Positions 1-64,000 of a stretch of 64,000 nucleotides of DNA are shown here, in pieces. A model generated the notes under the pieces. The model made no database searches. It was not told the origin of the DNA and saw only the letters and a list, made by a program, of their open reading frames with translations. The position numbers were made by a program, and so were the translations under genes. Position 1 is the stretch's first letter; every line of letters starts with the position of its first letter. Source of the stretch: Hoyosella altamirensis (lineage in GTDB: Bacteria; Actinomycetota; Actinomycetes; Mycobacteriales; Mycobacteriaceae). The DNA is taken from NCBI RefSeq assembly GCF_014191505.1, contig NZ_JACHWS010000002.1, positions 744,001 through 808,000 on the forward strand, in the 5' to 3' direction.

Positions 1-1169
1 CCACCGGCACACTTATCGACCCTGGTCGCATGAACCGTGTCCTGGGCATCGATACCGCAACTGGCCGAGTACGGGTGCAAGCCGGTATCACGCTTCGAGA
101 TCTCACCGAGTCGCTGGCGAGTGCAGGTCTGGCCCTGCGACATAGCGGCGGTGCCTATGACCAGCAGCTTGGTGGCTCGCTCGCGACAGGCACGCACGGA
201 ACCGGGACGACGTCCGCGAGCCTGTCAGCGCAAGTCCGGTCCGTGCGGCTCGTCACCGCCGATGGCACTGTGCGCGAGGCCGCGGCTCCCGCCAGCACGA
301 GCGAAGACAGCGATTTCTTCAATGCCGCAGTGCTGGGCCTCGGCGCACTCGGACTCGTTACTGAGGTGGAGCTCGAAACGGTTCCTGCGTTCCGCCTGCA
401 CCGGGTACAAACTCCGAGAATCCTTGATTCGCTGATGCCTGAGCTGCTCGACCGCGTCGCGGCAACAGACCACACCGAGATCTTCCTCTTCCCTTATACG
501 CGTCGCGCGCTACTCCTTGAAGCGACACGGACCGACGCCCCAGCGCAACGGGAGAACCCCCTCAGGCTTTGGTTCGAGCGTGACATCCTTGAGTCCACCG
601 CACTGGGATCGATGCTCCGGATCGCTGCGACGAAACCTAAAGTCGCTCCCCTGGTTTCGCAGGGCATCGCGGCGCTCGCAAACTCGGGTGAGCGCATCGA
701 CGACAGCACCAAGCTCTCAATTCCGGCGGCGCGCGTCCGCTACACCGAGATGGAGTACGCGATACCCATTCCCCGGGTCATCGAGGCGATTGAACGGATC
801 CTCGCGGTCATTCAGGCACGACGACTACCCGTGGCATCGCCGATTGAAGTGCGGTTCGCAGCGGCGGATACTGCGCTGCTCTCCCCGGCCTCGGGCGGCC
901 CGGTGGCTTACGTAGCGGTGCATCAGTATGTGGGGCTTCCCTGGGAAGACTACTTCGCCGCAGCGGAGAGCATCCTGCTCGAACTCGGCGGGAGACCCCA
1001 TTGGGGGAAGCGGCACAGCCTCACCGCGCGTGACTTCGCTGCCCGCGTTCCGGGCTGGAACGCCTTCGGCCGGGTGCGGGCTCATGTGGATCCTGACGGG
1101 ATATTCTCGGGCGAGTACCTTCAGCGCATCCTCGGCCCGGTTCCGTCTCTCCCTGGGGGCCGACCGTGA
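1..1169 (+). CDS. D-arabinono-1,4-lactone oxidase-type FAD oxidoreductase (5' end outside window)
   Basis: The open frame is already running at base 3 (TGTLIDPGRMNRVLG...), so the true start lies upstream and the ATG at 30 is internal. What is seen is the second part of a PCMH-type FAD-binding domain (VQAGITLRDL, GGSLATGTHGTGT) followed by the ALO C-terminal domain, with the family motif RPHWGKRH near the end (roughly 50 residues before the stop). The family oxidises aldonolactones or related sugar lactones and alcohols using covalent or tight FAD. The substrate here is not determined by sequence. The stop overlaps the next start (GTGA), so the two genes are translationally coupled. Confidence 0.85.
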   Translation, partial: TGTLIDPGRMNRVLGIDTATGRVRVQAGITLRDLTESLASAGLALRHSGGAYDQQLGGSLATGTHGTGTTSASLSAQVRSVRLVTADGTVREAAAPASTSEDSDFFNAAVLGLGALGLVTEVELETVPAFRLHRVQTPRILDSLMPELLDRVAATDHTEIFLFPYTRRALLLEATRTDAPAQRENPLRLWFERDILESTALGSMLRIAATKPKVAPLVSQGIAALANSGERIDDSTKLSIPAARVRYTEMEYAIPIPRVIEAIERILAVIQARRLPVASPIEVRFAAADTALLSPASGGPVAYVAVHQYVGLPWEDYFAAAESILLELGGRPHWGKRHSLTARDFAARVPGWNAFGRVRAHVDPDGIFSGEYLQRILGPVPSLPGGRP

Positions 1170-1531
1170 GGCCGACACCTCTGCAATACCTCGGATACAT
1201 CGTCGGGAAGTCATTGCCCGCGGAGATGCGTGAATGGGTGCGCAATGATCTCGTCGGACCGGGCGCGACGCGGCGTTATCTGTTCCGGGGAATACTCCCG
1301 CTCATCCCGCTCCTTGCGGCATTCCTGCTGATCCCCGGCCCTCGATGGGTCATAGCCGCAATGATATTGCTGCTGCTCATCCCTTACGTGTACTTCCTGG
1401 TCGCGCTCACCTACGTCTACCGTCGGCACCGGCTCCTCACCCATGGTCTTGATCCCGCGCTTCTCACTCAGCGCGAAGAACATCGCCGCCAGCGGGAACG
1501 CGACGACTATGAGCGGCGTTTCGGAAGATAG
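1166..1531 (+). CDS. DUF5313 family small membrane protein
   Basis: 121 residues, starting MRPTPLQYLGYIVGKSLP, with GTG overlapping the previous stop by 4 nt. The N-terminal RP.PLQ..Y..G..LP..... pattern followed by W and a central hydrophobic block (about residues 45-85, two membrane spans) matches DUF5313, a family found in Mycobacteriales and with no known role. The charged tail (REEHRRQRERDDYERRFGR) is probably cytoplasmic. Coupling to the FAD oxidase is visible, but no functional link is known. It could equally be a general actinobacterial membrane protein that only shares a transcript. Confidence 0.75.
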   Translation: MRPTPLQYLGYIVGKSLPAEMREWVRNDLVGPGATRRYLFRGILPLIPLLAAFLLIPGPRWVIAAMILLLLIPYVYFLVALTYVYRRHRLLTHGLDPALLTQREEHRRQRERDDYERRFGR

Positions 1532-1570
1532 CGGCACGCTCGACGTTATCGAACGACCTACACTCGCACT

Positions 1571-2881
1571 GTGACCGAACGCGATCCCGCAAGCCCGCAC
1601 GACGTTGTCCCGCCCGGTGGAGCCGGCCGGGAACGCCAGAACCGAATCTATCGCGACGGGGTCAGCGGCCTCGTGCCCAATATCCCCACCGATCCGCAAA
1701 CTCTTGAGAAAGCTGCAGCCGATGCGCTTCCGGAGAAGGCTTTCGCTTACCTTGCTGGTGGCGCAGGCTCCGAAGCGACGATGCGCGCCAACCGAGCAGC
1801 TTTCGAGTCATGGTCAATAGTGCCGCGCGTCCTGCGGAACGTCGCCGAGCGAGACCTCAGCACCGAGATCTTCGGGCGGCGCCTTCCCGCTCCGCTCGCG
1901 CTCGCACCCATCGGGGTCCTTGAACTCGCGCATGAGGAGGCCGATCTCGCTGTCGCCCGCGCAGCTGCCGCGACTGGGGTTCCGTTCATCTTTTCCAATC
2001 AGGCGTCCGTACCAATGGAGGACACCGCGGACGTGATGGGAGACGCGCCGCGCTGGTTTCAGCTGTATTGGAGCACCAATGACGATCTCGTTGCGAGTTT
2101 CGTTGAGCGAGCGGAGAAATGCGGTGCAGACGCCATCGCAGTCACCCTGGATACCACGATGCTGGGGTGGCGCCCGCGCGACCTCAATCTGGGTTCGTTG
2201 CCATTCAGCCAGGGCCAGGGGATTGCCCAGTACACCAGCGACCCCGTTTTCGCCCGAATGGTGAAGCAGCGCATAGTCAGCGAGCGGGTAGGTAAGCCAG
2301 ACGTCAAGATCACGCGCAGCACGGTCAAAACGCTGATCAATATGACGCATCACTATCCCGGCAAGTTCCTTCCGAATCTGCTGTCCGCGCAGCCGCGAAC
2401 AGCCGTCGAGACATTCCTGGAAACCTATTCGCGTCCGTCGTTGACCTGGGATGACATCGCGAAATTGCGGGAAATGACGAAGCTGCCAATTCTCCTGAAG
2501 GGTGTTTTGCACCCAGATGATGCGCGCCAGGCTGCTGATCTCGGTGTCGATGGAATCGTCGTCAGTAACCATGGTGGACGCCAAGTAGACGGGTCAGTCG
2601 CATCCCTCGCGGCGCTGCCGGACGTTGCGGAGGCGGCGGGGGGACTCACAGTGGTGTTCGACAGCGGGATCCGTACCGGCGCTGATATTTTCAAGGCGCT
2701 CGCTTTGGGCGCAGATCTGGTCTTGATTGGCCGGCCCTATGTGTGGGGGCTGGCACTCGAGGGCGAGCGCGGCGTCGAAGACGTCATACGGAACTTGATA
2801 GCGGAGTTCGATCTCACAGTTGGGCTGAGCGGTCTACGTTCGGTTGAACAGATCACCACGGACGCGCTGAGGGAGAAGTAG
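1571..2881 (+). CDS. FMN-dependent alpha-hydroxy acid oxidase (lactate 2-monooxygenase / lactate dehydrogenase type)
   Basis: 436 residues from a GTG start; 39 nt after the DUF5313 gene. It is a TIM-barrel FMN enzyme of the glycolate oxidase/LldD family. APIGVLELAHEEADLAVARA is the FMN-binding region, FQLYW and AVTLDTT follow, and SNHGGRQVDG carries the catalytic His/Arg pair, followed by DSGIRTGADIFKALALGA and the phosphate-binding IGRPY. The long insertion between GWRPRDL and the SNHGG motif (GQGIAQYTSDPVF... through ...TLINMTHHYPGKF) resembles mycobacterial lactate 2-monooxygenase more than membrane LldD. Likely substrate is L-lactate or another 2-hydroxy acid. It ends 1 nt before a strong terminator hairpin. 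Confidence 0.85.
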   Translation: MTERDPASPHDVVPPGGAGRERQNRIYRDGVSGLVPNIPTDPQTLEKAAADALPEKAFAYLAGGAGSEATMRANRAAFESWSIVPRVLRNVAERDLSTEIFGRRLPAPLALAPIGVLELAHEEADLAVARAAAATGVPFIFSNQASVPMEDTADVMGDAPRWFQLYWSTNDDLVASFVERAEKCGADAIAVTLDTTMLGWRPRDLNLGSLPFSQGQGIAQYTSDPVFARMVKQRIVSERVGKPDVKITRSTVKTLINMTHHYPGKFLPNLLSAQPRTAVETFLETYSRPSLTWDDIAKLREMTKLPILLKGVLHPDDARQAADLGVDGIVVSNHGGRQVDGSVASLAALPDVAEAAGGLTVVFDSGIRTGADIFKALALGADLVLIGRPYVWGLALEGERGVEDVIRNLIAEFDLTVGLSGLRSVEQITTDALREK

Positions 2882-2882
2882 C

Positions 2883-2917
2883 AGCAAGCCCCCCAGATTC
2901 GGTCTGGGGGGCTTGCT
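2883..2917. terminator. Bidirectional hairpin terminator
   Basis: Perfect 15-bp inverted repeat (arms 2883-2897 and 2903-2917) with a TTCGG loop, placed between two convergent genes, the lactate-oxidising enzyme and gltD. The arms are GC-rich, and short T/A-rich flanks follow on either side. It would serve both transcripts. Confidence 0.85.
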
Positions 2918-2938
2918 ATTCGCTCGGATTACGTCCGA

Positions 2939-4387
2939 TCAGCGGATCGGCATCGTGGTGGTCTTCACCGGCGCCGGCAGCGCTGTACTGCCTTCCAGGT
3001 AGCTGTCGACCGCGGACGCGCAGGCACGGCCCTCAGCGATAGCCCACACGATCAGTGACTGCCCGCGACCCATGTCACCGGCGACGAAGACGCCCGGAAC
3101 ACTGGATCCCCAGTTGGAATCACGCGACACATTGCCACGGTCGGTGTACTCGACGCCCAGCTTGTCCAGCAGGTCTTCCGTCTCGGGGCCGACGAAGCCC
3201 ATCGCTAGGAATACGAGGTCTGCTTCGAGTTCGAAGTCGCTTCCTTCCACCTTCTGGAAGCGCCCGTCCACCATCTCGACTTCGTGTGCACGAACCCCTG
3301 TGAGTTTGCCGTCCTTGCCGACGAACTCTTCGGTGTTCACCGAATAGACTCGCTCGCCGCCTTCTTCGTGAGCAGAGGACACCCGATAGACCATCGGGTA
3401 CGTCGGCCACGGGTTGGCCGAGGGACGCTCCTCCGGCGGGCGCGGCATGATCTCGAACTGGTGCACAACCTCTGCACCCTGTCGTAGTGCTGTGCCGAGG
3501 CAGTCAGCTCCCGTGTCACCGCCACCGATGATGACGACTTTCTTGCCCTTGGCACTGATGGGCGGCTCGTCGATGTCGCCGAACTGCACGCGGTTGGAGA
3601 ACGGCAAATACTCCATCGCTTGGTAAATGCCCTCGAGTTCCCGGCCGGGAATCGGGAGGTCACGCCACTTTGTGGCACCGCCAGCCAGCACAACAGCATC
3701 GAAGTCCGAGGTCAGCTGAGATACAGGGAAATCCACACCGACGTTGATACTCGTGCGGAAGATGGTTCCTTCGGATTCCATTTGAGCGAGACGGCGGTCG
3801 ATGTGCCGCTTCTCCATCTTGAATTCCGGGATGCCGTACCGCAGCAGGCCACCGATCCGGTCCGCGCGCTCGAACACGGTGACGGCGTGGCCCGCACGCG
3901 TCAACTGCTGCGCAGCTGCGAGACCTGCCGGCCCCGAACCTACGACCGCGACGTACTTGCCGGTCGTGCGGGTCGGATGCACTGGTTCCACCCAGCCCTG
4001 CTCAAAAGCGTGATCAATGATCTCAACCTCGACCTGCTTGATCGTCACAGGGTCTTCATTGATTCCCAGAACACATGCCGCCTCGCAAGGGGCGGGACAC
4101 AGGCGGCCCGTGAACTCCGGAAAGTTGTTCGTCGCATGCAGCCGGTCGATGGCCTCGCGCCACCGGTTTTTGTGCACCAGGTCGTTCCACTCGGGAATGA
4201 TGTTGCCGAGCGGACAGCCCTCGTGGCAGAAGGGAATGCCACAGTCCATGCAGCGTCCCGCCTGCGTCTGCAGCAGCGTCTGGTCGAATGGCTCATACAC
4301 CTCATGCCAGTCCAGCAGGCGCAACGCAACTGGACGCCGGACGGGAAGTTCCCGGCCGTGCTTGAGGAAGCCTCTTGGATCACCCAC
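2939..4387 (-). CDS. gltD: Glutamate synthase (NADPH) small subunit
   Basis: 482 residues from a GTG start. It carries the N-terminal Fe-S motif [17 protein letters not shown] and [10 protein letters not shown], which bind two low-potential 4Fe-4S clusters, then the FAD motif [15 protein letters not shown] and the NADPH-binding motif [15 protein letters not shown]. It passes electrons from NADPH to the large subunit for the conversion of glutamine plus 2-oxoglutarate into two glutamates. Its start lies 8 nt inside the end of gltB, which implies translational coupling and 1:1 expression. Length is normal for the family. Confidence 0.96.
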
Positions 4388-7300
4388 GTGCGGCCTCCAT
4401 GATCGCTTCGTTCACGTCTGTTCCCATCCTCTTGGCAGTGGCGATTGCCTGCAGAACCTTCTTGTAGTCGCGGGGCATCACCCTGACGAAGTGGTTCACT
4501 TCCTGCGACCAGTTCGACATGATCCGCTCAGCAACCGCGGAGCCGGTGAGATCCCGGTGCCGTTCGACGATGTCGTAGAGAGCACGGACGTCGTCGGACT
4601 CGAGGTCCTCGACATCAACCATTTCGGGGTTGACGTTCGCATCGAAGGTGTTGTCCGGGTTGTACACGTAGGCGACACCACCGGACATGCCGGCACCGAA
4701 GTTGCGGCCGGTCTTACCGAGAATGATGGCTTTACCACCTGTCATGTACTCGCAGCCATGGTCACCGACACCTTCAACGACCGCCACTGCACCCGAGTTC
4801 CGGACGCAGAAACGCTCCCCGACCACACCTCGCAGGAAGACTTCACCCTTGGTCGCACCGTAAAGGATGACGTTCCCGCCGATGATGTTGTTCTCCGCGA
4901 CGAACTCGTCAGGCGCGTTCAGCGGCGGCCGGACAACGATGTGGCCGCCTGAAAGGCCTTTACCGATGTAGTCGTTGGCGTCACCGAAGAGCTCAAGCGT
5001 GATGCCCTTCGGGAGGAAGGCGCCGAAGCTGTTGCCCGCAGAGCCAGTCAGCTTGATCGAGATCGTGCCGTCGGGCAGGCCGTCGCCACCGTACTTCTTG
5101 GTCAGTTCGTGGCCGAGCATGGTGCCGACCGTGCGGTTGACGTTCGTGATCTTCGATTCGATCGACACCGGTGTGCCGGTTTCCAGCGCTTCACGCGCCT
5201 GGTCGATCAGCTGGTTGTCGAGCGCTTTCTCCAGACCGTGATCCTGAGTCTGCGTGCAGCGCAGTGCCTGATCCTCGAAGTACGAATCCGCCTGAACCAG
5301 GATCGGCTTCAGGTCGAGCTTCGAAGCCTTCCAGTGGTCAACAGCGGGAGTGAAATCGAGCATCTGAACCTGGCCGACCGCCTCATCAATTGAGCGGAAG
5401 CCCAGGGCAGCCAGGTACTCGCGAACCTCTTCGGCGATGTAGTAGAAGAAATTCTCCACGAACTCCGGTTTGCCGTTGAACTTCTCGCGCAGCGCCGGGT
5501 TCTGGGTTGCGATACCCACTGGACAAGTGTCGAGGTGGCATACACGCATCATGATGCAGCCAGACACGACGAGGGGTGCGGTCGCGAAGCCGTACTCTTC
5601 AGCACCGAGCAGGGTAGCAACGATGACGTCGCGGCCAGTCTTCATCTGGCCGTCCACCTGCACGACAATGCGGTCACGCAGTCCGTTCATCAGCAATGTC
5701 TGCTGCGTTTCCGCGAGGCCTAGCTCCCACGGCGCACCAGCGTGCTTGAGCGACGTCAGCGGTGACGCACCCGTGCCGCCGTCGTGGCCGGAGATGAGCA
5801 CAACATCCGCGTGAGCCTTGGAAACGCCTGCGGCGATTGTGCCGACACCAATCTCAGAAACGAGTTTGACGTGGATGCGCGCACCCGGGTTCGCGTTCTT
5901 CAGATCGTGGATCAGCTGTGCGAGGTCCTCGATCGAGTAGATGTCGTGGTGCGGCGGCGGCGAGATCAGGCCTACACCTGGTGTGGAATGGCGAACCTCC
6001 GCAACCCACGGATAGACCTTGTGTCCGGGAAGCTGCCCACCTTCGCCTGGCTTCGCGCCCTGAGCCATCTTGATCTGGATGTCAGTGCAGTTCGTCAGGT
6101 AGTGCGATGTCACGCCGAATCGCCCCGATGCGACCTGTTTGATCGCGGAGCGCCGCCAGTCACCGTTCTCGTCTGGAGTGAATCGGCTGATGTCCTCGCC
6201 GCCCTCACCCGAGTTGGAGCGACCACCAATCCGGTTCATGGCGATGGCCAGCGTCTCGTGAGCCTCCGCAGAGATCGAGCCGTAGCTCATCGCGCCGGTG
6301 GAGAAACGCTTGACGATCTCCTCGACGGACTCGACTTCGTCGATCGGCACTGGCGGGCGAATGCCCTCACGCAACTTGAACAAGCCGCGCAACGACGCCA
6401 GCTTCTCCGACTGGTCGTCGACGAGTGACGTGTACTCCTTGAAGACCTCGTACTGTCCTGAGCGCGTGGCGTGCTGCAGCTTGAAGACAGTCTCCGGGTT
6501 GAACAGGTGGTATTCGCCCTCGCGCCGCCACTGGTACTCACCGCCGACTTCGAGTTCGCGGTGCGCCAGTTCTTCCTTGCGCTCGAGGTACGCGAGCTGG
6601 TGGCGGGTCGTCACGCTCTTAGCGATCACATCGAGCCCGATGCCCTCGATCGCACACCTCGTGCCGGTGAAGAACTCGTCAAGCAGCTCCTGCGACAGAC
6701 CAATGCAATCGAACAACTGCGCACCGGTGTACGAGGACAGCGTCGAGATGCCCATCTTGGACATCACCTTGAGCACGCCCTTGCCAGCTGCCTTCATATA
6801 GTTGGCAACCGCCTGCTCGAAAGAGATCCCGTTGAGCTGACCGCGCTCGACCAGATCCTCGATCGTCTCGAACGCCATGTAGGGGTTGATCGCCGCGGCT
6901 CCGTAACCGAGGAGCACGGCCATGTGGTGGACCTCACGCGCGTCGCCGGTCTCGACGATCAGACCGACCTTCGTGCGGGTCTTCTCACGCACCAGGTGGT
7001 GGTGGATGGCTGACGTCATCAGCAACGCCGGGATCGGAGCGAAATGCTCGTTCGAATTCCGGTCGGACAGCACGATAACCCGCGCGCCACCGTCAATCGC
7101 GTCAGAAACATGACGCTTCATTTCGGCGAGCGCCTTGCGGAGCCCCTCGCCGCCCTCGACAACTTTGAATAGCCCCGACACGACAACGGAACGGAACTCA
7201 GGCAGATGCCCGTCATCGTTGGCGTGGATGAGGCGAGCGAGGTCGTCGTTGTCCAGAATCGGCTGAGGCAGCACGATCTGACGGCACGACTGCGCGTTCG

Positions 7301-8966
7301 GGCTCAGCAAGTCACCCTCGGGACCAATTGTCCCGAAAAGACTCGTCACAAGCTCTTCGCGGATCGCGTCCAGCGGCGGATTTGTAACCTGCGCGAAAAG
7401 CTGCTGGAAGTAGTCGTAAATCAAGCGGGGACGTGCCGAAAGAACAGCAATCGGCGTGTCTGTGCCCATAGAGCCGATGGCTTCCGCGCCCGTACGCGCC
7501 ATCGGTGAGATGAGTATGTTCACCTCTTCCTGCGTGTATCCGAATACACGCTGGCGCAGCAATACACGCTTGTGCGGCATGTGCACATGGACGCGCTTGG
7601 GCAGCTGGTCGAGCGGAAGCAGCCCCTTCTCCAGCCATTCGCCGTAGGGGTGCTCCGCGGCTAGTTCGGATTTGATCTCGTCATCGCTGACAATGCGGCC
7701 TTCTTTGGTGTCAACGAGGAACATACGGCCAGGCTGCAGACGCATACGCTGCACGACGCGGGACGGCTCGATGTCGAGAACACCGACCTCTGAAGCCATC
7801 ACGACGAGGCCGTCATCTGTGACCCAGATACGCGAGGGGCGAAGGCCGTTGCGGTCAAGCACAGCACCAACCAAGTCACCGTCGGTGAAGCACACCGAGG
7901 CAGGGCCGTCCCACGCCTCCATTAGCGACGCGTGGTACCGGTAGAAAGCGCGCTGCGCGGGATCCATCGACTCGTGACGCTCCCAGGCCTCAGGAATCAT
8001 CATGAGGACGGCATGCGGGAGTGAGCGCCCACCAAGGTGCAGCAACTCAAGCACTTCGTCGAAACGCGCAGTGTCGGACGCACCTGGGGTGACGACAGGG
8101 AAGATCTTCTCGAGGGCGCCTTCACCAAAGATGTCCGACTTGATGAGCGCCTCACGCGCGCGCATCCAGTTCTCGTTGCCGTTAACCGTGTTGATCTCAC
8201 CGTTGTGCGCTACAAGGCGGAAGGGGTGCGCCAGCGGCCACGAAGGGAACGTGTTCGTCGAGAAACGCGAGTGGACGATACCGAGAGCACTTTCCACCCG
8301 ATCGTCCTGCAAGTCGAGGTAGAGCTCCTTGAGCTGAGGCGTGGTCAGCATGCCCTTGTAGACGATGGTGCGCCCGGACAGCGACGGGAAATACACCGTC
8401 TCCTTACCGGGGCCATCCTGGCCCGGGCCCTCTTTACCAAGTTCATGCTCGGCGCGTTTGCGCAGCACATAGACACGACGCTCGAGGTCCATCCCAGTGA
8501 GCTGCGAATCCGAACCCGTGAGGAAGGGCTGCCAGAAGGTCGGCATTGCGTCGCGTGCCATTCGGCCGAGCGAAGACGCGTCGACTGGCACTTCGCGCCA
8601 GCCCAGCACCTGCAGGCCCTCTGATTTGGCAAGCTTCTCGAATGCGCTGCGCGCATTCTTAGCCGCCCACGCACCCTGCGGGAAAAAACCGATTCCAGTC
8701 GCGTACGCACCCGGGTCAGGAAGGGCAAAGTCGACGACTTCGCGGTAGAACCTGTCGGGCACCTGAATGAGGATGCCCGCACCGTCACCACTGTTCGGTT
8801 CTGAACCTGCGGCGCCACGGTGCTCGAGGTTCAGCAGCGCGGTGATCGCCTTGTCGACGATGTCGCGGCTTCGCCGACCGTGCATGTCGACGACGAAAGC
8901 CACACCACACGAGTCATGCTCGTTGGCGGGATCGTAAAGGCCGTACCGGCCCGGCATCTTCTTCAT
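4380..8966 (-). CDS. gltB: Glutamate synthase large subunit
   Basis: 1528 residues from ATG. After a propeptide of 19 residues comes Cys20 in the context DSCGVAFV, which is the N-terminal nucleophile of the type II glutamine amidotransferase domain once the propeptide is removed. Central and FMN-binding synthase domains follow, with the 3Fe-4S motif [15 protein letters not shown], and the C-terminal beta-helix GXGXG-repeat domain closes the protein ([20 protein letters not shown], then [18 protein letters not shown]). The subunit carries out ammonia channelling and glutamate formation in nitrogen assimilation. It is first in the gltBD operon; the 5' region up to tRNA-Leu carries its promoter, but no recognisable operator was seen. 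Confidence 0.97.
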
Positions 8967-9373
8967 AGGTCGCTTTCGCGGCTGGGGTGTTCGGTCATTC
9001 TCCGCGCACTCCGATCCTGTTGGACAGAAGTACGTGAGTTTCGCGGACGAGGGCGTTACGGTGAAGGTGCCCCGTACAGTGACGGCAACGGGTTATGCCC
9101 GCGTCGTCCCGGTACGTTGTCCAGTGAGCTGGCGCCGCTTTGCGCGCAGTTCAAGCCTCCACGATAAGGCAGGGAGCCACAGTCAGGGCAAATTAGGGTA
9201 CGTTACCAACGCGATGACCTGCGGTTTTTCTTCTGAATCGTGATCTCGTCAACACCCTCGGCCCCACGGACTGGGATAAGAATATCCCCTGGTCCGAGAA
9301 ACAACAATGAACGGGCCCAGAACGGCGAGATGTGCTTCGCTGACCGCAGCGATGAGATCAGCTACGGCCAGCG
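8967..9373. other. Intergenic region between gltB and tRNA-Leu
   Basis: No convincing gene. It must hold the gltBD promoter (minus strand) and the end of the tRNA-Leu transcript. The only structure seen by eye is a short inverted repeat, GGGATA-4 nt-TATCCC at 9273-9288, which could be a weak terminator for the tRNA or a binding site. It has no T tract and is low confidence. Confidence 0.4.
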
Positions 9374-9460
9374 TGGTGGGCGAGGGGGGACTTGAACCCC
9401 CACGTCCTTACGGACACTGGCACCTGAAGCCAGCGCGTCTGCCAATTCCGCCACTCGCCC
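9374..9460 (-). tRNA. tRNA-Leu (anticodon CAG)
   Basis: Class II tRNA with a long variable arm. The acceptor GGGCGAG pairs with CTCGCCC, the anticodon stem-loop CTGGC-TTCAGGT-GCCAG gives anticodon CAG (codon CUG), the T arm contains GGTTCAAGTCC, and the discriminator A is followed by a genome-encoded CCA at 9374-9376. A leucine tRNA next to fhaA is the arrangement in mycobacteria. Confidence 0.95.
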
Positions 9461-9715
9461 GAGCGACCGGGAAACAGTAGCACGAATCACCAAGGAACGA
9501 TAAACAGCAGGTCACGGGTATGCTCCGGCGTGTCACGGCTCGGCTAAGACCCGACTGCGAAGGCCCCTCCCGGGACCGATCCGCACTACCATTGACGACA
9601 GGAGATATCGCGACCTGGTGCCCACACGAGAATTCGTGCCCACCTGGTCGCTTTCGCCATGTCGCCACGAACGCTATGGAGCACGGCGAAAGCAAGACGT
9701 CAGAAAGGAGGCCCC

Positions 9716-10753
9716 ATGGGAATGCTCGACCGGTTCGAGCGAAAACTCGAAGGGGCCGTCGGGGACGCGTTCGCACGTCTCTTCCGCAGTGCTGTAGTTC
9801 CTCAAGAGATCGAGTCGGCGCTTCAGCGGTCGGCTACAGACGGCGTCCAGGAACTTGATGGGGGATACCTCCTCGCACCCAATAACTATGTGGTCACGAT
9901 CGGCGCATCCGACCACGAACGACTCACAAATGACCGAGAACTAACCGAACGAGTGTTTGCGCGCCATCTTGCTGAGTTCATCACCGAGCAAGGCTGGCAG
10001 ACATACGCCGCGGTTCGTGTGCACTTCGACATGTCAGACGAGCTCCATACTGGGCAATTCCGTGCTTCGGGGATCATCGACCCCGACGTGGCGCCACAGT
10101 CAGGCGCGGTCTGGCCGGTCGCTGCAAGCAATCAACCGGCGAGCATTCAAGAGTCCCCCGAAGGAAATCAACAGTCAGGAGCTGGCTCTATGACCCCTCA
10201 GCGCGATGCCGTCCGCAGCATCGGTCGGCACCTGTTCGGTACACGCCGCGGACGCAGCCACGAGGAAACTGCCTACCCGTCGGCTTACCGTTCCGGATCG
10301 AAGGGGCAGTCGGCATCCGAATCGCATGGCGAATCCGCATACTACGATCCCGATTACGGTGAGCCGATCTACGATGACCTCGATTTCGCCGAGGAGAGCT
10401 TCGATCAGCAGCCCGAGGCAGCGTCGCCGCCCGTGCACCGCCGCCCGACCCAATGGACTCGCCAGGCACTAACCGCCGTCCTCGAACTCGGTGATGGCAG
10501 CGGCCGGAGTCTCACCATGCGGAAGGGCGCCACCGTCATCGGTCGCGGCCAGGACGCCCAGTTCCGTGTCCCCGACACTGGTGTCTCCCGACGGCACGCG
10601 GAGATCCGCTGGGACGGTCAGCTTGCACTGCTGTCAGACCTGAAATCTACTAATGGCACAACGGTAAATGGTTCCCCCATCACGGTGTGGCAGCTTGCGG
10701 ATGGGGACGTTATACGGGTAGGCCATTCCGAGATCATCGTGCGGATCAACTGA
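9716..10753 (+). CDS. fhaA: FHA domain protein FhaA (DUF3662 + FHA)
   Basis: 345 residues. The start MGMLDRFERKLEGAVGDAFARLF is chosen because it has an AGGAGG ribosome site and is the conserved FhaA N-terminus; an in-frame ATG at 9659 would add 19 unconserved residues. Residues 1-about 115 are the DUF3662 domain, then comes an acidic low-complexity linker with Tyr-rich YYDPDYGEPIYDDLD. The C-terminal FHA domain (about 260-345) has GRGQDAQFRVPDTGVSRRHAEI and the LKSTNGTTVNG core. In mycobacteria FhaA binds phosphothreonine proteins in the MviN/MurJ complex and links PknA/B signalling to peptidoglycan precursor export; the mviN homologue lies at the right end of this window. Confidence 0.95.
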   Translation: MGMLDRFERKLEGAVGDAFARLFRSAVVPQEIESALQRSATDGVQELDGGYLLAPNNYVVTIGASDHERLTNDRELTERVFARHLAEFITEQGWQTYAAVRVHFDMSDELHTGQFRASGIIDPDVAPQSGAVWPVAASNQPASIQESPEGNQQSGAGSMTPQRDAVRSIGRHLFGTRRGRSHEETAYPSAYRSGSKGQSASESHGESAYYDPDYGEPIYDDLDFAEESFDQQPEAASPPVHRRPTQWTRQALTAVLELGDGSGRSLTMRKGATVIGRGQDAQFRVPDTGVSRRHAEIRWDGQLALLSDLKSTNGTTVNGSPITVWQLADGDVIRVGHSEIIVRIN

Positions 10754-10847
10754 ATTCGGCAGGTGTCCCACTCTCAAGGGGATTTCTGTGGACAATAGGC
10801 GGTGATCGCCACGGAGTACGGATCCACCGAAGAGGAGGTGTGCACCC

Positions 10848-11312
10848 ATGCAGGGGTTAGTTCTGCAACTCACGCGCGGTGGGTTCCTCCTCCTGCTTGT
10901 CCTGTTCGTCTGGGCAGTGCTTCGGGTTCTGCGTGCTGACATATACGCGGGGTCTGGGCTGCGCGTGCCCACCCGCCAGAGCTCAGGAAAGCCCCGCCTG
11001 GGCCTTCTGTCGCGCAACAAGGTCGCGCGAACTCTGATCGTGACTCAGGGTGCGCTGGCGGGTACGCGCATCACCCTGAGCAGTCAGCCGATATTGCTCG
11101 GCAGAGCCGACGATTCAACACTGGTGCTCACCGATGACTACGCGTCTAATCGGCATGCACGAATATCCCCGAGAGGCAACGACTGGTACGTCGAAGACCT
11201 CGGATCAACCAATGGCACGTACCTCGACCGCGCAAAGGTGACTACGGCAGTGAGAGTTCCGCTCGGCACGCCCATTCGTGTGGGCAAGACTGTGATCGAG
11301 CTCCGGCCGTGA
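10848..11312 (+). CDS. fhaB: FHA domain protein FhaB (FipA)
   Basis: 154 residues with an AGAGGAGG ribosome site 10 nt upstream. An N-terminal membrane segment (about residues 9-30, GGFLLLLVLFVWAVLRVL) is followed by a basic linker and a C-terminal FHA domain (about 83-154: LLGRADDSTLVLTDDYASNRHARI, GSTNGTYLD). It reads phosphothreonines made by PknA/PknB; the mycobacterial homologue bridges FtsZ and FtsQ under oxidative stress. Its stop overlaps the pstP GTG start (GTGA). Confidence 0.95.
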   Translation: MQGLVLQLTRGGFLLLLVLFVWAVLRVLRADIYAGSGLRVPTRQSSGKPRLGLLSRNKVARTLIVTQGALAGTRITLSSQPILLGRADDSTLVLTDDYASNRHARISPRGNDWYVEDLGSTNGTYLDRAKVTTAVRVPLGTPIRVGKTVIELRP

Positions 11313-12712
11313 CCCTGGTCCTGCGCTACGCGGCCCGCAGTGACCGGGGACTCGTCCGGGCGAACAACGAGGATTCCGTCTACGCGGGCGCCCGCCTCCT
11401 AGCTCTCGCGGACGGCATGGGCGGTCATGCGGCCGGGGAGATCGCATCCCAGCTGATGATCTCAGCGCTCGCACCACTCGACGAAGACGAACCCGGCGGG
11501 GACCTGCTCAGCAAACTCGCGTCAGCAACTCGCGCGGGCAACGAGGAGATCGCTCACCAAGTTGAGGAAGAGCCCGAACTCGAAGGCATGGGGACCACCC
11601 TCACCGCGATCTTGTTCGGCGGCACCAAGCTCGGACTGGTGCACGTCGGCGATTCTCGGGCGTACCTCATGCGCGACAGCAAGCTCACCCAGATCACCCG
11701 GGACGACACCTTCGTTCAGTCCCTCGTTGACCAGGGGAAAATCACCCCTGAGCAAGCCCACACGCATCCGCAGCGTTCTCTGATCATGCGCGCGCTCACG
11801 GGCAACGACGTCGAACTCACCCTGACAGTCCGCGAGGTTCGAGTCGGAGATCGTTACCTGCTTTGCTCGGATGGGCTGTCCGACGTCGTCAGCGATGAGA
11901 CGATCGCGACGACTCTTCTCGAGGGGGATCAGGCACACGCCGCTGATCGGCTTATCGAGCTCGCACTGCGCAGCGGCGGACCGGATAACGTTACGGTGAT
12001 CGTCGCGGATGTCATTGACGTTGACTACGGACAAAGCAGGCCGATCGTCGCTGGCGCAGTATCGGGTGACGAGGAGGACACTCCCCTGCCCAACACCGCG
12101 GCTGGCCGCGCAGCCGCTATGCGGCCGCCGCGAGCGAAGCCACGCCGGGTCGCCGCCGCGCATGCCCCGCCCCCACCCAAAAAGAAGCATCCCTTCCGGT
12201 GGATCGCGCTCGCCTCAGTGCTTGTTCTCCTTATCGCCGGCGCCCTGGTTGCGCGAACCGTCGTACGAAGCAATTACTACGTCGGTGAGTCGGATGGCCA
12301 GGTCGCGATCATGCGTGGCCTCACCGGTTCCTTCCTGGGCATCCCTCTGCAGGAGGTAAACAGGGTTGGCTGTGTTGATGACGATGGCGAACTCACGCTA
12401 CTCGATCCTGGGTCAGCCCCGCCTTCAGGCGCGAACTGTTCACCGCTCACCGTGAATGATCTGGTCCCCTCCGCTCGGGAACAAGTTCGCATCGGGCTGC
12501 CTGTTGGCTCCTACAACGAAGTTGAGAATCAGCTGACACAGCTCTCCCAGAATGAACTACTGCCGGTTTGCCAGACCCCGCGCCAGACCCCGCAGACTGA
12601 GCCTGCCGCAAACGGTGACGAAGACAGCCCCGAAAACACCGACGACGCCAGCGCCTCACCTCGAGGGAGTCAGCTCCAAGTTCCTGGATTCACCTGCAGG
12701 ACGAGTCGCTAA
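11309..12712 (+). CDS. pstP: Membrane PP2C-type serine/threonine phosphatase
   Basis: 467 residues from GTG. The cytoplasmic PP2C domain covers about residues 1-240 with the metal-binding motifs RGLVRANNEDSVY, LADGMGGHAAG, LVHVGDSRAYL, LLCSDGLSDVV and GGPDNVTVIV. A Pro/Lys-rich juxtamembrane region is followed by one membrane helix (about 296-320) and an extracytoplasmic domain of about 145 residues with several Cys. It dephosphorylates PknA, PknB and their targets. It is translationally coupled to both neighbours, so kinase and phosphatase are made together. Confidence 0.96.
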   Translation: MTLVLRYAARSDRGLVRANNEDSVYAGARLLALADGMGGHAAGEIASQLMISALAPLDEDEPGGDLLSKLASATRAGNEEIAHQVEEEPELEGMGTTLTAILFGGTKLGLVHVGDSRAYLMRDSKLTQITRDDTFVQSLVDQGKITPEQAHTHPQRSLIMRALTGNDVELTLTVREVRVGDRYLLCSDGLSDVVSDETIATTLLEGDQAHAADRLIELALRSGGPDNVTVIVADVIDVDYGQSRPIVAGAVSGDEEDTPLPNTAAGRAAAMRPPRAKPRRVAAAHAPPPPKKKHPFRWIALASVLVLLIAGALVARTVVRSNYYVGESDGQVAIMRGLTGSFLGIPLQEVNRVGCVDDDGELTLLDPGSAPPSGANCSPLTVNDLVPSAREQVRIGLPVGSYNEVENQLTQLSQNELLPVCQTPRQTPQTEPAANGDEDSPENTDDASASPRGSQLQVPGFTCRTSR

Positions 12713-14163
12713 TGACACCACAGCCGCCACCCAACTCAGCCGGCCCGTCCACGCCCCGGCCGTTCTCGCGGCTGGGGCTCACCGGTACTCGAAACTCCGA
12801 ACTGCTTCTCCTCGCCTGCGTCGCGGTGATCGTGAGTGCTGCGTTCGTGATCGTCCAGGCGAGCCTGGAACAAGCGGTGACCGCAGACTTCGCCCGGTAC
12901 ATGGGTGCGCTCGTGGCGCTGATCGCAATTGCACACGTCGCGATAAGGCAATTCGTTCCCTACGCCGACCCCGTTATCCTTCCGATTGTCGCGTTGCTCA
13001 ATGGACTCGGCCTGGTGCTCGTGCACCGGCTTGACCTCGCAGAGCAAGAGGCTGCACGAACTGCTGGCCAGGCGATCCCCGCACCCGACGCGTCGAAGCA
13101 GATCCTTTGGACCGCAGTCAGCATCATGGTGTTCATCACCGTGCTGTACTTCCTCAGGGACCACCGCAAACTTGCCCGCTACAGCTACACCGTGGGACTG
13201 GTCGGCCTGGTTTTCCTCGCCATCCCTGCTTTTCTTCCGGCCAGCCTGTCGGAAGTCAATGGGGCAAAGATCTGGATACGTCTGCCCTTCATCAGCATCC
13301 AGCCTGCCGAGTTCTCCAAGATTCTGCTGCTGATCTTCATCTGTGGCCTGCTCGTCGCCAAGCGTGACCTCTTCACCACGGCGGGTAAGCACGTCATGGG
13401 CATGGACTTTCCCCGGTTGCGTGACCTCGGGCCGATCCTCGCCGCCGCAGGTATCGCACTGGCCATCCTCGTAATCCAGACCGACCTCGGAATGTCGCTG
13501 CTCCTGTACACGACCGTCCTGGTGCTCATGTACATCGCAACGGAACGCGTTGGATGGATCGTTATCGGTGGAGCGATCTTTTTGACCGGGGCGACTGTCG
13601 CGTACATGCTTTTCGGCCACGTGCGCGTCCGCGTGAACGTGTGGCGCGATCCCTTCGACGATTACTTTGGCACCGGGTATCAGATCGGCCAGTCACTTTT
13701 CAGCCTTGCGACGGGCGGCCTCTTCGGGACCGGACTCGGCAGCGGCCGGCCCTCAGAAGTTCCATTCGCGAAAACCGACTTCATTGTCGCCACTATCGGT
13801 GAAGAACTCGGCCTGGTCGGGCTGACAATCGTGCTGCTGCTCTACTTGACCGTGATGATCCGTGGATTGCGCGCGGCGATCGCCGTTCGGGACAGCTTCG
13901 GGAAGTTGCTTGCTGCGGGATTGTCGTTCATCCTTGCCATGCAAGTGTTCGTGGTCATCGGCGGCGTGACGAAACTCATCCCGCTCACCGGTCTAACAAC
14001 CCCTTTCATGTCCTACGGAGGATCGTCTCTGCTCGCGAACTACATCCTCGTGGCGATACTTCTCGTGATTTCACACGAAGCGCGTAATCCGCATGAACCC
14101 GCTCGGCGCGCCGGACCCGCTCCGATCGCGGACGCGCCTACCGCGATGGTGAAACGAACGTGA
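12712..14163 (+). CDS. rodA: SEDS-family peptidoglycan polymerase RodA/FtsW
   Basis: 483 residues; its ATG shares the last base of the pstP stop. Ten or more hydrophobic helices are present, with the SEDS signature regions NGAKIWIRLPFISIQPAEFSK, AKTDFIVATIGEELG and the C-terminal LTGLTTPFMSYGGSSL. It polymerises lipid II into glycan strands together with a class B PBP, here the adjacent pbpA. The stop overlaps the pbpA start (GTGA). Confidence 0.95.
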   Translation: MTPQPPPNSAGPSTPRPFSRLGLTGTRNSELLLLACVAVIVSAAFVIVQASLEQAVTADFARYMGALVALIAIAHVAIRQFVPYADPVILPIVALLNGLGLVLVHRLDLAEQEAARTAGQAIPAPDASKQILWTAVSIMVFITVLYFLRDHRKLARYSYTVGLVGLVFLAIPAFLPASLSEVNGAKIWIRLPFISIQPAEFSKILLLIFICGLLVAKRDLFTTAGKHVMGMDFPRLRDLGPILAAAGIALAILVIQTDLGMSLLLYTTVLVLMYIATERVGWIVIGGAIFLTGATVAYMLFGHVRVRVNVWRDPFDDYFGTGYQIGQSLFSLATGGLFGTGLGSGRPSEVPFAKTDFIVATIGEELGLVGLTIVLLLYLTVMIRGLRAAIAVRDSFGKLLAAGLSFILAMQVFVVIGGVTKLIPLTGLTTPFMSYGGSSLLANYILVAILLVISHEARNPHEPARRAGPAPIADAPTAMVKRT

Positions 14164-15638
14164 ATACGCCACTTCGCCGCGTCTCCCTGGCCGTCATGGT
14201 GATGATCGTTGCGCTCATCGCCAACTCGGCGTACGTGCAGGTTTTCCGCGCTGACGATCTACGCAGCAATCCATTCAATTCGCGCGTACTCATCGATGAG
14301 TTTTCACGCCACCGCGGGCAGATCTCAGCAGCAGGGCAGGTGCTCGCATCGTCGGTGCCCTCCGACACGCGTTTCCGCTACCAGCGTGTCTACCCAGATG
14401 ACGCGACCAGCCCGCTCGCTTTCGCTCCTGTCACCGGTTTCTACTCGATGCAGTACCGGTCGTTCGGTCTTGAGAACGCAGAAGACGCGCTTCTCAATGG
14501 CTCCGATGACCGCTTGTTCGGTCGCCGGCTCGTCGACCTCGTCACGGGCCGCGACCCGCGCGGCGGCAACGTCGTGACCACGCTGGATCCTTTCGTCCAG
14601 CAGGTTGCCTACGATCAGCTGTCCAGCCGCGGTTACAACGGTGCTGTCGTCGCGATCACGCCGTCGACGGGAGAGATCCTCGCGATGGCGAGTACACCAA
14701 GTTACGACCCCAACCCGCTCGCCAGCCACGACTCCGCCGTCAGCAGCGAGGCGTGGCGTGCTCTGCAGGCTGACCCCGAGAATCCCCTCGTCAACCGTGC
14801 CGTGCAGAACACCTATCCGCCTGGATCGACTTTCAAGGTCATCACCACGGCGGCCGCGCTCGCCGAAGGTGTAACTCCAAACGACCAGTTCACAGCCGCG
14901 TCCCAATACACGCTGCCCGGGACAACCACGACCCTGCAGAACTACGGTGGCGCCACGTGCGGCGGCGGCTCGACGGCCACGCTGCTGGAAGCTTTCCGGC
15001 TGTCCTGCAACACCGCTTTCGTCGAGATGGGTATAGAGACGGGCGCGAGTGCGCTGCGGTCAACAGCCGAAGCATTCGGCTTTGACTCCGAGCAATCTCA
15101 AATCCCGCTGAACGTGGCTCCGTCGACTGTTGGGGAGATCGCCGACGACGCTTCGTTGGGCCAATCCAGCATTGGCCAGCGCGATGTTGCTGTCACACCG
15201 TTGCAAAACGCAGTACTTGCGGCCACAATCGCTAACGGCGGTGTGCGGATGGAGCCCCAGCTGGTTCACCAGCGTCAGGGCCCAGATCTGTCCGTGCTGG
15301 AGTCCACTGCGCCTCAAGAAGCGGGGCGGGCGGTTTCTCCGGCTGTCGCAGAAACAATTCGGCAGCTGATGGTGGCGTCAGAACAGAACACCGCCGGCGC
15401 CGGGAGTGTGCCGGGTGTGCAAATCGCGTCCAAAACAGGGACGGCCGAGCATGGGACTGACCCTCGGAACACCCCGCCGCACGCGTGGTACATCGCATTT
15501 GCACCAGCGGAAAACCCGCAGGTGGCCGTTGCGGTGATTGTTGAGGATGGCGGCGATAGAGCGCTCGCCGCGACTGGCGGATCGGTCGCTGCGCCTATTG
15601 GCCGGGCCGTGATCCAGGCTGCATTGCAGGGGGGCTGA
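14160..15638 (+). CDS. pbpA: Class B penicillin-binding protein PbpA (transpeptidase)
   Basis: 492 residues with an N-terminal membrane anchor (about 8-25) and a transpeptidase domain holding the three active-site motifs: S223-T-F-K (GSTFK), S282-C-N, and K425-T-G (SKTGTAE). No PASTA domains are visible. It cross-links septal or elongation peptidoglycan and works with the upstream RodA polymerase; mycobacterial PbpA is under PknB control. It is separated from pknA by only 2 nt. Confidence 0.95.
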
Positions 15639-15640
15639 AC

Positions 15641-17110
15641 GTGACGCTGAATAGCGGAACCGTCATCAAGGACCGTTACCGTCTACAGCGATTCATCGCT
15701 AGCGGCGGTATGGGTGAAGTGTGGGAGGCGCTCGACACCGTCCTCGATCGACGCGTGGCAATCAAGATTCTGAAGAGCGAACTGTCAGCCGACTCCGAAT
15801 TTCTCTCACGGTTCCGGATCGAAGCACGCACGACCGCTCAGCTGCACCACCCCAGCATCGCGAGCATCTTCGACTACGGCGAAACCAGCGATGATGCAGG
15901 GCGTTCGACGGCGTTCCTTGTCATGGAGCTCATCAATGGCGAGCCGCTCAACGCAGTGATCTCACGTATGGGCAGAATTCCTGTTCCACTCGCACTAGAC
16001 ATGCTCGAACAGACCGGGAATGCGCTGCAGGTCGCCCACGAGGCCGGTCTTGTCCACCGAGACGTCAAACCCGGCAATATTCTTGTCACGCCTGCTGGCC
16101 AAGTGAAGATCACCGACTTCGGCATCGCGAAAGCGATCGACGCCGCGCCGGTTACGCGCACCGGGCTCGTCATGGGCACCGCCCAGTACATCTCCCCTGA
16201 GCAGGCGTCCGGGCAGAACGCAACCGCCGCAAGCGACGTGTACTCGCTTGGTGTGGTGGGTTATGAAGCGATCGCCGGCAAGCGTCCGTTCGTCGGCGAA
16301 GGTGTGCTCACAGTCGCGATGAAGCACATCCATGAGGCCCCAGCCCCACTTCCCGAGGACGTGCCAGCTGAAGTACGCACACTAATTGAGGTAGCGCTGT
16401 CGAAAGATCCCGCGACTCGCTACGCCAACGGGGGCGCATTCGCATCCGCCGTGGCGAAAGTGCGCGCGGGGAAGCAGCCGCCAGATCTCCGCGGTGCCGC
16501 GGCGGGCGCCGGTGTCGCTGCAGCTGCGGGCGCGGCAGCGACGCGAGTGATGCCGCCCACCGGTGCGAACACGCGCAGCGCATCACGCGCCGCACCCGCC
16601 GCCTACGGCTACCAGCCAGCGACTGCCGCTCACGGGTACTCGTCACCCCCGCCAGCGGGGCTATCTACAGGGCAAAAAGCTGTAGCGTGGGGCGCTGCGG
16701 CGCTTCTTGTGCTCGCCCTGATTACCACCGGCATCCTCATGATGAGCCGTATCACTGACACTCGGGATCCGATCGCCCCGCCCGTGCAGACCACCGAGTT
16801 GCCAGTACAGCCGGAGCCGGAGCCGATCGTCCCCACCACTCCTGAGGAAACGACGCCGGAGACGACCGAGCCAGAGCCGACAACACCCGAGGAAACCACC
16901 GAAACCGACGAGCCCCCGGTTACGGATACCGACGAGCCCGAAACCGTCACGGAAACGCCTGACGGGTTACTGCCACGGATCATTCCTGGCCGTGGTAACA
17001 GTGCGGGTCGCGGACCGTCCGAACTTCCGGAGGACGTCTCCACACCCAGCACGGACCCCGAGGCAGCTACCGGCGACGCAGAGGAAGCGCCGGAGGAATC
17101 CGGCCCATGA
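15641..17110 (+). CDS. pknA: Transmembrane Ser/Thr protein kinase PknA
   Basis: 489 residues from GTG. The kinase domain (about 10-270) has the glycine loop [17 protein letters not shown] with the catalytic Lys, [17 protein letters not shown] and [10 protein letters not shown]. An Ala-rich linker leads to one membrane helix (about 346-368, [17 protein letters not shown]). The external tail is low complexity, rich in Thr, Glu and Pro, with no recognised sensor. It regulates cell shape and division. Overlap with pknB is ATGA. The exported TPE-rich tail is longer than a minimal PknA and may span the periplasm. Confidence 0.95.
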
Positions 17111-18987
17111 TTACGCCGCGGCAGTTGTCCGGCCGATACGAACTCGGCGAGACAATCGGGTTCGGCGGAATGTCTGAAGTGCACCTAGCCCGCGATCACC
17201 GTTTGCAGCGTGACGTGGCAATCAAGGTCCTGCGCGCTGACCTTGCCCGCGACCCAAGCTTCTATCTCCGGTTCCGGCGGGAAGCGCAGAACGCCGCCGC
17301 ACTTAACAACTCCACGATTGTCGCGGTCTACGACACCGGCGAAGCGCACACGGAAGCTGGACCACTCCCCTACATCGTCATGGAATATGTCGACGGCGAT
17401 ACGTTGCGCGATATCGTCCGTCTCAATGGGCCCATGACGCCGATGAAGGCTATGGAGGTTATCTCCGACGTCTGTACGGCGCTCGAGTTCAGTCACTCGA
17501 AGGGGATAATTCACCGTGATGTGAAACCCGCGAACATCATGATTTCACGCAGCGGCGCGATCAAGGTGATGGACTTCGGGATTGCGCGCGCGATCAGCGA
17601 CAGTACGAATACCATTACCCAGACAGCGACGGTGATCGGTACCGCACATTATTTGTCGCCCGAGCAAGCGCGCGGGGAAAAAGTTGGTCCACGGTCCGAT
17701 ATCTACTCGCTCGGCTGCGTCCTCTATGAACTTGCCACTGGTCAGCCACCATTCACTGGCGACTCTCCTGTGGCGGTGGCCTACCAGCATGTCAAGGAGG
17801 ATCCGCTACCACCGTCGCAGATTGAGCCCACGGTACCGCGTGAACTCGATGCGATCATCCTGAAAGCGATCAGCAAAAACCCCGCGAACCGTTATCAGAC
17901 TGCCGCGGAAATGCAGAGCGACCTCCGCCGCGCAATCGACGGCCAGAAACCGAGCGCCCCCTCTGTGATGACCGATGAGGAGCGGACGACGATCATCGGG
18001 ATCAGCGCGGTGCCTGGGGACGAGGCTCCGATGCCGACGGCGGATGTCTTTCCGCGCGGCCGACGCATAGTTCGCCGAAGCATTCTGCTTGTTTTGCTGG
18101 TCGCGCTCCTGGCCTCAGCCGCTTTCGCTGTGACATGGATGCGGCGGGACGACGCCGTGGTGATGGTTATGGTTCCTTCAGTCGTTCGATTGTCGTCCGC
18201 CGAGGCACAGAGCGAGTTGGGGCAACTCGGCTTCGAGGTCTATACGGAGTTCCGCGCCGACGTTTCGGTCCCTGAAGGAAACGTCATCGGCACGGATCCG
18301 CCGTCAGGCACGCAAGTCGCGCGAGGCAGCCAGGTCACGGTACATGTGTCGAGTGGCCCTGGGAGGGTGCCGGTACCTGACATCGCGCAGCTCACGATGG
18401 ATGAAGCGCGCGATGCGCTCGAGGATGCCGGTCTCGAGCTCGCGGAGGATATAGAACGGGTGGCGTCGTCCGCAGCGGACGCCGACCTGGTGATTCGCCA
18501 GAACCCTTCCTCCGGAGTCTCCGTTACTGTCGGTACCGCTGTGCGGGTCACCATCGGTACAGGACCTGAACTCGTTCGCATTCCGGACGTCACTGGCCAG
18601 AATGTCGTGATTGCTGAGGCGAATCTCAGTGCCGCAGGGTTTGCTGTGGATATCGACGAAATCGACTCGGACGAACCTGCCGGGACGGTGGCGACTATGT
18701 CTCCGCAGGGCGGAACGCAAGCCGTCAGCGGCAGCATCGTCACCATTCGCGTGTCAAACGGAGCCCAGCTGACAATGCCGAATCTCGTGGGCCGGCGACC
18801 GTCCGAAGCGCTTGACTTGTTGCGCTCTGCTGGGTGGACGGGCAATGGCCTCGCGGAGAGCACGCGAGCCACCCTGAATCCTGCCGAGGTCGGGCGAATC
18901 GTGTCCCAGCAGCAAAGCGCAGGTTCGACCATCACACGGGACGACACCATCGCCGTCGAGGTGGGTGAACTGGGTATTCCCCAGTAG
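17107..18987 (+). CDS. pknB: Transmembrane Ser/Thr protein kinase PknB with four PASTA domains
   Basis: 626 residues. The kinase domain (about 10-275) has [34 protein letters not shown] and [14 protein letters not shown] single membrane helix (about 322-342) precedes four extracellular PASTA repeats starting near VMVPSVV, VPVPDIA, VRIPDVT and LTMPNLV, which sense muropeptides or lipid II. Known substrates in relatives include CwlM, MviN, SigH and its anti-sigma factor. It is the last gene of the fhaB-pknB operon; its stop lies 4 nt from the convergent trpG stop, with no hairpin between them. Confidence 0.97.
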
Positions 18988-18991
18988 TCGC

Positions 18992-19657
18992 TCAGTGTGT
19001 GAGCGCCGTCCCGAGTGCGGCTGCCATCTCCTGTTCCAGCCGCAACACAAGTTCCTCGGCGGGCCGCTTTCCGCACATTTCCAGCCAGTTCGCGAGCATC
19101 CGGTGCCCACCTTCTGTCAACACCGACTCAGGGTGGAACTGCACACCGTGGATCGGCAGCTCGCGATGCTGAAGCGCCATGATGACGCCGCTGTCCGTCT
19201 TCCCCGTGACCTCGAGGATGTCGGGCATGGTTTCAGGCCGAATCGACAGCGAATGGTACCGGGTTGCGGTGAAAGGGTCGGGCAGGCCCGCGAGCACGCC
19301 CGTACCACTGTGGTGCACCACCGACGTTTTGCCGTGCAGCAACTCGGGGGCCCGGTCCACGACGCCGCCAAACACTGCACCAATCGCCTGGTGTCCGAGA
19401 CATACGCCCAGCAGCGGAGTCGCTTCAGCTGCTGCTGCTTCGACGAACGGCATCGTGACGCCAGCCCGTTGTGGCGTGCCCGGGCCTGGGCTCAGCAGTA
19501 TGCCGTCGTAGTTGCGGGCATGCTCACGCAACCGGCCGTCCCCTAGTAACTGCTCGTCGTCGTTGCGCCACACGTCAGCTTCCACCCCAAGCTGGCCCAG
19601 GTACTGCACCAAGTTGAAGACAAAGCTGTCGTAGTTGTCGACGACGAGAATTCGCAT
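18992..19657 (-). CDS. trpG: Glutamine amidotransferase, anthranilate/aminodeoxychorismate synthase component II
   Basis: 221 residues, starting MRILVVDNYDSFVFNLVQYL. It is a class I amidotransferase with oxyanion motif LSPGPGTP, nucleophile LLGVCLGHQAIG and the His-Glu pair in VQFHPESVL. It supplies ammonia from glutamine to TrpE and/or PabB for tryptophan and folate. Position next to pknB is that of mycobacterial trpG/pabA; the partner subunit is not nearby, so which pathway dominates cannot be read from context. Confidence 0.93.
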   Translation of the reverse strand: MRILVVDNYDSFVFNLVQYLGQLGVEADVWRNDDEQLLGDGRLREHARNYDGILLSPGPGTPQRAGVTMPFVEAAAAEATPLLGVCLGHQAIGAVFGGVVDRAPELLHGKTSVVHHSGTGVLAGLPDPFTATRYHSLSIRPETMPDILEVTGKTDSGVIMALQHRELPIHGVQFHPESVLTEGGHRMLANWLEMCGKRPAEELVLRLEQEMAAALGTALTH

Positions 19658-19680
19658 ACTGGGAAGGGTACCGGGTGCAG

Positions 19681-20403
19681 CTAGTGAACGGGTCGCGCGT
19701 ATCTGAGCGAGGGTCGCCCTTCGTACGCCGCTACCTGCAGTTCGTCTTCCGGTTCGACCTCGTATCCGAGGCCGTAGCGAGCCGCATACTGCCGGAACAG
19801 CCGCACCCCGGGTTCGCTGTCCAGGGAGTCTTCCAGTTCGTCAGGGTCGCCGATGGCTGTGATGACGTATGGCGGGCTATAGGCCCGCCCATGTAGGAGA
19901 AGAGTGTTTCCGATACAGCGTGGGGCACTCCACGTCGTGATTCGCTGGTCCTGTACCGCGATCGCAGTCGCTCCGCCCGCCCAAAGGGCGTTCAGCACGC
20001 TTTGCAGGTCCTGCTGGTGGACGACCAGGTCGTCTGGCGATGCACCTGGAGGGTAGTTGCCGTGCTGGTCGCGAGGAGCATCAGTCAGTGTCACCACAAG
20101 ACCCGGCCCCGTGACTTCGGTCAACGCTCCGGGTCCTGCGAGCGGATCAAGTCGATCTAGCGCTTGAGCAACAACCTGATCGGACGCTGCTTCGGACTGC
20201 GCTTCGCGGAGCCGTGCGGTCAGAGCATCACGCTCCCGCTCAACGTCGCGCACTGTGCTCTGGACGTCGCTCACGAGATCTGACAGGCGGGAAGTGTGCT
20301 GTTGCCGCAATTCGCCACCTTGGGACGACGCGTGGGCGCTAGCCAGGAGGAAACCCGCAGCGATGCACACGACAGGCACACCGTAACGCCAATTCTTCCT
20401 CAC
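19681..20403 (-). CDS. DUF881 family protein
   Basis: 240 residues from GTG. It has an N-terminal signal anchor (about 8-26, YGVPVVCIAAGFLLASA), then a coiled-coil stretch of about 50 residues (SDLVSDVQSTVRDVERERDALTARL) and the DUF881 domain (GPGLVVTLTDAP, LVVHQQDLQSVLNALWAGGATAIAVQDQRI). It is the Rv0012 position homologue. Function unknown; YlxW/X-type coiled-coil division-associated proteins are the nearest described group. Divergent from crgA and probably transcribed together with trpG, 23 nt downstream. Confidence 0.88.
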   Translation of the reverse strand: MRKNWRYGVPVVCIAAGFLLASAHASSQGGELRQQHTSRLSDLVSDVQSTVRDVERERDALTARLREAQSEAASDQVVAQALDRLDPLAGPGALTEVTGPGLVVTLTDAPRDQHGNYPPGASPDDLVVHQQDLQSVLNALWAGGATAIAVQDQRITTWSAPRCIGNTLLLHGRAYSPPYVITAIGDPDELEDSLDSEPGVRLFRQYAARYGLGYEVEPEDELQVAAYEGRPSLRYARPVH

Positions 20404-20413
20404 AACTCGTCCT

Positions 20414-20458
20414 GTCGATGGTGGCCCGTCGATGGTGACCTAGCTCTACCCGCTAGGT
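20414..20458. promoter_or_regulatory. Direct and inverted repeats in the DUF881/crgA divergent promoter
   Basis: GTCGATGGTG occurs twice (20414-20423 and 20428-20437, 4 nt apart). It is followed at once by a perfect 7-bp inverted repeat, ACCTAGC-7 nt-GCTAGGT (20438-20458). The position between two divergent genes suggests a regulator site. No known consensus was recognised. Confidence 0.45.
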
Positions 20459-20558
20459 TAGCGTGTTATATAGGCCTCTTTCGAGGTCTGGCTTGCCGGG
20501 TTAAGGCTCGGTGGGTCGCTCAAACAAAACTCTCTCGTGGAGAACGACCGAGGAACAG

Positions 20559-20822
20559 ATGCCCAAGTCACGCGTTCGCAAGAAGAACGACCACTCGACC
20601 AGCCCAACCACAAGCCGCACTCCGGTGAAGGTCAAAGGCCCGTCGAGCACGCTCTACGTCTCGGTGATGCTCGGCTTCATGCTCGCAGGTTTGATCTGGC
20701 TCGTTGTGTACTACCTGGCCAGTGAGGAGATTGCGTGGCTCAATCAGCTTGGCCCGTGGAACTTCCTGATCGGTTTCGGCCTATGGATCGTCGGGCTAGT
20801 CATGACGCTGCGCTGGCGATGA
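20559..20822 (+). CDS. crgA: Cell division protein CrgA
   Basis: 87 residues starting MPKSRVRKKND; this ATG is chosen because MPKSRVRKK is the family N-terminus, whereas an in-frame GTG at 20511 would add 16 unrelated residues. A basic cytoplasmic N-terminus is followed by two membrane helices (about 32-53 and 65-83) and ends TLRWR. CrgA is a small divisome organiser that recruits septal proteins including FtsI, FtsQ and CwsA. It sits in its conserved place between DUF881 and the PH-domain gene. Confidence 0.96.
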   Translation: MPKSRVRKKNDHSTSPTTSRTPVKVKGPSSTLYVSVMLGFMLAGLIWLVVYYLASEEIAWLNQLGPWNFLIGFGLWIVGLVMTLRWR

Positions 20823-20840
20823 CAAATTACACACATGTAA

Positions 20841-20891
20841 TTATCCCCAACTGTGGATAACCCCTGTGGATAACAAGCCAGGTTTTCCACA
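20841..20891. promoter_or_regulatory. Cluster of four DnaA-box-like 9-mers
   Basis: TTATCCCCA (20841-20849), TGTGGATAA (20852-20860), TGTGGATAA (20865-20873) and TTTTCCACA (20883-20891). The two middle ones are perfect TTATCCACA boxes on the minus strand, 13 bp apart, i.e. roughly one helical turn plus. The cluster covers the upstream region and GTG start of the PH-domain gene, about 28 kb from oriC. Confidence 0.6.
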
Positions 20892-21363
20892 GGGTGTGGA
20901 AGAGCTTGAGTGGTCACCGCGTCCCGCCGCTCTCGGTGTCGCGGCGGCGGGCGGCATAACACTGTCCGCTGTCGCTGTCGTGCTGCGAGCCGAGCCGGTC
21001 GGCCTCTTCTTTACCGGGCTCGCAGCATTACTGCTCCTCGGCATTGCCGTCGCGGGCTCGGTGGCCCGTCCGCGCCTCGCGGTCCGCAAGCCAGAAGATT
21101 CCGACAATCCACTCCTCGTGTTCCGGAGCTTCTTGGGAAAGCAGCACACACTAGGGGAAAGCGAAATCGAGCGGGTGCACATCGTGCGTTACCCACGATG
21201 GGGCCGACGCGTGCCCATGCTGGAAATCGAACTGGCGCCGCCCTCAGACCGGCTCATCATCTTGAGCCGATGGGACCTGGGAACTGAACCGCTTGACGTT
21301 GCGCATGCGCTAGCGCGGCACGGCGTCCGAAGTGTTGACATCTCACCTGGCGCCGACGGTTAA
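20866..21363 (+). CDS. PH domain-containing membrane protein
   Basis: 165 residues from GTG at 20866; a second in-frame GTG at 20896 (VEELEWSPRP) is also possible, and neither has a clear ribosome site. Two hydrophobic segments (about 22-42 and 47-66) form a hairpin anchor, followed by a bacterial PH-like domain (ARPRLAVR, LLVFRSFLGKQ, RVPMLEIEL, ILSRWDLG). It holds the Rv0010c position next to crgA. Function unknown. The stop overlaps that of the convergent rhomboid gene by 4 nt. Confidence 0.82.
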   Translation: MDNKPGFPQGVEELEWSPRPAALGVAAAGGITLSAVAVVLRAEPVGLFFTGLAALLLLGIAVAGSVARPRLAVRKPEDSDNPLLVFRSFLGKQHTLGESEIERVHIVRYPRWGRRVPMLEIELAPPSDRLIILSRWDLGTEPLDVAHALARHGVRSVDISPGADG

Positions 21364-22274
21364 ATACCCCAGATCAGTTCTCTCAACATGACGACCCGGA
21401 TCGCGATGCTTGCGACGATGACAAGGGTGATCACGCACAAAGCGACCACTCCGATGCGACTCGCCCGCTGCGCGCTCAGCCGCTGGCCACCGAATAGCCG
21501 CGGTAGATAAAGCAGGGCGGCCGCCGATGCGGCACCCGCAGCAAGGCCACCGAGATGTCCCCACAGGGAAATCGCGGGGATCGTGACACTAATGAAGACG
21601 TTCAGGCCGATAATGACGAGGATGCCGGTGGGATTCTGCCGGAGCCGGGTGAGAATTACCGCGAGGGCACCAAACAACCCAAATACTGCACCACTGGCGC
21701 CGGCGGTTGCCGCGTCAATCTGCATCCACATCACTGCTGCTGAGCCGCTCAGCAGTGAGATGCCATAAACCGCGAGGTAACGCCACCGTCCTAGAACCAG
21801 TTCGATCTCTCGCCCAACGATGAACAGTGCGAACATGTTGACGAGCAGGTGGATCGGCCCGTAGTGCAGGAATCCGGAGCCAATGAGGCGCCCGAATTCT
21901 CCCGCAGCTACATACGGAGGGAAAAGCGCGAATGTCTCGAAAATTCCGGACCCGCGGTAATTCGCAGCAAGATTGCCGGACTGCATCACCGTCAGCGCGA
22001 AGATCAGGACGTTCACACCGATCAGGGCTTGCGTGACGACCGGGCGCGTGTGCTCAGTGGGCATCGGAGCTCCCGCAATAGTGCGTGCCTGCGGCGTATT
22101 GCGGGCCGCTGCCGCGATGCAGTTCACGCACTGAAAGCCAACCGGCGCTTCACGCAGACAGTCAGGACAGTACGGACGCCGGCACCGTGCACACTGCAGG
22201 CCGGTAGGTCGATCGGGGTGACGCACGCACCCCGGCTGGGGCACTGGTGCTCCTCCCCAGCCGGGGTGGGACAT
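21360..22274 (-). CDS. Rhomboid family intramembrane serine protease with N-terminal zinc-ribbon
   Basis: 304 residues. An N-terminal Cys-rich module (CVRHPDRPTGLQCARCRRPYCPDCLREAPVGFQCVNC, with internal positions 14-52 or so) resembles a B-box/zinc ribbon. Six or more membrane helices then carry the rhomboid catalytic Ser in GASGAVFG and the His in LWGHLGGLAAG. It cleaves transmembrane substrates within the bilayer; no substrate can be named. It lies 6 nt downstream of ppiA on the same strand, so the two are probably co-transcribed. The same cytosolic Zn-module plus rhomboid arrangement is common in actinobacteria. Confidence 0.92.
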   Translation of the reverse strand: MSHPGWGGAPVPQPGCVRHPDRPTGLQCARCRRPYCPDCLREAPVGFQCVNCIAAAARNTPQARTIAGAPMPTEHTRPVVTQALIGVNVLIFALTVMQSGNLAANYRGSGIFETFALFPPYVAAGEFGRLIGSGFLHYGPIHLLVNMFALFIVGREIELVLGRWRYLAVYGISLLSGSAAVMWMQIDAATAGASGAVFGLFGALAVILTRLRQNPTGILVIIGLNVFISVTIPAISLWGHLGGLAAGAASAAALLYLPRLFGGQRLSAQRASRIGVVALCVITLVIVASIAIRVVMLRELIWGI

Positions 22275-22280
22275 GGTGAT

Positions 22281-22820
22281 TTACTCCGACAGAGTGATGC
22301 TGTTGATCACCACAGGGTCGACTGGACGATCTGCCCGATCGGTCTTGGTGGTCGCAATCGCGTCGACAACCGCGCGGCTATCGGCGTCAACGACCTCACC
22401 AAAAATTGTGTGGCGCATGTTGAGGTGCGGCGTCTTCGTCACGGTGATGAAGAACTGTGAGCCGTTGGTACCTGGGCCGGCATTAGCCATCGCGAGGAGG
22501 TAGGGCCGGTCGAACTGGAGTTCCGGGTGGAACTCGTCGCCGAACTCGTAACCTGGTCCCCCACGGCCTGTGCCGGTGGGGTCGCCGCCCTGGATCATGA
22601 ACCCATCGATGATGCGGTGAAAAACCGCTCCATCGTAGAACGGGCCACTCTTGCTTCCGGAAGCGTTTTCCGTTTTGTATTCAGCGGTGCCGTCCGCGAG
22701 GCCAACGAAATTGGCGACCGTTTTCGGTGCATGGTTGCCGAACAGGGAAATGTTGATGTCGCCGCGATTCGTGTGCAACGTCGCGACAGCGGTCTGATGT
22801 GGTGAGGTCACGGGTTCCAT
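22281..22820 (-). CDS. ppiA: Cyclophilin-type peptidyl-prolyl cis-trans isomerase
   Basis: 179 residues, no signal peptide, so cytosolic. Cyclophilin fold motifs: GDINISLFGNHAPKTVANFVGLADG, FHRIIDGFMIQGGDPTGTGRGGPGY, FITVTKTPHLNMRHTIFGEV. It catalyses proline isomerisation during folding. Position between gyrA-side genes and crgA is that of mycobacterial ppiA (Rv0009), although here gyrA and ppiA are separated by about 18 kb of other genes. Confidence 0.96.
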   Translation of the reverse strand: MEPVTSPHQTAVATLHTNRGDINISLFGNHAPKTVANFVGLADGTAEYKTENASGSKSGPFYDGAVFHRIIDGFMIQGGDPTGTGRGGPGYEFGDEFHPELQFDRPYLLAMANAGPGTNGSQFFITVTKTPHLNMRHTIFGEVVDADSRAVVDAIATTKTDRADRPVDPVVINSITLSE

Positions 22821-22928
22821 CGTGCCATCCCGGCGAAGTTTGTGGCGCGCGCCCCGCTCAGAGACCTCGCGGGACCATTAGTGTGGGCAGCGGAGGTACC
22901 CACTCCAGTCACAGAATGGGGAGGTTTG

Positions 22929-23114
22929 ATGCGCGGAAAGCACGGCAAGAAGTCGAAGTCCCTTGGCGGATCGCTCGGAAAATCGATCGCCGCCGCAGCG
23001 GTGCTCGCAGGTGTTGCAGGTGGCGTGAAGATGTTCATGCGTCGCGGGGAGGCAATTGATGAGCCAGCACCCGCACCGCCCACCTTGCAGGACTACGACA
23101 ACCCCATCCGGTAG
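22929..23114 (+). CDS. Small single-span membrane protein
   Basis: 61 residues from ATG 22929, with GGGGAGG 5 nt upstream; an in-frame ATG at 22842 would add 29 residues with no ribosome site. A strongly basic N-terminus (MRGKHGKKSKSLGGSLGKS) precedes a hydrophobic segment (IAAAAVLAGVAGGVKMFM) and an acidic, Pro-rich tail. Function not recognised. It lies between ppiA (divergent) and the SRPBCC gene, 43 nt upstream of the latter, and may be co-transcribed with it. Confidence 0.6.
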   Translation: MRGKHGKKSKSLGGSLGKSIAAAAVLAGVAGGVKMFMRRGEAIDEPAPAPPTLQDYDNPIR

Positions 23115-23157
23115 CCGCCGAACCAGTCAGTTCGGCGACAGCCCTAGACTGTCTGCC

Positions 23158-23658
23158 ATGAAGACACTGTTCAGCCTCGAGGAAGTCGACATGGACTTCC
23201 TCGCCGCGGCTCCCTATCGCTACGAGTTCATCACCGAACTCCCAGCCCAGATCGACGACGTGTGGGCCGGTCTCGCAGGTGACGCGCCACTCTCTTGGTG
23301 CAAGCTCGTCAAAGATGCGCGGTACACCACCGGGCGGCCATTCGGCCCGGGCACCATTCGCCAACTCACCCTGATGCCTGGTCTGGTCACCGTCGAGGAG
23401 AAGTTCTTCCTCTGGGATGAAACACCAGGCAAGCGATACGAGCACGCGTTCTCGGTCGTCAAGTCGTCAGCCCCAGGACTGAAGCGTTTCGGCGAAGCCA
23501 CACTGCTCGAGGCAACGGAATCCGGAACCCGTTTGACATGGACCTTCGGCATCGAGCCACAGTTGCCGCTGCGTCCCGCCCTGCCCCTCGCGAACCCCGC
23601 GCTACGGCAGGGGTTCAAGAGCCTAGTCACCGACACCGAGAAGTACTACGCCAAGTGA
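23158..23658 (+). CDS. SRPBCC (START-like) family protein
   Basis: 166 residues from ATG 23158. The pattern YRYEFITELPAQIDDVWAGLAG at the start, RQLTLMPGLVTVEEKFFLWDE in the middle and GTRLTWTFGIEP near the end fits the polyketide-cyclase/START fold, which binds hydrophobic ligands in a deep pocket. No catalytic motif or partner gene reveals a substrate. The stop is 8 nt from the convergent serine-hydrolase stop. Confidence 0.75.
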   Translation: MKTLFSLEEVDMDFLAAAPYRYEFITELPAQIDDVWAGLAGDAPLSWCKLVKDARYTTGRPFGPGTIRQLTLMPGLVTVEEKFFLWDETPGKRYEHAFSVVKSSAPGLKRFGEATLLEATESGTRLTWTFGIEPQLPLRPALPLANPALRQGFKSLVTDTEKYYAK

Positions 23659-23666
23659 ACTGAGTC

Positions 23667-24902
23667 CTAGGCTCCGATGGCCCGGAACAATGCGTTCCTG
23701 ATTCGCCTGTTCCGGGGCTCATCGAGCATCGCCACACCGAGCTGGTTCATTGTGTAGCCGAATCCAATCCCCGTTGCCGGGTCGGCAAAACCCATCGAAC
23801 CCCCAATGCCCGTCGTCCCGAACGCGCGGCCATCCCCGTCGTCCGGTCCGGGGGCAGAGCCGAACCGAAACGTCGGATGCGGTTTCCGGAAGCCAAGAAG
23901 GTAGCGGCTCGGGACGTGGAGAACGAGATCATCATCCGGAACATCGCCCCGTTTTGATGCGGCCGCCAGCGCTGTCCGCACTTCCTCGGTGAGAATGTCG
24001 GTCGGCCCGGAACTGACCGCTGCACTGTACAGTTTCGCCACCCCGCGAGCTGTGCCCAGGCCGTTGGACGACGGGAGCTCGGGCGTCAAGAACGAGGGCC
24101 GAGTTGCATGGTGCGGAAACCCCACCTTCGGATTGGTCAGCGCCTGCACCGACAGCTGCGGCCGTCGAGCGGCGGCATGAAGGGCGACGTCGACCCCGAT
24201 TCGCCACGGCACTTCAGTGATGTTGTTGACGACCAGCCGCCGGTGGGTCCGTTCGAGAACTGCAACGTTGTCGAATTCGGTGCCCTCAGGTACGCCGATC
24301 ATGAACTGCGCCTTGTGCGGACCGGCGATCTCGTCAGCAAGGTACTGGCCCAGGGTTCTGCCACGCGGCTCTGCACGCCGGAAGACTTCATTGAGGTAGA
24401 ACCCCAGCGAGATCGCGTGGTAGCCGTGGCGTGTGCCGGGCCGCCACCGGGGCTTCTCCGCAGCGAGGACTTCCGCGAGTTGATCGAGATCATGCAGATC
24501 CGCAGTGCGCAGAGGGGACTCGATCGCCGCTAACCCCGCCTGATGGTCCAGAAGCTGCCGCAATGTGATGTTTTCCTTGCCATGGCAGGCGAACTCAGGC
24601 CAGTAGTCGACAATGCGCGCGTCGTAGTCGAGGAACCCTTTTGAAACGCCAGCGGCCACTACCAGCGCAGCGATACCTTTCGTGGTCGAGAACACGGGCA
24701 CCCACGTGTCTCGTTCCCACGGGAGCCGCCTGCGCCGGTCACGGACGCCTGCCCAGACGTCGACGATCGGCTTTCCGTGCTGGAACACCGCGAGAGAAGC
24801 GCCGATCTCGCCGTGTTTCTCGAAGTTGACACGAAACTCGTCGACGACCGCGCCTAAACCCTCGTCCGCATCGCCATGGATCTCTACCTTGGTGGCTGCC
24901 AC
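23667..24902 (-). CDS. Beta-lactamase-fold serine hydrolase/esterase
   Basis: 411 residues from GTG, without signal peptide. Class C beta-lactamase/EstB family: catalytic SxxK in FSTTKGIAALVV, Tyr motif in GYHAISLGFYLNEV, and a C-terminal FGTTGIGGSMGFADPATG that takes the place of the KTG-like third motif. Related mycobacterial Lip proteins are lipolytic esterases. Substrate unknown. It is divergent from the hypothetical gene at 25073. Confidence 0.85.
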   Translation of the reverse strand: MAATKVEIHGDADEGLGAVVDEFRVNFEKHGEIGASLAVFQHGKPIVDVWAGVRDRRRRLPWERDTWVPVFSTTKGIAALVVAAGVSKGFLDYDARIVDYWPEFACHGKENITLRQLLDHQAGLAAIESPLRTADLHDLDQLAEVLAAEKPRWRPGTRHGYHAISLGFYLNEVFRRAEPRGRTLGQYLADEIAGPHKAQFMIGVPEGTEFDNVAVLERTHRRLVVNNITEVPWRIGVDVALHAAARRPQLSVQALTNPKVGFPHHATRPSFLTPELPSSNGLGTARGVAKLYSAAVSSGPTDILTEEVRTALAAASKRGDVPDDDLVLHVPSRYLLGFRKPHPTFRFGSAPGPDDGDGRAFGTTGIGGSMGFADPATGIGFGYTMNQLGVAMLDEPRNRRIRNALFRAIGA

Positions 24903-24951
24903 CGGGCTACCGTAACGCCGAGTCCGCGTATCGGTGCCGAAGATGGTTCCT

Positions 24952-24970
24952 AATTGAGGTGCGGATCACC
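24952..24970 (+). repeat. Direct repeat, left copy
   Basis: AATTGAGGTGCGGATCACC. The same 19-mer with two changes (AATTGAGGTGTGAATCACC) recurs at 25811-25829. The pair brackets the hypothetical gene. Each copy contains a short dyad, GGTG-5 nt-CACC, so an operator is as plausible as a recombination scar. Confidence 0.5.
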
Positions 24971-25072
24971 AGCTGCGGTGATGGCTGCGCGCGCGGGGCG
25001 AGGCTCTGTTGCGCGGCCGGCGCGCGGCGTATTCTCAAGCGAGAGAAGTCCACGGAGCCGCCGGGGTACGAC

Positions 25073-25792
25073 ATGGGCATATCACCGAAGCAGGCTGCAT
25101 CGACCGGGACTGCCCTCGTCCCAGGCGAGGGTGAGCGCGTCACCGGATACGGCGTCATGGCCGCCCCGTTCTCAAGCGGCCACCTCCTCGCGACCAGAAC
25201 CTTTCCAGTGAGCAGTTTCGGTCCGCCCTACTCCTCCGTCTGGCACCGGGATCCAGAGGGGAACTGGACGATCTACAGCGATGTCGAGCCGGCAGCCAGT
25301 TGCGCGCGTTTTTTCAGCGCGGCACTTGTCGAGGCCAGTCAGGCTGACGTTCGTTGTTCGTGGGTTACGGACTCATCGATGCAGGTATCTATTCCCGGCG
25401 TACTGGACTGGGAGTTCGAACTGATGGAGTCCCCGCGCACCACGATTATGAATGCGGTCGGCAAGGGCATGCCTGAAGCGATGTGGCGTAACAAGGGTGT
25501 TCTCGGCGCTATGGGTCCCGTTGCTGGGAGGTTCCTCGGACTTGGGCACATAGGTCTTGCAGGCAATGTGCCGAACGGGCAGTGGTTCCGGGCCAATCCA
25601 CGGCTTATGTGGTTCCTTCGAACCATCCGCGGATCTATCAGGGGCCAGGAACTCGGCTATGACACACCGCTTCGTGAGCAGGTCAAGCTAGGCGACTTCT
25701 GGCTGCCGAGCCGGGGAATCTTCGCGGTTGGAAACTCGCTTTTCGAGCCACTTGATCCCAACCGCCACCAGCGGCCTGAACGTTCTCGTTAG
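25073..25792 (+). CDS. Conserved-looking protein of unknown function
   Basis: 240 residues from ATG 25073; a GTG at 24959 would extend it through the repeat and into unconserved Cys/Arg-rich sequence. No family was recognised. Visible features are few Lys, many Trp and Gly (SSVWHRDPEGNWTIYSDVEP, WVTDSSMQVSIPGVLDWEFEL, GQWFRANPRLMWFLRT) and no membrane span or signal. The beta-rich first half suggests a lipocalin-like or AttH-like ligand-binding fold, which is a guess. The gene is bracketed by the 19-bp direct repeats and by hydrolase genes. Confidence 0.6.
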   Translation: MGISPKQAASTGTALVPGEGERVTGYGVMAAPFSSGHLLATRTFPVSSFGPPYSSVWHRDPEGNWTIYSDVEPAASCARFFSAALVEASQADVRCSWVTDSSMQVSIPGVLDWEFELMESPRTTIMNAVGKGMPEAMWRNKGVLGAMGPVAGRFLGLGHIGLAGNVPNGQWFRANPRLMWFLRTIRGSIRGQELGYDTPLREQVKLGDFWLPSRGIFAVGNSLFEPLDPNRHQRPERSR

Positions 25793-25808
25793 CCACACTC
25801 TCCGTATC

Positions 25809-26705
25809 TCAATTGAGGTGTGAATCACCGATATTCGGTGTGTAGGCCGTTCTTGCAATAACCCAGGGTGCGGCGAATGCCTCAGTCAGGAAGCTCACGA
25901 TCGCCGGTGCGACTGCTTGCGGGCGCGTCCGCAAGCTCCACGAACTAGGTACCGGCTGCAAATGCGCGTCCGGGATCTCCCTGGCGAGCTGCAACGCATC
26001 GAACCGTGAATGCAGGAACGCCCGTTCCGGGCCAATCACCATCGCTGGCACAGAAATTGAGCGGCGCCGGTTGCGCGGCGGCGCCACGCGGCCCATGAAC
26101 AGACCTTTGACCAGTGCCGCATGCTCGTCGGCTGGGGTCGCCAGAAAATCCCACAACAGGCGGGTGGCGAGACTATGCGCAGGCAAAAACCCCGCGAGGC
26201 GACGTGCCCCCCACAAGACGGGCCGCCCAACCGTGAAGAGCTCGTGAGCTAAGAGCAAAAGAGGAGCGAGCTTCACCGACGACTTATCTAGCATCGGAGA
26301 CTCAGCGATCACAGCGACTGTTCGATTCGGTTCGCGCAACGCAGCTTCGAGGGCCGCATTCGCGCCCAGGGACGTTCCGCCGAATACAGCAACCTCGCCC
26401 CCCATCGCATCGAGCAGGGCGACCATGCGTTTGCCGAGTGCTTCAGAGCTGTACTGCTCGGGGTCCGCTTTCCTCCGGCCGCTCGATAGCACCGAGTTCA
26501 TGCACACGACGTGGAAGCCCTTTTCCGCGAGCACACGGGCCATCGGCTCCTGCATCCGGCGCGACATCAACAATGAGGGCGCGAGAATGACCAGTCGTCC
26601 GCCTGAGCCGAACTCGGTGATTCCGAGCCGTACCCCGCCCACGACGACGTGACCCTCACGACGGCGAACCTTTGCCGAACTAGCGGCTGCGTGCACCTGT
26701 GACAC
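25809..26705 (-). CDS. Alpha/beta-fold hydrolase
   Basis: 298 residues from GTG. The nucleophile elbow GGTSLGANAALEAAL (GxSxG), an oxyanion region APSLLMSRRMQEPMARVL and a HSRFDALQLAREIPDAHL segment near the acid position fit the alpha/beta hydrolase fold. A central Leu-rich region (LAPLLLLAHELF) may form the lid. No signal peptide. Substrate not predictable; proteins of this type act on esters or acyl-CoA analogues. The last residues overlap the direct repeat, so the C-terminus may have been altered. Confidence 0.75.
   Translation of the reverse strand: MSQVHAAASSAKVRRREGHVVVGGVRLGITEFGSGGRLVILAPSLLMSRRMQEPMARVLAEKGFHVVCMNSVLSSGRRKADPEQYSSEALGKRMVALLDAMGGEVAVFGGTSLGANAALEAALREPNRTVAVIAESPMLDKSSVKLAPLLLLAHELFTVGRPVLWGARRLAGFLPAHSLATRLLWDFLATPADEHAALVKGLFMGRVAPPRNRRRSISVPAMVIGPERAFLHSRFDALQLAREIPDAHLQPVPSSWSLRTRPQAVAPAIVSFLTEAFAAPWVIARTAYTPNIGDSHLN
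25811..25829 (+). repeat. Direct repeat, right copy
   Basis: AATTGAGGTGTGAATCACC, 17 of 19 identical to 24952-24970. It overlaps the last codons of the minus-strand alpha/beta hydrolase (…GDSHLN, stop 25809-25811). Confidence 0.5.
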
Positions 26706-26902
26706 TCACACTCCTCTGCAGGCGATGAAATACCCGTTACGCATTGTCGGCGAAGTGCAGATGCGAACGCAACGCAGTAGTTGCCAAAGTAACTATCCTC
26801 ATCATCACCCCGCGCTACCAGTCCTGCCAGAAAACTACAATCTTGTTGCCGCTGGGCGTGTCCGAGCGGCGACCGGACACCCGACCGGGCACCATTACGG
26901 GC

Positions 26903-27652
26903 ATGACCGAAAACTCCACTGTAGGAACACGACCGCGCTGGTCCGCTTCGGAGGCAGCGCGGCGTTGCGGAGTGGGCCGTGCAACTATCCAGCGTGCACT
27001 CGATGGGGGGAAGCTTCCTGGCGCGGTGAAAACCGAAGATGGCTGGCAAATCCCCCTAGAGGACCTGCTAGCTGCGGGGTTCAAGCCGGACCGCCCCTCC
27101 CCACCCGATGAACCGCCGAAGGATGAGACAACCGACAAAAGCGAGACTCCCGCTGATGCTGGCCACCTCGGCAAGCTGACAGCGCGAGTTAGCGAACTCG
27201 AGACCGAGCTGGTGGTCGCGAAAACACGCGCCGAAAGCGAGGCAGCGCGGCGGGCGGCCGCGGAACAACTCGCCCAAGAACGTCTCGAGCGTGTGTCAGA
27301 TCTGCGGACAGCGCTGCGCATGCTCGAAGCTGCCAAGCCGGCAACAACACAGCCGACCACGAATGGGAATGGGAATACCGGCACCCCCACCCAAACTTCC
27401 ACCGTCGTGATCGCTGCGCCACGTCACCGACGCCGTGAACGGCGGCGTACGTTCCGCGAGTGGTGGGCGGACCGCAAAGTCCCCGACTACTCGTCGAACC
27501 CTGAGACGGCTGCCACCGAGGACACATCACGCAACGCCGGCACTGGCTCCAACAACGCTGCTCAGCAACAAGAGACCGGGCCGGGCTCAACCACGGTGAT
27601 CGAAGCTGACGAAATCATCGAAGCACCGGCTGCGCCCAAGAAAAACCAATAA
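26903..27652 (+). CDS. Excisionase/MerR-like HTH protein of plasmid type
   Basis: 249 residues from ATG 26903. The N-terminal helix-turn-helix (about residues 10-55, RWSASEAARRCGVGRATIQR, then GWQIPLEDLLAAGFKPDRP) resembles proteins encoded beside replication genes on actinobacterial plasmids and integrative elements. A coiled coil (about 85-140, LTARVSELETELVVAKTRAE) follows, then an Asn/Thr-rich linker, a basic patch (RHRRRERRRTFREWW) and a low-complexity Gln/Asn tail. No replicase or integrase lies beside it. It probably binds DNA as an oligomer. Two identical palindromes lie just downstream. Confidence 0.7.
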   Translation: MTENSTVGTRPRWSASEAARRCGVGRATIQRALDGGKLPGAVKTEDGWQIPLEDLLAAGFKPDRPSPPDEPPKDETTDKSETPADAGHLGKLTARVSELETELVVAKTRAESEAARRAAAEQLAQERLERVSDLRTALRMLEAAKPATTQPTTNGNGNTGTPTQTSTVVIAAPRHRRRERRRTFREWWADRKVPDYSSNPETAATEDTSRNAGTGSNNAAQQQETGPGSTTVIEADEIIEAPAAPKKNQ

Positions 27653-27670
27653 CCAGCACGTAAATCACTG

Positions 27671-27716
27671 CGGTCATGACCGTGCAGGCTCTGCGGATAC
27701 TGCTCGGTCATGACCG
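27671..27716. promoter_or_regulatory. Pair of identical 12-bp palindromes
   Basis: CGGTCATGACCG at 27671-27682 and again at 27705-27716, 34 bp centre to centre (a little over three helical turns). They lie 18 nt past the HTH gene stop. Two-site spacing suggests cooperative binding of a dimeric protein, the upstream HTH protein being the obvious candidate (inference). Confidence 0.55.
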
Positions 27717-27834
27717 CGGTCACCGGGCCAGTGAGTTCTTCCTCACATTCGACGACGGCGGCAGCACGACCGGCTTGCCAGTCCGCGAGGAGCCCTATTC
27801 GCAGTTCACGGCCGCTTTCCTGTGCGTGCACTGG

Positions 27835-27850
27835 TGTTCCACGTGAAACC
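27835..27850. promoter_or_regulatory. parS-like site (distant copy)
   Basis: TGTTCCACGTGAAACC. It matches the bacterial parS consensus TGTTNCACGTGAAACA at all but the last base. It lies about 27 kb from the parAB genes, in an intergenic region, and shares the CACGTGAAAC core with the three sites at 54.8-56.7 kb. Confidence 0.75.
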
Positions 27851-27943
27851 ACCCCCTGCTCCACCGGTGGCGCCGCTCCGCTACACTCAACGACAAGAAG
27901 GGGCCATGACGTCCCTTTCGCGTCGTAGACGACTTCCTCTCTC

Positions 27944-28007
27944 CCCGCGTTGAGCGCGGGTCGATGATTCTTAATACGGCGAACGGATGCGCAGCTGCGC
28001 GTTCGCC
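27944..28007 (+). promoter_or_regulatory. Structured leader upstream of the DEAD-box helicase gene
   Basis: Two hairpins lie in the long 5' region: CCCGCG-5 nt-CGCGGG at 27944-27960, and GGCGAACG-14 nt-CGTTCGCC at 27978-28007, whose loop holds the inner palindrome TGCGCAGCTGCG. Autoregulated leaders are common for cold-shock RNA helicases; here this is inference. Otherwise 27653-28081 (429 nt) holds only the palindrome pair and the parS-like site, and no gene. Confidence 0.35.
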
Positions 28008-28081
28008 ATTTCCGCTGACGGCAGGGACACAGTATTTACGCTGTGCCGGGCTGCCTTGAGCGCCAATGCCTGAAAGGCACC

Positions 28082-29416
28082 ATGAGTAACACTGCACCCT
28101 CCTCCGACTTCGCTGCGCTTGGCGTACCCGCCTCTCTTGTCGCGGAACTCAGGAGTGCTGGGAAAACAAGTCCCTTCCCGATCCAGGCTGAAACCCTGCC
28201 CGATTCTTTGCAGGGCCGTGACGTCCTCGGCCGCGGCAAGACGGGATCTGGAAAAACGTTGGCATTCGCCTTGCCGCTGGTAACCCGCCTTAGCGGCGGC
28301 ACACGCAAGCCGGGGCTGCCCCGAGGTCTCGTCCTCGCACCTACCCGCGAACTCGCCACACAAATTGCTGCCGTCATCCAGCCGCTGGCTGCGGCAATGA
28401 ATCTGACCACAACAACGGTGTTCGGCGGGGTGAGCCAGCATCGTCAGGTTGCTGCACTCAACCGAGGCGCGGACATCGTGGTTGCCTGCCCCGGCCGGCT
28501 TGAGGACCTTATGCGGCAGCGCCACGTCTCACTCGATGCCGTGGAGATCACTGTCCTCGATGAGGCCGACCATATGGCTGACCTCGGCTTCCTTCCCGTC
28601 GTCACGCGTATCCTCGCCGCCACCCCGCCGCGCGGGCAGCGACTGATGTTCTCCGCGACGCTCGACAATGGTGTGGACAAGCTTGTTAAGCGATTCCTCA
28701 CCAACGCAGTACTGCATTCGGTCGATGAAGCCACCTCGCACGTCGCAGCGATGTCACATCACATCTTCGAAATCGACGGTGAAGCGGAGAAGAAGGAACT
28801 CGTGCGCACCCTGGCTTCGGGTTCGGGCCGCCGAATTCTTTTCATGCGAACCAAGCACCACGCCAAGCGGCTCGCGCGACAACTGACGGAACAAGGGATC
28901 CCCGCAGTTGACCTGCACGGCAACCTGTCACAGCCGCAGCGCGACCGGAACCTCACCGCGTTCGGCAGCGGGAACGTCAAGGTGCTCGTGGCGACCGACG
29001 TGGCCGCCCGAGGTGTCCACGTGGACAACGTCGAACTCGTCGTGCACGTGGATCCCCCGATGGAGCACAAGGCCTATCTGCACCGTTCCGGTCGCACCGC
29101 GCGTGCTGGCAGCGAAGGTGACGTCGTCACCCTCGTGCTGCCCCAGCAACGCGGGGACATCAAGCGGCTCCTGCGCAAAGCGGAGATCAACGCAACTGGT
29201 CGTCGCGTAACGCCGGCCTGCGAAGTTGTCACCTCCCTCGTGGGTGAGGTCGCCGCAACGGTGCCCTACACGCCGCCAGCTCCACGTCCGGAGCGGTCAC
29301 ACACCCCCAGGCGGCCAAGCCGGTCGGGTGCACCACAATCTCGCGGCCGCGGTGGACGCGCACAGACCGGGGCCGGGCATCAGCGCGACAGGCGTGCTGG
29401 AGCTCGTACCCGCTAG
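28082..29416 (+). CDS. DEAD-box ATP-dependent RNA helicase
   Basis: 444 residues from ATG 28082 (AAAGGC upstream). Motifs in order: Q-motif region FAALGVPASLVAELRSAGKTSPFPIQ, Walker A GKTGSGKT, PTRELATQI, GG, PGR, DEAD in VLDEADHMADLGF, SAT, then helicase-C with ATDVAARGVHV and HRSGRTARAG. The C-terminal tail is basic and Arg/Gly-rich (RGRGGRAQTGAG...RRAGARTR), typical of RhlE/DeaD-like proteins that bind structured RNA. It remodels RNA in ribosome assembly or mRNA decay. The last 4 nt overlap the convergent thioesterase stop. Confidence 0.93.
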   Translation: MSNTAPSSDFAALGVPASLVAELRSAGKTSPFPIQAETLPDSLQGRDVLGRGKTGSGKTLAFALPLVTRLSGGTRKPGLPRGLVLAPTRELATQIAAVIQPLAAAMNLTTTTVFGGVSQHRQVAALNRGADIVVACPGRLEDLMRQRHVSLDAVEITVLDEADHMADLGFLPVVTRILAATPPRGQRLMFSATLDNGVDKLVKRFLTNAVLHSVDEATSHVAAMSHHIFEIDGEAEKKELVRTLASGSGRRILFMRTKHHAKRLARQLTEQGIPAVDLHGNLSQPQRDRNLTAFGSGNVKVLVATDVAARGVHVDNVELVVHVDPPMEHKAYLHRSGRTARAGSEGDVVTLVLPQQRGDIKRLLRKAEINATGRRVTPACEVVTSLVGEVAATVPYTPPAPRPERSHTPRRPSRSGAPQSRGRGGRAQTGAGHQRDRRAGARTR

Positions 29417-29844
29417 GCGAGATCCTCGGCTACAGCCCGCCTGATTGGCTCGGGAACCGCGACTGGCTTGCGCGTCGAACCATCCACATAGACGTGTACA
29501 AATCGGCCAGTCGCGGCGACCGTGAGGCCGTCGCTACTGTCACGGAAGATCGCGAGCCGGTACGTGATGCTGCGACTCCCGAGCCGCTCGCAAGCTATTC
29601 CTACCTGTATCTGCTCTGGGAACGACAGTTCAGCGTGGTACCTGCATGACGTTTCGGCCACGACCCCTATTGCTGATAGGGACCGGATATCGACACCGGT
29701 CGCCTGTATCAGCCACGCGTTCACCGCAGTGTCGAAAAACGAGTAGTAGACAACGTTGTTGACGTGCCCGTAGTGGTCGTTATCCGCCCAGCGCGTCGCT
29801 ATTGGCCACAGCACGGGGAATTCTGCCGCAACTGGGAGTGTCAC
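29413..29844 (-). CDS. Acyl-CoA thioesterase (4HBT hot-dog fold)
   Basis: 143 residues from GTG. Hot-dog fold with the 4-hydroxybenzoyl-CoA thioesterase motif WADNDHYGHVNNVVYYSFFDTAVNAWL, in which the first Asp is catalytic (second DHYGHVNN Asp/His region). It hydrolyses acyl-CoA thioesters. It is coupled to the upstream alcohol dehydrogenase by a GTGA overlap, so the pair may work in degradation of an alcohol or aldehyde to an acid (inference). Confidence 0.88.
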   Translation of the reverse strand: MTLPVAAEFPVLWPIATRWADNDHYGHVNNVVYYSFFDTAVNAWLIQATGVDIRSLSAIGVVAETSCRYHAELSFPEQIQVGIACERLGSRSITYRLAIFRDSSDGLTVAATGRFVHVYVDGSTRKPVAVPEPIRRAVAEDLA

Positions 29845-30983
29845 TCCGTCTCCTGTGTCTGGGGAAGAAGGATCTGCCGTACTGCTGTGCCTTCGGCAAG
29901 TCGATCCATCGCCCTATTCACCGCGCTCAACGGATACGTTCCGTCCACCAGCTTCTCGACGGGCAGAAAGCCCTGCCGCCACCACGCGATCATCCTGGGA
30001 ATGTCACGCTGCGGCTGGCAGGAGCCCATGTATGAGCCGATGAAACTCTTCGCATCAGCGACGAAAGCTACAGCTGGAAGCGTCAATTGCGCGTCCGGCG
30101 CAGGCAGCCCAACCGAGACAACCGCGCCGCCACGTCCGACCAGCGAAAAAGCTTGTTCCATCGCCGGGACGACGCCCGCCGCTTCGATCGCCCATCTCGT
30201 CCCATCCCTTGTCAGGCTGCCAATAAGGCTAGCGGCATCGCGCGGATGGCACGCGTGGGTAGCGCCAAGTTCAACCGCCAATTGCCGCTTCGATTCCACT
30301 GGGTCGATCGCGACGATCGGGGTGGCTCCCGCGAGTACCGCGCCCAGTACGGCAGCAAGTCCTACGCCTCCAAGGCCGATCACGCATACGCTTTCACCCG
30401 GCTGCACTTCGGCTGTGTTGAGAACAGCTCCTGCCCCGGTGAGCATGGCGCAGCCGAACACCGCGGCGATCTCGAAAGGGACATCATCATCGATGACAAC
30501 CGCGGACGAATGATGCACGACCGCATACTCACTGAAAGCTGAAACACCAAGATGGTGGTTGATACGCTGCCCGCCCACAGTTAAACGGTGATGACCGCCC
30601 AGCAGAGCACCTTCTCGGTTGCTCTGTCCTCCTGGAATACAGAGCGTCGTTCTCCCCGCAGCGCAATTCACACAGGTTCCGCAATGCGGCATGAAAGCAA
30701 GCACCACGTGATCACCGGGGCGGATACCCGGAACGTCGGGCCCCACTTCCACGACGCGCCCCGCAGCCTCGTGGCCAATGGCCATAGGCATGGGCCGGGG
30801 TCGCTGGCCCGTGAGAACTGACAGATCTGAATGGCAGACACCGGCCGCCTCGATCTGCACTAGCACCTCGCCCTGACCCGGCGAATCGACGTCCACGTCG
30901 AGAATCTGCAGTGGTGCGGTTTCCGCGAAAGGACGCGACTGTCCCATGTTCGACAGAACCGCAGAGCGTGATTTCACAGCCAC
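29841..30983 (-). CDS. Zinc-dependent alcohol dehydrogenase (MDR superfamily)
   Basis: 380 residues from GTG. Catalytic-zinc ligands in AAGVCHSDLSV and GHEAAG. Structural zinc Cys cluster CGTCVNCAAGRTTLC. Rossmann motif VIGLGGVGLAAV. It resembles mycobacterial AdhD/class III-type NAD enzymes acting on primary alcohols or aldehydes. It is the first gene of a two-gene unit with the thioesterase (4-nt overlap). Confidence 0.9.
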   Translation of the reverse strand: MAVKSRSAVLSNMGQSRPFAETAPLQILDVDVDSPGQGEVLVQIEAAGVCHSDLSVLTGQRPRPMPMAIGHEAAGRVVEVGPDVPGIRPGDHVVLAFMPHCGTCVNCAAGRTTLCIPGGQSNREGALLGGHHRLTVGGQRINHHLGVSAFSEYAVVHHSSAVVIDDDVPFEIAAVFGCAMLTGAGAVLNTAEVQPGESVCVIGLGGVGLAAVLGAVLAGATPIVAIDPVESKRQLAVELGATHACHPRDAASLIGSLTRDGTRWAIEAAGVVPAMEQAFSLVGRGGAVVSVGLPAPDAQLTLPAVAFVADAKSFIGSYMGSCQPQRDIPRMIAWWRQGFLPVEKLVDGTYPLSAVNRAMDRLAEGTAVRQILLPQTQETE

Positions 30984-31069
30984 CCCCAGCGACGATCATT
31001 TCTCGCTATCGTTGCATATCGTCACGTCACCGGTTCAGTTACACCTACGACTAGGGCCGCGTTGTTGAA

Positions 31070-31666
31070 CTAGTTGTCACCGACGTGACCCCGAATCTGG
31101 GCCGCGCTTGAACTCTGTCTCTGACGGTAGGAGCGCATCTTGGCTCTGGAACCACACATGTCCATGTCACACCAACTACCCGACCGATTCTTAGAACGGT
31201 CGTAGAAAGCCCATCCGCAGTCCTTGTTGGCACATACTTTCAGCCGTTCCCAGATCCCAGCGTGTACCGCCCATACGGCACCAGCCACCAATCGCTCCTC
31301 GAAGCCCTTGAGGTTAGCTGAACGCGGGGCCAGCTGAGGCTGGCCTGCCGATGAGAATGAGACGTGCAGCGGCACCCGGTCAAGAATGCGGTTGAGCTCC
31401 GCAATAGCGGACTCCATTTGTGGAGCCGTTCCCCTGGTGTGTGCGACCAAGATCGTCCGCAAAGTCTCGCGGAGCCTCAACAAGCGTTCAAGCTCCTCAG
31501 GTTCGAGGGCCGCATCTGCAAGCCCATAGCCCAGTTCATCGAGCCACTCAGCAAAGCTCCTCGAACTGGCAAGGTGATCCACATTCCGCATCAAGCTCCG
31601 GGTGTTCACGAACCGCTGTAGCAGCCTCAGAGGCTCGGGCGCTGGTTTCAGATCGTCAGGCTTCAA
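31070..31666 (-). CDS. CGNR zinc-finger (ABATE domain) transcriptional regulator
   Basis: 198 residues from TTG (GAGAGAAG just upstream). The N-terminal ABATE region (FVNTRSL...DHLASSRSFAEWLDELG) is followed by the C-terminal CGNR zinc finger VCANKDCGWAFYDRSKNRSGSWCDMDMCGSRAKMRS..., with four Cys and the CGxR signature (residues about 155-185). The family represses divergent transporter or enzyme genes. The divergent MFS gene is its likely target, with the dyad at 31730 between them. Confidence 0.9.
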   Translation of the reverse strand: MKPDDLKPAPEPLRLLQRFVNTRSLMRNVDHLASSRSFAEWLDELGYGLADAALEPEELERLLRLRETLRTILVAHTRGTAPQMESAIAELNRILDRVPLHVSFSSAGQPQLAPRSANLKGFEERLVAGAVWAVHAGIWERLKVCANKDCGWAFYDRSKNRSGSWCDMDMCGSRAKMRSYRQRQSSSAAQIRGHVGDN

Positions 31667-31729
31667 TCGGGCTTCTCTCGTCTACGACTCACGCATCTCC
31701 CTATAGATTACCGTCTAACCGCATTGACC

Positions 31730-31742
31730 GGTAACCGTTACC
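31730..31742. promoter_or_regulatory. Operator-like palindrome between CGNR regulator and MFS gene
   Basis: GGTAACCGTTACC is a perfect 6-1-6 dyad. Related half-sites TTACC and GTAAC recur close by (ATTACCG at 31708-31714 region and TTTACCAGTAAC near 31755). Located in the 184-nt divergent promoter, it is a good candidate site for the CGNR regulator. Confidence 0.55.
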
Positions 31743-31859
31743 AACGTACGATTTTTACCAGTAACAGCGAAGCAGCACGCTGACCCCGCGTGATGTGGAC
31801 ACGACGAAGGAAGCCCCGCCTAGCTGGGCGGGCACGCATAGACCCTGAAAGTGGAAACG

Positions 31860-33110
31860 ATGATGACGGACAAGACCTGGCAGCTGGGCCTCGCTGGGAT
31901 GGGGATGATTGCGGTCGCGTTCGGGTTCGCTCGCTATGGCTACGGCCTGTTCGTCCCCGTCTTTCGCGACGAGTTTGGGTTGTCGACCGGATCACTAGGG
32001 CTCATATCTGGCGGTTCTTACGCCAGTTACTTGATCGCCCTACTCCTAGCTGGCTTCCTCTCCTCCCGTCTCAACCCTCGATTCCCCATAGTCTTGGCGG
32101 GGCTATTCGCAACGACCGGGATGATTCTTATTGCCGCGGCTCCGAATTCCGTGGTGCTGGCGGCAGGGGTTCTGATCGCAAGCACCAGCCCGGGCTGGGC
32201 ATGGGCGCCTTTCTCTGATGCAGTAGCTCAACTCATCAAGCCAGGGGCTCGGAACCGCACGCTTTCGATCGTCAGTACCGGCACCGCGTTCGGTCTCCTA
32301 GTGTCTGGACCGATCACACTGTTCGCCGGCTCCACGTGGCGAGTCGCCTGGCTGTTGTTCGCACTAGTCGCGCTCGCATGCACTATATGGAACGCCAGGA
32401 TACTGCCGAACAAGCCTTTCAAACCTTCCTCCGGCGCAGAGAGTCAACGAGGTGCGCGTGGCGCCAACGTTGCCCTCGATAGGTCCCGACCGACTTGGCG
32501 CTGGTATGTCAACACTCGCTCGTTACCGCTGTTCCTCGTGGCTTTGATATTCGGGTTCACCGGTGCCTTCTACTGGACATATGCAGCCGATATCGTATTG
32601 GACAATGGCTTGCCACCAGCCACACGATCGATTCTATGGACACTCGTGGGCATAACTGGCGTTGCAGGTCTAGCGACTGGAGACCTCGTCGGACGCTTCG
32701 GTCTGCGAAGAGTGCTGGTGGCAGCGCTTCTTTTGCTCACTGTGGCGATCGCGTTACTCGGATTATCACCAGGGTCTTGGCTCGCAATCGGTATCTCGGC
32801 GTCGCTGTACGGGCCGAGCTTCATGATGATGTCCGCTCTGCTGGCACTATGGAGTTCTGATGTTTTTCCCGACCGCCCCTCCGCCGGATTCAGCGCGACC
32901 CTCTTGCTGCTAGCAGTGGGTTCGATCGGTGGCCCGACGACGCTAGGGCTAATTGCAGATCTCGCCGGTCTTCGCTCGCTCTTCCTTGTCGCTGCCGGAC
33001 TCACGCTGATCGGTCTCATCGGGGCGATTCCCAGACGGTGGAGCGCGGCGGCGATGTCCGCATCTGGAGACGAGAAAACCCTGACCCGTCTTAACGCGAG
33101 GCAGGGTTGA
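31860..33110 (+). CDS. MFS transporter
   Basis: About 416 residues; possible starts are GTG 31851 and ATG 31860 or 31863, without a decisive ribosome site. Twelve hydrophobic helices, with the helix 1 signature FGFARYGYGLFVPVFRDEFGLS and a central hydrophilic loop (FKPSSGAESQRGARGANVALDRSRP). It fits the CynX/YfiS-like MFS group of small-molecule exporters or permeases. The substrate is unknown. Divergent from the CGNR regulator, which probably controls it. The 3' end abuts the degraded region at 33.1 kb. Confidence 0.88.
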   Translation: MMTDKTWQLGLAGMGMIAVAFGFARYGYGLFVPVFRDEFGLSTGSLGLISGGSYASYLIALLLAGFLSSRLNPRFPIVLAGLFATTGMILIAAAPNSVVLAAGVLIASTSPGWAWAPFSDAVAQLIKPGARNRTLSIVSTGTAFGLLVSGPITLFAGSTWRVAWLLFALVALACTIWNARILPNKPFKPSSGAESQRGARGANVALDRSRPTWRWYVNTRSLPLFLVALIFGFTGAFYWTYAADIVLDNGLPPATRSILWTLVGITGVAGLATGDLVGRFGLRRVLVAALLLLTVAIALLGLSPGSWLAIGISASLYGPSFMMMSALLALWSSDVFPDRPSAGFSATLLLLAVGSIGGPTTLGLIADLAGLRSLFLVAAGLTLIGLIGAIPRRWSAAAMSASGDEKTLTRLNARQG

Positions 33111-33538
33111 ACGTCGTAATTGTGGACGAGGGCGTTGATCGCCCAGTTCTCGCCATCTTGCGCGAGGATTGCCTGGGATCGCTCCGTCTTCAACTCTTCG
33201 ATTCTCTGCTTGGCGGTGGCCTTCTTGAGTAGATCACCGTGCCGACCCTTGACAGCTGAGAAGAAGGAAGAGAGGTCGTAGTTGTTGTCGGCACGGAAAA
33301 CGACCTGACCTTGGATGCTCGCAGCGATATCAGCCAGCGAGAACTCCAGATCGCGCCGTGAGCTTGCTGTCGCTGTAGCTGATGTCTCGGCGTCCAGCAA
33401 TGCGTTCGGTGACATCGTGCGGTGACCCGGAACGGTGCATCGAACTGGAGAGCATGAGCATCGGCGAGCGAGGTGGCTGTGAGAAGCCCCAGGCCAGTCG
33501 AGGCACCAGTGATCAAGACGCGCCATCGTCGTGTTGCC
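33111..33538 (-). pseudogene. Degraded region with SDR fragments and an unidentified gene fragment
   Basis: No intact gene. On the minus strand a short-chain dehydrogenase N-terminus can be read next to 33538 (RVLITGASTGLGLLTATSL), followed after a gap and in another frame by SYSDSKL, like the catalytic Tyr-x-x-x-Lys segment. Further on is an open stretch about 33110-33370, FRADNNYDLSSFFSAVKG followed by TERSQAILAQDGENWAINAL, which looks like the C-terminal part of a real protein but was not recognised. It has no stop before running antisense into the MFS gene, so it was truncated at that junction. Confidence 0.55.
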
Positions 33539-34072
33539 TCAGTCGGCCTGTTCGATGGTCACGGAACGCGAGCCGCTCCAGCCGGTGAGGATCGAGACGT
33601 CGCCGTCCATCTGCCCGATGCGCACGATGCCGTTGTAGTGGCCCACGTTCGTGTAGTAGAGAACGATCACCCCGCCGGGGGCGTACCAGCCGATCGTTCC
33701 AGCTGGGGCGCTCTCGCCCGAGGGCATCCCCTCCATCGTTAAGGGCTGAGGTGGGGTCGCGAGCACTTCCTGTCCGCCGTAGTCGGAGAAGTCAAGGGTG
33801 AGCGGAAGCTGGTCGATCAGTGACTGCGCGGCGGGGTTGTTCCACAGTTTTGCGTCGAGCGTCTGATCGCCAATGACGATGCGAATCGGGATCTCGGTCA
33901 CGGCTTCTCCTGACGGTTCCGGGGCGGTCTCAGTGGGTGTCGCGGCGTCGGTGGTAGCGGTCAACTCGGGCTCGGGCTCGATTGAGCTGCAAGCCGTGAG
34001 CATCATGCAGGCTGCGAGTGCGAGCGCAGCCGTGCGTCGAGCAGTTGTCGATTCGTTCAGTGGCCTACCCAT
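33539..34072 (-). CDS. Lipoprotein with cyclophilin-like fold domain (copy A)
   Basis: 177 residues from ATG. Signal peptide with lipobox LTAC (Cys about residue 28), a Thr/Glu/Pro-rich linker, then a cyclophilin-like domain: IRIVIGDQTLDAKLWNNPAAQSLIDQLPLTLDFSDYGGQEVL, IGWYAPGGVIVLYY, GIVRIGQMDGDVSIL. The family is small beta-barrel proteins of unknown role, often secreted and often next to redox enzymes. It is the last of three coupled minus-strand genes (SDR, lipoprotein B, lipoprotein A). Confidence 0.82.
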   Translation of the reverse strand: MGRPLNESTTARRTAALALAACMMLTACSSIEPEPELTATTDAATPTETAPEPSGEAVTEIPIRIVIGDQTLDAKLWNNPAAQSLIDQLPLTLDFSDYGGQEVLATPPQPLTMEGMPSGESAPAGTIGWYAPGGVIVLYYTNVGHYNGIVRIGQMDGDVSILTGWSGSRSVTIEQAD

Positions 34073-34098
34073 GAAGCGGTTTATCCCTTTCGCCTAGA

Positions 34099-34299
34099 TC
34101 AGTCGGCTCGTTCGAGGGTGAGCGGAAGCTGCTCGACCTCACCCGCAGACTCCTCCACTTGTGGCACCACGGTTTCTGTCGGTGTGGGCGTGGGGGTCTC
34201 CTGTGGCGTGGGAGCGGAGGGGGCGCATGCCGTCAGGCCGCCGCACAGCAGCAAAAGTGCGAGAACCGAGGTTCGGCGAGCGCTCCCGTGCTTGCTCAT
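34099..34299 (-). CDS. Short lipoprotein, probably an internally deleted paralogue (copy B)
   Basis: 66 residues from ATG. Signal peptide with lipobox LTAC and a Pro/Thr linker, but the folded domain is absent. The end EVEQLPLTLERAD joins the DQLPLTL start of the cyclophilin-like domain directly to a TIEQAD-like C-terminus as in copy A. At DNA level GGGTGAGCGGAAGCT (34117-34131) matches the interior of copy A (about 33786-33800), while the last 20 nt match copy A's 3' end. This indicates loss of the whole domain. Its ATG overlaps the upstream SDR stop by 4 nt. Confidence 0.6.
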   Translation of the reverse strand: MSKHGSARRTSVLALLLLCGGLTACAPSAPTPQETPTPTPTETVVPQVEESAGEVEQLPLTLERAD

Positions 34300-34960
34300 G
34301 CTTGAGTTTCGCCCACGGTCACACGAAATGTGCCGGGTGTGGTGTGGAGCTGCCAGATGCGATCGGCCAGCGCTGCGGGGTCGTAGAGCGGATCGCCGCC
34401 ACCGATAGCACCAGGGATGATGAGCTGGCGTACGTTCACACCGCGCGGGGTCGCTGCGTCGTGGAGCATCGCACCGTATGCCGATTCGCCCGCGAACGCG
34501 GTCGAGGTGCCCGCGACATTGCCGTTCGGCCGGACGGCACTCGATCCGTTGACGAGGAGGATCGTGCCATTGCTGCGGCCGATCATGCCGGGCAACACCT
34601 GTCGGGTCGCGGTGGCCAGGCCGAGGATGGAGAGTTCAGTCGCGGCTTGGAGGTCCTCGACGGTGGTGTCAAGGACGGGCTTCAGGAACTCGCGCTCGGC
34701 ACCGGGCTGAACTGTAAGACCTCGATCGGGCCGAGGTCTGCTGCCGCGCTCTCTAGAGCCGTGTCCAGAGCGGTCCGGTCGCGCACATCGGCCACGTAGC
34801 CTCTCGCCGTGATGCCGTTGGCGGCGAGCTGCTGCTCCAGTGCTTCGAGCTTGGCGGGGTTGCGGGCGATGAGCGCGACAGTGAAGCCTTCGCGTCCGAA
34901 CTTGTGTGCGACTGCGGCTCCGAGCCCGGATCCGGCTCCGACGACAGCTATGACTGGCAT
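34296..34960 (-). pseudogene. Short-chain dehydrogenase with a single-base frameshift
   Basis: ATG at 34960 gives MPVIAVVGAGSGLGAAVAHK, an SDR with its NAD(P) motif GxGSGLG, which runs to LGPIEVLQFSPVPS and then stops. The next frame carries on as REFLKPVLDTTVEDLQAATELS to the normal C-terminus at 34296. One missing C in CCGAGC-GCGAG (about 34700) explains the break (PVPSREFLK restored). Catalytic Ser-Tyr-Lys region is atypical (NGSSAVRPNG, SAYGAMLHDAA). Together with the two lipoproteins downstream it was a coupled operon. Confidence 0.8.
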
Positions 34961-35041
34961 GCTTCCACGGTAGAGCCGTCATCGCCGGGGAGGGAGTCCC
35001 TGACAGTGCCTCCCACATTGCGCGCGCATCGTGTTCACTCG

Positions 35042-35587
35042 ATGAGTAGAGAAGTCACTGGCACAGAGGAACCTCATCTTGACAGCACGCCGACGAGTAC
35101 GCGATACCTTGGCAGTCATCAGGCACTTCTGGTTGGGGCAGGACTCACCGCTTGCAGCGGAACTCCCACGGATAGCAGTGCTCCGGTAGAAAGCCCGACC
35201 GAAGACGCGGGCGCCAGCGATGAAACCACGTCGACTGCACCCGATGAAGCTGCGGGAACGATTGTGCGCTTCACCGCTGGAGACGTTGTTGTCGAGGCGG
35301 TCATCGTGGAAGAAAACCCCACGACACGCTCGTTTATCGCCATGCTTCCGATGACGCTCACGTTCTCCGACTTCGGCGGCAAAGAGAAGGTCGCCTCGCT
35401 GACCGGCGACTTCGACTACACCGACGCGGAAGGGCTGAACCCGAGAGCGGGAGACCTGTTCTCCTACATGCCGTGGGGGAACATCGGCACCTTCTACAAG
35501 ACCGAGGGCAACACCTCCTCGAACTCATTGACCAAGATCGGCGAGACCGACGACATCCACCAGATCGAACTGCTCGACGGTCAATAG
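35042..35587 (+). CDS. Cyclophilin-like lipoprotein (copy C), signal peptide probably frameshifted
   Basis: The domain is intact: IVRFTAGDVVVEAVIVEENP, LPMTLTFSDFGGKEKVASL, LFSYMPWGNIGTFYK and SLTKIGETDDIHQIELLDG. The lipobox LVGAGLTACSG is present, but the frame from ATG 35042 has an acidic, uncharged-poor n-region (MSREVTGTEEPHLDST). A TTG at 35079 with GAGGAA upstream gives the expected basic n-region (TARRRVRDTLAV) in another frame, and one or two lost bases near 35112 would join the two. So export may be lost in this copy. It is divergent from the minus-strand SDR and heads the ADH-SDR-RibD set. Confidence 0.65.
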   Translation: MSREVTGTEEPHLDSTPTSTRYLGSHQALLVGAGLTACSGTPTDSSAPVESPTEDAGASDETTSTAPDEAAGTIVRFTAGDVVVEAVIVEENPTTRSFIAMLPMTLTFSDFGGKEKVASLTGDFDYTDAEGLNPRAGDLFSYMPWGNIGTFYKTEGNTSSNSLTKIGETDDIHQIELLDGQ

Positions 35588-35623
35588 GTCACCATCGCCG
35601 ACTAACCCAAGGAGCACCACCTG

Positions 35624-36667
35624 ATGCGAACCGTGAAAGCCATTGGAGCCGTCAATGCCACCGACCCGCTCGTTCCTCTGACGATCGAGCGCCGCGAGGT
35701 CGGCCCACACGATGTACTGATCGACATCGACTACGCCGGGATCTGCCACTCCGATATCCACACGATCCGTGGCGACTGGGGGCCGATCACCTACCCGCAG
35801 GTCGTCGGGCACGAGATCGTCGGCCGCGTCGCACAGATCGGCAGAGAAGTCACCAAGCACCAGGTCGGTGACGTCGTGGGTGTCGGCTGCCAGTCGAACT
35901 CGTGCCGCACCTGCGCGCAGTGCGAGCAGGGTCACGACCAGTACTGCCTGAATGGCAACACCCAGACCTACAACGGCATCGACCCCGCCGACGGCACGAT
36001 CACCCAAGGCGGCTACTCGCAGGCGGTCGTGACGAACGAAGACTTCGTGCTCGCGATCCCCGCAGGTCTCGACCCCGACAAGACCGCGCCCCTGCTGTGC
36101 GCGGGCATCACCACCTACTCCCCGCTGAAGCACTGGAACGCCGGCCCCGGCACGCGCGTCGGTGTCGTCGGTATGGGCGGACTCGGACACATGGGCGTGA
36201 AACTCGCCGCTGCCCTTGGTGCGGACGTGACCGTGCTCTCACGCGGCACCAACAAGCGCGACGACGCGCTCGCTTTCGGTGCGACCCGCTACGTCGACAC
36301 CACCAACGCCGCCGCTATGGGAGAGATAGCCGGGAGCCTTGACCTCATCATCAACACCGTGGCGGCGGGCCTCGACATCACCACCTACCTCGGCCTGCTC
36401 AACGTAGATGGGGCACTGGTGAATGTCGGCGCACCCGCTGAGCCGTTCTCCGTTCCAGCGTTCTCTCTGATCCCTCGCCGCCGTACCCTCGCAGGCTCCA
36501 CCACGGGTGGCATCGCCGAGATTCAGGAAATGCTCGACTTCTGCGCCGAGTTGGGCATTCACCCCGAGACCGAACTGGTCAGCGCCGAAGAGGTCAACGA
36601 CGCCTGGGAGCGCGTGCTTTCCGCCGATGTGCGCTACCGCTTCGTCATCGACACCCACACCCTCTAA
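35624..36667 (+). CDS. NADP-type zinc alcohol/aldehyde dehydrogenase (YahK/CAD-like)
   Basis: 347 residues with AAGGAG upstream. Zinc ligands in YAGICHSDIHTIRGDWGP and GHEIVG, structural Cys set CRTCAQCEQGHDQYC, Rossmann motif GVVGMGGLGHMGVKLAAALG. It matches the cinnamyl-alcohol dehydrogenase-like family that reduces a broad range of aldehydes with NADPH. Intact, unlike several neighbours. It is followed after 13 nt by an SDR gene with its own AAGGAG site. Confidence 0.92.
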   Translation: MRTVKAIGAVNATDPLVPLTIERREVGPHDVLIDIDYAGICHSDIHTIRGDWGPITYPQVVGHEIVGRVAQIGREVTKHQVGDVVGVGCQSNSCRTCAQCEQGHDQYCLNGNTQTYNGIDPADGTITQGGYSQAVVTNEDFVLAIPAGLDPDKTAPLLCAGITTYSPLKHWNAGPGTRVGVVGMGGLGHMGVKLAAALGADVTVLSRGTNKRDDALAFGATRYVDTTNAAAMGEIAGSLDLIINTVAAGLDITTYLGLLNVDGALVNVGAPAEPFSVPAFSLIPRRRTLAGSTTGGIAEIQEMLDFCAELGIHPETELVSAEEVNDAWERVLSADVRYRFVIDTHTL

Positions 36668-36680
36668 GGAGCAACCTGAC

Positions 36681-37448
36681 ATGTCAGAGGTCACCTACGA
36701 TTTCACAGGAAAGACCGCGTTCGTCACCGGCGCGAGTTCCGGCATGGGTCTGGCCGCCGCCCAGGCTTTCGCCGAGGCAGGCGCGGCTGTTGCGCTCGTG
36801 GACATCAACCAGGAACAGGTCGAGAACGCCGCCGCCGAACTCACCGGACGAGGGCTGAAAGCGCTCGCCATTCAGTGCGATGTCACCGACGAGAACCAGG
36901 TGGCAGCCGCTGTCGCCCGCACCGTCGAGGCTTTCGGCAGCCTGGACATGGCCTTCAACAATGCCGGGATCATGCTCCCGCCGGTCGACTCCGCCGACGA
37001 GACTGCCGAGGCTTTCGACACCATCGTCGCGGTCAACTTGCGCGGTGTGTGGGCCGCGACAAAGCACGAGTTGAAGCAGATGCGCGCACAGGGCTCCGGG
37101 GCGATCGTCAACTGCTCCTCGTTGGGAGGGCTCGTGGGCGGTGACGGGCGCGCCACCTACCACGCCACGAAGCACGGCATCATCGGGCAGACCAAGAGCA
37201 TCGCCCTCCAGTATGGCCCGCTCGGCATCCGCGTCAACGCCGTCTGTCCCGGCACGATCGACACGCCGATGGTTGCGCAGATGGCCGCCCGAGGGGAACT
37301 CGACCGCGAGGCAGCAGCCGCACGGGAGCCGCTACGCCGCTTGGGCCGTCCCGAGGAGATCGCCGCCGCCGTCCTGTGGCTGTGCAGCGACGGCGCAAGC
37401 TACGTCACCGGCGTCGCTCTGCCCGTCGACGGAGGCCACGTCGCCTGA
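36681..37448 (+). CDS. SDR family oxidoreductase
   Basis: 255 residues from ATG 36681 (CTAAGGAGCAACCTGAC upstream). Classical SDR: TGASSGMG cofactor site, D in VALVDIN (suggesting NAD preference), NNAG, catalytic Ser in VNCSSLGG, YHATKHG (Tyr-Lys) and the C-terminal YVTGVALPVDGGHVA. Closest in type to 3-oxoacyl-ACP reductase or glucose 1-dehydrogenase-like enzymes; the substrate is not predictable. Intact. Its stop overlaps the next ATG (TGATG). Confidence 0.92.
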   Translation: MSEVTYDFTGKTAFVTGASSGMGLAAAQAFAEAGAAVALVDINQEQVENAAAELTGRGLKALAIQCDVTDENQVAAAVARTVEAFGSLDMAFNNAGIMLPPVDSADETAEAFDTIVAVNLRGVWAATKHELKQMRAQGSGAIVNCSSLGGLVGGDGRATYHATKHGIIGQTKSIALQYGPLGIRVNAVCPGTIDTPMVAQMAARGELDREAAAAREPLRRLGRPEEIAAAVLWLCSDGASYVTGVALPVDGGHVA

Positions 37449-37915
37449 TGAGACCGTACGTCATTGTCCACACGCACACGTCGATCGACGGCAATCTCAA
37501 CGGCAAGACCTCGACCGAAGACAACATCACGCACTACGGCACCCCCGCTATCGATGAGAGCGCCACGGTTCCGGCTGGCGACTATGTCGCAGAGCCGGAG
37601 GCTGAGATGTACTACGTCTCCATCGACCCGCGTGGAGAACTCGCCTGGCAGCAGAAGCTGCACGGCCTCGGCGTCGAGCGTTTGATGGTCGGCGGCGGCG
37701 GGATCATCAACTGGTCGTTCTTGCAGCAGGGACTCGTCGACGAGGTGAGCATGGTGCTCGCACCTGTCGCGAACGCCGAGCCTGACGCGCCACGGTTCTT
37801 CACCGCCAAAGAGCCGTACTCGACCATCGATCTCACCGAGTTCACGATCACGAGCATCGAAGACCTGGGCGACAGCGTGGTGTGGCTGCGCTACACCCCG
37901 AACGCACAAGCGTAG
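37448..37915 (+). CDS. RibD C-terminal/dihydrofolate reductase-like protein, internally shortened
   Basis: 155 residues. MRPYVIVHTHTSIDGN is a RibD-C/DHFR-like N-terminus, and ERLMVGGGGIINWSFLQQGLVDEVSMVLAPV is its C-terminal NADPH-fold part. Family members are usually near 220 residues. The section between WQ and QKLHGLGVERL (residues about 66-70) is too short, and the jump after SIDGN to LNGKTSTEDNITHYG also looks contracted. Two in-frame deletions would explain this, so activity is doubtful. It is coupled to the upstream SDR. Confidence 0.7.
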   Translation: MRPYVIVHTHTSIDGNLNGKTSTEDNITHYGTPAIDESATVPAGDYVAEPEAEMYYVSIDPRGELAWQQKLHGLGVERLMVGGGGIINWSFLQQGLVDEVSMVLAPVANAEPDAPRFFTAKEPYSTIDLTEFTITSIEDLGDSVVWLRYTPNAQA

Positions 37916-37960
37916 CCCTGCACCTCAGAACACGAACGGAACGGAACGACCCCACCGCAT

Positions 37961-38616
37961 ATGACTGAACTGACCCGAAGAAGTTTCCTTCTGGCCGGTG
38001 TCGTGCTCGGCGTCGGAACCCTCGCCGCGTGCACGAGTCCGGAGCCGACGGACCACCTCTACACCGGCACCGACCGCCCCCGCGCCCACCGATACGAACG
38101 GGAACGGTCTGACGCCACAGGGTGACCTGTACGGGGTGGGCATCTACAACACCCAGGAAGTCGCCGACGAACTTGCCTACATCGAGGCCAATATCGAGCC
38201 GCTCACTGGCGGCGACACGAAGCGAGTCCTGATCACCGGGTCGACCGGCGGCATCGGGCAGCTCGCCGCCGCGTACTTCCTCCGCCAGGGGCACGGAGTC
38301 ATCGCGCACGCCCGCAACGAGCAACGTGCCGCTGATGTTCGCCGTGATCTGCCCGGGGCTGGAAGACGTAGTGATCGGCGATCTCCTCGACCTCGACCAG
38401 ACCCGGGCGCTGGCTGAGCAGATCAACGCGCTCGGCGAGTTCGACATCATCATCCACAACGCAGGCGAGTATGGACTCACGGACTCGGAGATCCTGAACG
38501 CGAACTCCCTGTCCCAGTACTGGACGGTGTTCGGAGTCGTGATCCTCGCGGCCATCGGCGGCGGAATCCTCTACGTCCGCCGTCGCACCAGACAGGACGG
38601 AGCCGACGATGCCTGA
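37961..38616 (+). pseudogene. Chimeric wreck: lipoprotein, SDR and membrane tail in three frames
   Basis: Starts MTELTRRSFLLAGVVLGVG with lipobox LAAC. After CTSPEPT one extra base (about 38052) moves the frame to TSTPAPTAPAPTDTNG and on to LYGVGIYNTQEVADELAYIE, then straight into an SDR N-terminus, KRVLITGSTGGIGQLAAAYF. A further extra G in a GGGG run (about 38357) shifts to LEDVVIGDLLDLDQTRALAE...IIHNAG. The end, YWTVFGVVILAAIGGGILYVRRR, is a membrane anchor foreign to an SDR. At least two indels and two fusion points are visible. From 38609 a 40-codon frame (MPDWLDALLRW...) overlaps the end; 38617-38804 otherwise holds nothing recognisable. Confidence 0.7.
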
Positions 38617-38804
38617 CTGGCTCGATGCGCTGCTGCGCTGGCTACAGGCAACGCCGCGCGGTTTCGCCGAGACGACCAGCGAGGGCAAGTGTCGCGCGCG
38701 ACATTCGTTTGTCGGCTGGAGATCCGTGTAGCGGCGGCCGTGTCGTTGACGATAATAAGCCGGAGAGGGCTCCAACTGGCGACCGAGTGATGTGGCCTGA
38801 ACGT

Positions 38805-39698
38805 CTACGAGCTAGTGTTCGTGTTGCTCGTCTCGGATGGTACGGAACCGTATTCGCTCGCGGCCCAACAAGCGAGCAGTTGCATACGCTCCTCCGAGGG
38901 CGTGCCTGGCTCGGGCGTGTAAATCGTGAGGGTCAGACCCCGCTCTGATTCCATCTCCATCCCTTCGTAGGCGAGGGTCATCTCGCCGACGACGGAGTGC
39001 TTGAAGGTCTTGAATCCGGTGCCGTGGTGCCGGACATCGTGAGCGCCCCACAGGCGACGGAACTCTTCGCTGCGAGTGCTGAGTTCGCCGATCAGGTCGT
39101 GCAGTTCCTTGTTGCGCGGGTCGCGGCCGGCCTCGGTACGCAGGATCGACGTGGTGATCTCGGCGAACGAGTCCCAGTCAGGGTAGAACTCGAACGCACG
39201 CTCGTCGAGGAACGTGAAGCGAGCCAGGTTCGGTGCACAACCGGGCATGTCATAGGTGTCGTTGTAGAACGCACGTCCCAGCGTGTTGCAGGCCAACAGA
39301 TCCATGCGTCCGTTCCGCACGAACGCTGGGCCAGCGGTGACTGCTGCGAGCGTCCATTGCAGGCTCTGATGTGGTGTCCAACTCTTCGGGTTGCGTCGTC
39401 GAGGCGGGCGAGCGACCGGGCTCGCGGCATGGGCCAAGCTGAACAGGTGGGCGCGCTCGGCGTCGTCCAAGCGGAGAGCCTTGGCGATACTGTCGAGGAC
39501 TTCCGGAGAGGCCCCGCTGATCCCACCGCGTTCGATCCGCGTGTAGTACTCCACGCTCACGCCCGCGAGCGCTGCGACCTCACTGCGGCGCAGACCCTCG
39601 ACGCGTCGGTTTGTGCCCGCCGGTAGTCCAACCTCATCCGGCGTCACGCGGGCGCGGCGGGTGGTGAGGAAGTCCCGCACTTCGGCTCGGTTGTCCAT
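38805..39698 (-). CDS. XRE-family regulator with MmyB-like ligand-binding domain
   Basis: 297 residues from ATG. N-terminal HTH (about 20-80: LRRSEVAALAGVSVEYYTRIERG) followed by the MmyB-like PAS-related domain (SLQWTLAAVTAGPAFVRNGRMDLLACNTLGRAF..., FDERAFEFYPDW near the middle). Such regulators commonly repress an adjacent short-chain dehydrogenase or reductase gene and respond to small hydrophobic ligands. It is intact and probably controlled the island's dehydrogenases. Confidence 0.92.
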   Translation of the reverse strand: MDNRAEVRDFLTTRRARVTPDEVGLPAGTNRRVEGLRRSEVAALAGVSVEYYTRIERGGISGASPEVLDSIAKALRLDDAERAHLFSLAHAASPVARPPRRRNPKSWTPHQSLQWTLAAVTAGPAFVRNGRMDLLACNTLGRAFYNDTYDMPGCAPNLARFTFLDERAFEFYPDWDSFAEITTSILRTEAGRDPRNKELHDLIGELSTRSEEFRRLWGAHDVRHHGTGFKTFKHSVVGEMTLAYEGMEMESERGLTLTIYTPEPGTPSEERMQLLACWAASEYGSVPSETSNTNTSS

Positions 39699-39732
39699 AC
39701 CTCAACCTTACGACGGAGCCCACCGATCAAGG

Positions 39733-40454
39733 ATGCCCCGACGGTACCCCCATCTCGACTCACGCAAGAAGGCATCCGAACGGCGAAACACCCACGACCA
39801 CTACCTGAAAGGCTCGCTGTTCTGCGGGTCGTGCGGGTCGCGGATGCAGCTGGGCCCGGCCAACCGGCAGGGCGTCCGCTACGCCTACTACGTCTGCTCC
39901 GGCCGCGCATCGAAGCGGAAGAAGTGCACCCGCCGCGCGGTGCAGGTCGAGGCGGCGTTCGATGAGCGCCGTTCTTCGCGCTCGGACGAGCTGGCTGAGC
40001 TGACCGCGAACCGGCAGCGGCTCCAGAACGAGAGCGACAAGATTCTTGCTGCGCACTTCGCCGACGCGATCGACTTGGAGACCCTCAAGCGGCACCAAGA
40101 CCGTATCCGCACCGGCCTGGCCGATATCGACCGCAAGCTCGCCACCGAGCATGACCACCACGAGGGATCACGCAAGCTACTGAGCACCGCGTTCAGCCTC
40201 CTGGTCGACTGCGCGAACCTCTACGCCCGCACGAACCTCTACGCCCGCACGAACCTCTACGCCCGCACGAACCTCTACGCCCGCACGAACGACCAGGCAA
40301 GCGGTTGGCCAACCAAGCACTGACCAACGGCATCGACATCAGCGAAGACGAAAGGGCGACGATCCGACTCACTGAGCCGTTCGCCGCCCTCGTACCCGAA
40401 CCAACATCTTCCGATGTCAGCGGTTCTAGTACGTTCGATCTGGGTGGAGCCTAG
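39733..40454 (+). pseudogene. C-terminal remnant of a large serine recombinase
   Basis: The resolvase catalytic domain is absent. What remains is THDHYLKGSLFCGSCGSRMQ with the recombinase zinc ribbon (CGSCG...YYVCSGRASKRKKC), a coiled coil (DELAELTANRQRLQNESDKI) and the C-terminal region. After DCANLYART the sequence repeats four times (18-bp unit), then one lost G in a GGG run (about 40297) breaks the frame; the next frame resumes GKRLANQALTNGIDISEDERATIR and continues to 40454, into the 3' end of tRNA-Ala. Left end about 39733 is approximate. Truncated, frameshifted and certainly inactive. Confidence 0.85.
40216..40287 (+). repeat. Four perfect tandem copies of an 18-bp unit
   Basis: AACCTCTACGCCCGCACG repeated at 40216, 40234, 40252 and 40270, encoding NLYART four times in frame. 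Normal recombinases have a single copy here, so this is a recent slippage expansion in a dead gene. Confidence 0.95.
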
Positions 40455-40517
40455 GGGAATCGAACCCCTAACCCCCGCCTTGCAAAGGCGGTGCTCTACC
40501 AATTGAGCTAAGGCCCC
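40445..40517 (-). tRNA. tRNA-Ala (anticodon TGC)
   Basis: 73 nt. Acceptor GGGGCCT with AGGCTCC (one G-U pair), D arm TAGCTCAATTGGTAGAGC, anticodon loop TTTGCAA, T arm GGGTTCGATTCCC. CCA is not encoded. It lies in the gyrA-tRNA-Ile-tRNA-Ala order typical of the phylum and forms the right edge of the island. Confidence 0.96.
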
Positions 40518-40522
40518 TCGTA

Positions 40523-40666
40523 CTAGCTCCCAGCAGTCCCCTCGAAGGGCAGGGTGTGCCAGGTTTCGGCCGCGTACTCACCCTCACGGGATTTGATGAG
40601 TTTAATGACACCAAGTCCCACAGCGATTCCGATTCCAGCCGCGGTAAGGATCTTGATAATTCGCAT
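40523..40666 (-). CDS. 47-residue single-span membrane protein between two tRNA genes
   Basis: ATG at 40666 gives MRIIKILTAAGIGIAVGLG, a hydrophobic span, then VIKLIKSREGEYAAETWHTLPFEGTAGS and a stop at 40523. Small membrane proteins (DLW-39 type) sit at this place beside tRNA-Ala/gyrA in Mycobacteriales; the final acidic/aromatic part here is similar in layout but not clearly the same motif. The ribosome site is weak. Function unknown. Confidence 0.6.
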   Translation of the reverse strand: MRIIKILTAAGIGIAVGLGVIKLIKSREGEYAAETWHTLPFEGTAGS

Positions 40667-40685
40667 ATCGAGAACCTTACCGGAG

Positions 40686-40759
40686 TGGGCCTAGGAGGAC
40701 TTGAACCTCCGACCTCTTCCTTATCAGGGAAGCGCTCTAACCGCCTGAGCTATAGGCCC
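40686..40759 (-). tRNA. tRNA-Ile (anticodon GAT)
   Basis: 74 nt. Acceptor GGGCCTA with TAGGCCC, D arm TAGCTCAGGCGGTTAGAGC, anticodon loop CTGATAA giving GAT, T arm GGAGGTTCAAGTCCTCC. CCA not encoded. Confidence 0.97.
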
Positions 40760-40846
40760 GTGAACCGAGAAGCGAGACTACCCTACTGCGGACCAAAGTA
40801 CCAAAACCGCAGTTCACGTCTCGCTTCACGGAAAGTGTGCTGACCC

Positions 40847-41359
40847 CTAGTCACGGTCAGCGAGCGTGACTTCGATCCCTCCGACGAGGTCCGATGCCAA
40901 GTTGTAGATGAATGATGCAAGGGTCAGCAGGGCGGTGAAAAGAATCATATTGATGAAGCCAATTGCCGCTGTCCAGCCAAAGATCTGGCCGGCGCTGATT
41001 ATCTCTCCCGCAGCCCCTTCATCCACGATCTCCAGGAAGGCACTGTTGAGCCGGTCCCACACATTCATGAACTCGAGGACCAGGTACAGCGTCCCCACGG
41101 CGATCATCCACACAAGGAAAAGCGCCGCGGAAATGATTGCGGAGATTTTCAGTGCCGACCAAGGATCGATTTCGCGGATCTGAACGGCCGCTCTCAGTCC
41201 CGCCTGGGTAGGTTTCGCCGTGACAGTCACAGGCGGTCGGCGTCGAGGAGGAGCCGCAGCGGACGACTTGCCCTTGTCCGCTGCGGACGTCGTTTGTGCG
41301 GCACCTTTTGAACTGGCGCTTTCAGTGGTGCTGTCGGTCGTATTGTCTGAGGCTGCCAC
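40847..41359 (-). CDS. DUF3566 membrane protein
   Basis: 170 residues from GTG directly after the gyrA TAA stop. A low-complexity Ser/Thr/Ala N-terminus (about 1-50) precedes the DUF3566 domain with VQIREIDPWSALKISAIISA, two membrane helices (about 68-93 and 128-155) and EVTLADRD at the end. The family is found immediately after gyrA across Actinobacteria; its role is unknown, possibly at the membrane-origin interface (speculation). Confidence 0.92.
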   Translation of the reverse strand: MAASDNTTDSTTESASSKGAAQTTSAADKGKSSAAAPPRRRPPVTVTAKPTQAGLRAAVQIREIDPWSALKISAIISAALFLVWMIAVGTLYLVLEFMNVWDRLNSAFLEIVDEGAAGEIISAGQIFGWTAAIGFINMILFTALLTLASFIYNLASDLVGGIEVTLADRD

Positions 41360-43858
41360 TTAGGACTCCTCTGGTGCGTCGGGTTCTTCGGGCTCATCCG
41401 CATTACGAGCGATGGCGAGAAGATTGTCACCCTCGCCCAGGTTCATCAAACGCACACCCTTGGTTTGGCGGCCAGCCTTGCGAACCTGGCTGGCGGCTGT
41501 GCGGATGATGCCACCACCGGAGGTTATCGCATAGAGCTCATCCTTCATGTCAACGATAATCGCACCCACCAACGTGCCACGACGTGCGTCAAACTGGATC
41601 GTCAGCACGCCCTTGCCGCCGCGGTTCTGGACTGGGTATTCGTCGAGCGGAGTTCGCTTCGCGTACCCGCCGGATGTGGCGACGAGGAGGAACATGGTTT
41701 CTTGCACGACGTTCAGTGACAGCAGCTCGTCATCAGTGTTGAACCGCATGCCCTGCACGCCCGATGTTGCCCGGCCCATCGGGCGTAACGCCTCGTCTGT
41801 CGCCGCGAACCTGATCGCTTGTCCCTTACCCGAAACAAGAATCAGATCATCATCCGAGGAGCAGAGGACCGCACCGACCAGCTCGTCATTCTCACGCAGG
41901 TTGATCGCGACGATTCCGCCGCTGCGATTGGAATCGAAGTCCTCGAGACGAGATTTCTTCACCAATCCGTTCCGGGTCGCGAGTACAAGGTATGGCGCAT
42001 CCTGGTAGCCCTTGATCGCAATGATCTGGGCGATTTTCTCGCCAGGCTGGAAAGCCAGCAGGTTCGCGACATGCTGGCCGCGCGCGGTACGGCTCATCTC
42101 CGGCAGCTCGTACGCCTTGACACGGTAGACCCGGCCCTTCGTTGTGAAGAACAGAATCCAATCGTGGGTCGAGGTCACGAAGAAATGCCGCACCATGTCG
42201 TCCTGCTTCAGGCCGGCACCTTGCACCCCCTTACCACCCCGACGCTGAGCCCGGTAAAGGTCAGTCTTCGTACGTTTTGCGTAGCCCGTTTCAGTGATGG
42301 TCACCACAACGTCTTCGCGAGCGATCAGGTCCTCATCAGCGACGTCACCCTCGCCCTGGATGATTCTCGTACGGCGCTCGTCGCCATACTTTTCGACGAT
42401 CTCGGAGAGCTCATCATGGACAATCTGCCGCTGTCGCTCAGGCCGCGCCAGAATGTCTTTGAGGTCCTCGATCTCCCGCTCGATCTCGGCGAGCTCATCG
42501 ACGATCTTCTGCCGCTCAAGCGCAGCGAGACGCCGGAGCTGCATAGCAAGAATTGCGTCTGCCTGAATCTCATCGACATCTAGTAGCTCCATCAGCCCGG
42601 TGCGGGCGATGTCTACCGTCTGTGAACGACGGATCAGAGCGATGACCTCATCCAGAGCATCGAGAGCTTTGACGAGACCGCGCAAGATGTGAGCGCGTTC
42701 CTCGGCTTGCTTGAGCCGGAATTTAGTACGGCGGATAATCACATCGAGCTGATGGGCGACATACAGGCGGATCATCTGATCAAGCCGCAGCGTACGCGGC
42801 ACACCATCGACGATCGAAAGCATATTCACGCCGAAGCTGTTCTGCAGCTGTGTGTGCTTATAAAGGTTGTTCAGCACGACCTTGGCAACCGCGTCACGCT
42901 TCACCGTCACCACGATGCGCATACCGATACGATCCGACGACTCATCCTGAATCTCGGAGATCCCGGTCAGTTTCTGGTCGCGTACCTGCTCCGCGATCGA
43001 CGTGATCAAGTTATCAGGGTTCACCTGATAGGGGAGTTCTTTGATGACGATCTGGGTGCGCCCGCGGTTATCTTCTTCGATCTCCGTGACACCCCGCATA
43101 CGGATCGAGCCACGCCCGGTGGAGTAGGCCTCCGAGATGCCATCTGAACCCACGATCAGGCCGGATGTCGGGAAGTCCGGGCCCTTGATGCGCTCGCACA
43201 TTGCGATGAGGGTCGTTTCCTCATCGGCCTCGTAGTTCTCGAGGCACCAGAAGATCGCGGCAGCGACCTCACGCAGGTTATGAGGAGGGATATTCGTCGC
43301 CATACCGACGGCGATGCCGCCGGAACCGTTGATGAGCAGGTTTGGAATACGGCTGGGCAGGACCGTTGGTTCCTGCGTTTTACCGTCATAGTTCGGCGCG
43401 AAGTCGACCGTGTCTTCCCGGATGTCACGCAGCATCTCCATGGCAAGCGGAGTCAGGCGCGCCTCGGTGTACCTCATCGCGGCTGGTGGATCGTTGCCGG
43501 GTGACCCGAAGTTACCCTGGCCGTCAATCAGCGGATACCGCATCGACCAGGGCTGAGCGAGACGCACCATGGTGTCGTAAATCGACGTATCGCCGTGGGG
43601 GTGGTAGTTACCCATCACCTCACCAACGACGCGCGACGACTTCACATAGCCGCGGTCTGGCCGGAACCCTGCATCGAACATCGCGTAGAGAACACGGCGA
43701 TGAACCGGCTTCAAGCCGTCGCGGACCTCGGGAAGTGCCCGACCTACGATCACGCTCATCGCGTAGTCGATGTAGCTACGCTGCATCTCCTGCTGAATGT
43801 CAACAGGTTCGATGCGGTCGCCGGGAGTCTCCTCCGGCGGCAACGTGGTGTCGGTCAT
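41360..43858 (-). CDS. gyrA: DNA gyrase subunit A
   Basis: 832 residues from ATG 43858 with AGGAG upstream; a GTG-type extension to 43906 is not conserved. Winged-helix breakage-reunion domain with the fluoroquinolone region [19 protein letters not shown] and catalytic Tyr near residue 129 ([10 protein letters not shown]). C-terminal beta-pinwheel with six blade repeats and the GyrA box QRGGKGV. Introduces negative supercoils together with GyrB. No intein is present. Position 90-equivalent in the QRDR reads Ser-Ile-Tyr-Asp-Thr (wild-type-looking). Confidence 0.98.
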
Positions 43859-44004
43859 GTGCTCCTTCTTCTCTTCTTCGCCCCAGGCCTCGAACCCGGT
43901 ACCCAACTGAAGACCCTATGCACTGAGTTCAGCCTATCCGCGCAGGTCAAATCATTGGGCAAGTGACTCGCCACTGAACTTGTGATCGTCCCATTCTTTC
44001 GACG

Positions 44005-46062
<2,058 letters not shown>

Positions 46063-46206
46063 CTACTGAATCAGTACCGCCCCGTTAACGGGCCGGGAGT
46101 GGCGGATGATCAATTCGCTATCTTAGTCGCTCGCCGCCCCACACTCTCGGTCCTGTGCTGATACGGCGTGCTGTGCGTCGATACGGTGCCGATTTCGTAG
46201 CCCACG

Positions 46207-46764
46207 CTACCCATAGGTATCGCGCGGACCGCGTCCTCGGACATGGAGCTCGCCCTTTCGCCAGCTAGGTGCAGCCGGCCCGAGAATTCGGAGCTTGGTG
46301 ACAACACCGTGTCCCACCGCGGCGGCGATCCGCGCGATGATTTGTGACTGCATGTACCGCAGCTGGGTTGCCCACGCTGTTGATTCTGCCTGCACTGTCA
46401 AAATACCGTGTTCGAGCGAGCGGGGTTCAGCATGGCAGGCAATATCAGATCCGACGACCGTCTCCCATCGGCCTAGGACCGCGCCGGCCGCAACCTTGTC
46501 TGTCCAGCCACGGCGTTTCGCGATGCTCCCAGCTAGTTGTCCCAGTAGCTGGGGATCTCGATCATCGGGTCGCGCACCTGACCAGCTTCGCCGGAGCGAC
46601 CTGCCCTTGGTGCCACGCTGTCCGTGCGAAGACGCCTGCCTATTGGTCACGGACGCACCCGTACCCGCGCGTGACCGCGCGTCGTCTAGAACCTTCCGCA
46701 CAAGGTCAATGCCTCGCAGAGGAGCCTCAGCACTATTACCTTGAGCGGACTCAGACTCGCTCAC
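46207..46764 (-). CDS. dciA: DciA family helicase loader (DUF721)
   Basis: 185 residues. A basic, disordered N-terminal half ([21 protein letters not shown]) and a C-terminal DUF721 domain with [30 protein letters not shown] and [18 protein letters not shown]. DciA loads the replicative helicase DnaB in bacteria without DnaC, consistent with the position recF-dciA-gyrB (Rv0004). The start overlaps the recF end by 14 nt. Confidence 0.93.
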
Positions 46765-47944
46765 TACGGCTCCAATCTGAGACTCGTGAAACTCGACGCC
46801 TCACGTTATCTGCAACCTCTGACATTTCTGCGTGAACAGCGCGCACCCGAGCATCAAGTGTCACCGGAACGTCATCTTCAACGGCAGCTGTGATCAGCAC
46901 CTGCTCAGCCGTCGCAGCGTGTCGGGCAAGAGCATCACGGCGTTTGCGATCTAGCTCGGCGAATACATCGTCGAGGAGCAGAACCGGGTCCGTGCCATCA
47001 GACCGGAGGAGAGCGAAGGAGCCCAGCCTGAGTGAGAGTGCAAACGACCAGCTTTCCCCGTGGCTCGCATACCCTTTCGCTGGCTGATCACCCAACTGGA
47101 GTTCGAGATCGTCACGATGCGGTCCGACTAAACAAACACCTCTGTCAAGTTCGCGCTCCCGATTACTGCGCAGCGCCTCCAGAAAAATCTCCTCGAGCGC
47201 GGCTTTGTCATTTACGGCCTCCGCCAGCAGCTCCGCATTGAGGCTCGTTCTGTATGTGATGGTTGCCGGCCGAGAGCCCGGAGCGATTTGCGCGTATGAG
47301 TCCGCAACGTATGGCCGGAGTTCTTCGACAAGGCCTAATCGGGCGCCCAGAAGCTCCGAACCTGTGTGGGCAAGGTGACCGTCCCACACCTCAAGGGTGG
47401 CAAGCGCACCTGGATCGGGCTGGCGGTGACGATTTCCGCCAAGACTTTTAAGCAGAGCAGTCCGCTGACGAAGAATCCGGTCGTAGTCCGACCGGGTTGC
47501 CGCGAGCTGTGGCCGACGTGAAACTAGCAGGTCATCGAGGAAGCGCCGGCGTTCCCCGGGATCCCCCTTCACGAGACTCAGGTCCTCCGGTGCGAAAAGA
47601 ACAGAACGGACAACCCCCAGTATGTCGCGTGGCCGGCGAGTGGGCGACTGGTTGAGACGTGCCTTGTTAGCTTTGCCGGAATGAAGTTCTAGATCCACTC
47701 GCAGTTCGCGACCTGCATTGACCGCGATACCGGTGATGCGCGCGGCCTCTGATCCTTCTTGCACTAGCGGCTGATCAGTTGCGACTCGATGCGAGCTCAG
47801 AGTCGCGAGGTAGTTCACTGCTTCCAGCAGATTTGTCTTGCCGTGTCCGTTGGGCCCGAGGAACACAGTGCATCCCGCTGCGAGGTCGATTTCGACGTCG
47901 TACCACGAGCGGAATGTGTGCAGTGCGAGATGACGAACGAACAA
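46751..47944 (-). CDS. recF: DNA replication and repair protein RecF
   Basis: 397 residues from TTG, 7 nt after the dnaN stop. ABC/SMC-like ATPase: Walker [17 protein letters not shown], an [21 protein letters not shown] region, signature-like segment [15 protein letters not shown] and Walker [18 protein letters not shown]. It loads RecA at single-strand gaps together with RecO and RecR. Alternative starts a few codons downstream lack a better ribosome site. Confidence 0.95.
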
Positions 47945-47951
47945 CAGCCAA

Positions 47952-49139
47952 TCACCCTGGCAGACGAACGGGCATCAACAGGTATGTGTACTGGCTGTCA
48001 ATCGCCGGGTACGATCCGTCGGCCTCAGTGGGCACCTCGAAATCTCCTGACGCCGGCTGCAGAACCGCGGGCCGGCTCGGAAGCGTAAAGCCGAGTACGA
48101 CCTTTTCGGTATGCAATGCGTTGAGGCCATCGAGCAGATATGTCGGGTTGAAAGCGATCACCAGGGGAGTACCCGCGAACTCCACGGGGAGCGATTCTTC
48201 AGCCTTACCAGCATCATCTCCGCCGGCCGACAGCTGCAGCCCGTCCTCAGAGAAATCCATCCGAACTTGCGCGCCACGTTCTGCAAGGAGCGCTACGCGC
48301 TTGATCGCGTCCACCAGCGGCGCGATCTCAACAACAGCGAGAGCGGTATGAGACGTTGGCAGCAATTGCCTGAATTTGGGGAATTCGGCGTCGAGCAGCC
48401 GAGACGTTGTGCGCCGGCCCGAACCCAAGACACCGATCAGTCCGTCTGACGCGAGCGAGGCGCCGGTCCCAAGGGCGAGCTTTACCGTGGCATTTCCGGC
48501 CCCGCCAAGGGTTTTGCCCGCTTCAGACAATGTCTTCGCAGGTACCAGCACCGATGTCTCGGTACCTGAGGTTTCAGGAGTCCACTCGATAGTGCGAACT
48601 GCGAGGCGGAAACGATCAGTGGCAGCGAGGACTACCGTGTCTCCCGAGATTTCGAGCCGGATTCCAGTGAGCATGGGGAGGGTGTCGTCTTTACCCGCGG
48701 CAACTGCAACCTGGGCTATGGACTCGGTGAAAACATCTGCAGGGAGTGAGCCCGTTATTTCTGGAACTGTCGGTAGCTGGGGATAGTCCTCAACAGGCAT
48801 CGTCGGCAGGCTAAATTTGGCGTTGCCGCAGATGATGTGCACGCGCGCCCCATCGACATCGACGTCGACCGGACGGGCCGGCAGTGCCTTTGTGATGTCA
48901 GCGAGAAGCCGGCCCGAGACCAGCGCACGGCCAACACCAGCGATTTCAGCCGGCACGGTTATTTGCGCTGAGGTCTCGTAGTCGAAACCGGAGATCGTCA
49001 GGCCCGATTCAGTTGCGTCGAGTAAAACACCGCCGAGGACAGGAACAGCCGGCCTACTGGGAAGATTTCGTGCTACCCAGCTGACTCCGTCAGCAAAATC
49101 GTCGCGGGCAACGCGAAACTTCAGGTTCGCAAGCTCCAT
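47952..49139 (-). CDS. dnaN: DNA polymerase III sliding clamp (beta subunit)
   Basis: 395 residues from ATG 49139 ([30 protein letters not shown]); the frame stays open further upstream but this N-terminus is the conserved one. Three clamp domains follow, with [42 protein letters not shown] and the end [12 protein letters not shown]. The ring-shaped clamp holds polymerase on DNA. It lies across oriC from dnaA. Confidence 0.97.
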
Positions 49140-49796
49140 GGGCTCGACGTGTCCTCTCACCGCTCCAGAAGGGCCACAAGATAGTGGTGCCGGGTCGCTA
49201 CCGCTCCACAACAGTAGAGCATCGGATCCCCACTGTAACCCGTTCGATGGGCCTTGTCTGAGGTCGGTGACTGCGGTGCCGGCGAGGAAGGCTCGGCCGG
49301 TGTGAGCCGGCTGACGAGTCGTCCACAACACCTGCTTTTTGTCTTTCTCCTTTAAAGAGATCTCAGTAGTAGTAATAGGTGTTGTGGATCCTGTGGATAC
49401 TCCAGCAAGCGTGCTGCTAATGGCGGGTTGCTTGCTGGGGACTAACACGTTGATGAACGGTGGATAACTGGCACTTGGTTGTGCACAGTTCTCGCGCCTG
49501 GGGACAGAACGCCGGCTTACCCACAGCAATCCACAGTTGTACACAGCTCTATCCACAGGCCGATGTTGTCGAAGAATCAATAAAAATTAGTACTTTGGTA
49601 CCAGAACTTGTCGGCGTGTCGTGTAGGTGTGTCGTGCTCAGGGGCAACTTCTCGCCGCAACTAGGCACTGCGTTCTCTCAGAATAATGAGGAATGGGGGC
49701 AGTGCTGTCATCCAAGAATGTGGGCATTTCCCCAGTTAATCCACAGAGGCGTCCGCCGGCAAACGACAGGATTGCGACGATCGTGAAGGTGGAATT
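49140..49796. other. Chromosomal replication origin (oriC)
   Basis: 657 nt without a gene, between dnaA and dnaN. DnaA-box-like 9-mers seen: TCGTCCACA 49319, TGTGGATCC 49383, TGTGGATAC 49392, GGTGGATAA 49459, TTGTGCACA 49479, then TTACCCACA 49517, CAATCCACA 49527, TTGTACACA 49537 and CTATCCACA 49549 in a row about 10 bp apart, and TAATCCACA 49737. An AT-rich stretch (about 49572-49600, with AATAAAAATTAGTACT) right beside the tandem boxes is the likely unwinding element. Position and content match mycobacterial origins. Confidence 0.93.
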
Positions 49797-51362
49797 CTAG
49801 ATCTTGGAGCGCTGCCTGATGCGAGCAGTGAGTTCCTGTACCTGCTCGTAGACGCGGCGACTGTTAGCCATATCTGCACGCACCTTACGATCGGCGTGCA
49901 TCACCGTGGTGTGGTCGCGGCCAAAAGCCTGGCCGATCTTGGGGAGCGATAGGTCTGTCAGCTCGCGACAGAGATACATCGCGATCTGGCGTGCCTGCGC
50001 GACGGCTCGGGTACGTCCGGGACCGCAGAGCTCGTCGACGCTGATACCGAAGTACTCGGCAACTGTCGACATGATTGTTGCCGCGGTGATCTCCAGAGTC
50101 CGTGAATCTGGCGCCAGGTCGCGCAAAACCACTTCGGCCAGACGGAGGTCGATCGCTTGTCTATTCAGTGACGCGAAGGCAGTCACGCGAATGAGCGCTC
50201 CCTCGAGCTCCCGGATATTCCGTTCGACTCGGCTCGCTATGAATGCGAGGACGTCGTCAGGTACATCGAGGCGGTCCATCTGAGCTTTTTTGCTGAGGAT
50301 CGCTATGCGTGTCTCGAGTTCGGGAGGCTGAACGTCCGTGATCAAACCCCACTCGAACCGGGTGCGGAGTCGTTCCTCCAGCGTGGCGAGTTGCTTCGGT
50401 GGCCGATCTGATGAGATCAGAATCTGCTTGTTCGCGTTGTGCAGAGTGTTGAAGGTGTGGAAGAACTCTTCCTGGATACCTTCTTTGTTTTCGATGAACT
50501 GAATGTCGTCGATGAGCAGCAGGTCAATCTCGCGGTAACGACGCTTGAACGCGACACGTCTGTCATCGCGAAGGCTGTTGATGAAGTCGTTCGTGAATTC
50601 TTCAGTGGAAACGTACTTCACCCGCATCCCAGGGAACAGTCGCTGCGCGTAGTGACCGGTCGCGTGGAGCAGGTGAGTCTTTCCCAGACCGGACTCGCCC
50701 CAAACGAACAGCGGGTTGTAAGCACGGGCCGGTGCTTCCGCAATGGCGACTGCCGCTGCGTGAGCGAATCTGTTTGAGGCGCCAATCACGAATGTGTCGA
50801 AGGTGTACTTCGGATTCAGGCTGGACTTCGCCGAAACGGCCCGCGGCGGCCTCGGAGTTTGCGTGAAGTAGTTCGGCCACCCAGCTGAGGCGTTGTCGAT
50901 CGTGTCGGATTCAAATGGATCCGCACCGAAGGTGTCAGGAGCATCATCACTGAGCGGCCCGTCGCCGTTGCCTGCCAGAACGTCGTATGGACCGTGATCT
51001 GACTCGGACGTGTCATATAGGGACGATGATTCTGCCGCTGTGGCCGTGGAGTCGGCTCCGTGTGGAACGACGTCCGAGGAAGCTGCGATCCGGACCGCCA
51101 GCTCGACTGGCTCACCCAGGTGCCGGCTCAGCGATTCTGTTATCGGATCGCGGAGACTGCTCTCGATCGCCTTCTTAGCGAAGGCCGTAGGTGCCGCGAG
51201 CAAGGCGAAACCGTTTGAGATATCGAGGGGTTTGACGAGCGGAAGGAGTGCGCGATCCTTGCGGCTGAGAATCCGTGGGGCACCTTCAGACGATGCCCCT
51301 GAAGCGAGTTCCTCGACGACTTTCATCCAGACGTCCGCGAGAGCACGTGGATCGTTCTCCAC
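49797..51362 (-). CDS. dnaA: Chromosomal replication initiator DnaA
   Basis: 521 residues from GTG 51362, chosen because GGAGG lies 8 nt upstream and [19 protein letters not shown] starts domain I; the frame is open for 51 further codons that are unlike DnaA. Domain I, an acidic variable domain II, then AAA+ domain III with Walker [14 protein letters not shown] and Walker [16 protein letters not shown], and domain IV with the box-binding motif [14 protein letters not shown]. It binds DnaA boxes and opens oriC. Confidence 0.98.
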
Positions 51363-51899
51363 CGTGTAAACCCTCCGCTGCTCCAATTGATGCCCGCATA
51401 CGTTCGTTGTTGTCCGCTCCCCCGCCATCTCGACTGCCACGGCGTGCGCGCTCGAGCGACTGAACCGAACTTGCTCCGCAACACTGCGGAGCCAACTGTC
51501 CACATAGTTATCCACAGGTGTGGAGAACTATGAACGAACCCCGACCCTACACGCAGAGAGACATCTCGTGCGCGGTGAGGTTCGAGGTTTCGAATGTGTC
51601 CAGTTTTCGGGCCCGTTGGGTAGTGGTCATCTGATGGACCACTGACCGCAATGAGCATGTGACCTGAGACGCTAACAACATCAAGCGGGCCGGTGCAACG
51701 TTTTGGCGATAGTTGCAGTTCAGCAGCTGCAAAGCGCATGATTGCGACGACGGTCTGACAGACCTAGTGCTTGCGCGGGTATGTCAGTGTGCACTCAGTT
51801 TGACCCCACGTGCTGGGGTGAGTACTCTCGTGCAGTCACCAAACGTTACAAGAGTAGATGCATCTTCTGATGCAATCATGATTATGAGGAGTGTTGACC
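51363..51899. promoter_or_regulatory. dnaA-rpmH divergent intergenic region with DnaA boxes
   Basis: 537 nt with no gene. A perfect DnaA box TTATCCACA (51508-51516) and a CTGTCCACA (51496-51504) lie about 145 nt upstream of the dnaA start, fitting autoregulation. Nearer rpmH a dyad ACCCCA-5 nt-TGGGGT (51803-51819) overlaps a possible TTTGAC -35 element, and the rpmH leader is comparatively AT-rich. Confidence 0.7.
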
Positions 51900-52043
51900 G
51901 TGGCGAAGGGCAAGCGGACGTTCCAGCCGAATAACCGGCGTCGCGCGCGTGTTCACGGCTTCCGACTCCGGATGCGTACACGTGCTGGCCGTTCCATTAT
52001 TTCAGCTCGCCGCCGCAAAGGGCGCGCAGAGCTAGCGGTATAA
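51900..52043 (+). CDS. rpmH: Ribosomal protein bL34
   Basis: 47 residues, [20 protein letters not shown], then [20 protein letters not shown] and a stop at 52043. GTG start with GAGGAG 8 nt upstream. Highly basic, canonical L34 of the large ribosomal subunit. It is first gene of the rpmH-rnpA-yidD-yidC-jag unit. Confidence 0.98.
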
Positions 52044-52067
52044 CTCTGATTCGCGAGTGGCTGCGAG

Positions 52068-52433
52068 GTGCTGCCACCAGCAAATCGGATACGGTCGCAT
52101 CGGGAGTTCACTAAGACGGTTCGCGGCGGTGTAAAAGTTGGTCAGCGCGACATCGTGCTGTACATCTTGCGGAGCGATGAAACCGAACTGGCACGCACCG
52201 GAGGACCACGATTTGGACTCATCGTGAGTAAGGCTGTCGGAAACGCAGTTGAGAGGCATCGCGTGTCGCGCGTTCTGCGGCACGCGATTAGTCGTGTTTG
52301 CGCAAACGTTGATTGGCGGGCTGATGTGGTAGTCCGCGCCCTCCCACGTTCACGAGATTCCTCCTATTTTGAAATGATTCACCAGCTTGAGCGCGGTTTG
52401 AGCCGGGCTGATGTCTTAGCGGGTGCCAGGTGA
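52068..52433 (+). CDS. rnpA: Ribonuclease P protein component
   Basis: 121 residues from GTG. MLPPANRIRSHREFTKTVRGG, GLIVSKAVGNAVERHRVSRVLRHA contains the RNase P signature RNxxKR-like helix (here NAVERHRVSR). It assists the RNA subunit in cleaving the 5' leader from pre-tRNAs. Overlaps yidD by 4 nt (GTGA). Confidence 0.95.
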   Translation: MLPPANRIRSHREFTKTVRGGVKVGQRDIVLYILRSDETELARTGGPRFGLIVSKAVGNAVERHRVSRVLRHAISRVCANVDWRADVVVRALPRSRDSSYFEMIHQLERGLSRADVLAGAR

Positions 52434-52768
52434 CAGACCAGGATGGTTCAGCGCCCGTCGAGATGTCGCGGCGTTTACGCCGTTATCCGGCTATGGTGCT
52501 TCTGGGCTTTGTGAGGTTCTACCAAAAATGGGTCTCTCCGTACCGGCTACCTTCTTGCCGGTTCGCACCCACTTGCAGTGATTACGCAGTTGAAGCATTG
52601 CAGCAGCACGGAGCCTTCAAAGGCGGTGCCCTTGCAGTGTTACGACTAGTGAAATGCGGGCCATGGCATCCGGGCGGGTGGGATCCGGTGCCTGAACGTA
52701 AGAACAGTGACGATCCTTGCGTCAGTTTCGCTGCGGAGGCGAGTGACGAAGTGAAGAGGAGTGCCTAG
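52430..52768 (+). CDS. yidD: Membrane protein insertion efficiency factor YidD
   Basis: 112 residues. [31 protein letters not shown] and [14 protein letters not shown] are the family signature, with conserved Cys residues. The helper protein assists Sec/YidC insertion of membrane proteins. The C-terminal tail ([19 protein letters not shown]) is longer than average. The end overlaps the alternative yidC start. Confidence 0.95.
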
Positions 52769-52772
52769 ACCA

Positions 52773-53873
52773 GTGCTCAATTTCATCTACTACCCAGTCT
52801 CCGGAATTCTCTGGTTCTGGCACAAGGTGTTCGGGTTCATTCCCGGCCTTGGTCCCGATAACGGGATTACATGGGCACTTTCGGTTATCTTCCTGGTCTT
52901 CACCATTCGTGCGCTTCTGTACAAGCCGTTCGTCAAACAGGTACGAACAACACGGAAGATGCAGGAACTCCAGCCACAGATCAAGGCGCTTCGAAAGAAG
53001 TACGGTAAGGACCGGCAGCGCATGGCGCTGGAGATGCAGAAATTGCAGAAGGAGCATGGGTTCAATCCGCTCCTCGGCTGTCTGCCAATGCTCGCCCAGG
53101 TGCCTGTCTTCATTGGTCTGTACCACGTTCTTATGTCTTTCAACAGGACTGGTGGGTACGGCCCGGGCCGCCTTCATCTGGATCCTGAGCTCAACGCGAA
53201 TCTTGGCAACTACGTTTTTAGCGTTGATGACGTGCGTTCTTTCCTCGACGCAAGGCTGCTTGGATCCCCGCTTTCGGCCGCGATGGCGCACGGTGATGAT
53301 GTATTCAGTGCGTTTGAGGCATCGGCGCTCTCCTCTGCACCACCAAGCCGGACGGCTATTGGTTTTATCGCCGTCCCGTTGATGATCATCGCTTCGATCA
53401 TGACGCACTTGAATGCGAAGCATTCCGTGTCCAGGCAATCAGCCGCCGTTGCCGATCAGCCTCAGACGGCGATTATGAACCGGCTCGCACTTTATGTCTT
53501 CCCACTCGGTGTGCTGGTGGGTGGTCCATTTCTTCCTGTGGCGATTCTCCTTTACTGGGTTGCGAACAACTCGTGGACGTTCCTGCAGCAGAAGATTGTC
53601 TACAACACGATTGACGCTGAAGAGGAGCAGAAGCGACTCGAAGTCATCGAACGCCGTGATAGTTACGCCCCGAAACCTGGGGCAAAGCCGACGAGCGGCA
53701 AGAAGGCTGCCGCGGGGCAAGCTGACGACGAGGTCGATCCAGACGATGACGCAGGCGAGGCCGGCCCCTCCCCTACCACGGACCGGCGTAAACCTCAGGC
53801 AGGTGCGCGGCCAAGTACTCCGAATCGCGCCCGCGGGTCGAAGTCCAGAAAAAAGAAGCGCAGGGGTCGGTAG
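52773..53873 (+). CDS. yidC: Membrane protein insertase YidC
   Basis: About 366 residues from GTG 52773 ([27 protein letters not shown] about 11 nt upstream); GTG 52761 would add four residues but its ribosome site would be too close. Five membrane helices, the conserved region [45 protein letters not shown] in the middle and a basic/acidic cytoplasmic tail rich in Lys-Arg ([11 protein letters not shown]), typical of Oxa1-type ribosome contact. It inserts proteins into the inner membrane. Confidence 0.95.
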
Positions 53874-53989
53874 GCAATTACCACATGATTCAGCGCGATC
53901 CTGAAAATATGCTTCTTTGACAAGCTCTTGGGTACTGAACGTTTTGTAGGTGGCGGGGAAAGCTCCGCTGTAAGTCAGGAGATGGCGAC

Positions 53990-54499
53990 GTGACAAACGC
54001 CGAGTCAACGGTTACTAGCGATGCTGGTGACGATATCGAGGAACGGTTAGTAGAAGAGGGTGAACTAGCCGGCGATTACCTGGAGCAACTGCTAGACATC
54101 CTTGATTACGATGGCGATATCGACCTGGACGTCGAAGGCGATCGGGCTATCGTGGCGATCGATGGAAGCGAAGACCTTACTAAGCTTGTGGGACGCCACG
54201 GTGAGGTCCTGGACGCACTACAGGAGCTGACGCGCCTGGCAGTGCAGCAGGGCACTGGAGTTCGTAGCCGCTTGATGCTGGATGTTGCGGGCTGGCGCGC
54301 GCAACGGCGCAACGATCTTGCGTCTCATGGGGCGACTGTCGCTCAGCGGGTTCTCAACACGGGAGTGAAAGAATCACTCAAGCCGATGACCCCCTTCGAA
54401 CGGAAGATCGTTCACGATGCTGTGGCCGGCGTTGAGGGTGTCAGGAGTGAGAGCGAAGGCGAAGAGCCGAACAGGCGTGTCGTCGTGTCTAAGGTCTAG
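53990..54499 (+). CDS. jag: Jag/KhpB-like RNA-binding protein (KH + R3H)
   Basis: 169 residues from GTG with CAGGAG upstream. An acidic N-terminus, a KH-type domain (AGDYLEQLLDILDYDGDIDLDVEGDRAIVAIDG, GRHGEVLDALQELTRLAV) and an R3H domain with R...H (KPMTPFERKIVHDAVAG). It is co-transcribed with yidC, as usual. It binds RNA; relatives affect cell-wall growth and are PknB-type kinase targets in other Gram-positives. Confidence 0.93.
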   Translation: MTNAESTVTSDAGDDIEERLVEEGELAGDYLEQLLDILDYDGDIDLDVEGDRAIVAIDGSEDLTKLVGRHGEVLDALQELTRLAVQQGTGVRSRLMLDVAGWRAQRRNDLASHGATVAQRVLNTGVKESLKPMTPFERKIVHDAVAGVEGVRSESEGEEPNRRVVVSKV

Positions 54500-54521
54500 T
54501 CGTTCGGGGTTTGAACTGCTT

Positions 54522-54557
54522 CCGATGGGGTGCGGCTTTACGGCCGCACCCCATCGG
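54522..54557 (+). terminator. Strong hairpin terminator after jag
   Basis: Perfect 15-bp stem (arms 54522-54536 and 54543-54557) with a 6-nt loop, 22 nt after the jag stop, followed by CGTTTCTG. It closes the rpmH-jag operon. Confidence 0.88.
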
Positions 54558-54590
54558 CGTTTCTGTGTGCGATTCAGGCCACTTCTACCG

Positions 54591-54620
54591 AAGGTGATAC
54601 GTCACATGACGTATCACCTT
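54591..54620. promoter_or_regulatory. Perfect 14-bp palindrome upstream of rsmG
   Basis: Arms AAGGTGATACGTCA and TGACGTATCACCTT around a 2-nt centre. Too little loop for a good terminator, so a dimeric protein-binding site is likelier. Located between the jag terminator and the rsmG-parA-parB promoter. Confidence 0.6.
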
Positions 54621-54733
54621 GGGTAGTTGTCGGTAATTCAGGTGCGTGGTGTTCCAACATGACTGACCCGTATTGTGCGGCACTTCGTGACGTAGTCTCG
54701 CGTGGCTCGCGTGTGTGACCTAGACTGACCATG

Positions 54734-54753
54734 GAACTACACGCATGTAGTTC
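54734..54753. promoter_or_regulatory. Second palindrome upstream of rsmG
   Basis: GAACTACA-CGCA-TGTAGTTC, perfect 8-bp arms with a 4-nt centre, 29 nt before the rsmG start codon. Unrelated in sequence to the palindrome at 54591. Possible operator or 5' UTR hairpin. Confidence 0.5.
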
Positions 54754-54774
54754 GTCCCTCAACACCACACTGGG

Positions 54775-54790
54775 CGTTTCACGTGAAACA
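54775..54790. promoter_or_regulatory. parS site overlapping the rsmG start
   Basis: CGTTTCACGTGAAACA, 15 of 16 to consensus. The rsmG GTG start codon (54783-54785) is inside the site, so ParB binding could affect rsmG expression. Confidence 0.92.
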
Positions 54791-55457
54791 TATTCCGGAA
54801 CACTTGCAGGCTGCCGTCACCGAGATTTTCGGTGACCGTATCGATCATGCGGTGACATACCACGACTATCTCGCAAGCGAAGGTGTCACTCGTGGTGTTA
54901 TTGGCCCGCGCGAAACTGAGCGGATATGGGATCGTCATATTCTCAATAGCGCAGCAATCGGTGAACTGATCCCCGAAGACAGCAGTGTCGTTGATATCGG
55001 GAGCGGCGGTGGTTTGCCCGGAATACCCCTGGCAATCGCCAGACCTGATCTTCATGTCACGTTGGTCGAACCGATGCTTCGACGTACCCAATTTCTCCTG
55101 GACTTCTTGGAGACTGCTGACCTCAATGTTGTGGTTGTACGTGGACGTGCGGAGCAGAAAGAGGTCGTTACGGAGATTGGCGGCGCCGACATCGTGACAT
55201 CCCGCGCGGTTGCGCCGCTGCTGCAGCTGATGCGTTGGTCACTCCCTCTCTTGCATGACGAGGGCATAGCGCTCGCAGTTAAGGGAGAGAGCGCTCGCGA
55301 CGAGGTTGCACGAGATATGAAGGGACTCCCCGCGATTGGTGCCGGGGAAGTCGATGTCATCCAGTGTGGCAAAGGCGTCCTAGAAGTGCCCACCACAGTT
55401 GTGCGTGTGAGGAAGACCGGACATCGCAAGCGTTCACTACGTCGGAAGGGAAACTAG
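54783..55457 (+). CDS. rsmG: 16S rRNA (guanine-N7) methyltransferase RsmG (GidB)
   Basis: 224 residues from GTG within parS; no in-frame start exists upstream. SAM-binding motif VVDIGSGGGLPGIPLAIARP, then VTLVEPMLRRTQFLLDFL and TSRAVAPLLQLMRWSLPLL. It methylates G527 of 16S rRNA (loss gives low-level streptomycin resistance). The C-terminal tail is basic (KTGHRKRSLRRKGN). First gene of rsmG-parA-parB, with 6 nt to parA. Confidence 0.96.
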   Translation: MKHIPEHLQAAVTEIFGDRIDHAVTYHDYLASEGVTRGVIGPRETERIWDRHILNSAAIGELIPEDSSVVDIGSGGGLPGIPLAIARPDLHVTLVEPMLRRTQFLLDFLETADLNVVVVRGRAEQKEVVTEIGGADIVTSRAVAPLLQLMRWSLPLLHDEGIALAVKGESARDEVARDMKGLPAIGAGEVDVIQCGKGVLEVPTTVVRVRKTGHRKRSLRRKGN

Positions 55458-55463
55458 GCCGTA

Positions 55464-56465
55464 ATGCCAACCGAGACTGATGGCCCTGTTTCACGTGAAA
55501 CCAGCGGCAGCCTCGATTATGCGACATCACCGGCCGCGAAAGCGGACGGTGGCAGTGTGATTGACGATATCCTCGCCGACAGCCCCATCGCGGCCGCGGC
55601 TCAGCGCGCGACTCGTGTTCTGCACGGCGCGTACTCACAGCTCCCCCGCCCAGCACGACAGCGCATTCTCACAGTCGCAAACCAGAAGGGCGGGGTGGGT
55701 AAGACGACCACAACCGTTAACCTTGCTGCCGCACTGTCCGTCCACGGTCTGCGTGTACTTGTCATAGATCTGGATCCACAGGGAAATGCGAGCACTGCCC
55801 TGGGAGTGGACCACAGAGCAGGAGTACCTTCCAGCTACGAAGTACTGATCGGCGAAACGTCACTTGGTGACGCGGTCCAACGGTGTCCGCTGAACGATAA
55901 CCTCTTTTGTGTCCCGGCGACGATCGACCTTGCCGGCGCTGAGATCGAACTGGTGTCGCTCGAGCAGCGAGAATCACGACTTAAGGCGGCACTCGCAGCA
56001 GACAGCACCCGCGAACTTGATTTGGACTACATCATCATTGATTGTCCACCGTCACTCGGTTTGCTCACGCTCAACGCTATGGTCGGAGCCACCGAGGTTG
56101 TGATACCGATCCAGTGTGAGTACTACGCGCTAGAGGGAGTGGGCCAACTACTTCGCAACATCGAATTAGTCAGCGCGCACCTCAATACCGACCTGCATAT
56201 TTCCGCAATTCTGTTAACGATGTACGACGCACGTACGAAACTGGCGGAACAGGTAGCTACAGAGGTCAAGCAGCACTTTGGGGACATTGTGTTACGAACC
56301 GCAATTCCGCGGAGTGTCAAGGTTTCAGAGGCGCCCGGATACGGGATGACGGTCATCGAATACGACCCGGGTTCTCGCGGTGCGATGAGTTACCTGGATG
56401 CGGGTCGCGAGCTAGCCACCCGCGGCGTGCAGAAACCTAATCGAATGAACGGCGACGCTAAATGA
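55464..56465 (+). CDS. parA: Chromosome partitioning ATPase ParA
   Basis: 333 residues. An extended N-terminus of about 65 residues ([12 protein letters not shown]...) precedes the ATPase with deviant Walker [30 protein letters not shown] and the [14 protein letters not shown] switch. It forms a dynamic dimer on the nucleoid and pulls ParB-parS complexes. A parS site lies inside the N-terminal codons. The ATG of parB overlaps its stop (ATGA). Confidence 0.97.
55487..55502. promoter_or_regulatory. parS site inside parA
   Basis: TGTTTCACGTGAAACC, 15 of 16 to consensus, encoding VSRET in ParA's disordered N-terminus, a region free to carry the site. Confidence 0.92.
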
Positions 56466-57499
56466 ATCAGAATCGCAACAGGGGCGGTCTCGGACGTGGC
56501 CTTGCCGCCCTTATTCCGACGGGCCCGACCAATGCACCGCAACTCGGAAACGCGGCGGCGGATGTGATCATTGGCGGTGAGCAGCGCGCCAGTCGACCGT
56601 CGAGGGCGGTTGGCGGCGAGCAAGATCGCTCCGCGAAGGACCCTGATGTTCTGCAGCCCACGCCTCCCGTTTCACGTGAAACACACGAACCCGAGGTTGC
56701 TGCTGTCTATCGGGAACTTGATCCCAGGCTGATTGAACCGAACCCACGCCAGCCTCGGCAAGTGTTCGATGATGACGCTGAACAAGAACTCATCCATTCC
56801 ATCCGTGAATTTGGGATGATGCAGCCCATCGTCGTCAGAGAAGTTGGTGACCGGTACCAGCTAGTCATGGGCGAGCGGCGCTGGCGGGCGTGTACGGCAC
56901 TGGGGTTGGATGCAGTCCCTGCAATTGTGCGTGCCACCACTGACGACGCATTGTTGCGCGACGCGCTATTGGAAAACATACACCGGGTGCAGCTGAACCC
57001 CCTTGAAGAAGCTGCCGCGTACCAGCAACTCCTAGATGAGTTCGGCGTCACACACGACGAGCTTGCCGCGCGTATTGGACGGTCACGACCCGTAGTGACG
57101 AACATGATCCGGCTGCTGCGTCTGCCTATCGCGGTTCAGCGCAGGGTTGCCGCAGGCGTTCTCTCCGCGGGCCACGCGCGGGCACTATTGGGTCTCGACG
57201 GAGGTCCGGCGGCACAGGAAGAGCTCGCAGCACGCATTGTGGCCGAAGGCATGTCCGTCCGTGCGACTGAAGAAGCAGTCACGCTGATGAACCGGCGCAA
57301 CGGGACGCCGAACGCCGTAAACGAACGCCCCAAGGTGCAGCAGCCGCCCGAGCTTGGCGACCTGGCCACGCAGTTGTCCGATAACTTCGATACGAAGGTG
57401 ACGGTCAGTCTGGGGAAACGCAAGGGCAAAATCGTGGTCGAGTTCGGTAACGTCGATGATCTTCAGCGCATAGTTTCGCTGATGCAATCAGAGAACTGA
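56462..57499 (+). CDS. parB: Chromosome partitioning protein ParB
   Basis: 345 residues. Short ParA-activating N-terminus ([16 protein letters not shown]), the CTPase domain with [32 protein letters not shown] and GERRWRA, the HTH with [19 protein letters not shown], and a C-terminal dimerisation domain ([17 protein letters not shown]). It slides from parS as a clamp to form the partition complex. A further parS lies inside the gene in the linker. Confidence 0.97.
56668..56683. promoter_or_regulatory. parS site inside parB
   Basis: CGTTTCACGTGAAACA, 15 of 16 to consensus, encoding VSRET in the linker between the N-terminus and the CTPase domain. Confidence 0.92.
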
Positions 57500-57596
57500 C
57501 GGCCCGGTATCCTTGGAGCGGGAGAGGTGAATCTCCCCGTCGAGGCCGCACGGTATTCGGCGGTGTCGAGCGAGGACATGGAGGAAAGCGAGAGCT

Positions 57597-58301
57597 GTGT
57601 CCACACGGGTTGCGCCCCTGACGCTCGAGACCCTGAACCTCCTCCCCCACCACACGCGCCGTTGTGTGTTCTGGGAGATGGATCCGGGCGCGGTGATAGA
57701 TACACAGGCCTTTTGTGACACTGAACTCGAGAAGGAAGCGTGGTTGTCCTCGGTTCTGCTCAACTGGGGTTCCTGCGGCCAGCTGCTCTACCTCAATCAA
57801 GGGGAAGTAGCTCACCTTCCTCGGGTTTCGGGATGCGCTCTCTATGCCCCGCCCAGCCTGGTTCCGCGCGCACGCCTCTTCCCCACTTCCCCAGTAAGTG
57901 CCGACGCGATCCTACTTACCACTCTCTATGTCGACGGAATCGCTGAAGCCGAGGGCTTCCATGAGATTCTCATTCGCGGAGTATTGGAGGACCTGATCAA
58001 GCGTGGCGTGCGCGCGATCGAAGCTTTCGGACACATTCGTGATGCCGAGTGCACCTCGCACGCTTATTCGTTGGTTCACCGCAAACCAGGCGACTGTACG
58101 CCGGAAACCTGCATGATCTCCGCGGAACGGCTATTGGACGCGGAGTTCAAGGTTGTTGCGCCCCATCATCTTTTCCCGCGCTTCAGGCTTGAGCTTGATC
58201 GTGATCACGGCTGGAAGGCAGACGTTGAAGCGGCGCTCATGCGCCTTCTGGAGAGCTCAACACTGTCGATGGCGGGTCCATCATCGCCGGGAACCGTTTA
58301 A
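57597..58301 (+). CDS. GNAT-fold-like protein of the parB-cwlM interval
   Basis: 234 residues from GTG with GGAGG about 12 nt upstream. Same position as Rv3916c in mycobacteria. The middle (SADAILLTTLYVDGIAEAEGFHEILIRGVLEDLIKRGVRAIEAFG) resembles the acetyl-CoA-binding half of a GNAT acetyltransferase, and a Cys-containing segment (CTPETCMISAERLLDAEFKVVAPH) follows. No substrate known. The stop is 16 nt from the convergent cwlM stop. Confidence 0.75.
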   Translation: MSTRVAPLTLETLNLLPHHTRRCVFWEMDPGAVIDTQAFCDTELEKEAWLSSVLLNWGSCGQLLYLNQGEVAHLPRVSGCALYAPPSLVPRARLFPTSPVSADAILLTTLYVDGIAEAEGFHEILIRGVLEDLIKRGVRAIEAFGHIRDAECTSHAYSLVHRKPGDCTPETCMISAERLLDAEFKVVAPHHLFPRFRLELDRDHGWKADVEAALMRLLESSTLSMAGPSSPGTV

Positions 58302-58317
58302 CTCGTGAGAGTCGATC

Positions 58318-59487
58318 TCAGTCCCGTTTTCCTTCAACGGCTAGCTCGTGTGCAAGCAGTTCCGCGAAAGTGAATGTGCCAGTTGGCTGGTCGTCTTTTC
58401 CGAGAAGGTATAAGCGCTTCACCGCCACCACGATGGACTCCGCGATTGTGTCACGCATCGTGGGATCCGCGAGCAGGGCTGTGTCGTCTTCGTTCGTGAT
58501 GTACCCGACGTCAAGCTGTACCGTAGGCATCTTGGTCATGCGCAGGATGTCCCAGGTACGGCCATGTGACCGGCAATCGAGAAGCTGTGTACGAGCTACG
58601 ATTTCGCGCTGAAGGAAGCCGGCGAGCACTGCACCTATCATCGATTCAGAGCCATCGGGAACGCCGTAGTGGAAGGTAGCAACCCCCCGCGCTAGCGGTG
58701 ATTCGCTATGTGCGCACTGCAGCGAGATCATAAGATCAGCATTCAGGTTGTTGGCCATGGCTGCTCGATCGGCGACCGAAGGGTCCTTGTGCCGGGGACG
58801 CGACAGGAACGTTTCCATGCCGGTAGCCCCCATGCGCCCTTCAAGCCGATTGGCCAGGTCCCATAGGATGTCTGCTTCGGAAACACTTCCGCGCGGGCCC
58901 CGCACGATGCGACCCGTGTTTCTGCCGCCGAGACCGGGATCAAGAATGATTCGCTTGTTTCGGAGTTGGGGCCCGGATTGGCGGACCACCTCTTCCGCGA
59001 GGATTGCATGGGGCGAGCCACCTGTCACTCGCGTACCAAGCATCTCCAGGGAGCGGAGAGTTTCAGGCCCGCATATCCCGTCCACAACAAGTCCGAACTC
59101 GCGCTGATAGGAGCTGAGGGCTCGATGGAGTCCAGGGCCGAAATAGCCGTCGATGAGGCCGGTGTAAAAGCCGAGATCCTGCAGGCGAGTTTGGAGAGCA
59201 GCGACATCATCGCCGTATTGGGGTGCTGACACGTGATACGCGAGGATGCGCGCGCCCAGCCGGTAGCCGGCCTCCTGGAGAGCCCGCGAAGTGGCTTTGC
59301 CAACGAGCCCATCCACAAGAAGTCCACGTTCCTGCTGGAAGCCACGCACCGCCGAATCCATTGCTGAATCGAAGACGGTGCGGGCTTCAGCGAGGTCGTC
59401 GTCGTCGTGGAGGAAGCCGAGGCTGATCAGTTTTGCCCGCACCTCGGCGACATCTGGACCAGAGTCTCCGAGCTGTAGAAATGGCAT
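58318..59487 (-). CDS. cwlM: CwlM-type pseudo-amidase, MurA regulator
   Basis: 389 residues from ATG 59487 (TTG 59526 is an alternative). Two N-terminal peptidoglycan-binding-1 repeats (about 6-75 and 88-150) precede an amidase_3 domain (about 178-375). The usual zinc-binding set is gone: DPGHGG reads DPGLGG (Leu186), the SIHAN His reads SLQCAHS, and the VEVGF Glu reads LDVGY. There is no signal peptide. This fits mycobacterial CwlM, a cytoplasmic PknB substrate that activates MurA instead of cutting peptidoglycan. Phosphorylation site not assigned here. Confidence 0.9.
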   Translation of the reverse strand: MPFLQLGDSGPDVAEVRAKLISLGFLHDDDDLAEARTVFDSAMDSAVRGFQQERGLLVDGLVGKATSRALQEAGYRLGARILAYHVSAPQYGDDVAALQTRLQDLGFYTGLIDGYFGPGLHRALSSYQREFGLVVDGICGPETLRSLEMLGTRVTGGSPHAILAEEVVRQSGPQLRNKRIILDPGLGGRNTGRIVRGPRGSVSEADILWDLANRLEGRMGATGMETFLSRPRHKDPSVADRAAMANNLNADLMISLQCAHSESPLARGVATFHYGVPDGSESMIGAVLAGFLQREIVARTQLLDCRSHGRTWDILRMTKMPTVQLDVGYITNEDDTALLADPTMRDTIAESIVVAVKRLYLLGKDDQPTGTFTFAELLAHELAVEGKRD

Positions 59488-59628
59488 CCTGCGGGCCTCA
59501 CTCTCGAGATCGGGTCTGGCTTTCAAGCGGGAAGGACGTACGAACGAACAATCTATCTTCTGCTTGTGAGCCAGCGATCGGTCAGCAGCATCCCCATCTT
59601 AATGGGTATACACCCGCAACCGTGACGT

Positions 59629-59949
59629 CTAGAGGAGGTCTTCGATTTCTTTGAGCAGAGCGGCCTTCGACTTTGCTCCGACGATCTGTTTGACCGGCTC
59701 GCCGTCCTTGAAAAGGATCATTGTCGGGATCGACAGAATCTGAAAATCGCGCGGTACGCTGGGGTTCGCGTCGATGTCGAGCTTCGCGATTGTCAGCGTG
59801 TCCGCCTTCTCGTTCGAGATCTCTTCGAGCACTGGCGCGACCATGCGGCATGGTCCGCACCACGTTGCCCAGAAGTCAACAAGCACGGGCTTCTCGCTCT
59901 TAAGGACATCACTGGTGAATGTTGAGTCAGTGACGTTGATTGTGGACAT
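59629..59949 (-). CDS. trxA: Thioredoxin
   Basis: 106 residues with the active site WATWCGPCRM and cis-Pro in SIPTMILFKDG. It reduces protein disulfides and is recharged by TrxB, whose gene lies 56 nt upstream on the same strand. Co-transcription is likely; the separate small gap has no terminator. Confidence 0.97.
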   Translation of the reverse strand: MSTINVTDSTFTSDVLKSEKPVLVDFWATWCGPCRMVAPVLEEISNEKADTLTIAKLDIDANPSVPRDFQILSIPTMILFKDGEPVKQIVGAKSKAALLKEIEDLL

Positions 59950-60005
59950 TTTCCGGTATCTCCCTCGGAATAATTTCGGCTGGCAGGCTGTGTGGGTGGC
60001 TGTAG

Positions 60006-61004
60006 CTAGGTGAGAGCCATGGCGGGATCCGCGGCGGCGGAGCTGTCAGCATGCTCAGCGAGCCAGCGCTCGGCGTCGATGGCCGCAGCACAGCCAGTGC
60101 CCGCCGCGGTGATCGCCTGGCGGTAGGTGCGGTCCACGAGGTCACCGGCAGCGAATACGCCAGGCAGTGAGGCATGTGTGGTAGGTGCCTTTACAAGAAC
60201 GTAGCCGTCTTCATCGACATCGAGTTGATCTCGGACCAGTTCGCTGCGCGGATCGTGTCCGACGGCCACGAACATCCCAGTAACAGCAAGCTCACGCGAT
60301 TCGCCTGTAACTGTGTCGGAGAGGCGCAGCCCCGTGACACTGTTGTCGCCGAGCACCTCCTCGACCTTTGCGTTAGTAATGAAGGTGATCTTCTCGTTCG
60401 CTTTGGCCCGCTCGAGCATGATTCTGGACGCGCGGAACTCCTCACGACGATGGACAATCGTCACGCTGCGCGCAAATCGCGTCAGGAAGGTGGCCTCTTC
60501 CATTGCTGAATCCCCGCCGCCGATAATGGCAATGTCCTGGTCGCGGAAGAAGAAGCCATCGCACGTCGCACACGAACTGACGCCGCGGCCGAGGAGACGT
60601 TCTTCGCCAGCTACACCGAGATAACGCGCGGCCGCACCCATCGCAAGGATGACGGCGCGTGCGCGATAGTCGACCCCACCGGCGCTGACGATCTTCACAT
60701 CACCGTCGAGCGAGATTGACTCGACGTCTTCCGTGCGAATATCTGTGCCGAATCGGAGTGCCTGCTCACGCATTTCGTCCATAAGTGCGGGACCCATGAT
60801 CCCGTCGCGGAAGCCTGGGAAGTTTTCGACCTCGGTGGTGGTCATGAGGGCGCCACCAAATTGAGTGCCCTCGAACATGAGGGGCGTCAGCTGGGCGCGT
60901 GCGGTGTAGACAGCAGCTGTGTATCCAGCTGGTCCTGACCCAATAATGATGACGTCATGCACGTCAGCAGATTCATTGCTGGTGCTGCGCTCTGCGGTAG
61001 TCAT
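60006..61004 (-). CDS. trxB: Thioredoxin reductase
   Basis: 332 residues. FAD motif [18 protein letters not shown], redox site CATCDG, NADPH motif [15 protein letters not shown] and C-terminal [23 protein letters not shown]. It transfers electrons from NADPH to thioredoxin, the main disulfide reductase system beside mycothiol in this group. Upstream lies a SigH/SigR-like promoter. Confidence 0.97.
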
Positions 61005-61063
61005 ACAGGCCTTCCGGTCATTGCGATTCGCTTGTTGTCGTGCTTCGCACTCGTAACGTGGTC

Positions 61064-61090
61064 AACAACAGGGTAGTCTGCGATGTTCCC
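61064..61090 (-). promoter_or_regulatory. SigH/SigR-type stress promoter for trxBA
   Basis: On the minus strand GGGAAC (61085-61090) is followed by GTT after 18 nt (61064-61066), matching the actinobacterial disulfide-stress consensus GGAA(T/C)-N18-GTT. It gives a leader of about 50 nt to trxB. trxB is a SigH target in mycobacteria. Confidence 0.5.
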
Positions 61091-61146
61091 ATCGGCGCAG
61101 TGTGGCACCTCGAACTGAAGAACCACGAAGGCGAAATGACGGAGAC

Positions 61147-61872
61147 TCAGTGTGGTGCGATTTCTTCGGCAATTCCGGAAAGCATGATCCGCAGCTTGCT
61201 TTCCAGCCATTGGTGTGGCTCTACCCCGATTGCGGCACGCCCCGCAGCGATGATCTCGCTAAGCGATGGCTCTTCTGAATCAGCTGGATCAGACCAGTCT
61301 TGTGCCAATTTGTCACGTGACGGCATCGACTGCGATGGAACCCTACCGTCTAGTTGCTCAGTTTTGCGTGAATGGTCCACGACTAGGTCTGTGACGAATT
61401 CCATGGCTAGTACCGCCTTGGTGGGTTCGAACCCCAAAGCGACTAAGCCAGCCATCATCTCAGCGCCGCGCCTGAGTACCTGGTGGGTAAATGTTCCCCC
61501 CGCCAGTTCAGTCGCAATGCCTGGATAGCGATCGAGCATCCCAGTCAGCGCCACTGCGGTGTCCCAGAGAAACTGTCGCCAGTCCGCGGCATTCGGTTCG
61601 GGAAAGTCGGTGCGCTGGATCGCAAGATCAATAGCTTGCCGCACAAGATCATCACGGCTGGTGACATAGCGGTAGAGAGTTGCGTGGTTGACGCCCAGCT
61701 GGCTTGCGACCGAAGTCATTGTGATGGTTGCCACGCCCATCTCCAAAGCGGTCTCGCAGATTTGTTCCCCAGTGACTATCGCGGGGCGTCCACGCTTACG
61801 CTTGACCGGCGCGGGTGCATCGTCTGTGCCGGAATCAGAAAGGTCGGACTCCAAGTCGTCTGAACGTGTCAC
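61147..61872 (-). CDS. TetR family transcriptional regulator
   Basis: 241 residues from GTG. An acidic N-terminal tail leads to the TetR HTH (about 35-80: TGEQICETALEMGVATITMTSVASQLGVNHATLYRYVTSRDDLV). The ligand domain is not assigned. It stands between trxB and the anti-sigma gene, an interval with no regulator in mycobacteria, and may be an insertion. Its gene is preceded by a dyad fitting autoregulation. Confidence 0.9.
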   Translation of the reverse strand: MTRSDDLESDLSDSGTDDAPAPVKRKRGRPAIVTGEQICETALEMGVATITMTSVASQLGVNHATLYRYVTSRDDLVRQAIDLAIQRTDFPEPNAADWRQFLWDTAVALTGMLDRYPGIATELAGGTFTHQVLRRGAEMMAGLVALGFEPTKAVLAMEFVTDLVVDHSRKTEQLDGRVPSQSMPSRDKLAQDWSDPADSEEPSLSEIIAAGRAAIGVEPHQWLESKLRIMLSGIAEEIAPH

Positions 61873-61885
61873 AAATTACACGGTA

Positions 61886-61905
61886 CAGGTTTCGGACATA
61901 ACCTG
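61886..61905. promoter_or_regulatory. Operator-like dyad upstream of the TetR gene
   Basis: CAGGTT-8 nt-AACCTG, 14 nt before the TetR start codon, with a third half-site AACCTG at 61947-61952 and a matching AATTACA/TGTAATT context around both. Suggests autorepression. Confidence 0.55.
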
Positions 61906-61955
61906 ACTAATTTCAACTATCGATATTTACCCACGTCACGCATGACAACCTGTAA

Positions 61956-62708
61956 TTATGACCCCAGCACAGTGCGGCTGATGAGTGCCGGATTTCCCGC
62001 GCCACAATCCGGACGGACCGTCAGCGCAACTACGCGTGTCCCGTGAGTTTCCGGAAGCAGCAGGCGCACTGTCCGCTCCCCGCCGACAACTTCTACACTC
62101 GAACCGAGCAGGGGCGTATCCGCCGGAAATCCGTGCTCACCGAGACACGCTCCGAGTGCGGATCCACTGAGCTGACCAGTTTCCGCGCGGGAACCAAACG
62201 CCGAAAGCGGGCCGGTGGTCGCGTCCCCAGCTACTTGATTCGATGGCTGCGCACTGAACGCAGGCGACGCAGATGGCGTATCGAGAACCGCTACCCCGGC
62301 AAATACCGCGATGCCGGCCGCCGCGGTCCCGGCGAGGACTGCGAGAACTGAACGGTTCCAGCGACGATTGCGATGCAGCTGGCTCACATTCGCGGGCTGT
62401 GTCCCCGAAGTCCCCGAAGCTTCCGCTGTTGCCTGTTCGATTGCCGCGGTGAGCCGGGCAGAAAACTCGGCAGGAATGTCCTCACATGCGCCCGGCTGGC
62501 ACTGCAACTGCGAGAGCTCGCTCCGGATGGTGCTGAGAGCGGCGAGCACCGGCGCTGCGTGCGGATCTGCCTGGATGTGGGCCCGCATGTGCGATGCCAC
62601 GGCCTCTGGATACACGCCAGCGTCGAGATCGGCGAGGACCTCTCGACTGAAAGGAGGTTCGGGCACAACGATTGGTGCGTTCTGGGTGAGGTGCGCATCC
62701 TCCGGCAT
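61956..62708 (-). CDS. Anti-sigma factor for SigM (membrane)
   Basis: 250 residues from ATG 62708 with AAGGAGG upstream; an in-frame extension to 62798 is not needed. The cytoplasmic N-terminal part (REVLADLDAGVYPEAVASHMRAHIQADPHAAP) is a zinc-finger-like anti-sigma domain with H...H and the Cys pair CQPGAC downstream. One membrane helix (about 135-155) precedes an external domain with two Cys (ACLGEHGFP..., RPDCGAG). Rv3912 position homologue. It probably holds SigM inactive until an envelope signal. Confidence 0.85.
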   Translation of the reverse strand: MPEDAHLTQNAPIVVPEPPFSREVLADLDAGVYPEAVASHMRAHIQADPHAAPVLAALSTIRSELSQLQCQPGACEDIPAEFSARLTAAIEQATAEASGTSGTQPANVSQLHRNRRWNRSVLAVLAGTAAAGIAVFAGVAVLDTPSASPAFSAQPSNQVAGDATTGPLSAFGSRAETGQLSGSALGACLGEHGFPADTPLLGSSVEVVGGERTVRLLLPETHGTRVVALTVRPDCGAGNPALISRTVLGS

Positions 62709-62775
62709 GGCGTCCTCCTTCCCGGGCCTCTTCTTGGGCTCCCCTACCCCGGGAGCAATTTCTCTACGTGGCACA

Positions 62776-63381
62776 TCAGGGATAGACGCTCCGGTCAAGC
62801 GTCTGGTTCCCTTCCACTCGCAAATAATTCAGCGACTGTGCGAGCTTTAGCCGTGCGCGAGCACATCGGCTCTTGATAGTTCCGGTGGGAACGCCCAAAC
62901 GCTCGGCCGCCTCGGCCACCGAGAGGCCCTCAACATCGACCGCGACGACGGCTGCGCGCTGCTCGCGCGGCAACTGGAACAATGCGCGTTCGACGTCGAG
63001 CGTGAACTCGAGTTCCCCGATCGGGTCGTCCCGCCGACGGATATGTGCAGAAAGCTCCTCGTCCAGCGGCACTGTCGCTCGGACGCGATTCCGGCGAATG
63101 CGGTCCAGACAGGCGTTGACCACAATCCGGTGCAGCCAGCTCAGTACCGCGGCGTCCGCCCGGAAAGACCCGGCCATCCGGTGCGCTGACAGAAGCGCAT
63201 CTTGAAGCGCATCGGCAGCGTCATCGACGCTATAACTTGTTCTTTTTGCTACCCGCCACAAGTAGTTGCGATGCCTCTGGACTAGTTCGGTGAAGGCCCG
63301 CGAGTCCCCCGACACATGCGCGGCCAACAATTCCGAGTCCGACATCTCCCCTGCGGCGACCCCCCATGTGTGTCGCACCAC
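62776..63381 (-). CDS. sigM: ECF sigma factor SigM
   Basis: 201 residues from GTG; MSDSELLAAHVSGD at 63345 is an alternative start with only GGGGAG abutting it. Region 2 (AFTELVQRHRNYLWRVAKRTS...DDAADALQDALLSAH) with the -10 recognition helix, and region 4 (LPREQRAAVVAVDVEGLSVAEAAERLGVPTGTIKSRCARARLKL) are clear. It drives late-growth envelope genes in mycobacteria. Paired with the membrane anti-sigma gene 67 nt downstream. Confidence 0.93.
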   Translation of the reverse strand: MVRHTWGVAAGEMSDSELLAAHVSGDSRAFTELVQRHRNYLWRVAKRTSYSVDDAADALQDALLSAHRMAGSFRADAAVLSWLHRIVVNACLDRIRRNRVRATVPLDEELSAHIRRRDDPIGELEFTLDVERALFQLPREQRAAVVAVDVEGLSVAEAAERLGVPTGTIKSRCARARLKLAQSLNYLRVEGNQTLDRSVYP

Positions 63382-63450
63382 GGAAGAATAACCCGGAGTG
63401 ATTCAGAATACGAATCAAACGGACAGAAGCTACAACCTACGCAGTTCGGG

Positions 63451-63490
63451 CTTACGGGGCGCTGCTTGCTAGGGAGCAGCCCCCCGTAAG
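63451..63490 (-). terminator. Hairpin between mviN and sigM
   Basis: Arms CTTACGGGG-C-GCTGC (63451-63465) and GCAGC-C-CCCCGTAAG (63476-63490) with one mismatch and a 10-nt loop, directly after the mviN stop. No T tract follows, so attenuation of sigM transcription is also possible. Confidence 0.55.
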
Positions 63491-63496
63491 CGAATC

Positions 63497-64000
63497 TCAC
63501 CGCCGTGCAGTGAATCTCAGTTCGTTGATGGTCGACTGCATACGCCCCTCAGCCTCACTCAATTCATCAATCCAAATGAGGATGTACTGGCTTGCTGGCG
63601 CCGCACCCATCTGAATCTGCGTGACCTCATCCTCAAGGACAGTGGTGGCAATGACGTCGGTGGAATCGAAATCTGGATCGGTACTGTCTGCTGTGCGAAT
63701 TTCGACATTCGACCCTGGACGGTCTGTCCGAACCTCCACCTGAGATAGCTCGAAGGCATCATCAAACGCGACGATGAGGCCCACGCCGCTCTTGAAGGCC
63801 GGGAACTGCTGGAAGTACTGCGACGTCGTCCACGCGGTGTCGGGATCGCCATCGATGGCGAGTTCAGCGAGTCCTGGGTTGTCAGCCTGCTGCTGCGGCG
63901 AGTAGACAGTGACGCTGGACGGGAAGACGGAAAACGTGACTTGCCGCGTATTGCCTTGGCCCCCTGGAGCCTGCTCCTCTGCCGTGAACCCGAGAGGCTG
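63497..64000 (-). CDS. mviN: MviN/MurJ lipid II flippase, extracytoplasmic C-terminal part (5' part outside window)
   Basis: The frame is open from base 64000, giving 167 residues to the stop. The visible part is a discoidin/galactose-binding-like domain (ELAIDGDPDTAWTTSQYF, then LSQVEVRTDRPGSNVEIRT, then SQYILIWIDELSEAEGRMQS), as found at the end of the long actinobacterial MviN that also has a pseudokinase domain. The membrane flippase and kinase-like parts are not in view, so identity relies on the domain and on mviN-sigM order. Its partner FhaA is encoded at 9.7 kb. Confidence 0.85.
   Translation of the reverse strand, partial: QPLGFTAEEQAPGGQGNTRQVTFSVFPSSVTVYSPQQQADNPGLAELAIDGDPDTAWTTSQYFQQFPAFKSGVGLIVAFDDAFELSQVEVRTDRPGSNVEIRTADSTDPDFDSTDVIATTVLEDEVTQIQMGAAPASQYILIWIDELSEAEGRMQSTINELRFTARR

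Follow-up and report, generated by a model that had tools for sequence, protein, structure and literature searches.

The window, that is, the whole 64-kb stretch of DNA analysed, carries an island of 7.3 kb between an MFS gene and a tRNA-Ala gene beside gyrA, with a refined extent from 33111/33113 to about 40442. At its left end, positions 33113-33358 (reverse strand) hold a C-terminal fragment of an SMC/RecN-like AAA ATPase, 76% identical in amino acids to a gene of Gulosibacter chungangensis (L213:4338-6788). On the same strand follow an SDR stub (33360-33516), apparently two pieces of one gene, whose segment 33482-33360 weakly matches SDR3 of Microbacterium pullorum (E 6e-4) and whose N-terminal motif is recognised by eye; the intact cyclophilin-like lipoprotein gene cyc1 (33539-34072; PF18050 E 3e-31; 60% amino acid identity to the L155 and L215 relatives); cyc' (34099-34299), a lipoprotein leader fused to the last codons of a cyc-like gene, with the domain missing; and SDR1 (34296-34960), identified by domain search and by tblastn against relatives. 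A predicted MmyB operator at 34984-35016 (reverse strand), 23 nt before the SDR1 start, lies in the divergent promoter from which the forward-strand genes depart. These are cyc2, a second cyclophilin-like lipoprotein (35075-35587, start approximate; PF18050 E 3e-22 in the frame 34904-35587); an intact zinc-dependent, Ahr-like aldehyde/alcohol dehydrogenase, ADH (35624-36667; best NCBIfam match NF047908, 318 bits, below the cut-off of 470 for that family); the intact short-chain dehydrogenase SDR2 (36681-37448; PF13561 E 1e-68); a RibD_C-family reductase (37448-37915); lip3, a lipoprotein start that loses its frame (37961-38125); and fragments of SDR3 (38223-38520).

The right part of the island is formed by an intact MmyB/MltR-type regulator (38805-39698, reverse strand; 76-82% amino acid identity to the L004, L006 and L156 relatives), assigned to its family by the helix-turn-helix domain PF13560 and the ligand-binding domain PF17765 (MLTR_LBD; E 2e-54). 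A second predicted operator (39722-39754, reverse strand) stands 23 nt before its start codon and ends where homology to a large serine recombinase (LSR) begins. The recombinase is a remnant of the C-terminal half (39754-40442, forward strand; PF13408 E 4e-10; 56% over 279 columns to the L189 LSR), retaining the zinc ribbon and the part downstream; two intact relatives that were scanned both have Resolvase, Recombinase and zinc-ribbon domains. PHROGs assigns the remnant to an integrase family; the left end of the island had no match there. An 18-bp tandem repeat of 4.3 copies (40214-40290) lies within the remnant, and the element arm of the right attachment site (40401-40445, forward strand) was delimited by aligning the LSR/tRNA junctions of 11 relatives; it is conserved among them, its first 34 nt being identical in the G383 element. 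The target is tRNA-Ala(TGC) (40443-40517, reverse strand). All the gene content that the original prediction had placed between the MFS gene and the tRNA was recovered by domain search and tRNA calling. Two PF18050 genes were found in this genome, both in the island; membership among Cyclophil_like2 lipoproteins is based on this domain together with a predicted lipobox leader, which by eye ends in LTAC.

Both ends of the island find homologues in G. chungangensis (G061). The left end is 74% identical in nucleotides, in matching orientation, to the ATPase gene at C1:702338-704788, which lies 53 kb from the LSR of that genome and about 4 kb beyond its relaxase, beside CBASS-type genes. At the right end, the remnant is 74-91% identical in nucleotides to LSR genes of G383, G061, G182 and G439; intact LSRs that it matches sit, as it does, at tRNA-Ala in G. 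chungangensis and others. In a sample of 398 genomes of the Gulosibacter family, 57 have a relative of the recombinase (E <= 1e-60). A tRNA gene, mostly tRNA-Ala or tRNA-Arg, adjoins 28 of the 30 LSR relatives examined, always convergently, and 27 of these 28 frames run into the antisense tRNA with no stop inside the element. Five LSR regions were read, and a common backbone upstream of the LSR was seen in G061, G182 and G439; the regions of G383, which has the nearest LSR, and G397 gave no such match. In G061 the backbone encodes a TraG/VirD4-type coupling protein, an M23 peptidase and a Prim-Pol, with a TrwC relaxase at 694-698 kb that is 88% identical in G439. The Gulosibacter relative has an LSR, a coupling protein and a relaxase; in the island of the window, the genes by which an integrative conjugative element is recognised, for an integrase, a coupling protein, a relaxase and transfer, were not seen.

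Taken with the evidence below, the island is probably the relic of an LSR-driven integrative conjugative element with an MmyB-type redox cargo; the connection with serine-recombinase conjugative elements is absent from the original prediction. A possibility, clearly the less probable one, is that cargo and recombinase remnant arrived separately at a composite hot spot beside the tRNA-Ala. In the regions read, relatives of the cargo lie outside LSR elements, and MmyB abuts the LSR remnant where a deletion has joined the two. Points against the relic reading are that no genome was found with the window cargo inside such an element, queries with the cargo genes, cyc relatives standing in for cyc2, giving no more in the five LSR regions than a weak SDR2 match in G397, and that the ADH of G. 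chungangensis is about 390 kb away from its LSR. Against separate arrivals, however, the ATPase fragment and the LSR both match one G. chungangensis element, in matching orientation, and bracket the cargo. Among the five LSR regions the ATPase is present in G061 only, and a search of the genus with the DNA beyond it did not delimit the end of the element.

The relic reading is also consistent with an empty site, which the original prediction had proposed to look for in a sister strain. In the sister genome G002, window positions 24993-33118 and 40444-51515 map to adjacent positions, with flanks 92-95% identical; there, the GTGGA of the tRNA-Ala end lies 14 nt away from the MFS stop codon, and the tRNA is identical at 74 of 75 positions, the sole difference being the outermost base, 40443. 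An empty site in a close relative together with a tRNA at one end is the hallmark of a genomic island at a tRNA. The island gave no match in G001 and only trivial ones in G002 and G022 (best E 7e-4 and 1.5e-4). A left attachment site was found neither in the island nor in G. chungangensis and has apparently been deleted from the former. The pentamer GTGGA, which occurs at both junctions, was rejected as its core, because it falls within the match to the Gulosibacter ATPase gene. Similarly, an inverted-arm search of the Gulosibacter element yielded an L213 site with two mismatches, which resembles one in L193; neither was taken as a left end because, by eye, each resembles the other on both sides.

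An older resident locus, lost by G002, G001 and G022, and in G002 by precise excision, is an improbable alternative. Excision is also within the abilities of serine recombinases, and the 14-nt spacer of G002 bears, by eye, a faint resemblance to the element arm. Nevertheless, three relatives are without the island, its intact genes exceed all 43 flank ORFs in GC3, and for its genes the closest relatives that turned up belong to other families. Specifically, the four intact genes have GC3 values of 0.78-0.84, as compared with a flank mean of 0.676 (SD 0.049, maximum 0.767), in the kind of comparison that the original prediction had called for, and ADH is 94% identical in amino acids to its G. 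chungangensis counterpart (dN 0.034, dS 0.402). Of the searches against plasmids, one returned matches at gene level, all of them below 80% query coverage, and a further one gave none. The island is known from one carrier genome only, whose gyrA is no more than 67-69% identical in DNA to that of each of 16 named genomes compared. Acquisition, as originally predicted, is thus upheld by the empty site, GC3 and foreign relatives, and decay by the lesions described below; recency holds only in the sense of arrival since the split from G002, and decay may have preceded or followed arrival.

The lesions were called by tblastn against intact relatives, except for cyc' and lip3, which were identified by frame reading only. 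Comparison with relatives shows damage in seven genes, and reading shows it in these two, which bears out the at least five indels or deletions noted in 7 kb; cyc1, ADH, SDR2 and MmyB are intact. Of the ATPase, residues 665-756 of 816 remain, and even these have a 10-aa gap; the SDR stub counts as a further lesion; SDR1 has a frameshift near 34690-34718; cyc2 stops a few codons before the conserved end, where a stub in G. chungangensis reads on, and its signal peptide is probably shifted. The RibD_C reductase has 155 aa as against 245 in its relative (L215:4131-4868), the alignment showing one gap of about 50 aa and inspection by eye a further loss close to the start, and SDR3 is frameshifted and truncated with respect to L004:11062-11802. 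The recombinase has lost its first 273-287 residues, has a 28-aa internal gap and a frameshift, and contains the tandem repeat. The same cassette in G. chungangensis has decayed in another pattern. As a control, 60 window ORFs of at least 100 aa were considered: the 35 with a counterpart in the G002 stretch all align over more than 90% without a stop, and the other 25 lie in the island (10), past the end of the G002 contig (14) or in a local gap (1). The comparable flank ORFs are thus undamaged, in line with what had been claimed, and decay explains the pattern better than sequencing error. Large deletions cannot be produced by such error, a statement that covers these deletions, with single-base lesions taken as assembled. 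That the frameshifts are sequencing or assembly errors in an intact cluster, as the small size of several lesions might suggest, is scarcely credible and already largely refuted by deletions of tens to hundreds of codons and by the 35 of 35 intact ORFs outside the island.

As to the cargo, a motif matrix was built from 26 sites of other genomes, none from the window. In a scan of the window, the two highest matches were the divergent promoter (25.3 bits) and the MmyB promoter (21.6 bits), with the next non-overlapping match at 8.7 bits and maxima of 7.7-18.6 in 20 shuffled windows. Among 80 named ADH loci there were 27 motif matches, versus a mean of 0.33 in shuffles; a predicted site precedes the ADH gene in 16 loci and is absent before it in 64. 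Judging from these sequences, the cargo looks like an MmyB-type regulon. Its families are clustered in M. pullorum, G399, G029 and G014, and in M. pullorum cyc-MmyB-MFS faces SDR1-ADH-SDR3. The search for homologous islands has therefore returned a similar divergent cluster, though none inside an LSR element, and the proposed ancestral divergent system under MmyB control is supported in kind, given this cluster and the operator predicted in the divergent promoter of the window. The cyclophilin-like protein of M. pullorum has no evident leader, and therefore secretion, also part of the original prediction, is not general. No paper was found in the literature joining three of the terms cyclophilin-like, lipoprotein, MmyB and short-chain dehydrogenase.

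The relic reading would imply the following course of events. Driven by an LSR, the element would have integrated at the 3' end of the tRNA-Ala beside gyrA; the transfer genes and most of the recombinase would have been lost afterwards, leaving the C-terminal half of the recombinase at the tRNA, the ATPase fragment by the MFS gene and the redox cargo between. The predicted binding sites of MmyB are the one before its own gene and that in the divergent promoter between SDR1 and cyc2-ADH; the regulator would respond to a signal, probably lipophilic or electrophilic, by controlling NAD(P)H reductases and cyclophilin-like lipoproteins. The element would no longer be mobile; the reduced regulon may still work, because MmyB, ADH, SDR2, cyc1 and both predicted sites are intact.

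Known systems resemble parts of this picture. Ghinet et al. 2011 (PMC3218068) describe 8 Mycobacterium AICEs with serine recombinases at tRNA-Leu and call serine-recombinase integration into tRNA genes rare. Those actinomycete elements share with ours the serine recombinase, the conjugative character, the tRNA target and a Prim-Pol, but the Gulosibacter relative differs by its T4SS-type coupling protein and its TrwC relaxase, and targets here are mostly tRNA-Ala and tRNA-Arg. Dehalococcoides DsiB islands at ssrA, according to McMurdie et al. 2011 (PMC3146451), likewise have a serine recombinase gene whose 3' end overlaps the attachment site, its stop codon lying outside the element and antisense to the target RNA gene; they differ in the tmRNA target, a 20-bp repeat, a CcrB-like recombinase, a second small recombinase and their bacterial hosts. 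A literature search on integrase frames and antisense tRNA led to this one precedent, and a search on such elements gave no paper. In Mycobacterium abscessus prophages with integration-dependent immunity (PMC8092301), the attachment site also lies in a gene whose C-terminus is altered by integration, but the gene is a repressor and the integrase of the tyrosine type. The MmyB/MltR regulators of Xu et al. 2012 (PMC3406030) share the ligand-binding domain family and adjacency to SDR/MDR genes; 'consensus' and 'GTAC' led to no DNA motif in the text searched, whereas one is predicted for the present regulator, whose cargo also includes cyclophilin-like lipoproteins and RibD_C. Finally, Corynebacterium glutamicum MsrR (PMC7532634) is an XRE regulator repressing itself and a divergent gene. 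It is likened by description rather than kinship, and differs in having 240 aa, a divergent MFS gene and oxidation sensing.

Through these findings, a decayed island is connected with one particular route of transfer, namely serine-recombinase conjugative elements at tRNA genes. The combination called rare by Ghinet et al. contrasts with the 57 of 398 sampled genomes having a recombinase relative and the 28 of 30 loci at a tRNA. Moreover, the findings provide a DNA motif by which regulation by MmyB-type proteins can be tested and connect cyclophilin-like lipoproteins, whose function is unknown, with a reductase regulon; the frames entering the tRNA make the question raised for DsiB testable in many more elements. 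More speculatively, this LSR family might target tRNA 3' ends without a stop of its own in the element, so that integration would give the protein a new C-terminal tail encoded by the antisense strand of the host tRNA, and a swap of this tail could switch recombinase activity between integrated and excised states; the island would then be a fossil of one such element, which carried an MmyB operator regulon between actinobacterial families.

The island extends from 33111 to 40442 in the window, between the MFS gene, whose stop codon lies at 33110, and tRNA-Ala(TGC). Its content is that of the original prediction, namely cyclophilin-like lipoproteins, short-chain dehydrogenases (SDRs), a zinc dehydrogenase (ADH), a RibD_C reductase, an MmyB-type regulator and a recombinase remnant with several lesions. 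In particular, cyc1, ADH, SDR2 and MmyB are intact, SDR1 carries a frameshift, cyc2 is damaged and the RibD_C reductase is shortened, while an ATPase and SDR3 persist as fragments and a further SDR as a stub. Comparison by tblastn with open-frame relatives revealed damage in seven island genes, with large deletions in several; two more, cyc′ (a leader joined to its last codons) and the lipoprotein start lip3, are called damaged from their own frames only. Within the recombinase remnant, an 18-bp unit is repeated 4.3 times in tandem (40214-40290), an array not present in the aligned relatives L189 and L192.

The flanks, expected to be free of lesions, are so wherever they can be compared. The fetched stretch of the sister genome G002 contains counterparts of 35 of the 60 window ORFs that reach 100 aa, and every one of these aligns across more than 90% with no stop; the other 25 fall in the island (10), past the G002 contig end (14) or in a gap (1). 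Composition also sets the island apart. Its GC content is 64.2%, slightly higher than in the flanks (62.0% on the left, 58.7% on the right), and its four intact genes have GC3 values of 0.78-0.84, higher than any of the 43 flank ORFs that reach 150 aa (mean 0.676, maximum 0.767).

G002 belongs to the same genus, and the stretches matching the window are 92-95% identical. At tRNA-Ala it presents the empty site sought in a sister, with only 14 nt separating the MFS stop codon from GTGGA at the tRNA end, and the island has a single trivial match in its genome (E 7e-4). Elsewhere, at window positions 24970-24993, G002 has about 3.2 kb extra. As for the other relatives, the island found no match in G001 and trivial matches only in G022; in both, the tRNA is bordered by different sequence, and alignment with the window ends short of the MFS gene. 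The island may be absent from G002 through loss there, rather than through gain in the window lineage. The interpretation as an acquired and decayed island nevertheless stands, on the empty site, the GC3 above the flanks and the confinement of lesions relative to comparable flank ORFs. To this we add three claims: an origin from a conjugative element, a tRNA-targeting recombinase family and predicted MmyB sites.

The recombinase remnant is 74-91% identical at the nucleotide level to large serine recombinase (LSR) genes of G383, Gulosibacter chungangensis (G061), G182 and G439. An alignment of the window with the LSR/tRNA junctions of 11 relatives shows conservation of the arm that precedes the tRNA; 34 nt of this arm are identical to G383, with one additional base closer to the tRNA in the window. 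Five LSR regions were read further (these four genomes and G397). A common gene set lies inward of the LSR in G. chungangensis, G182 and G439, and was not found in the G383 and G397 regions. A Pfam scan of seven of these backbone proteins of G. chungangensis identified a TraG/VirD4 coupling protein, an M23 peptidase and a Prim-Pol protein, with weak helicase matches in one and no match in three; among four further proteins, one contains DUF6112 and three gave no Pfam match. The same genome encodes, at 694-698 kb, a TrwC relaxase of 1188 aa (E 4e-83 with 1180 aa scanned) whose G439 counterpart is 88% identical, and therefore the element extends at least to there. At its left end, the island matches the C-terminal portion of an ATPase (C1:702338-704788) located about 4 kb past the relaxase and about 53 kb from the LSR; the other four LSR regions yielded no copy of this ATPase, and a search for the left end of the element did not locate it. 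Genes for CBASS-type E1-E2, JAB and NucC proteins adjoin this SMC-like ATPase in G. chungangensis (L213:1130-6788), at a distance of about 50 kb from the tRNA-Ala recombinase. The relaxase strengthens the conjugative-element reading, and the lack of a backbone match in the G383 and G397 regions weakens it.

A sample of 398 genomes of the Gulosibacter family includes 57 with a relative of the LSR (E <= 1e-60, up to three candidates scored per genome). A tRNA gene adjoins the LSR in 28 of 30 loci examined (Ala 15, Arg 8, Val 2, His 2, Leu 1), as in 11 of 12 loci of an earlier, overlapping set; none was found at L246 or at the shorter locus L254. The two genes are convergent in all 28. In 27 of these the LSR frame has no stop within the element and runs into the antisense strand of the tRNA, stopping inside it in 12 and continuing past it in 15; the exception, L263, stops 41 nt short. 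The window recombinase has a frame broken upstream and shifted at the tRNA junction. According to the study on DsiB of Dehalococcoides (PMC3146451), its gene likewise overlaps its target RNA gene, in that case ssrA, and its authors also raised the question of whether the overlap matters.

In the available part of Xu et al. (PMC3406030), MmyB genes are found beside SDR/MDR genes and no motif is named. The regions upstream of 41 distinct MmyB relatives were compared with the consensus GGTACTGNCAGGGNCTCCC. In 28 of them the best match begins 50-52 nt ahead of the start codon, and 23 contain it anywhere with up to four mismatches, versus 0.6% of shuffled upstreams; the consensus was picked by eye from six of the 41 and both window promoters, and this count is therefore not blind. 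A matrix built from 26 of these sites, all of them from outside the window, was scanned over the 64 kb. Its two top matches are predicted MmyB sites at 34984-35016, between SDR1 and cyc2-ADH (25.3 bits), and at 39722-39754, before MmyB (21.6 bits), both at a distance of 23 nt from the respective start codon. Among matches that do not overlap these two, the highest scores 8.7 bits, and maxima in 20 block-shuffled windows range from 7.7 to 18.6. Across 80 named ADH loci (1.53 Mb), 27 matches reach at least 18 bits, versus a mean of 0.33 in three shuffles. Sixteen lie within 260 nt of the ADH start, two of them shared with MmyB; the others are near MmyB alone (5), SDR1 (1) or elsewhere (5). Two of the last group are near carboxymuconolactone decarboxylase and FMN-oxidoreductase genes of Microbacterium pullorum (L004:12311 and 15115). 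Seven of the 80 loci had supplied a training site and five of the 27 matches are training sites; 15 of the 16 ADH-associated sites lie outside the training set. As ADH is not preceded by a site in 64 of the 80 loci, the link between motif and ADH is frequent, not universal.

The search for related islands showed that the cargo families cluster in other actinobacteria. In M. pullorum, cyc, MmyB and MFS genes face SDR1, ADH and SDR3; in G399, of the same genus as G. chungangensis, a cyc lipoprotein, MmyB and RibD_C are adjacent and, at a separate place, MmyB adjoins SDR1. In G. chungangensis, ADH is flanked by stubs of SDR1, cyc2 and SDR2, and this locus is the same cassette with another decay pattern; therefore, decay may have started before transfer. 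Between the window and G. chungangensis copies of ADH, dN is 0.034 and dS 0.402, values that speak for ADH having been functional across the shared history of the two copies, not specifically after its arrival in Hoyosella.
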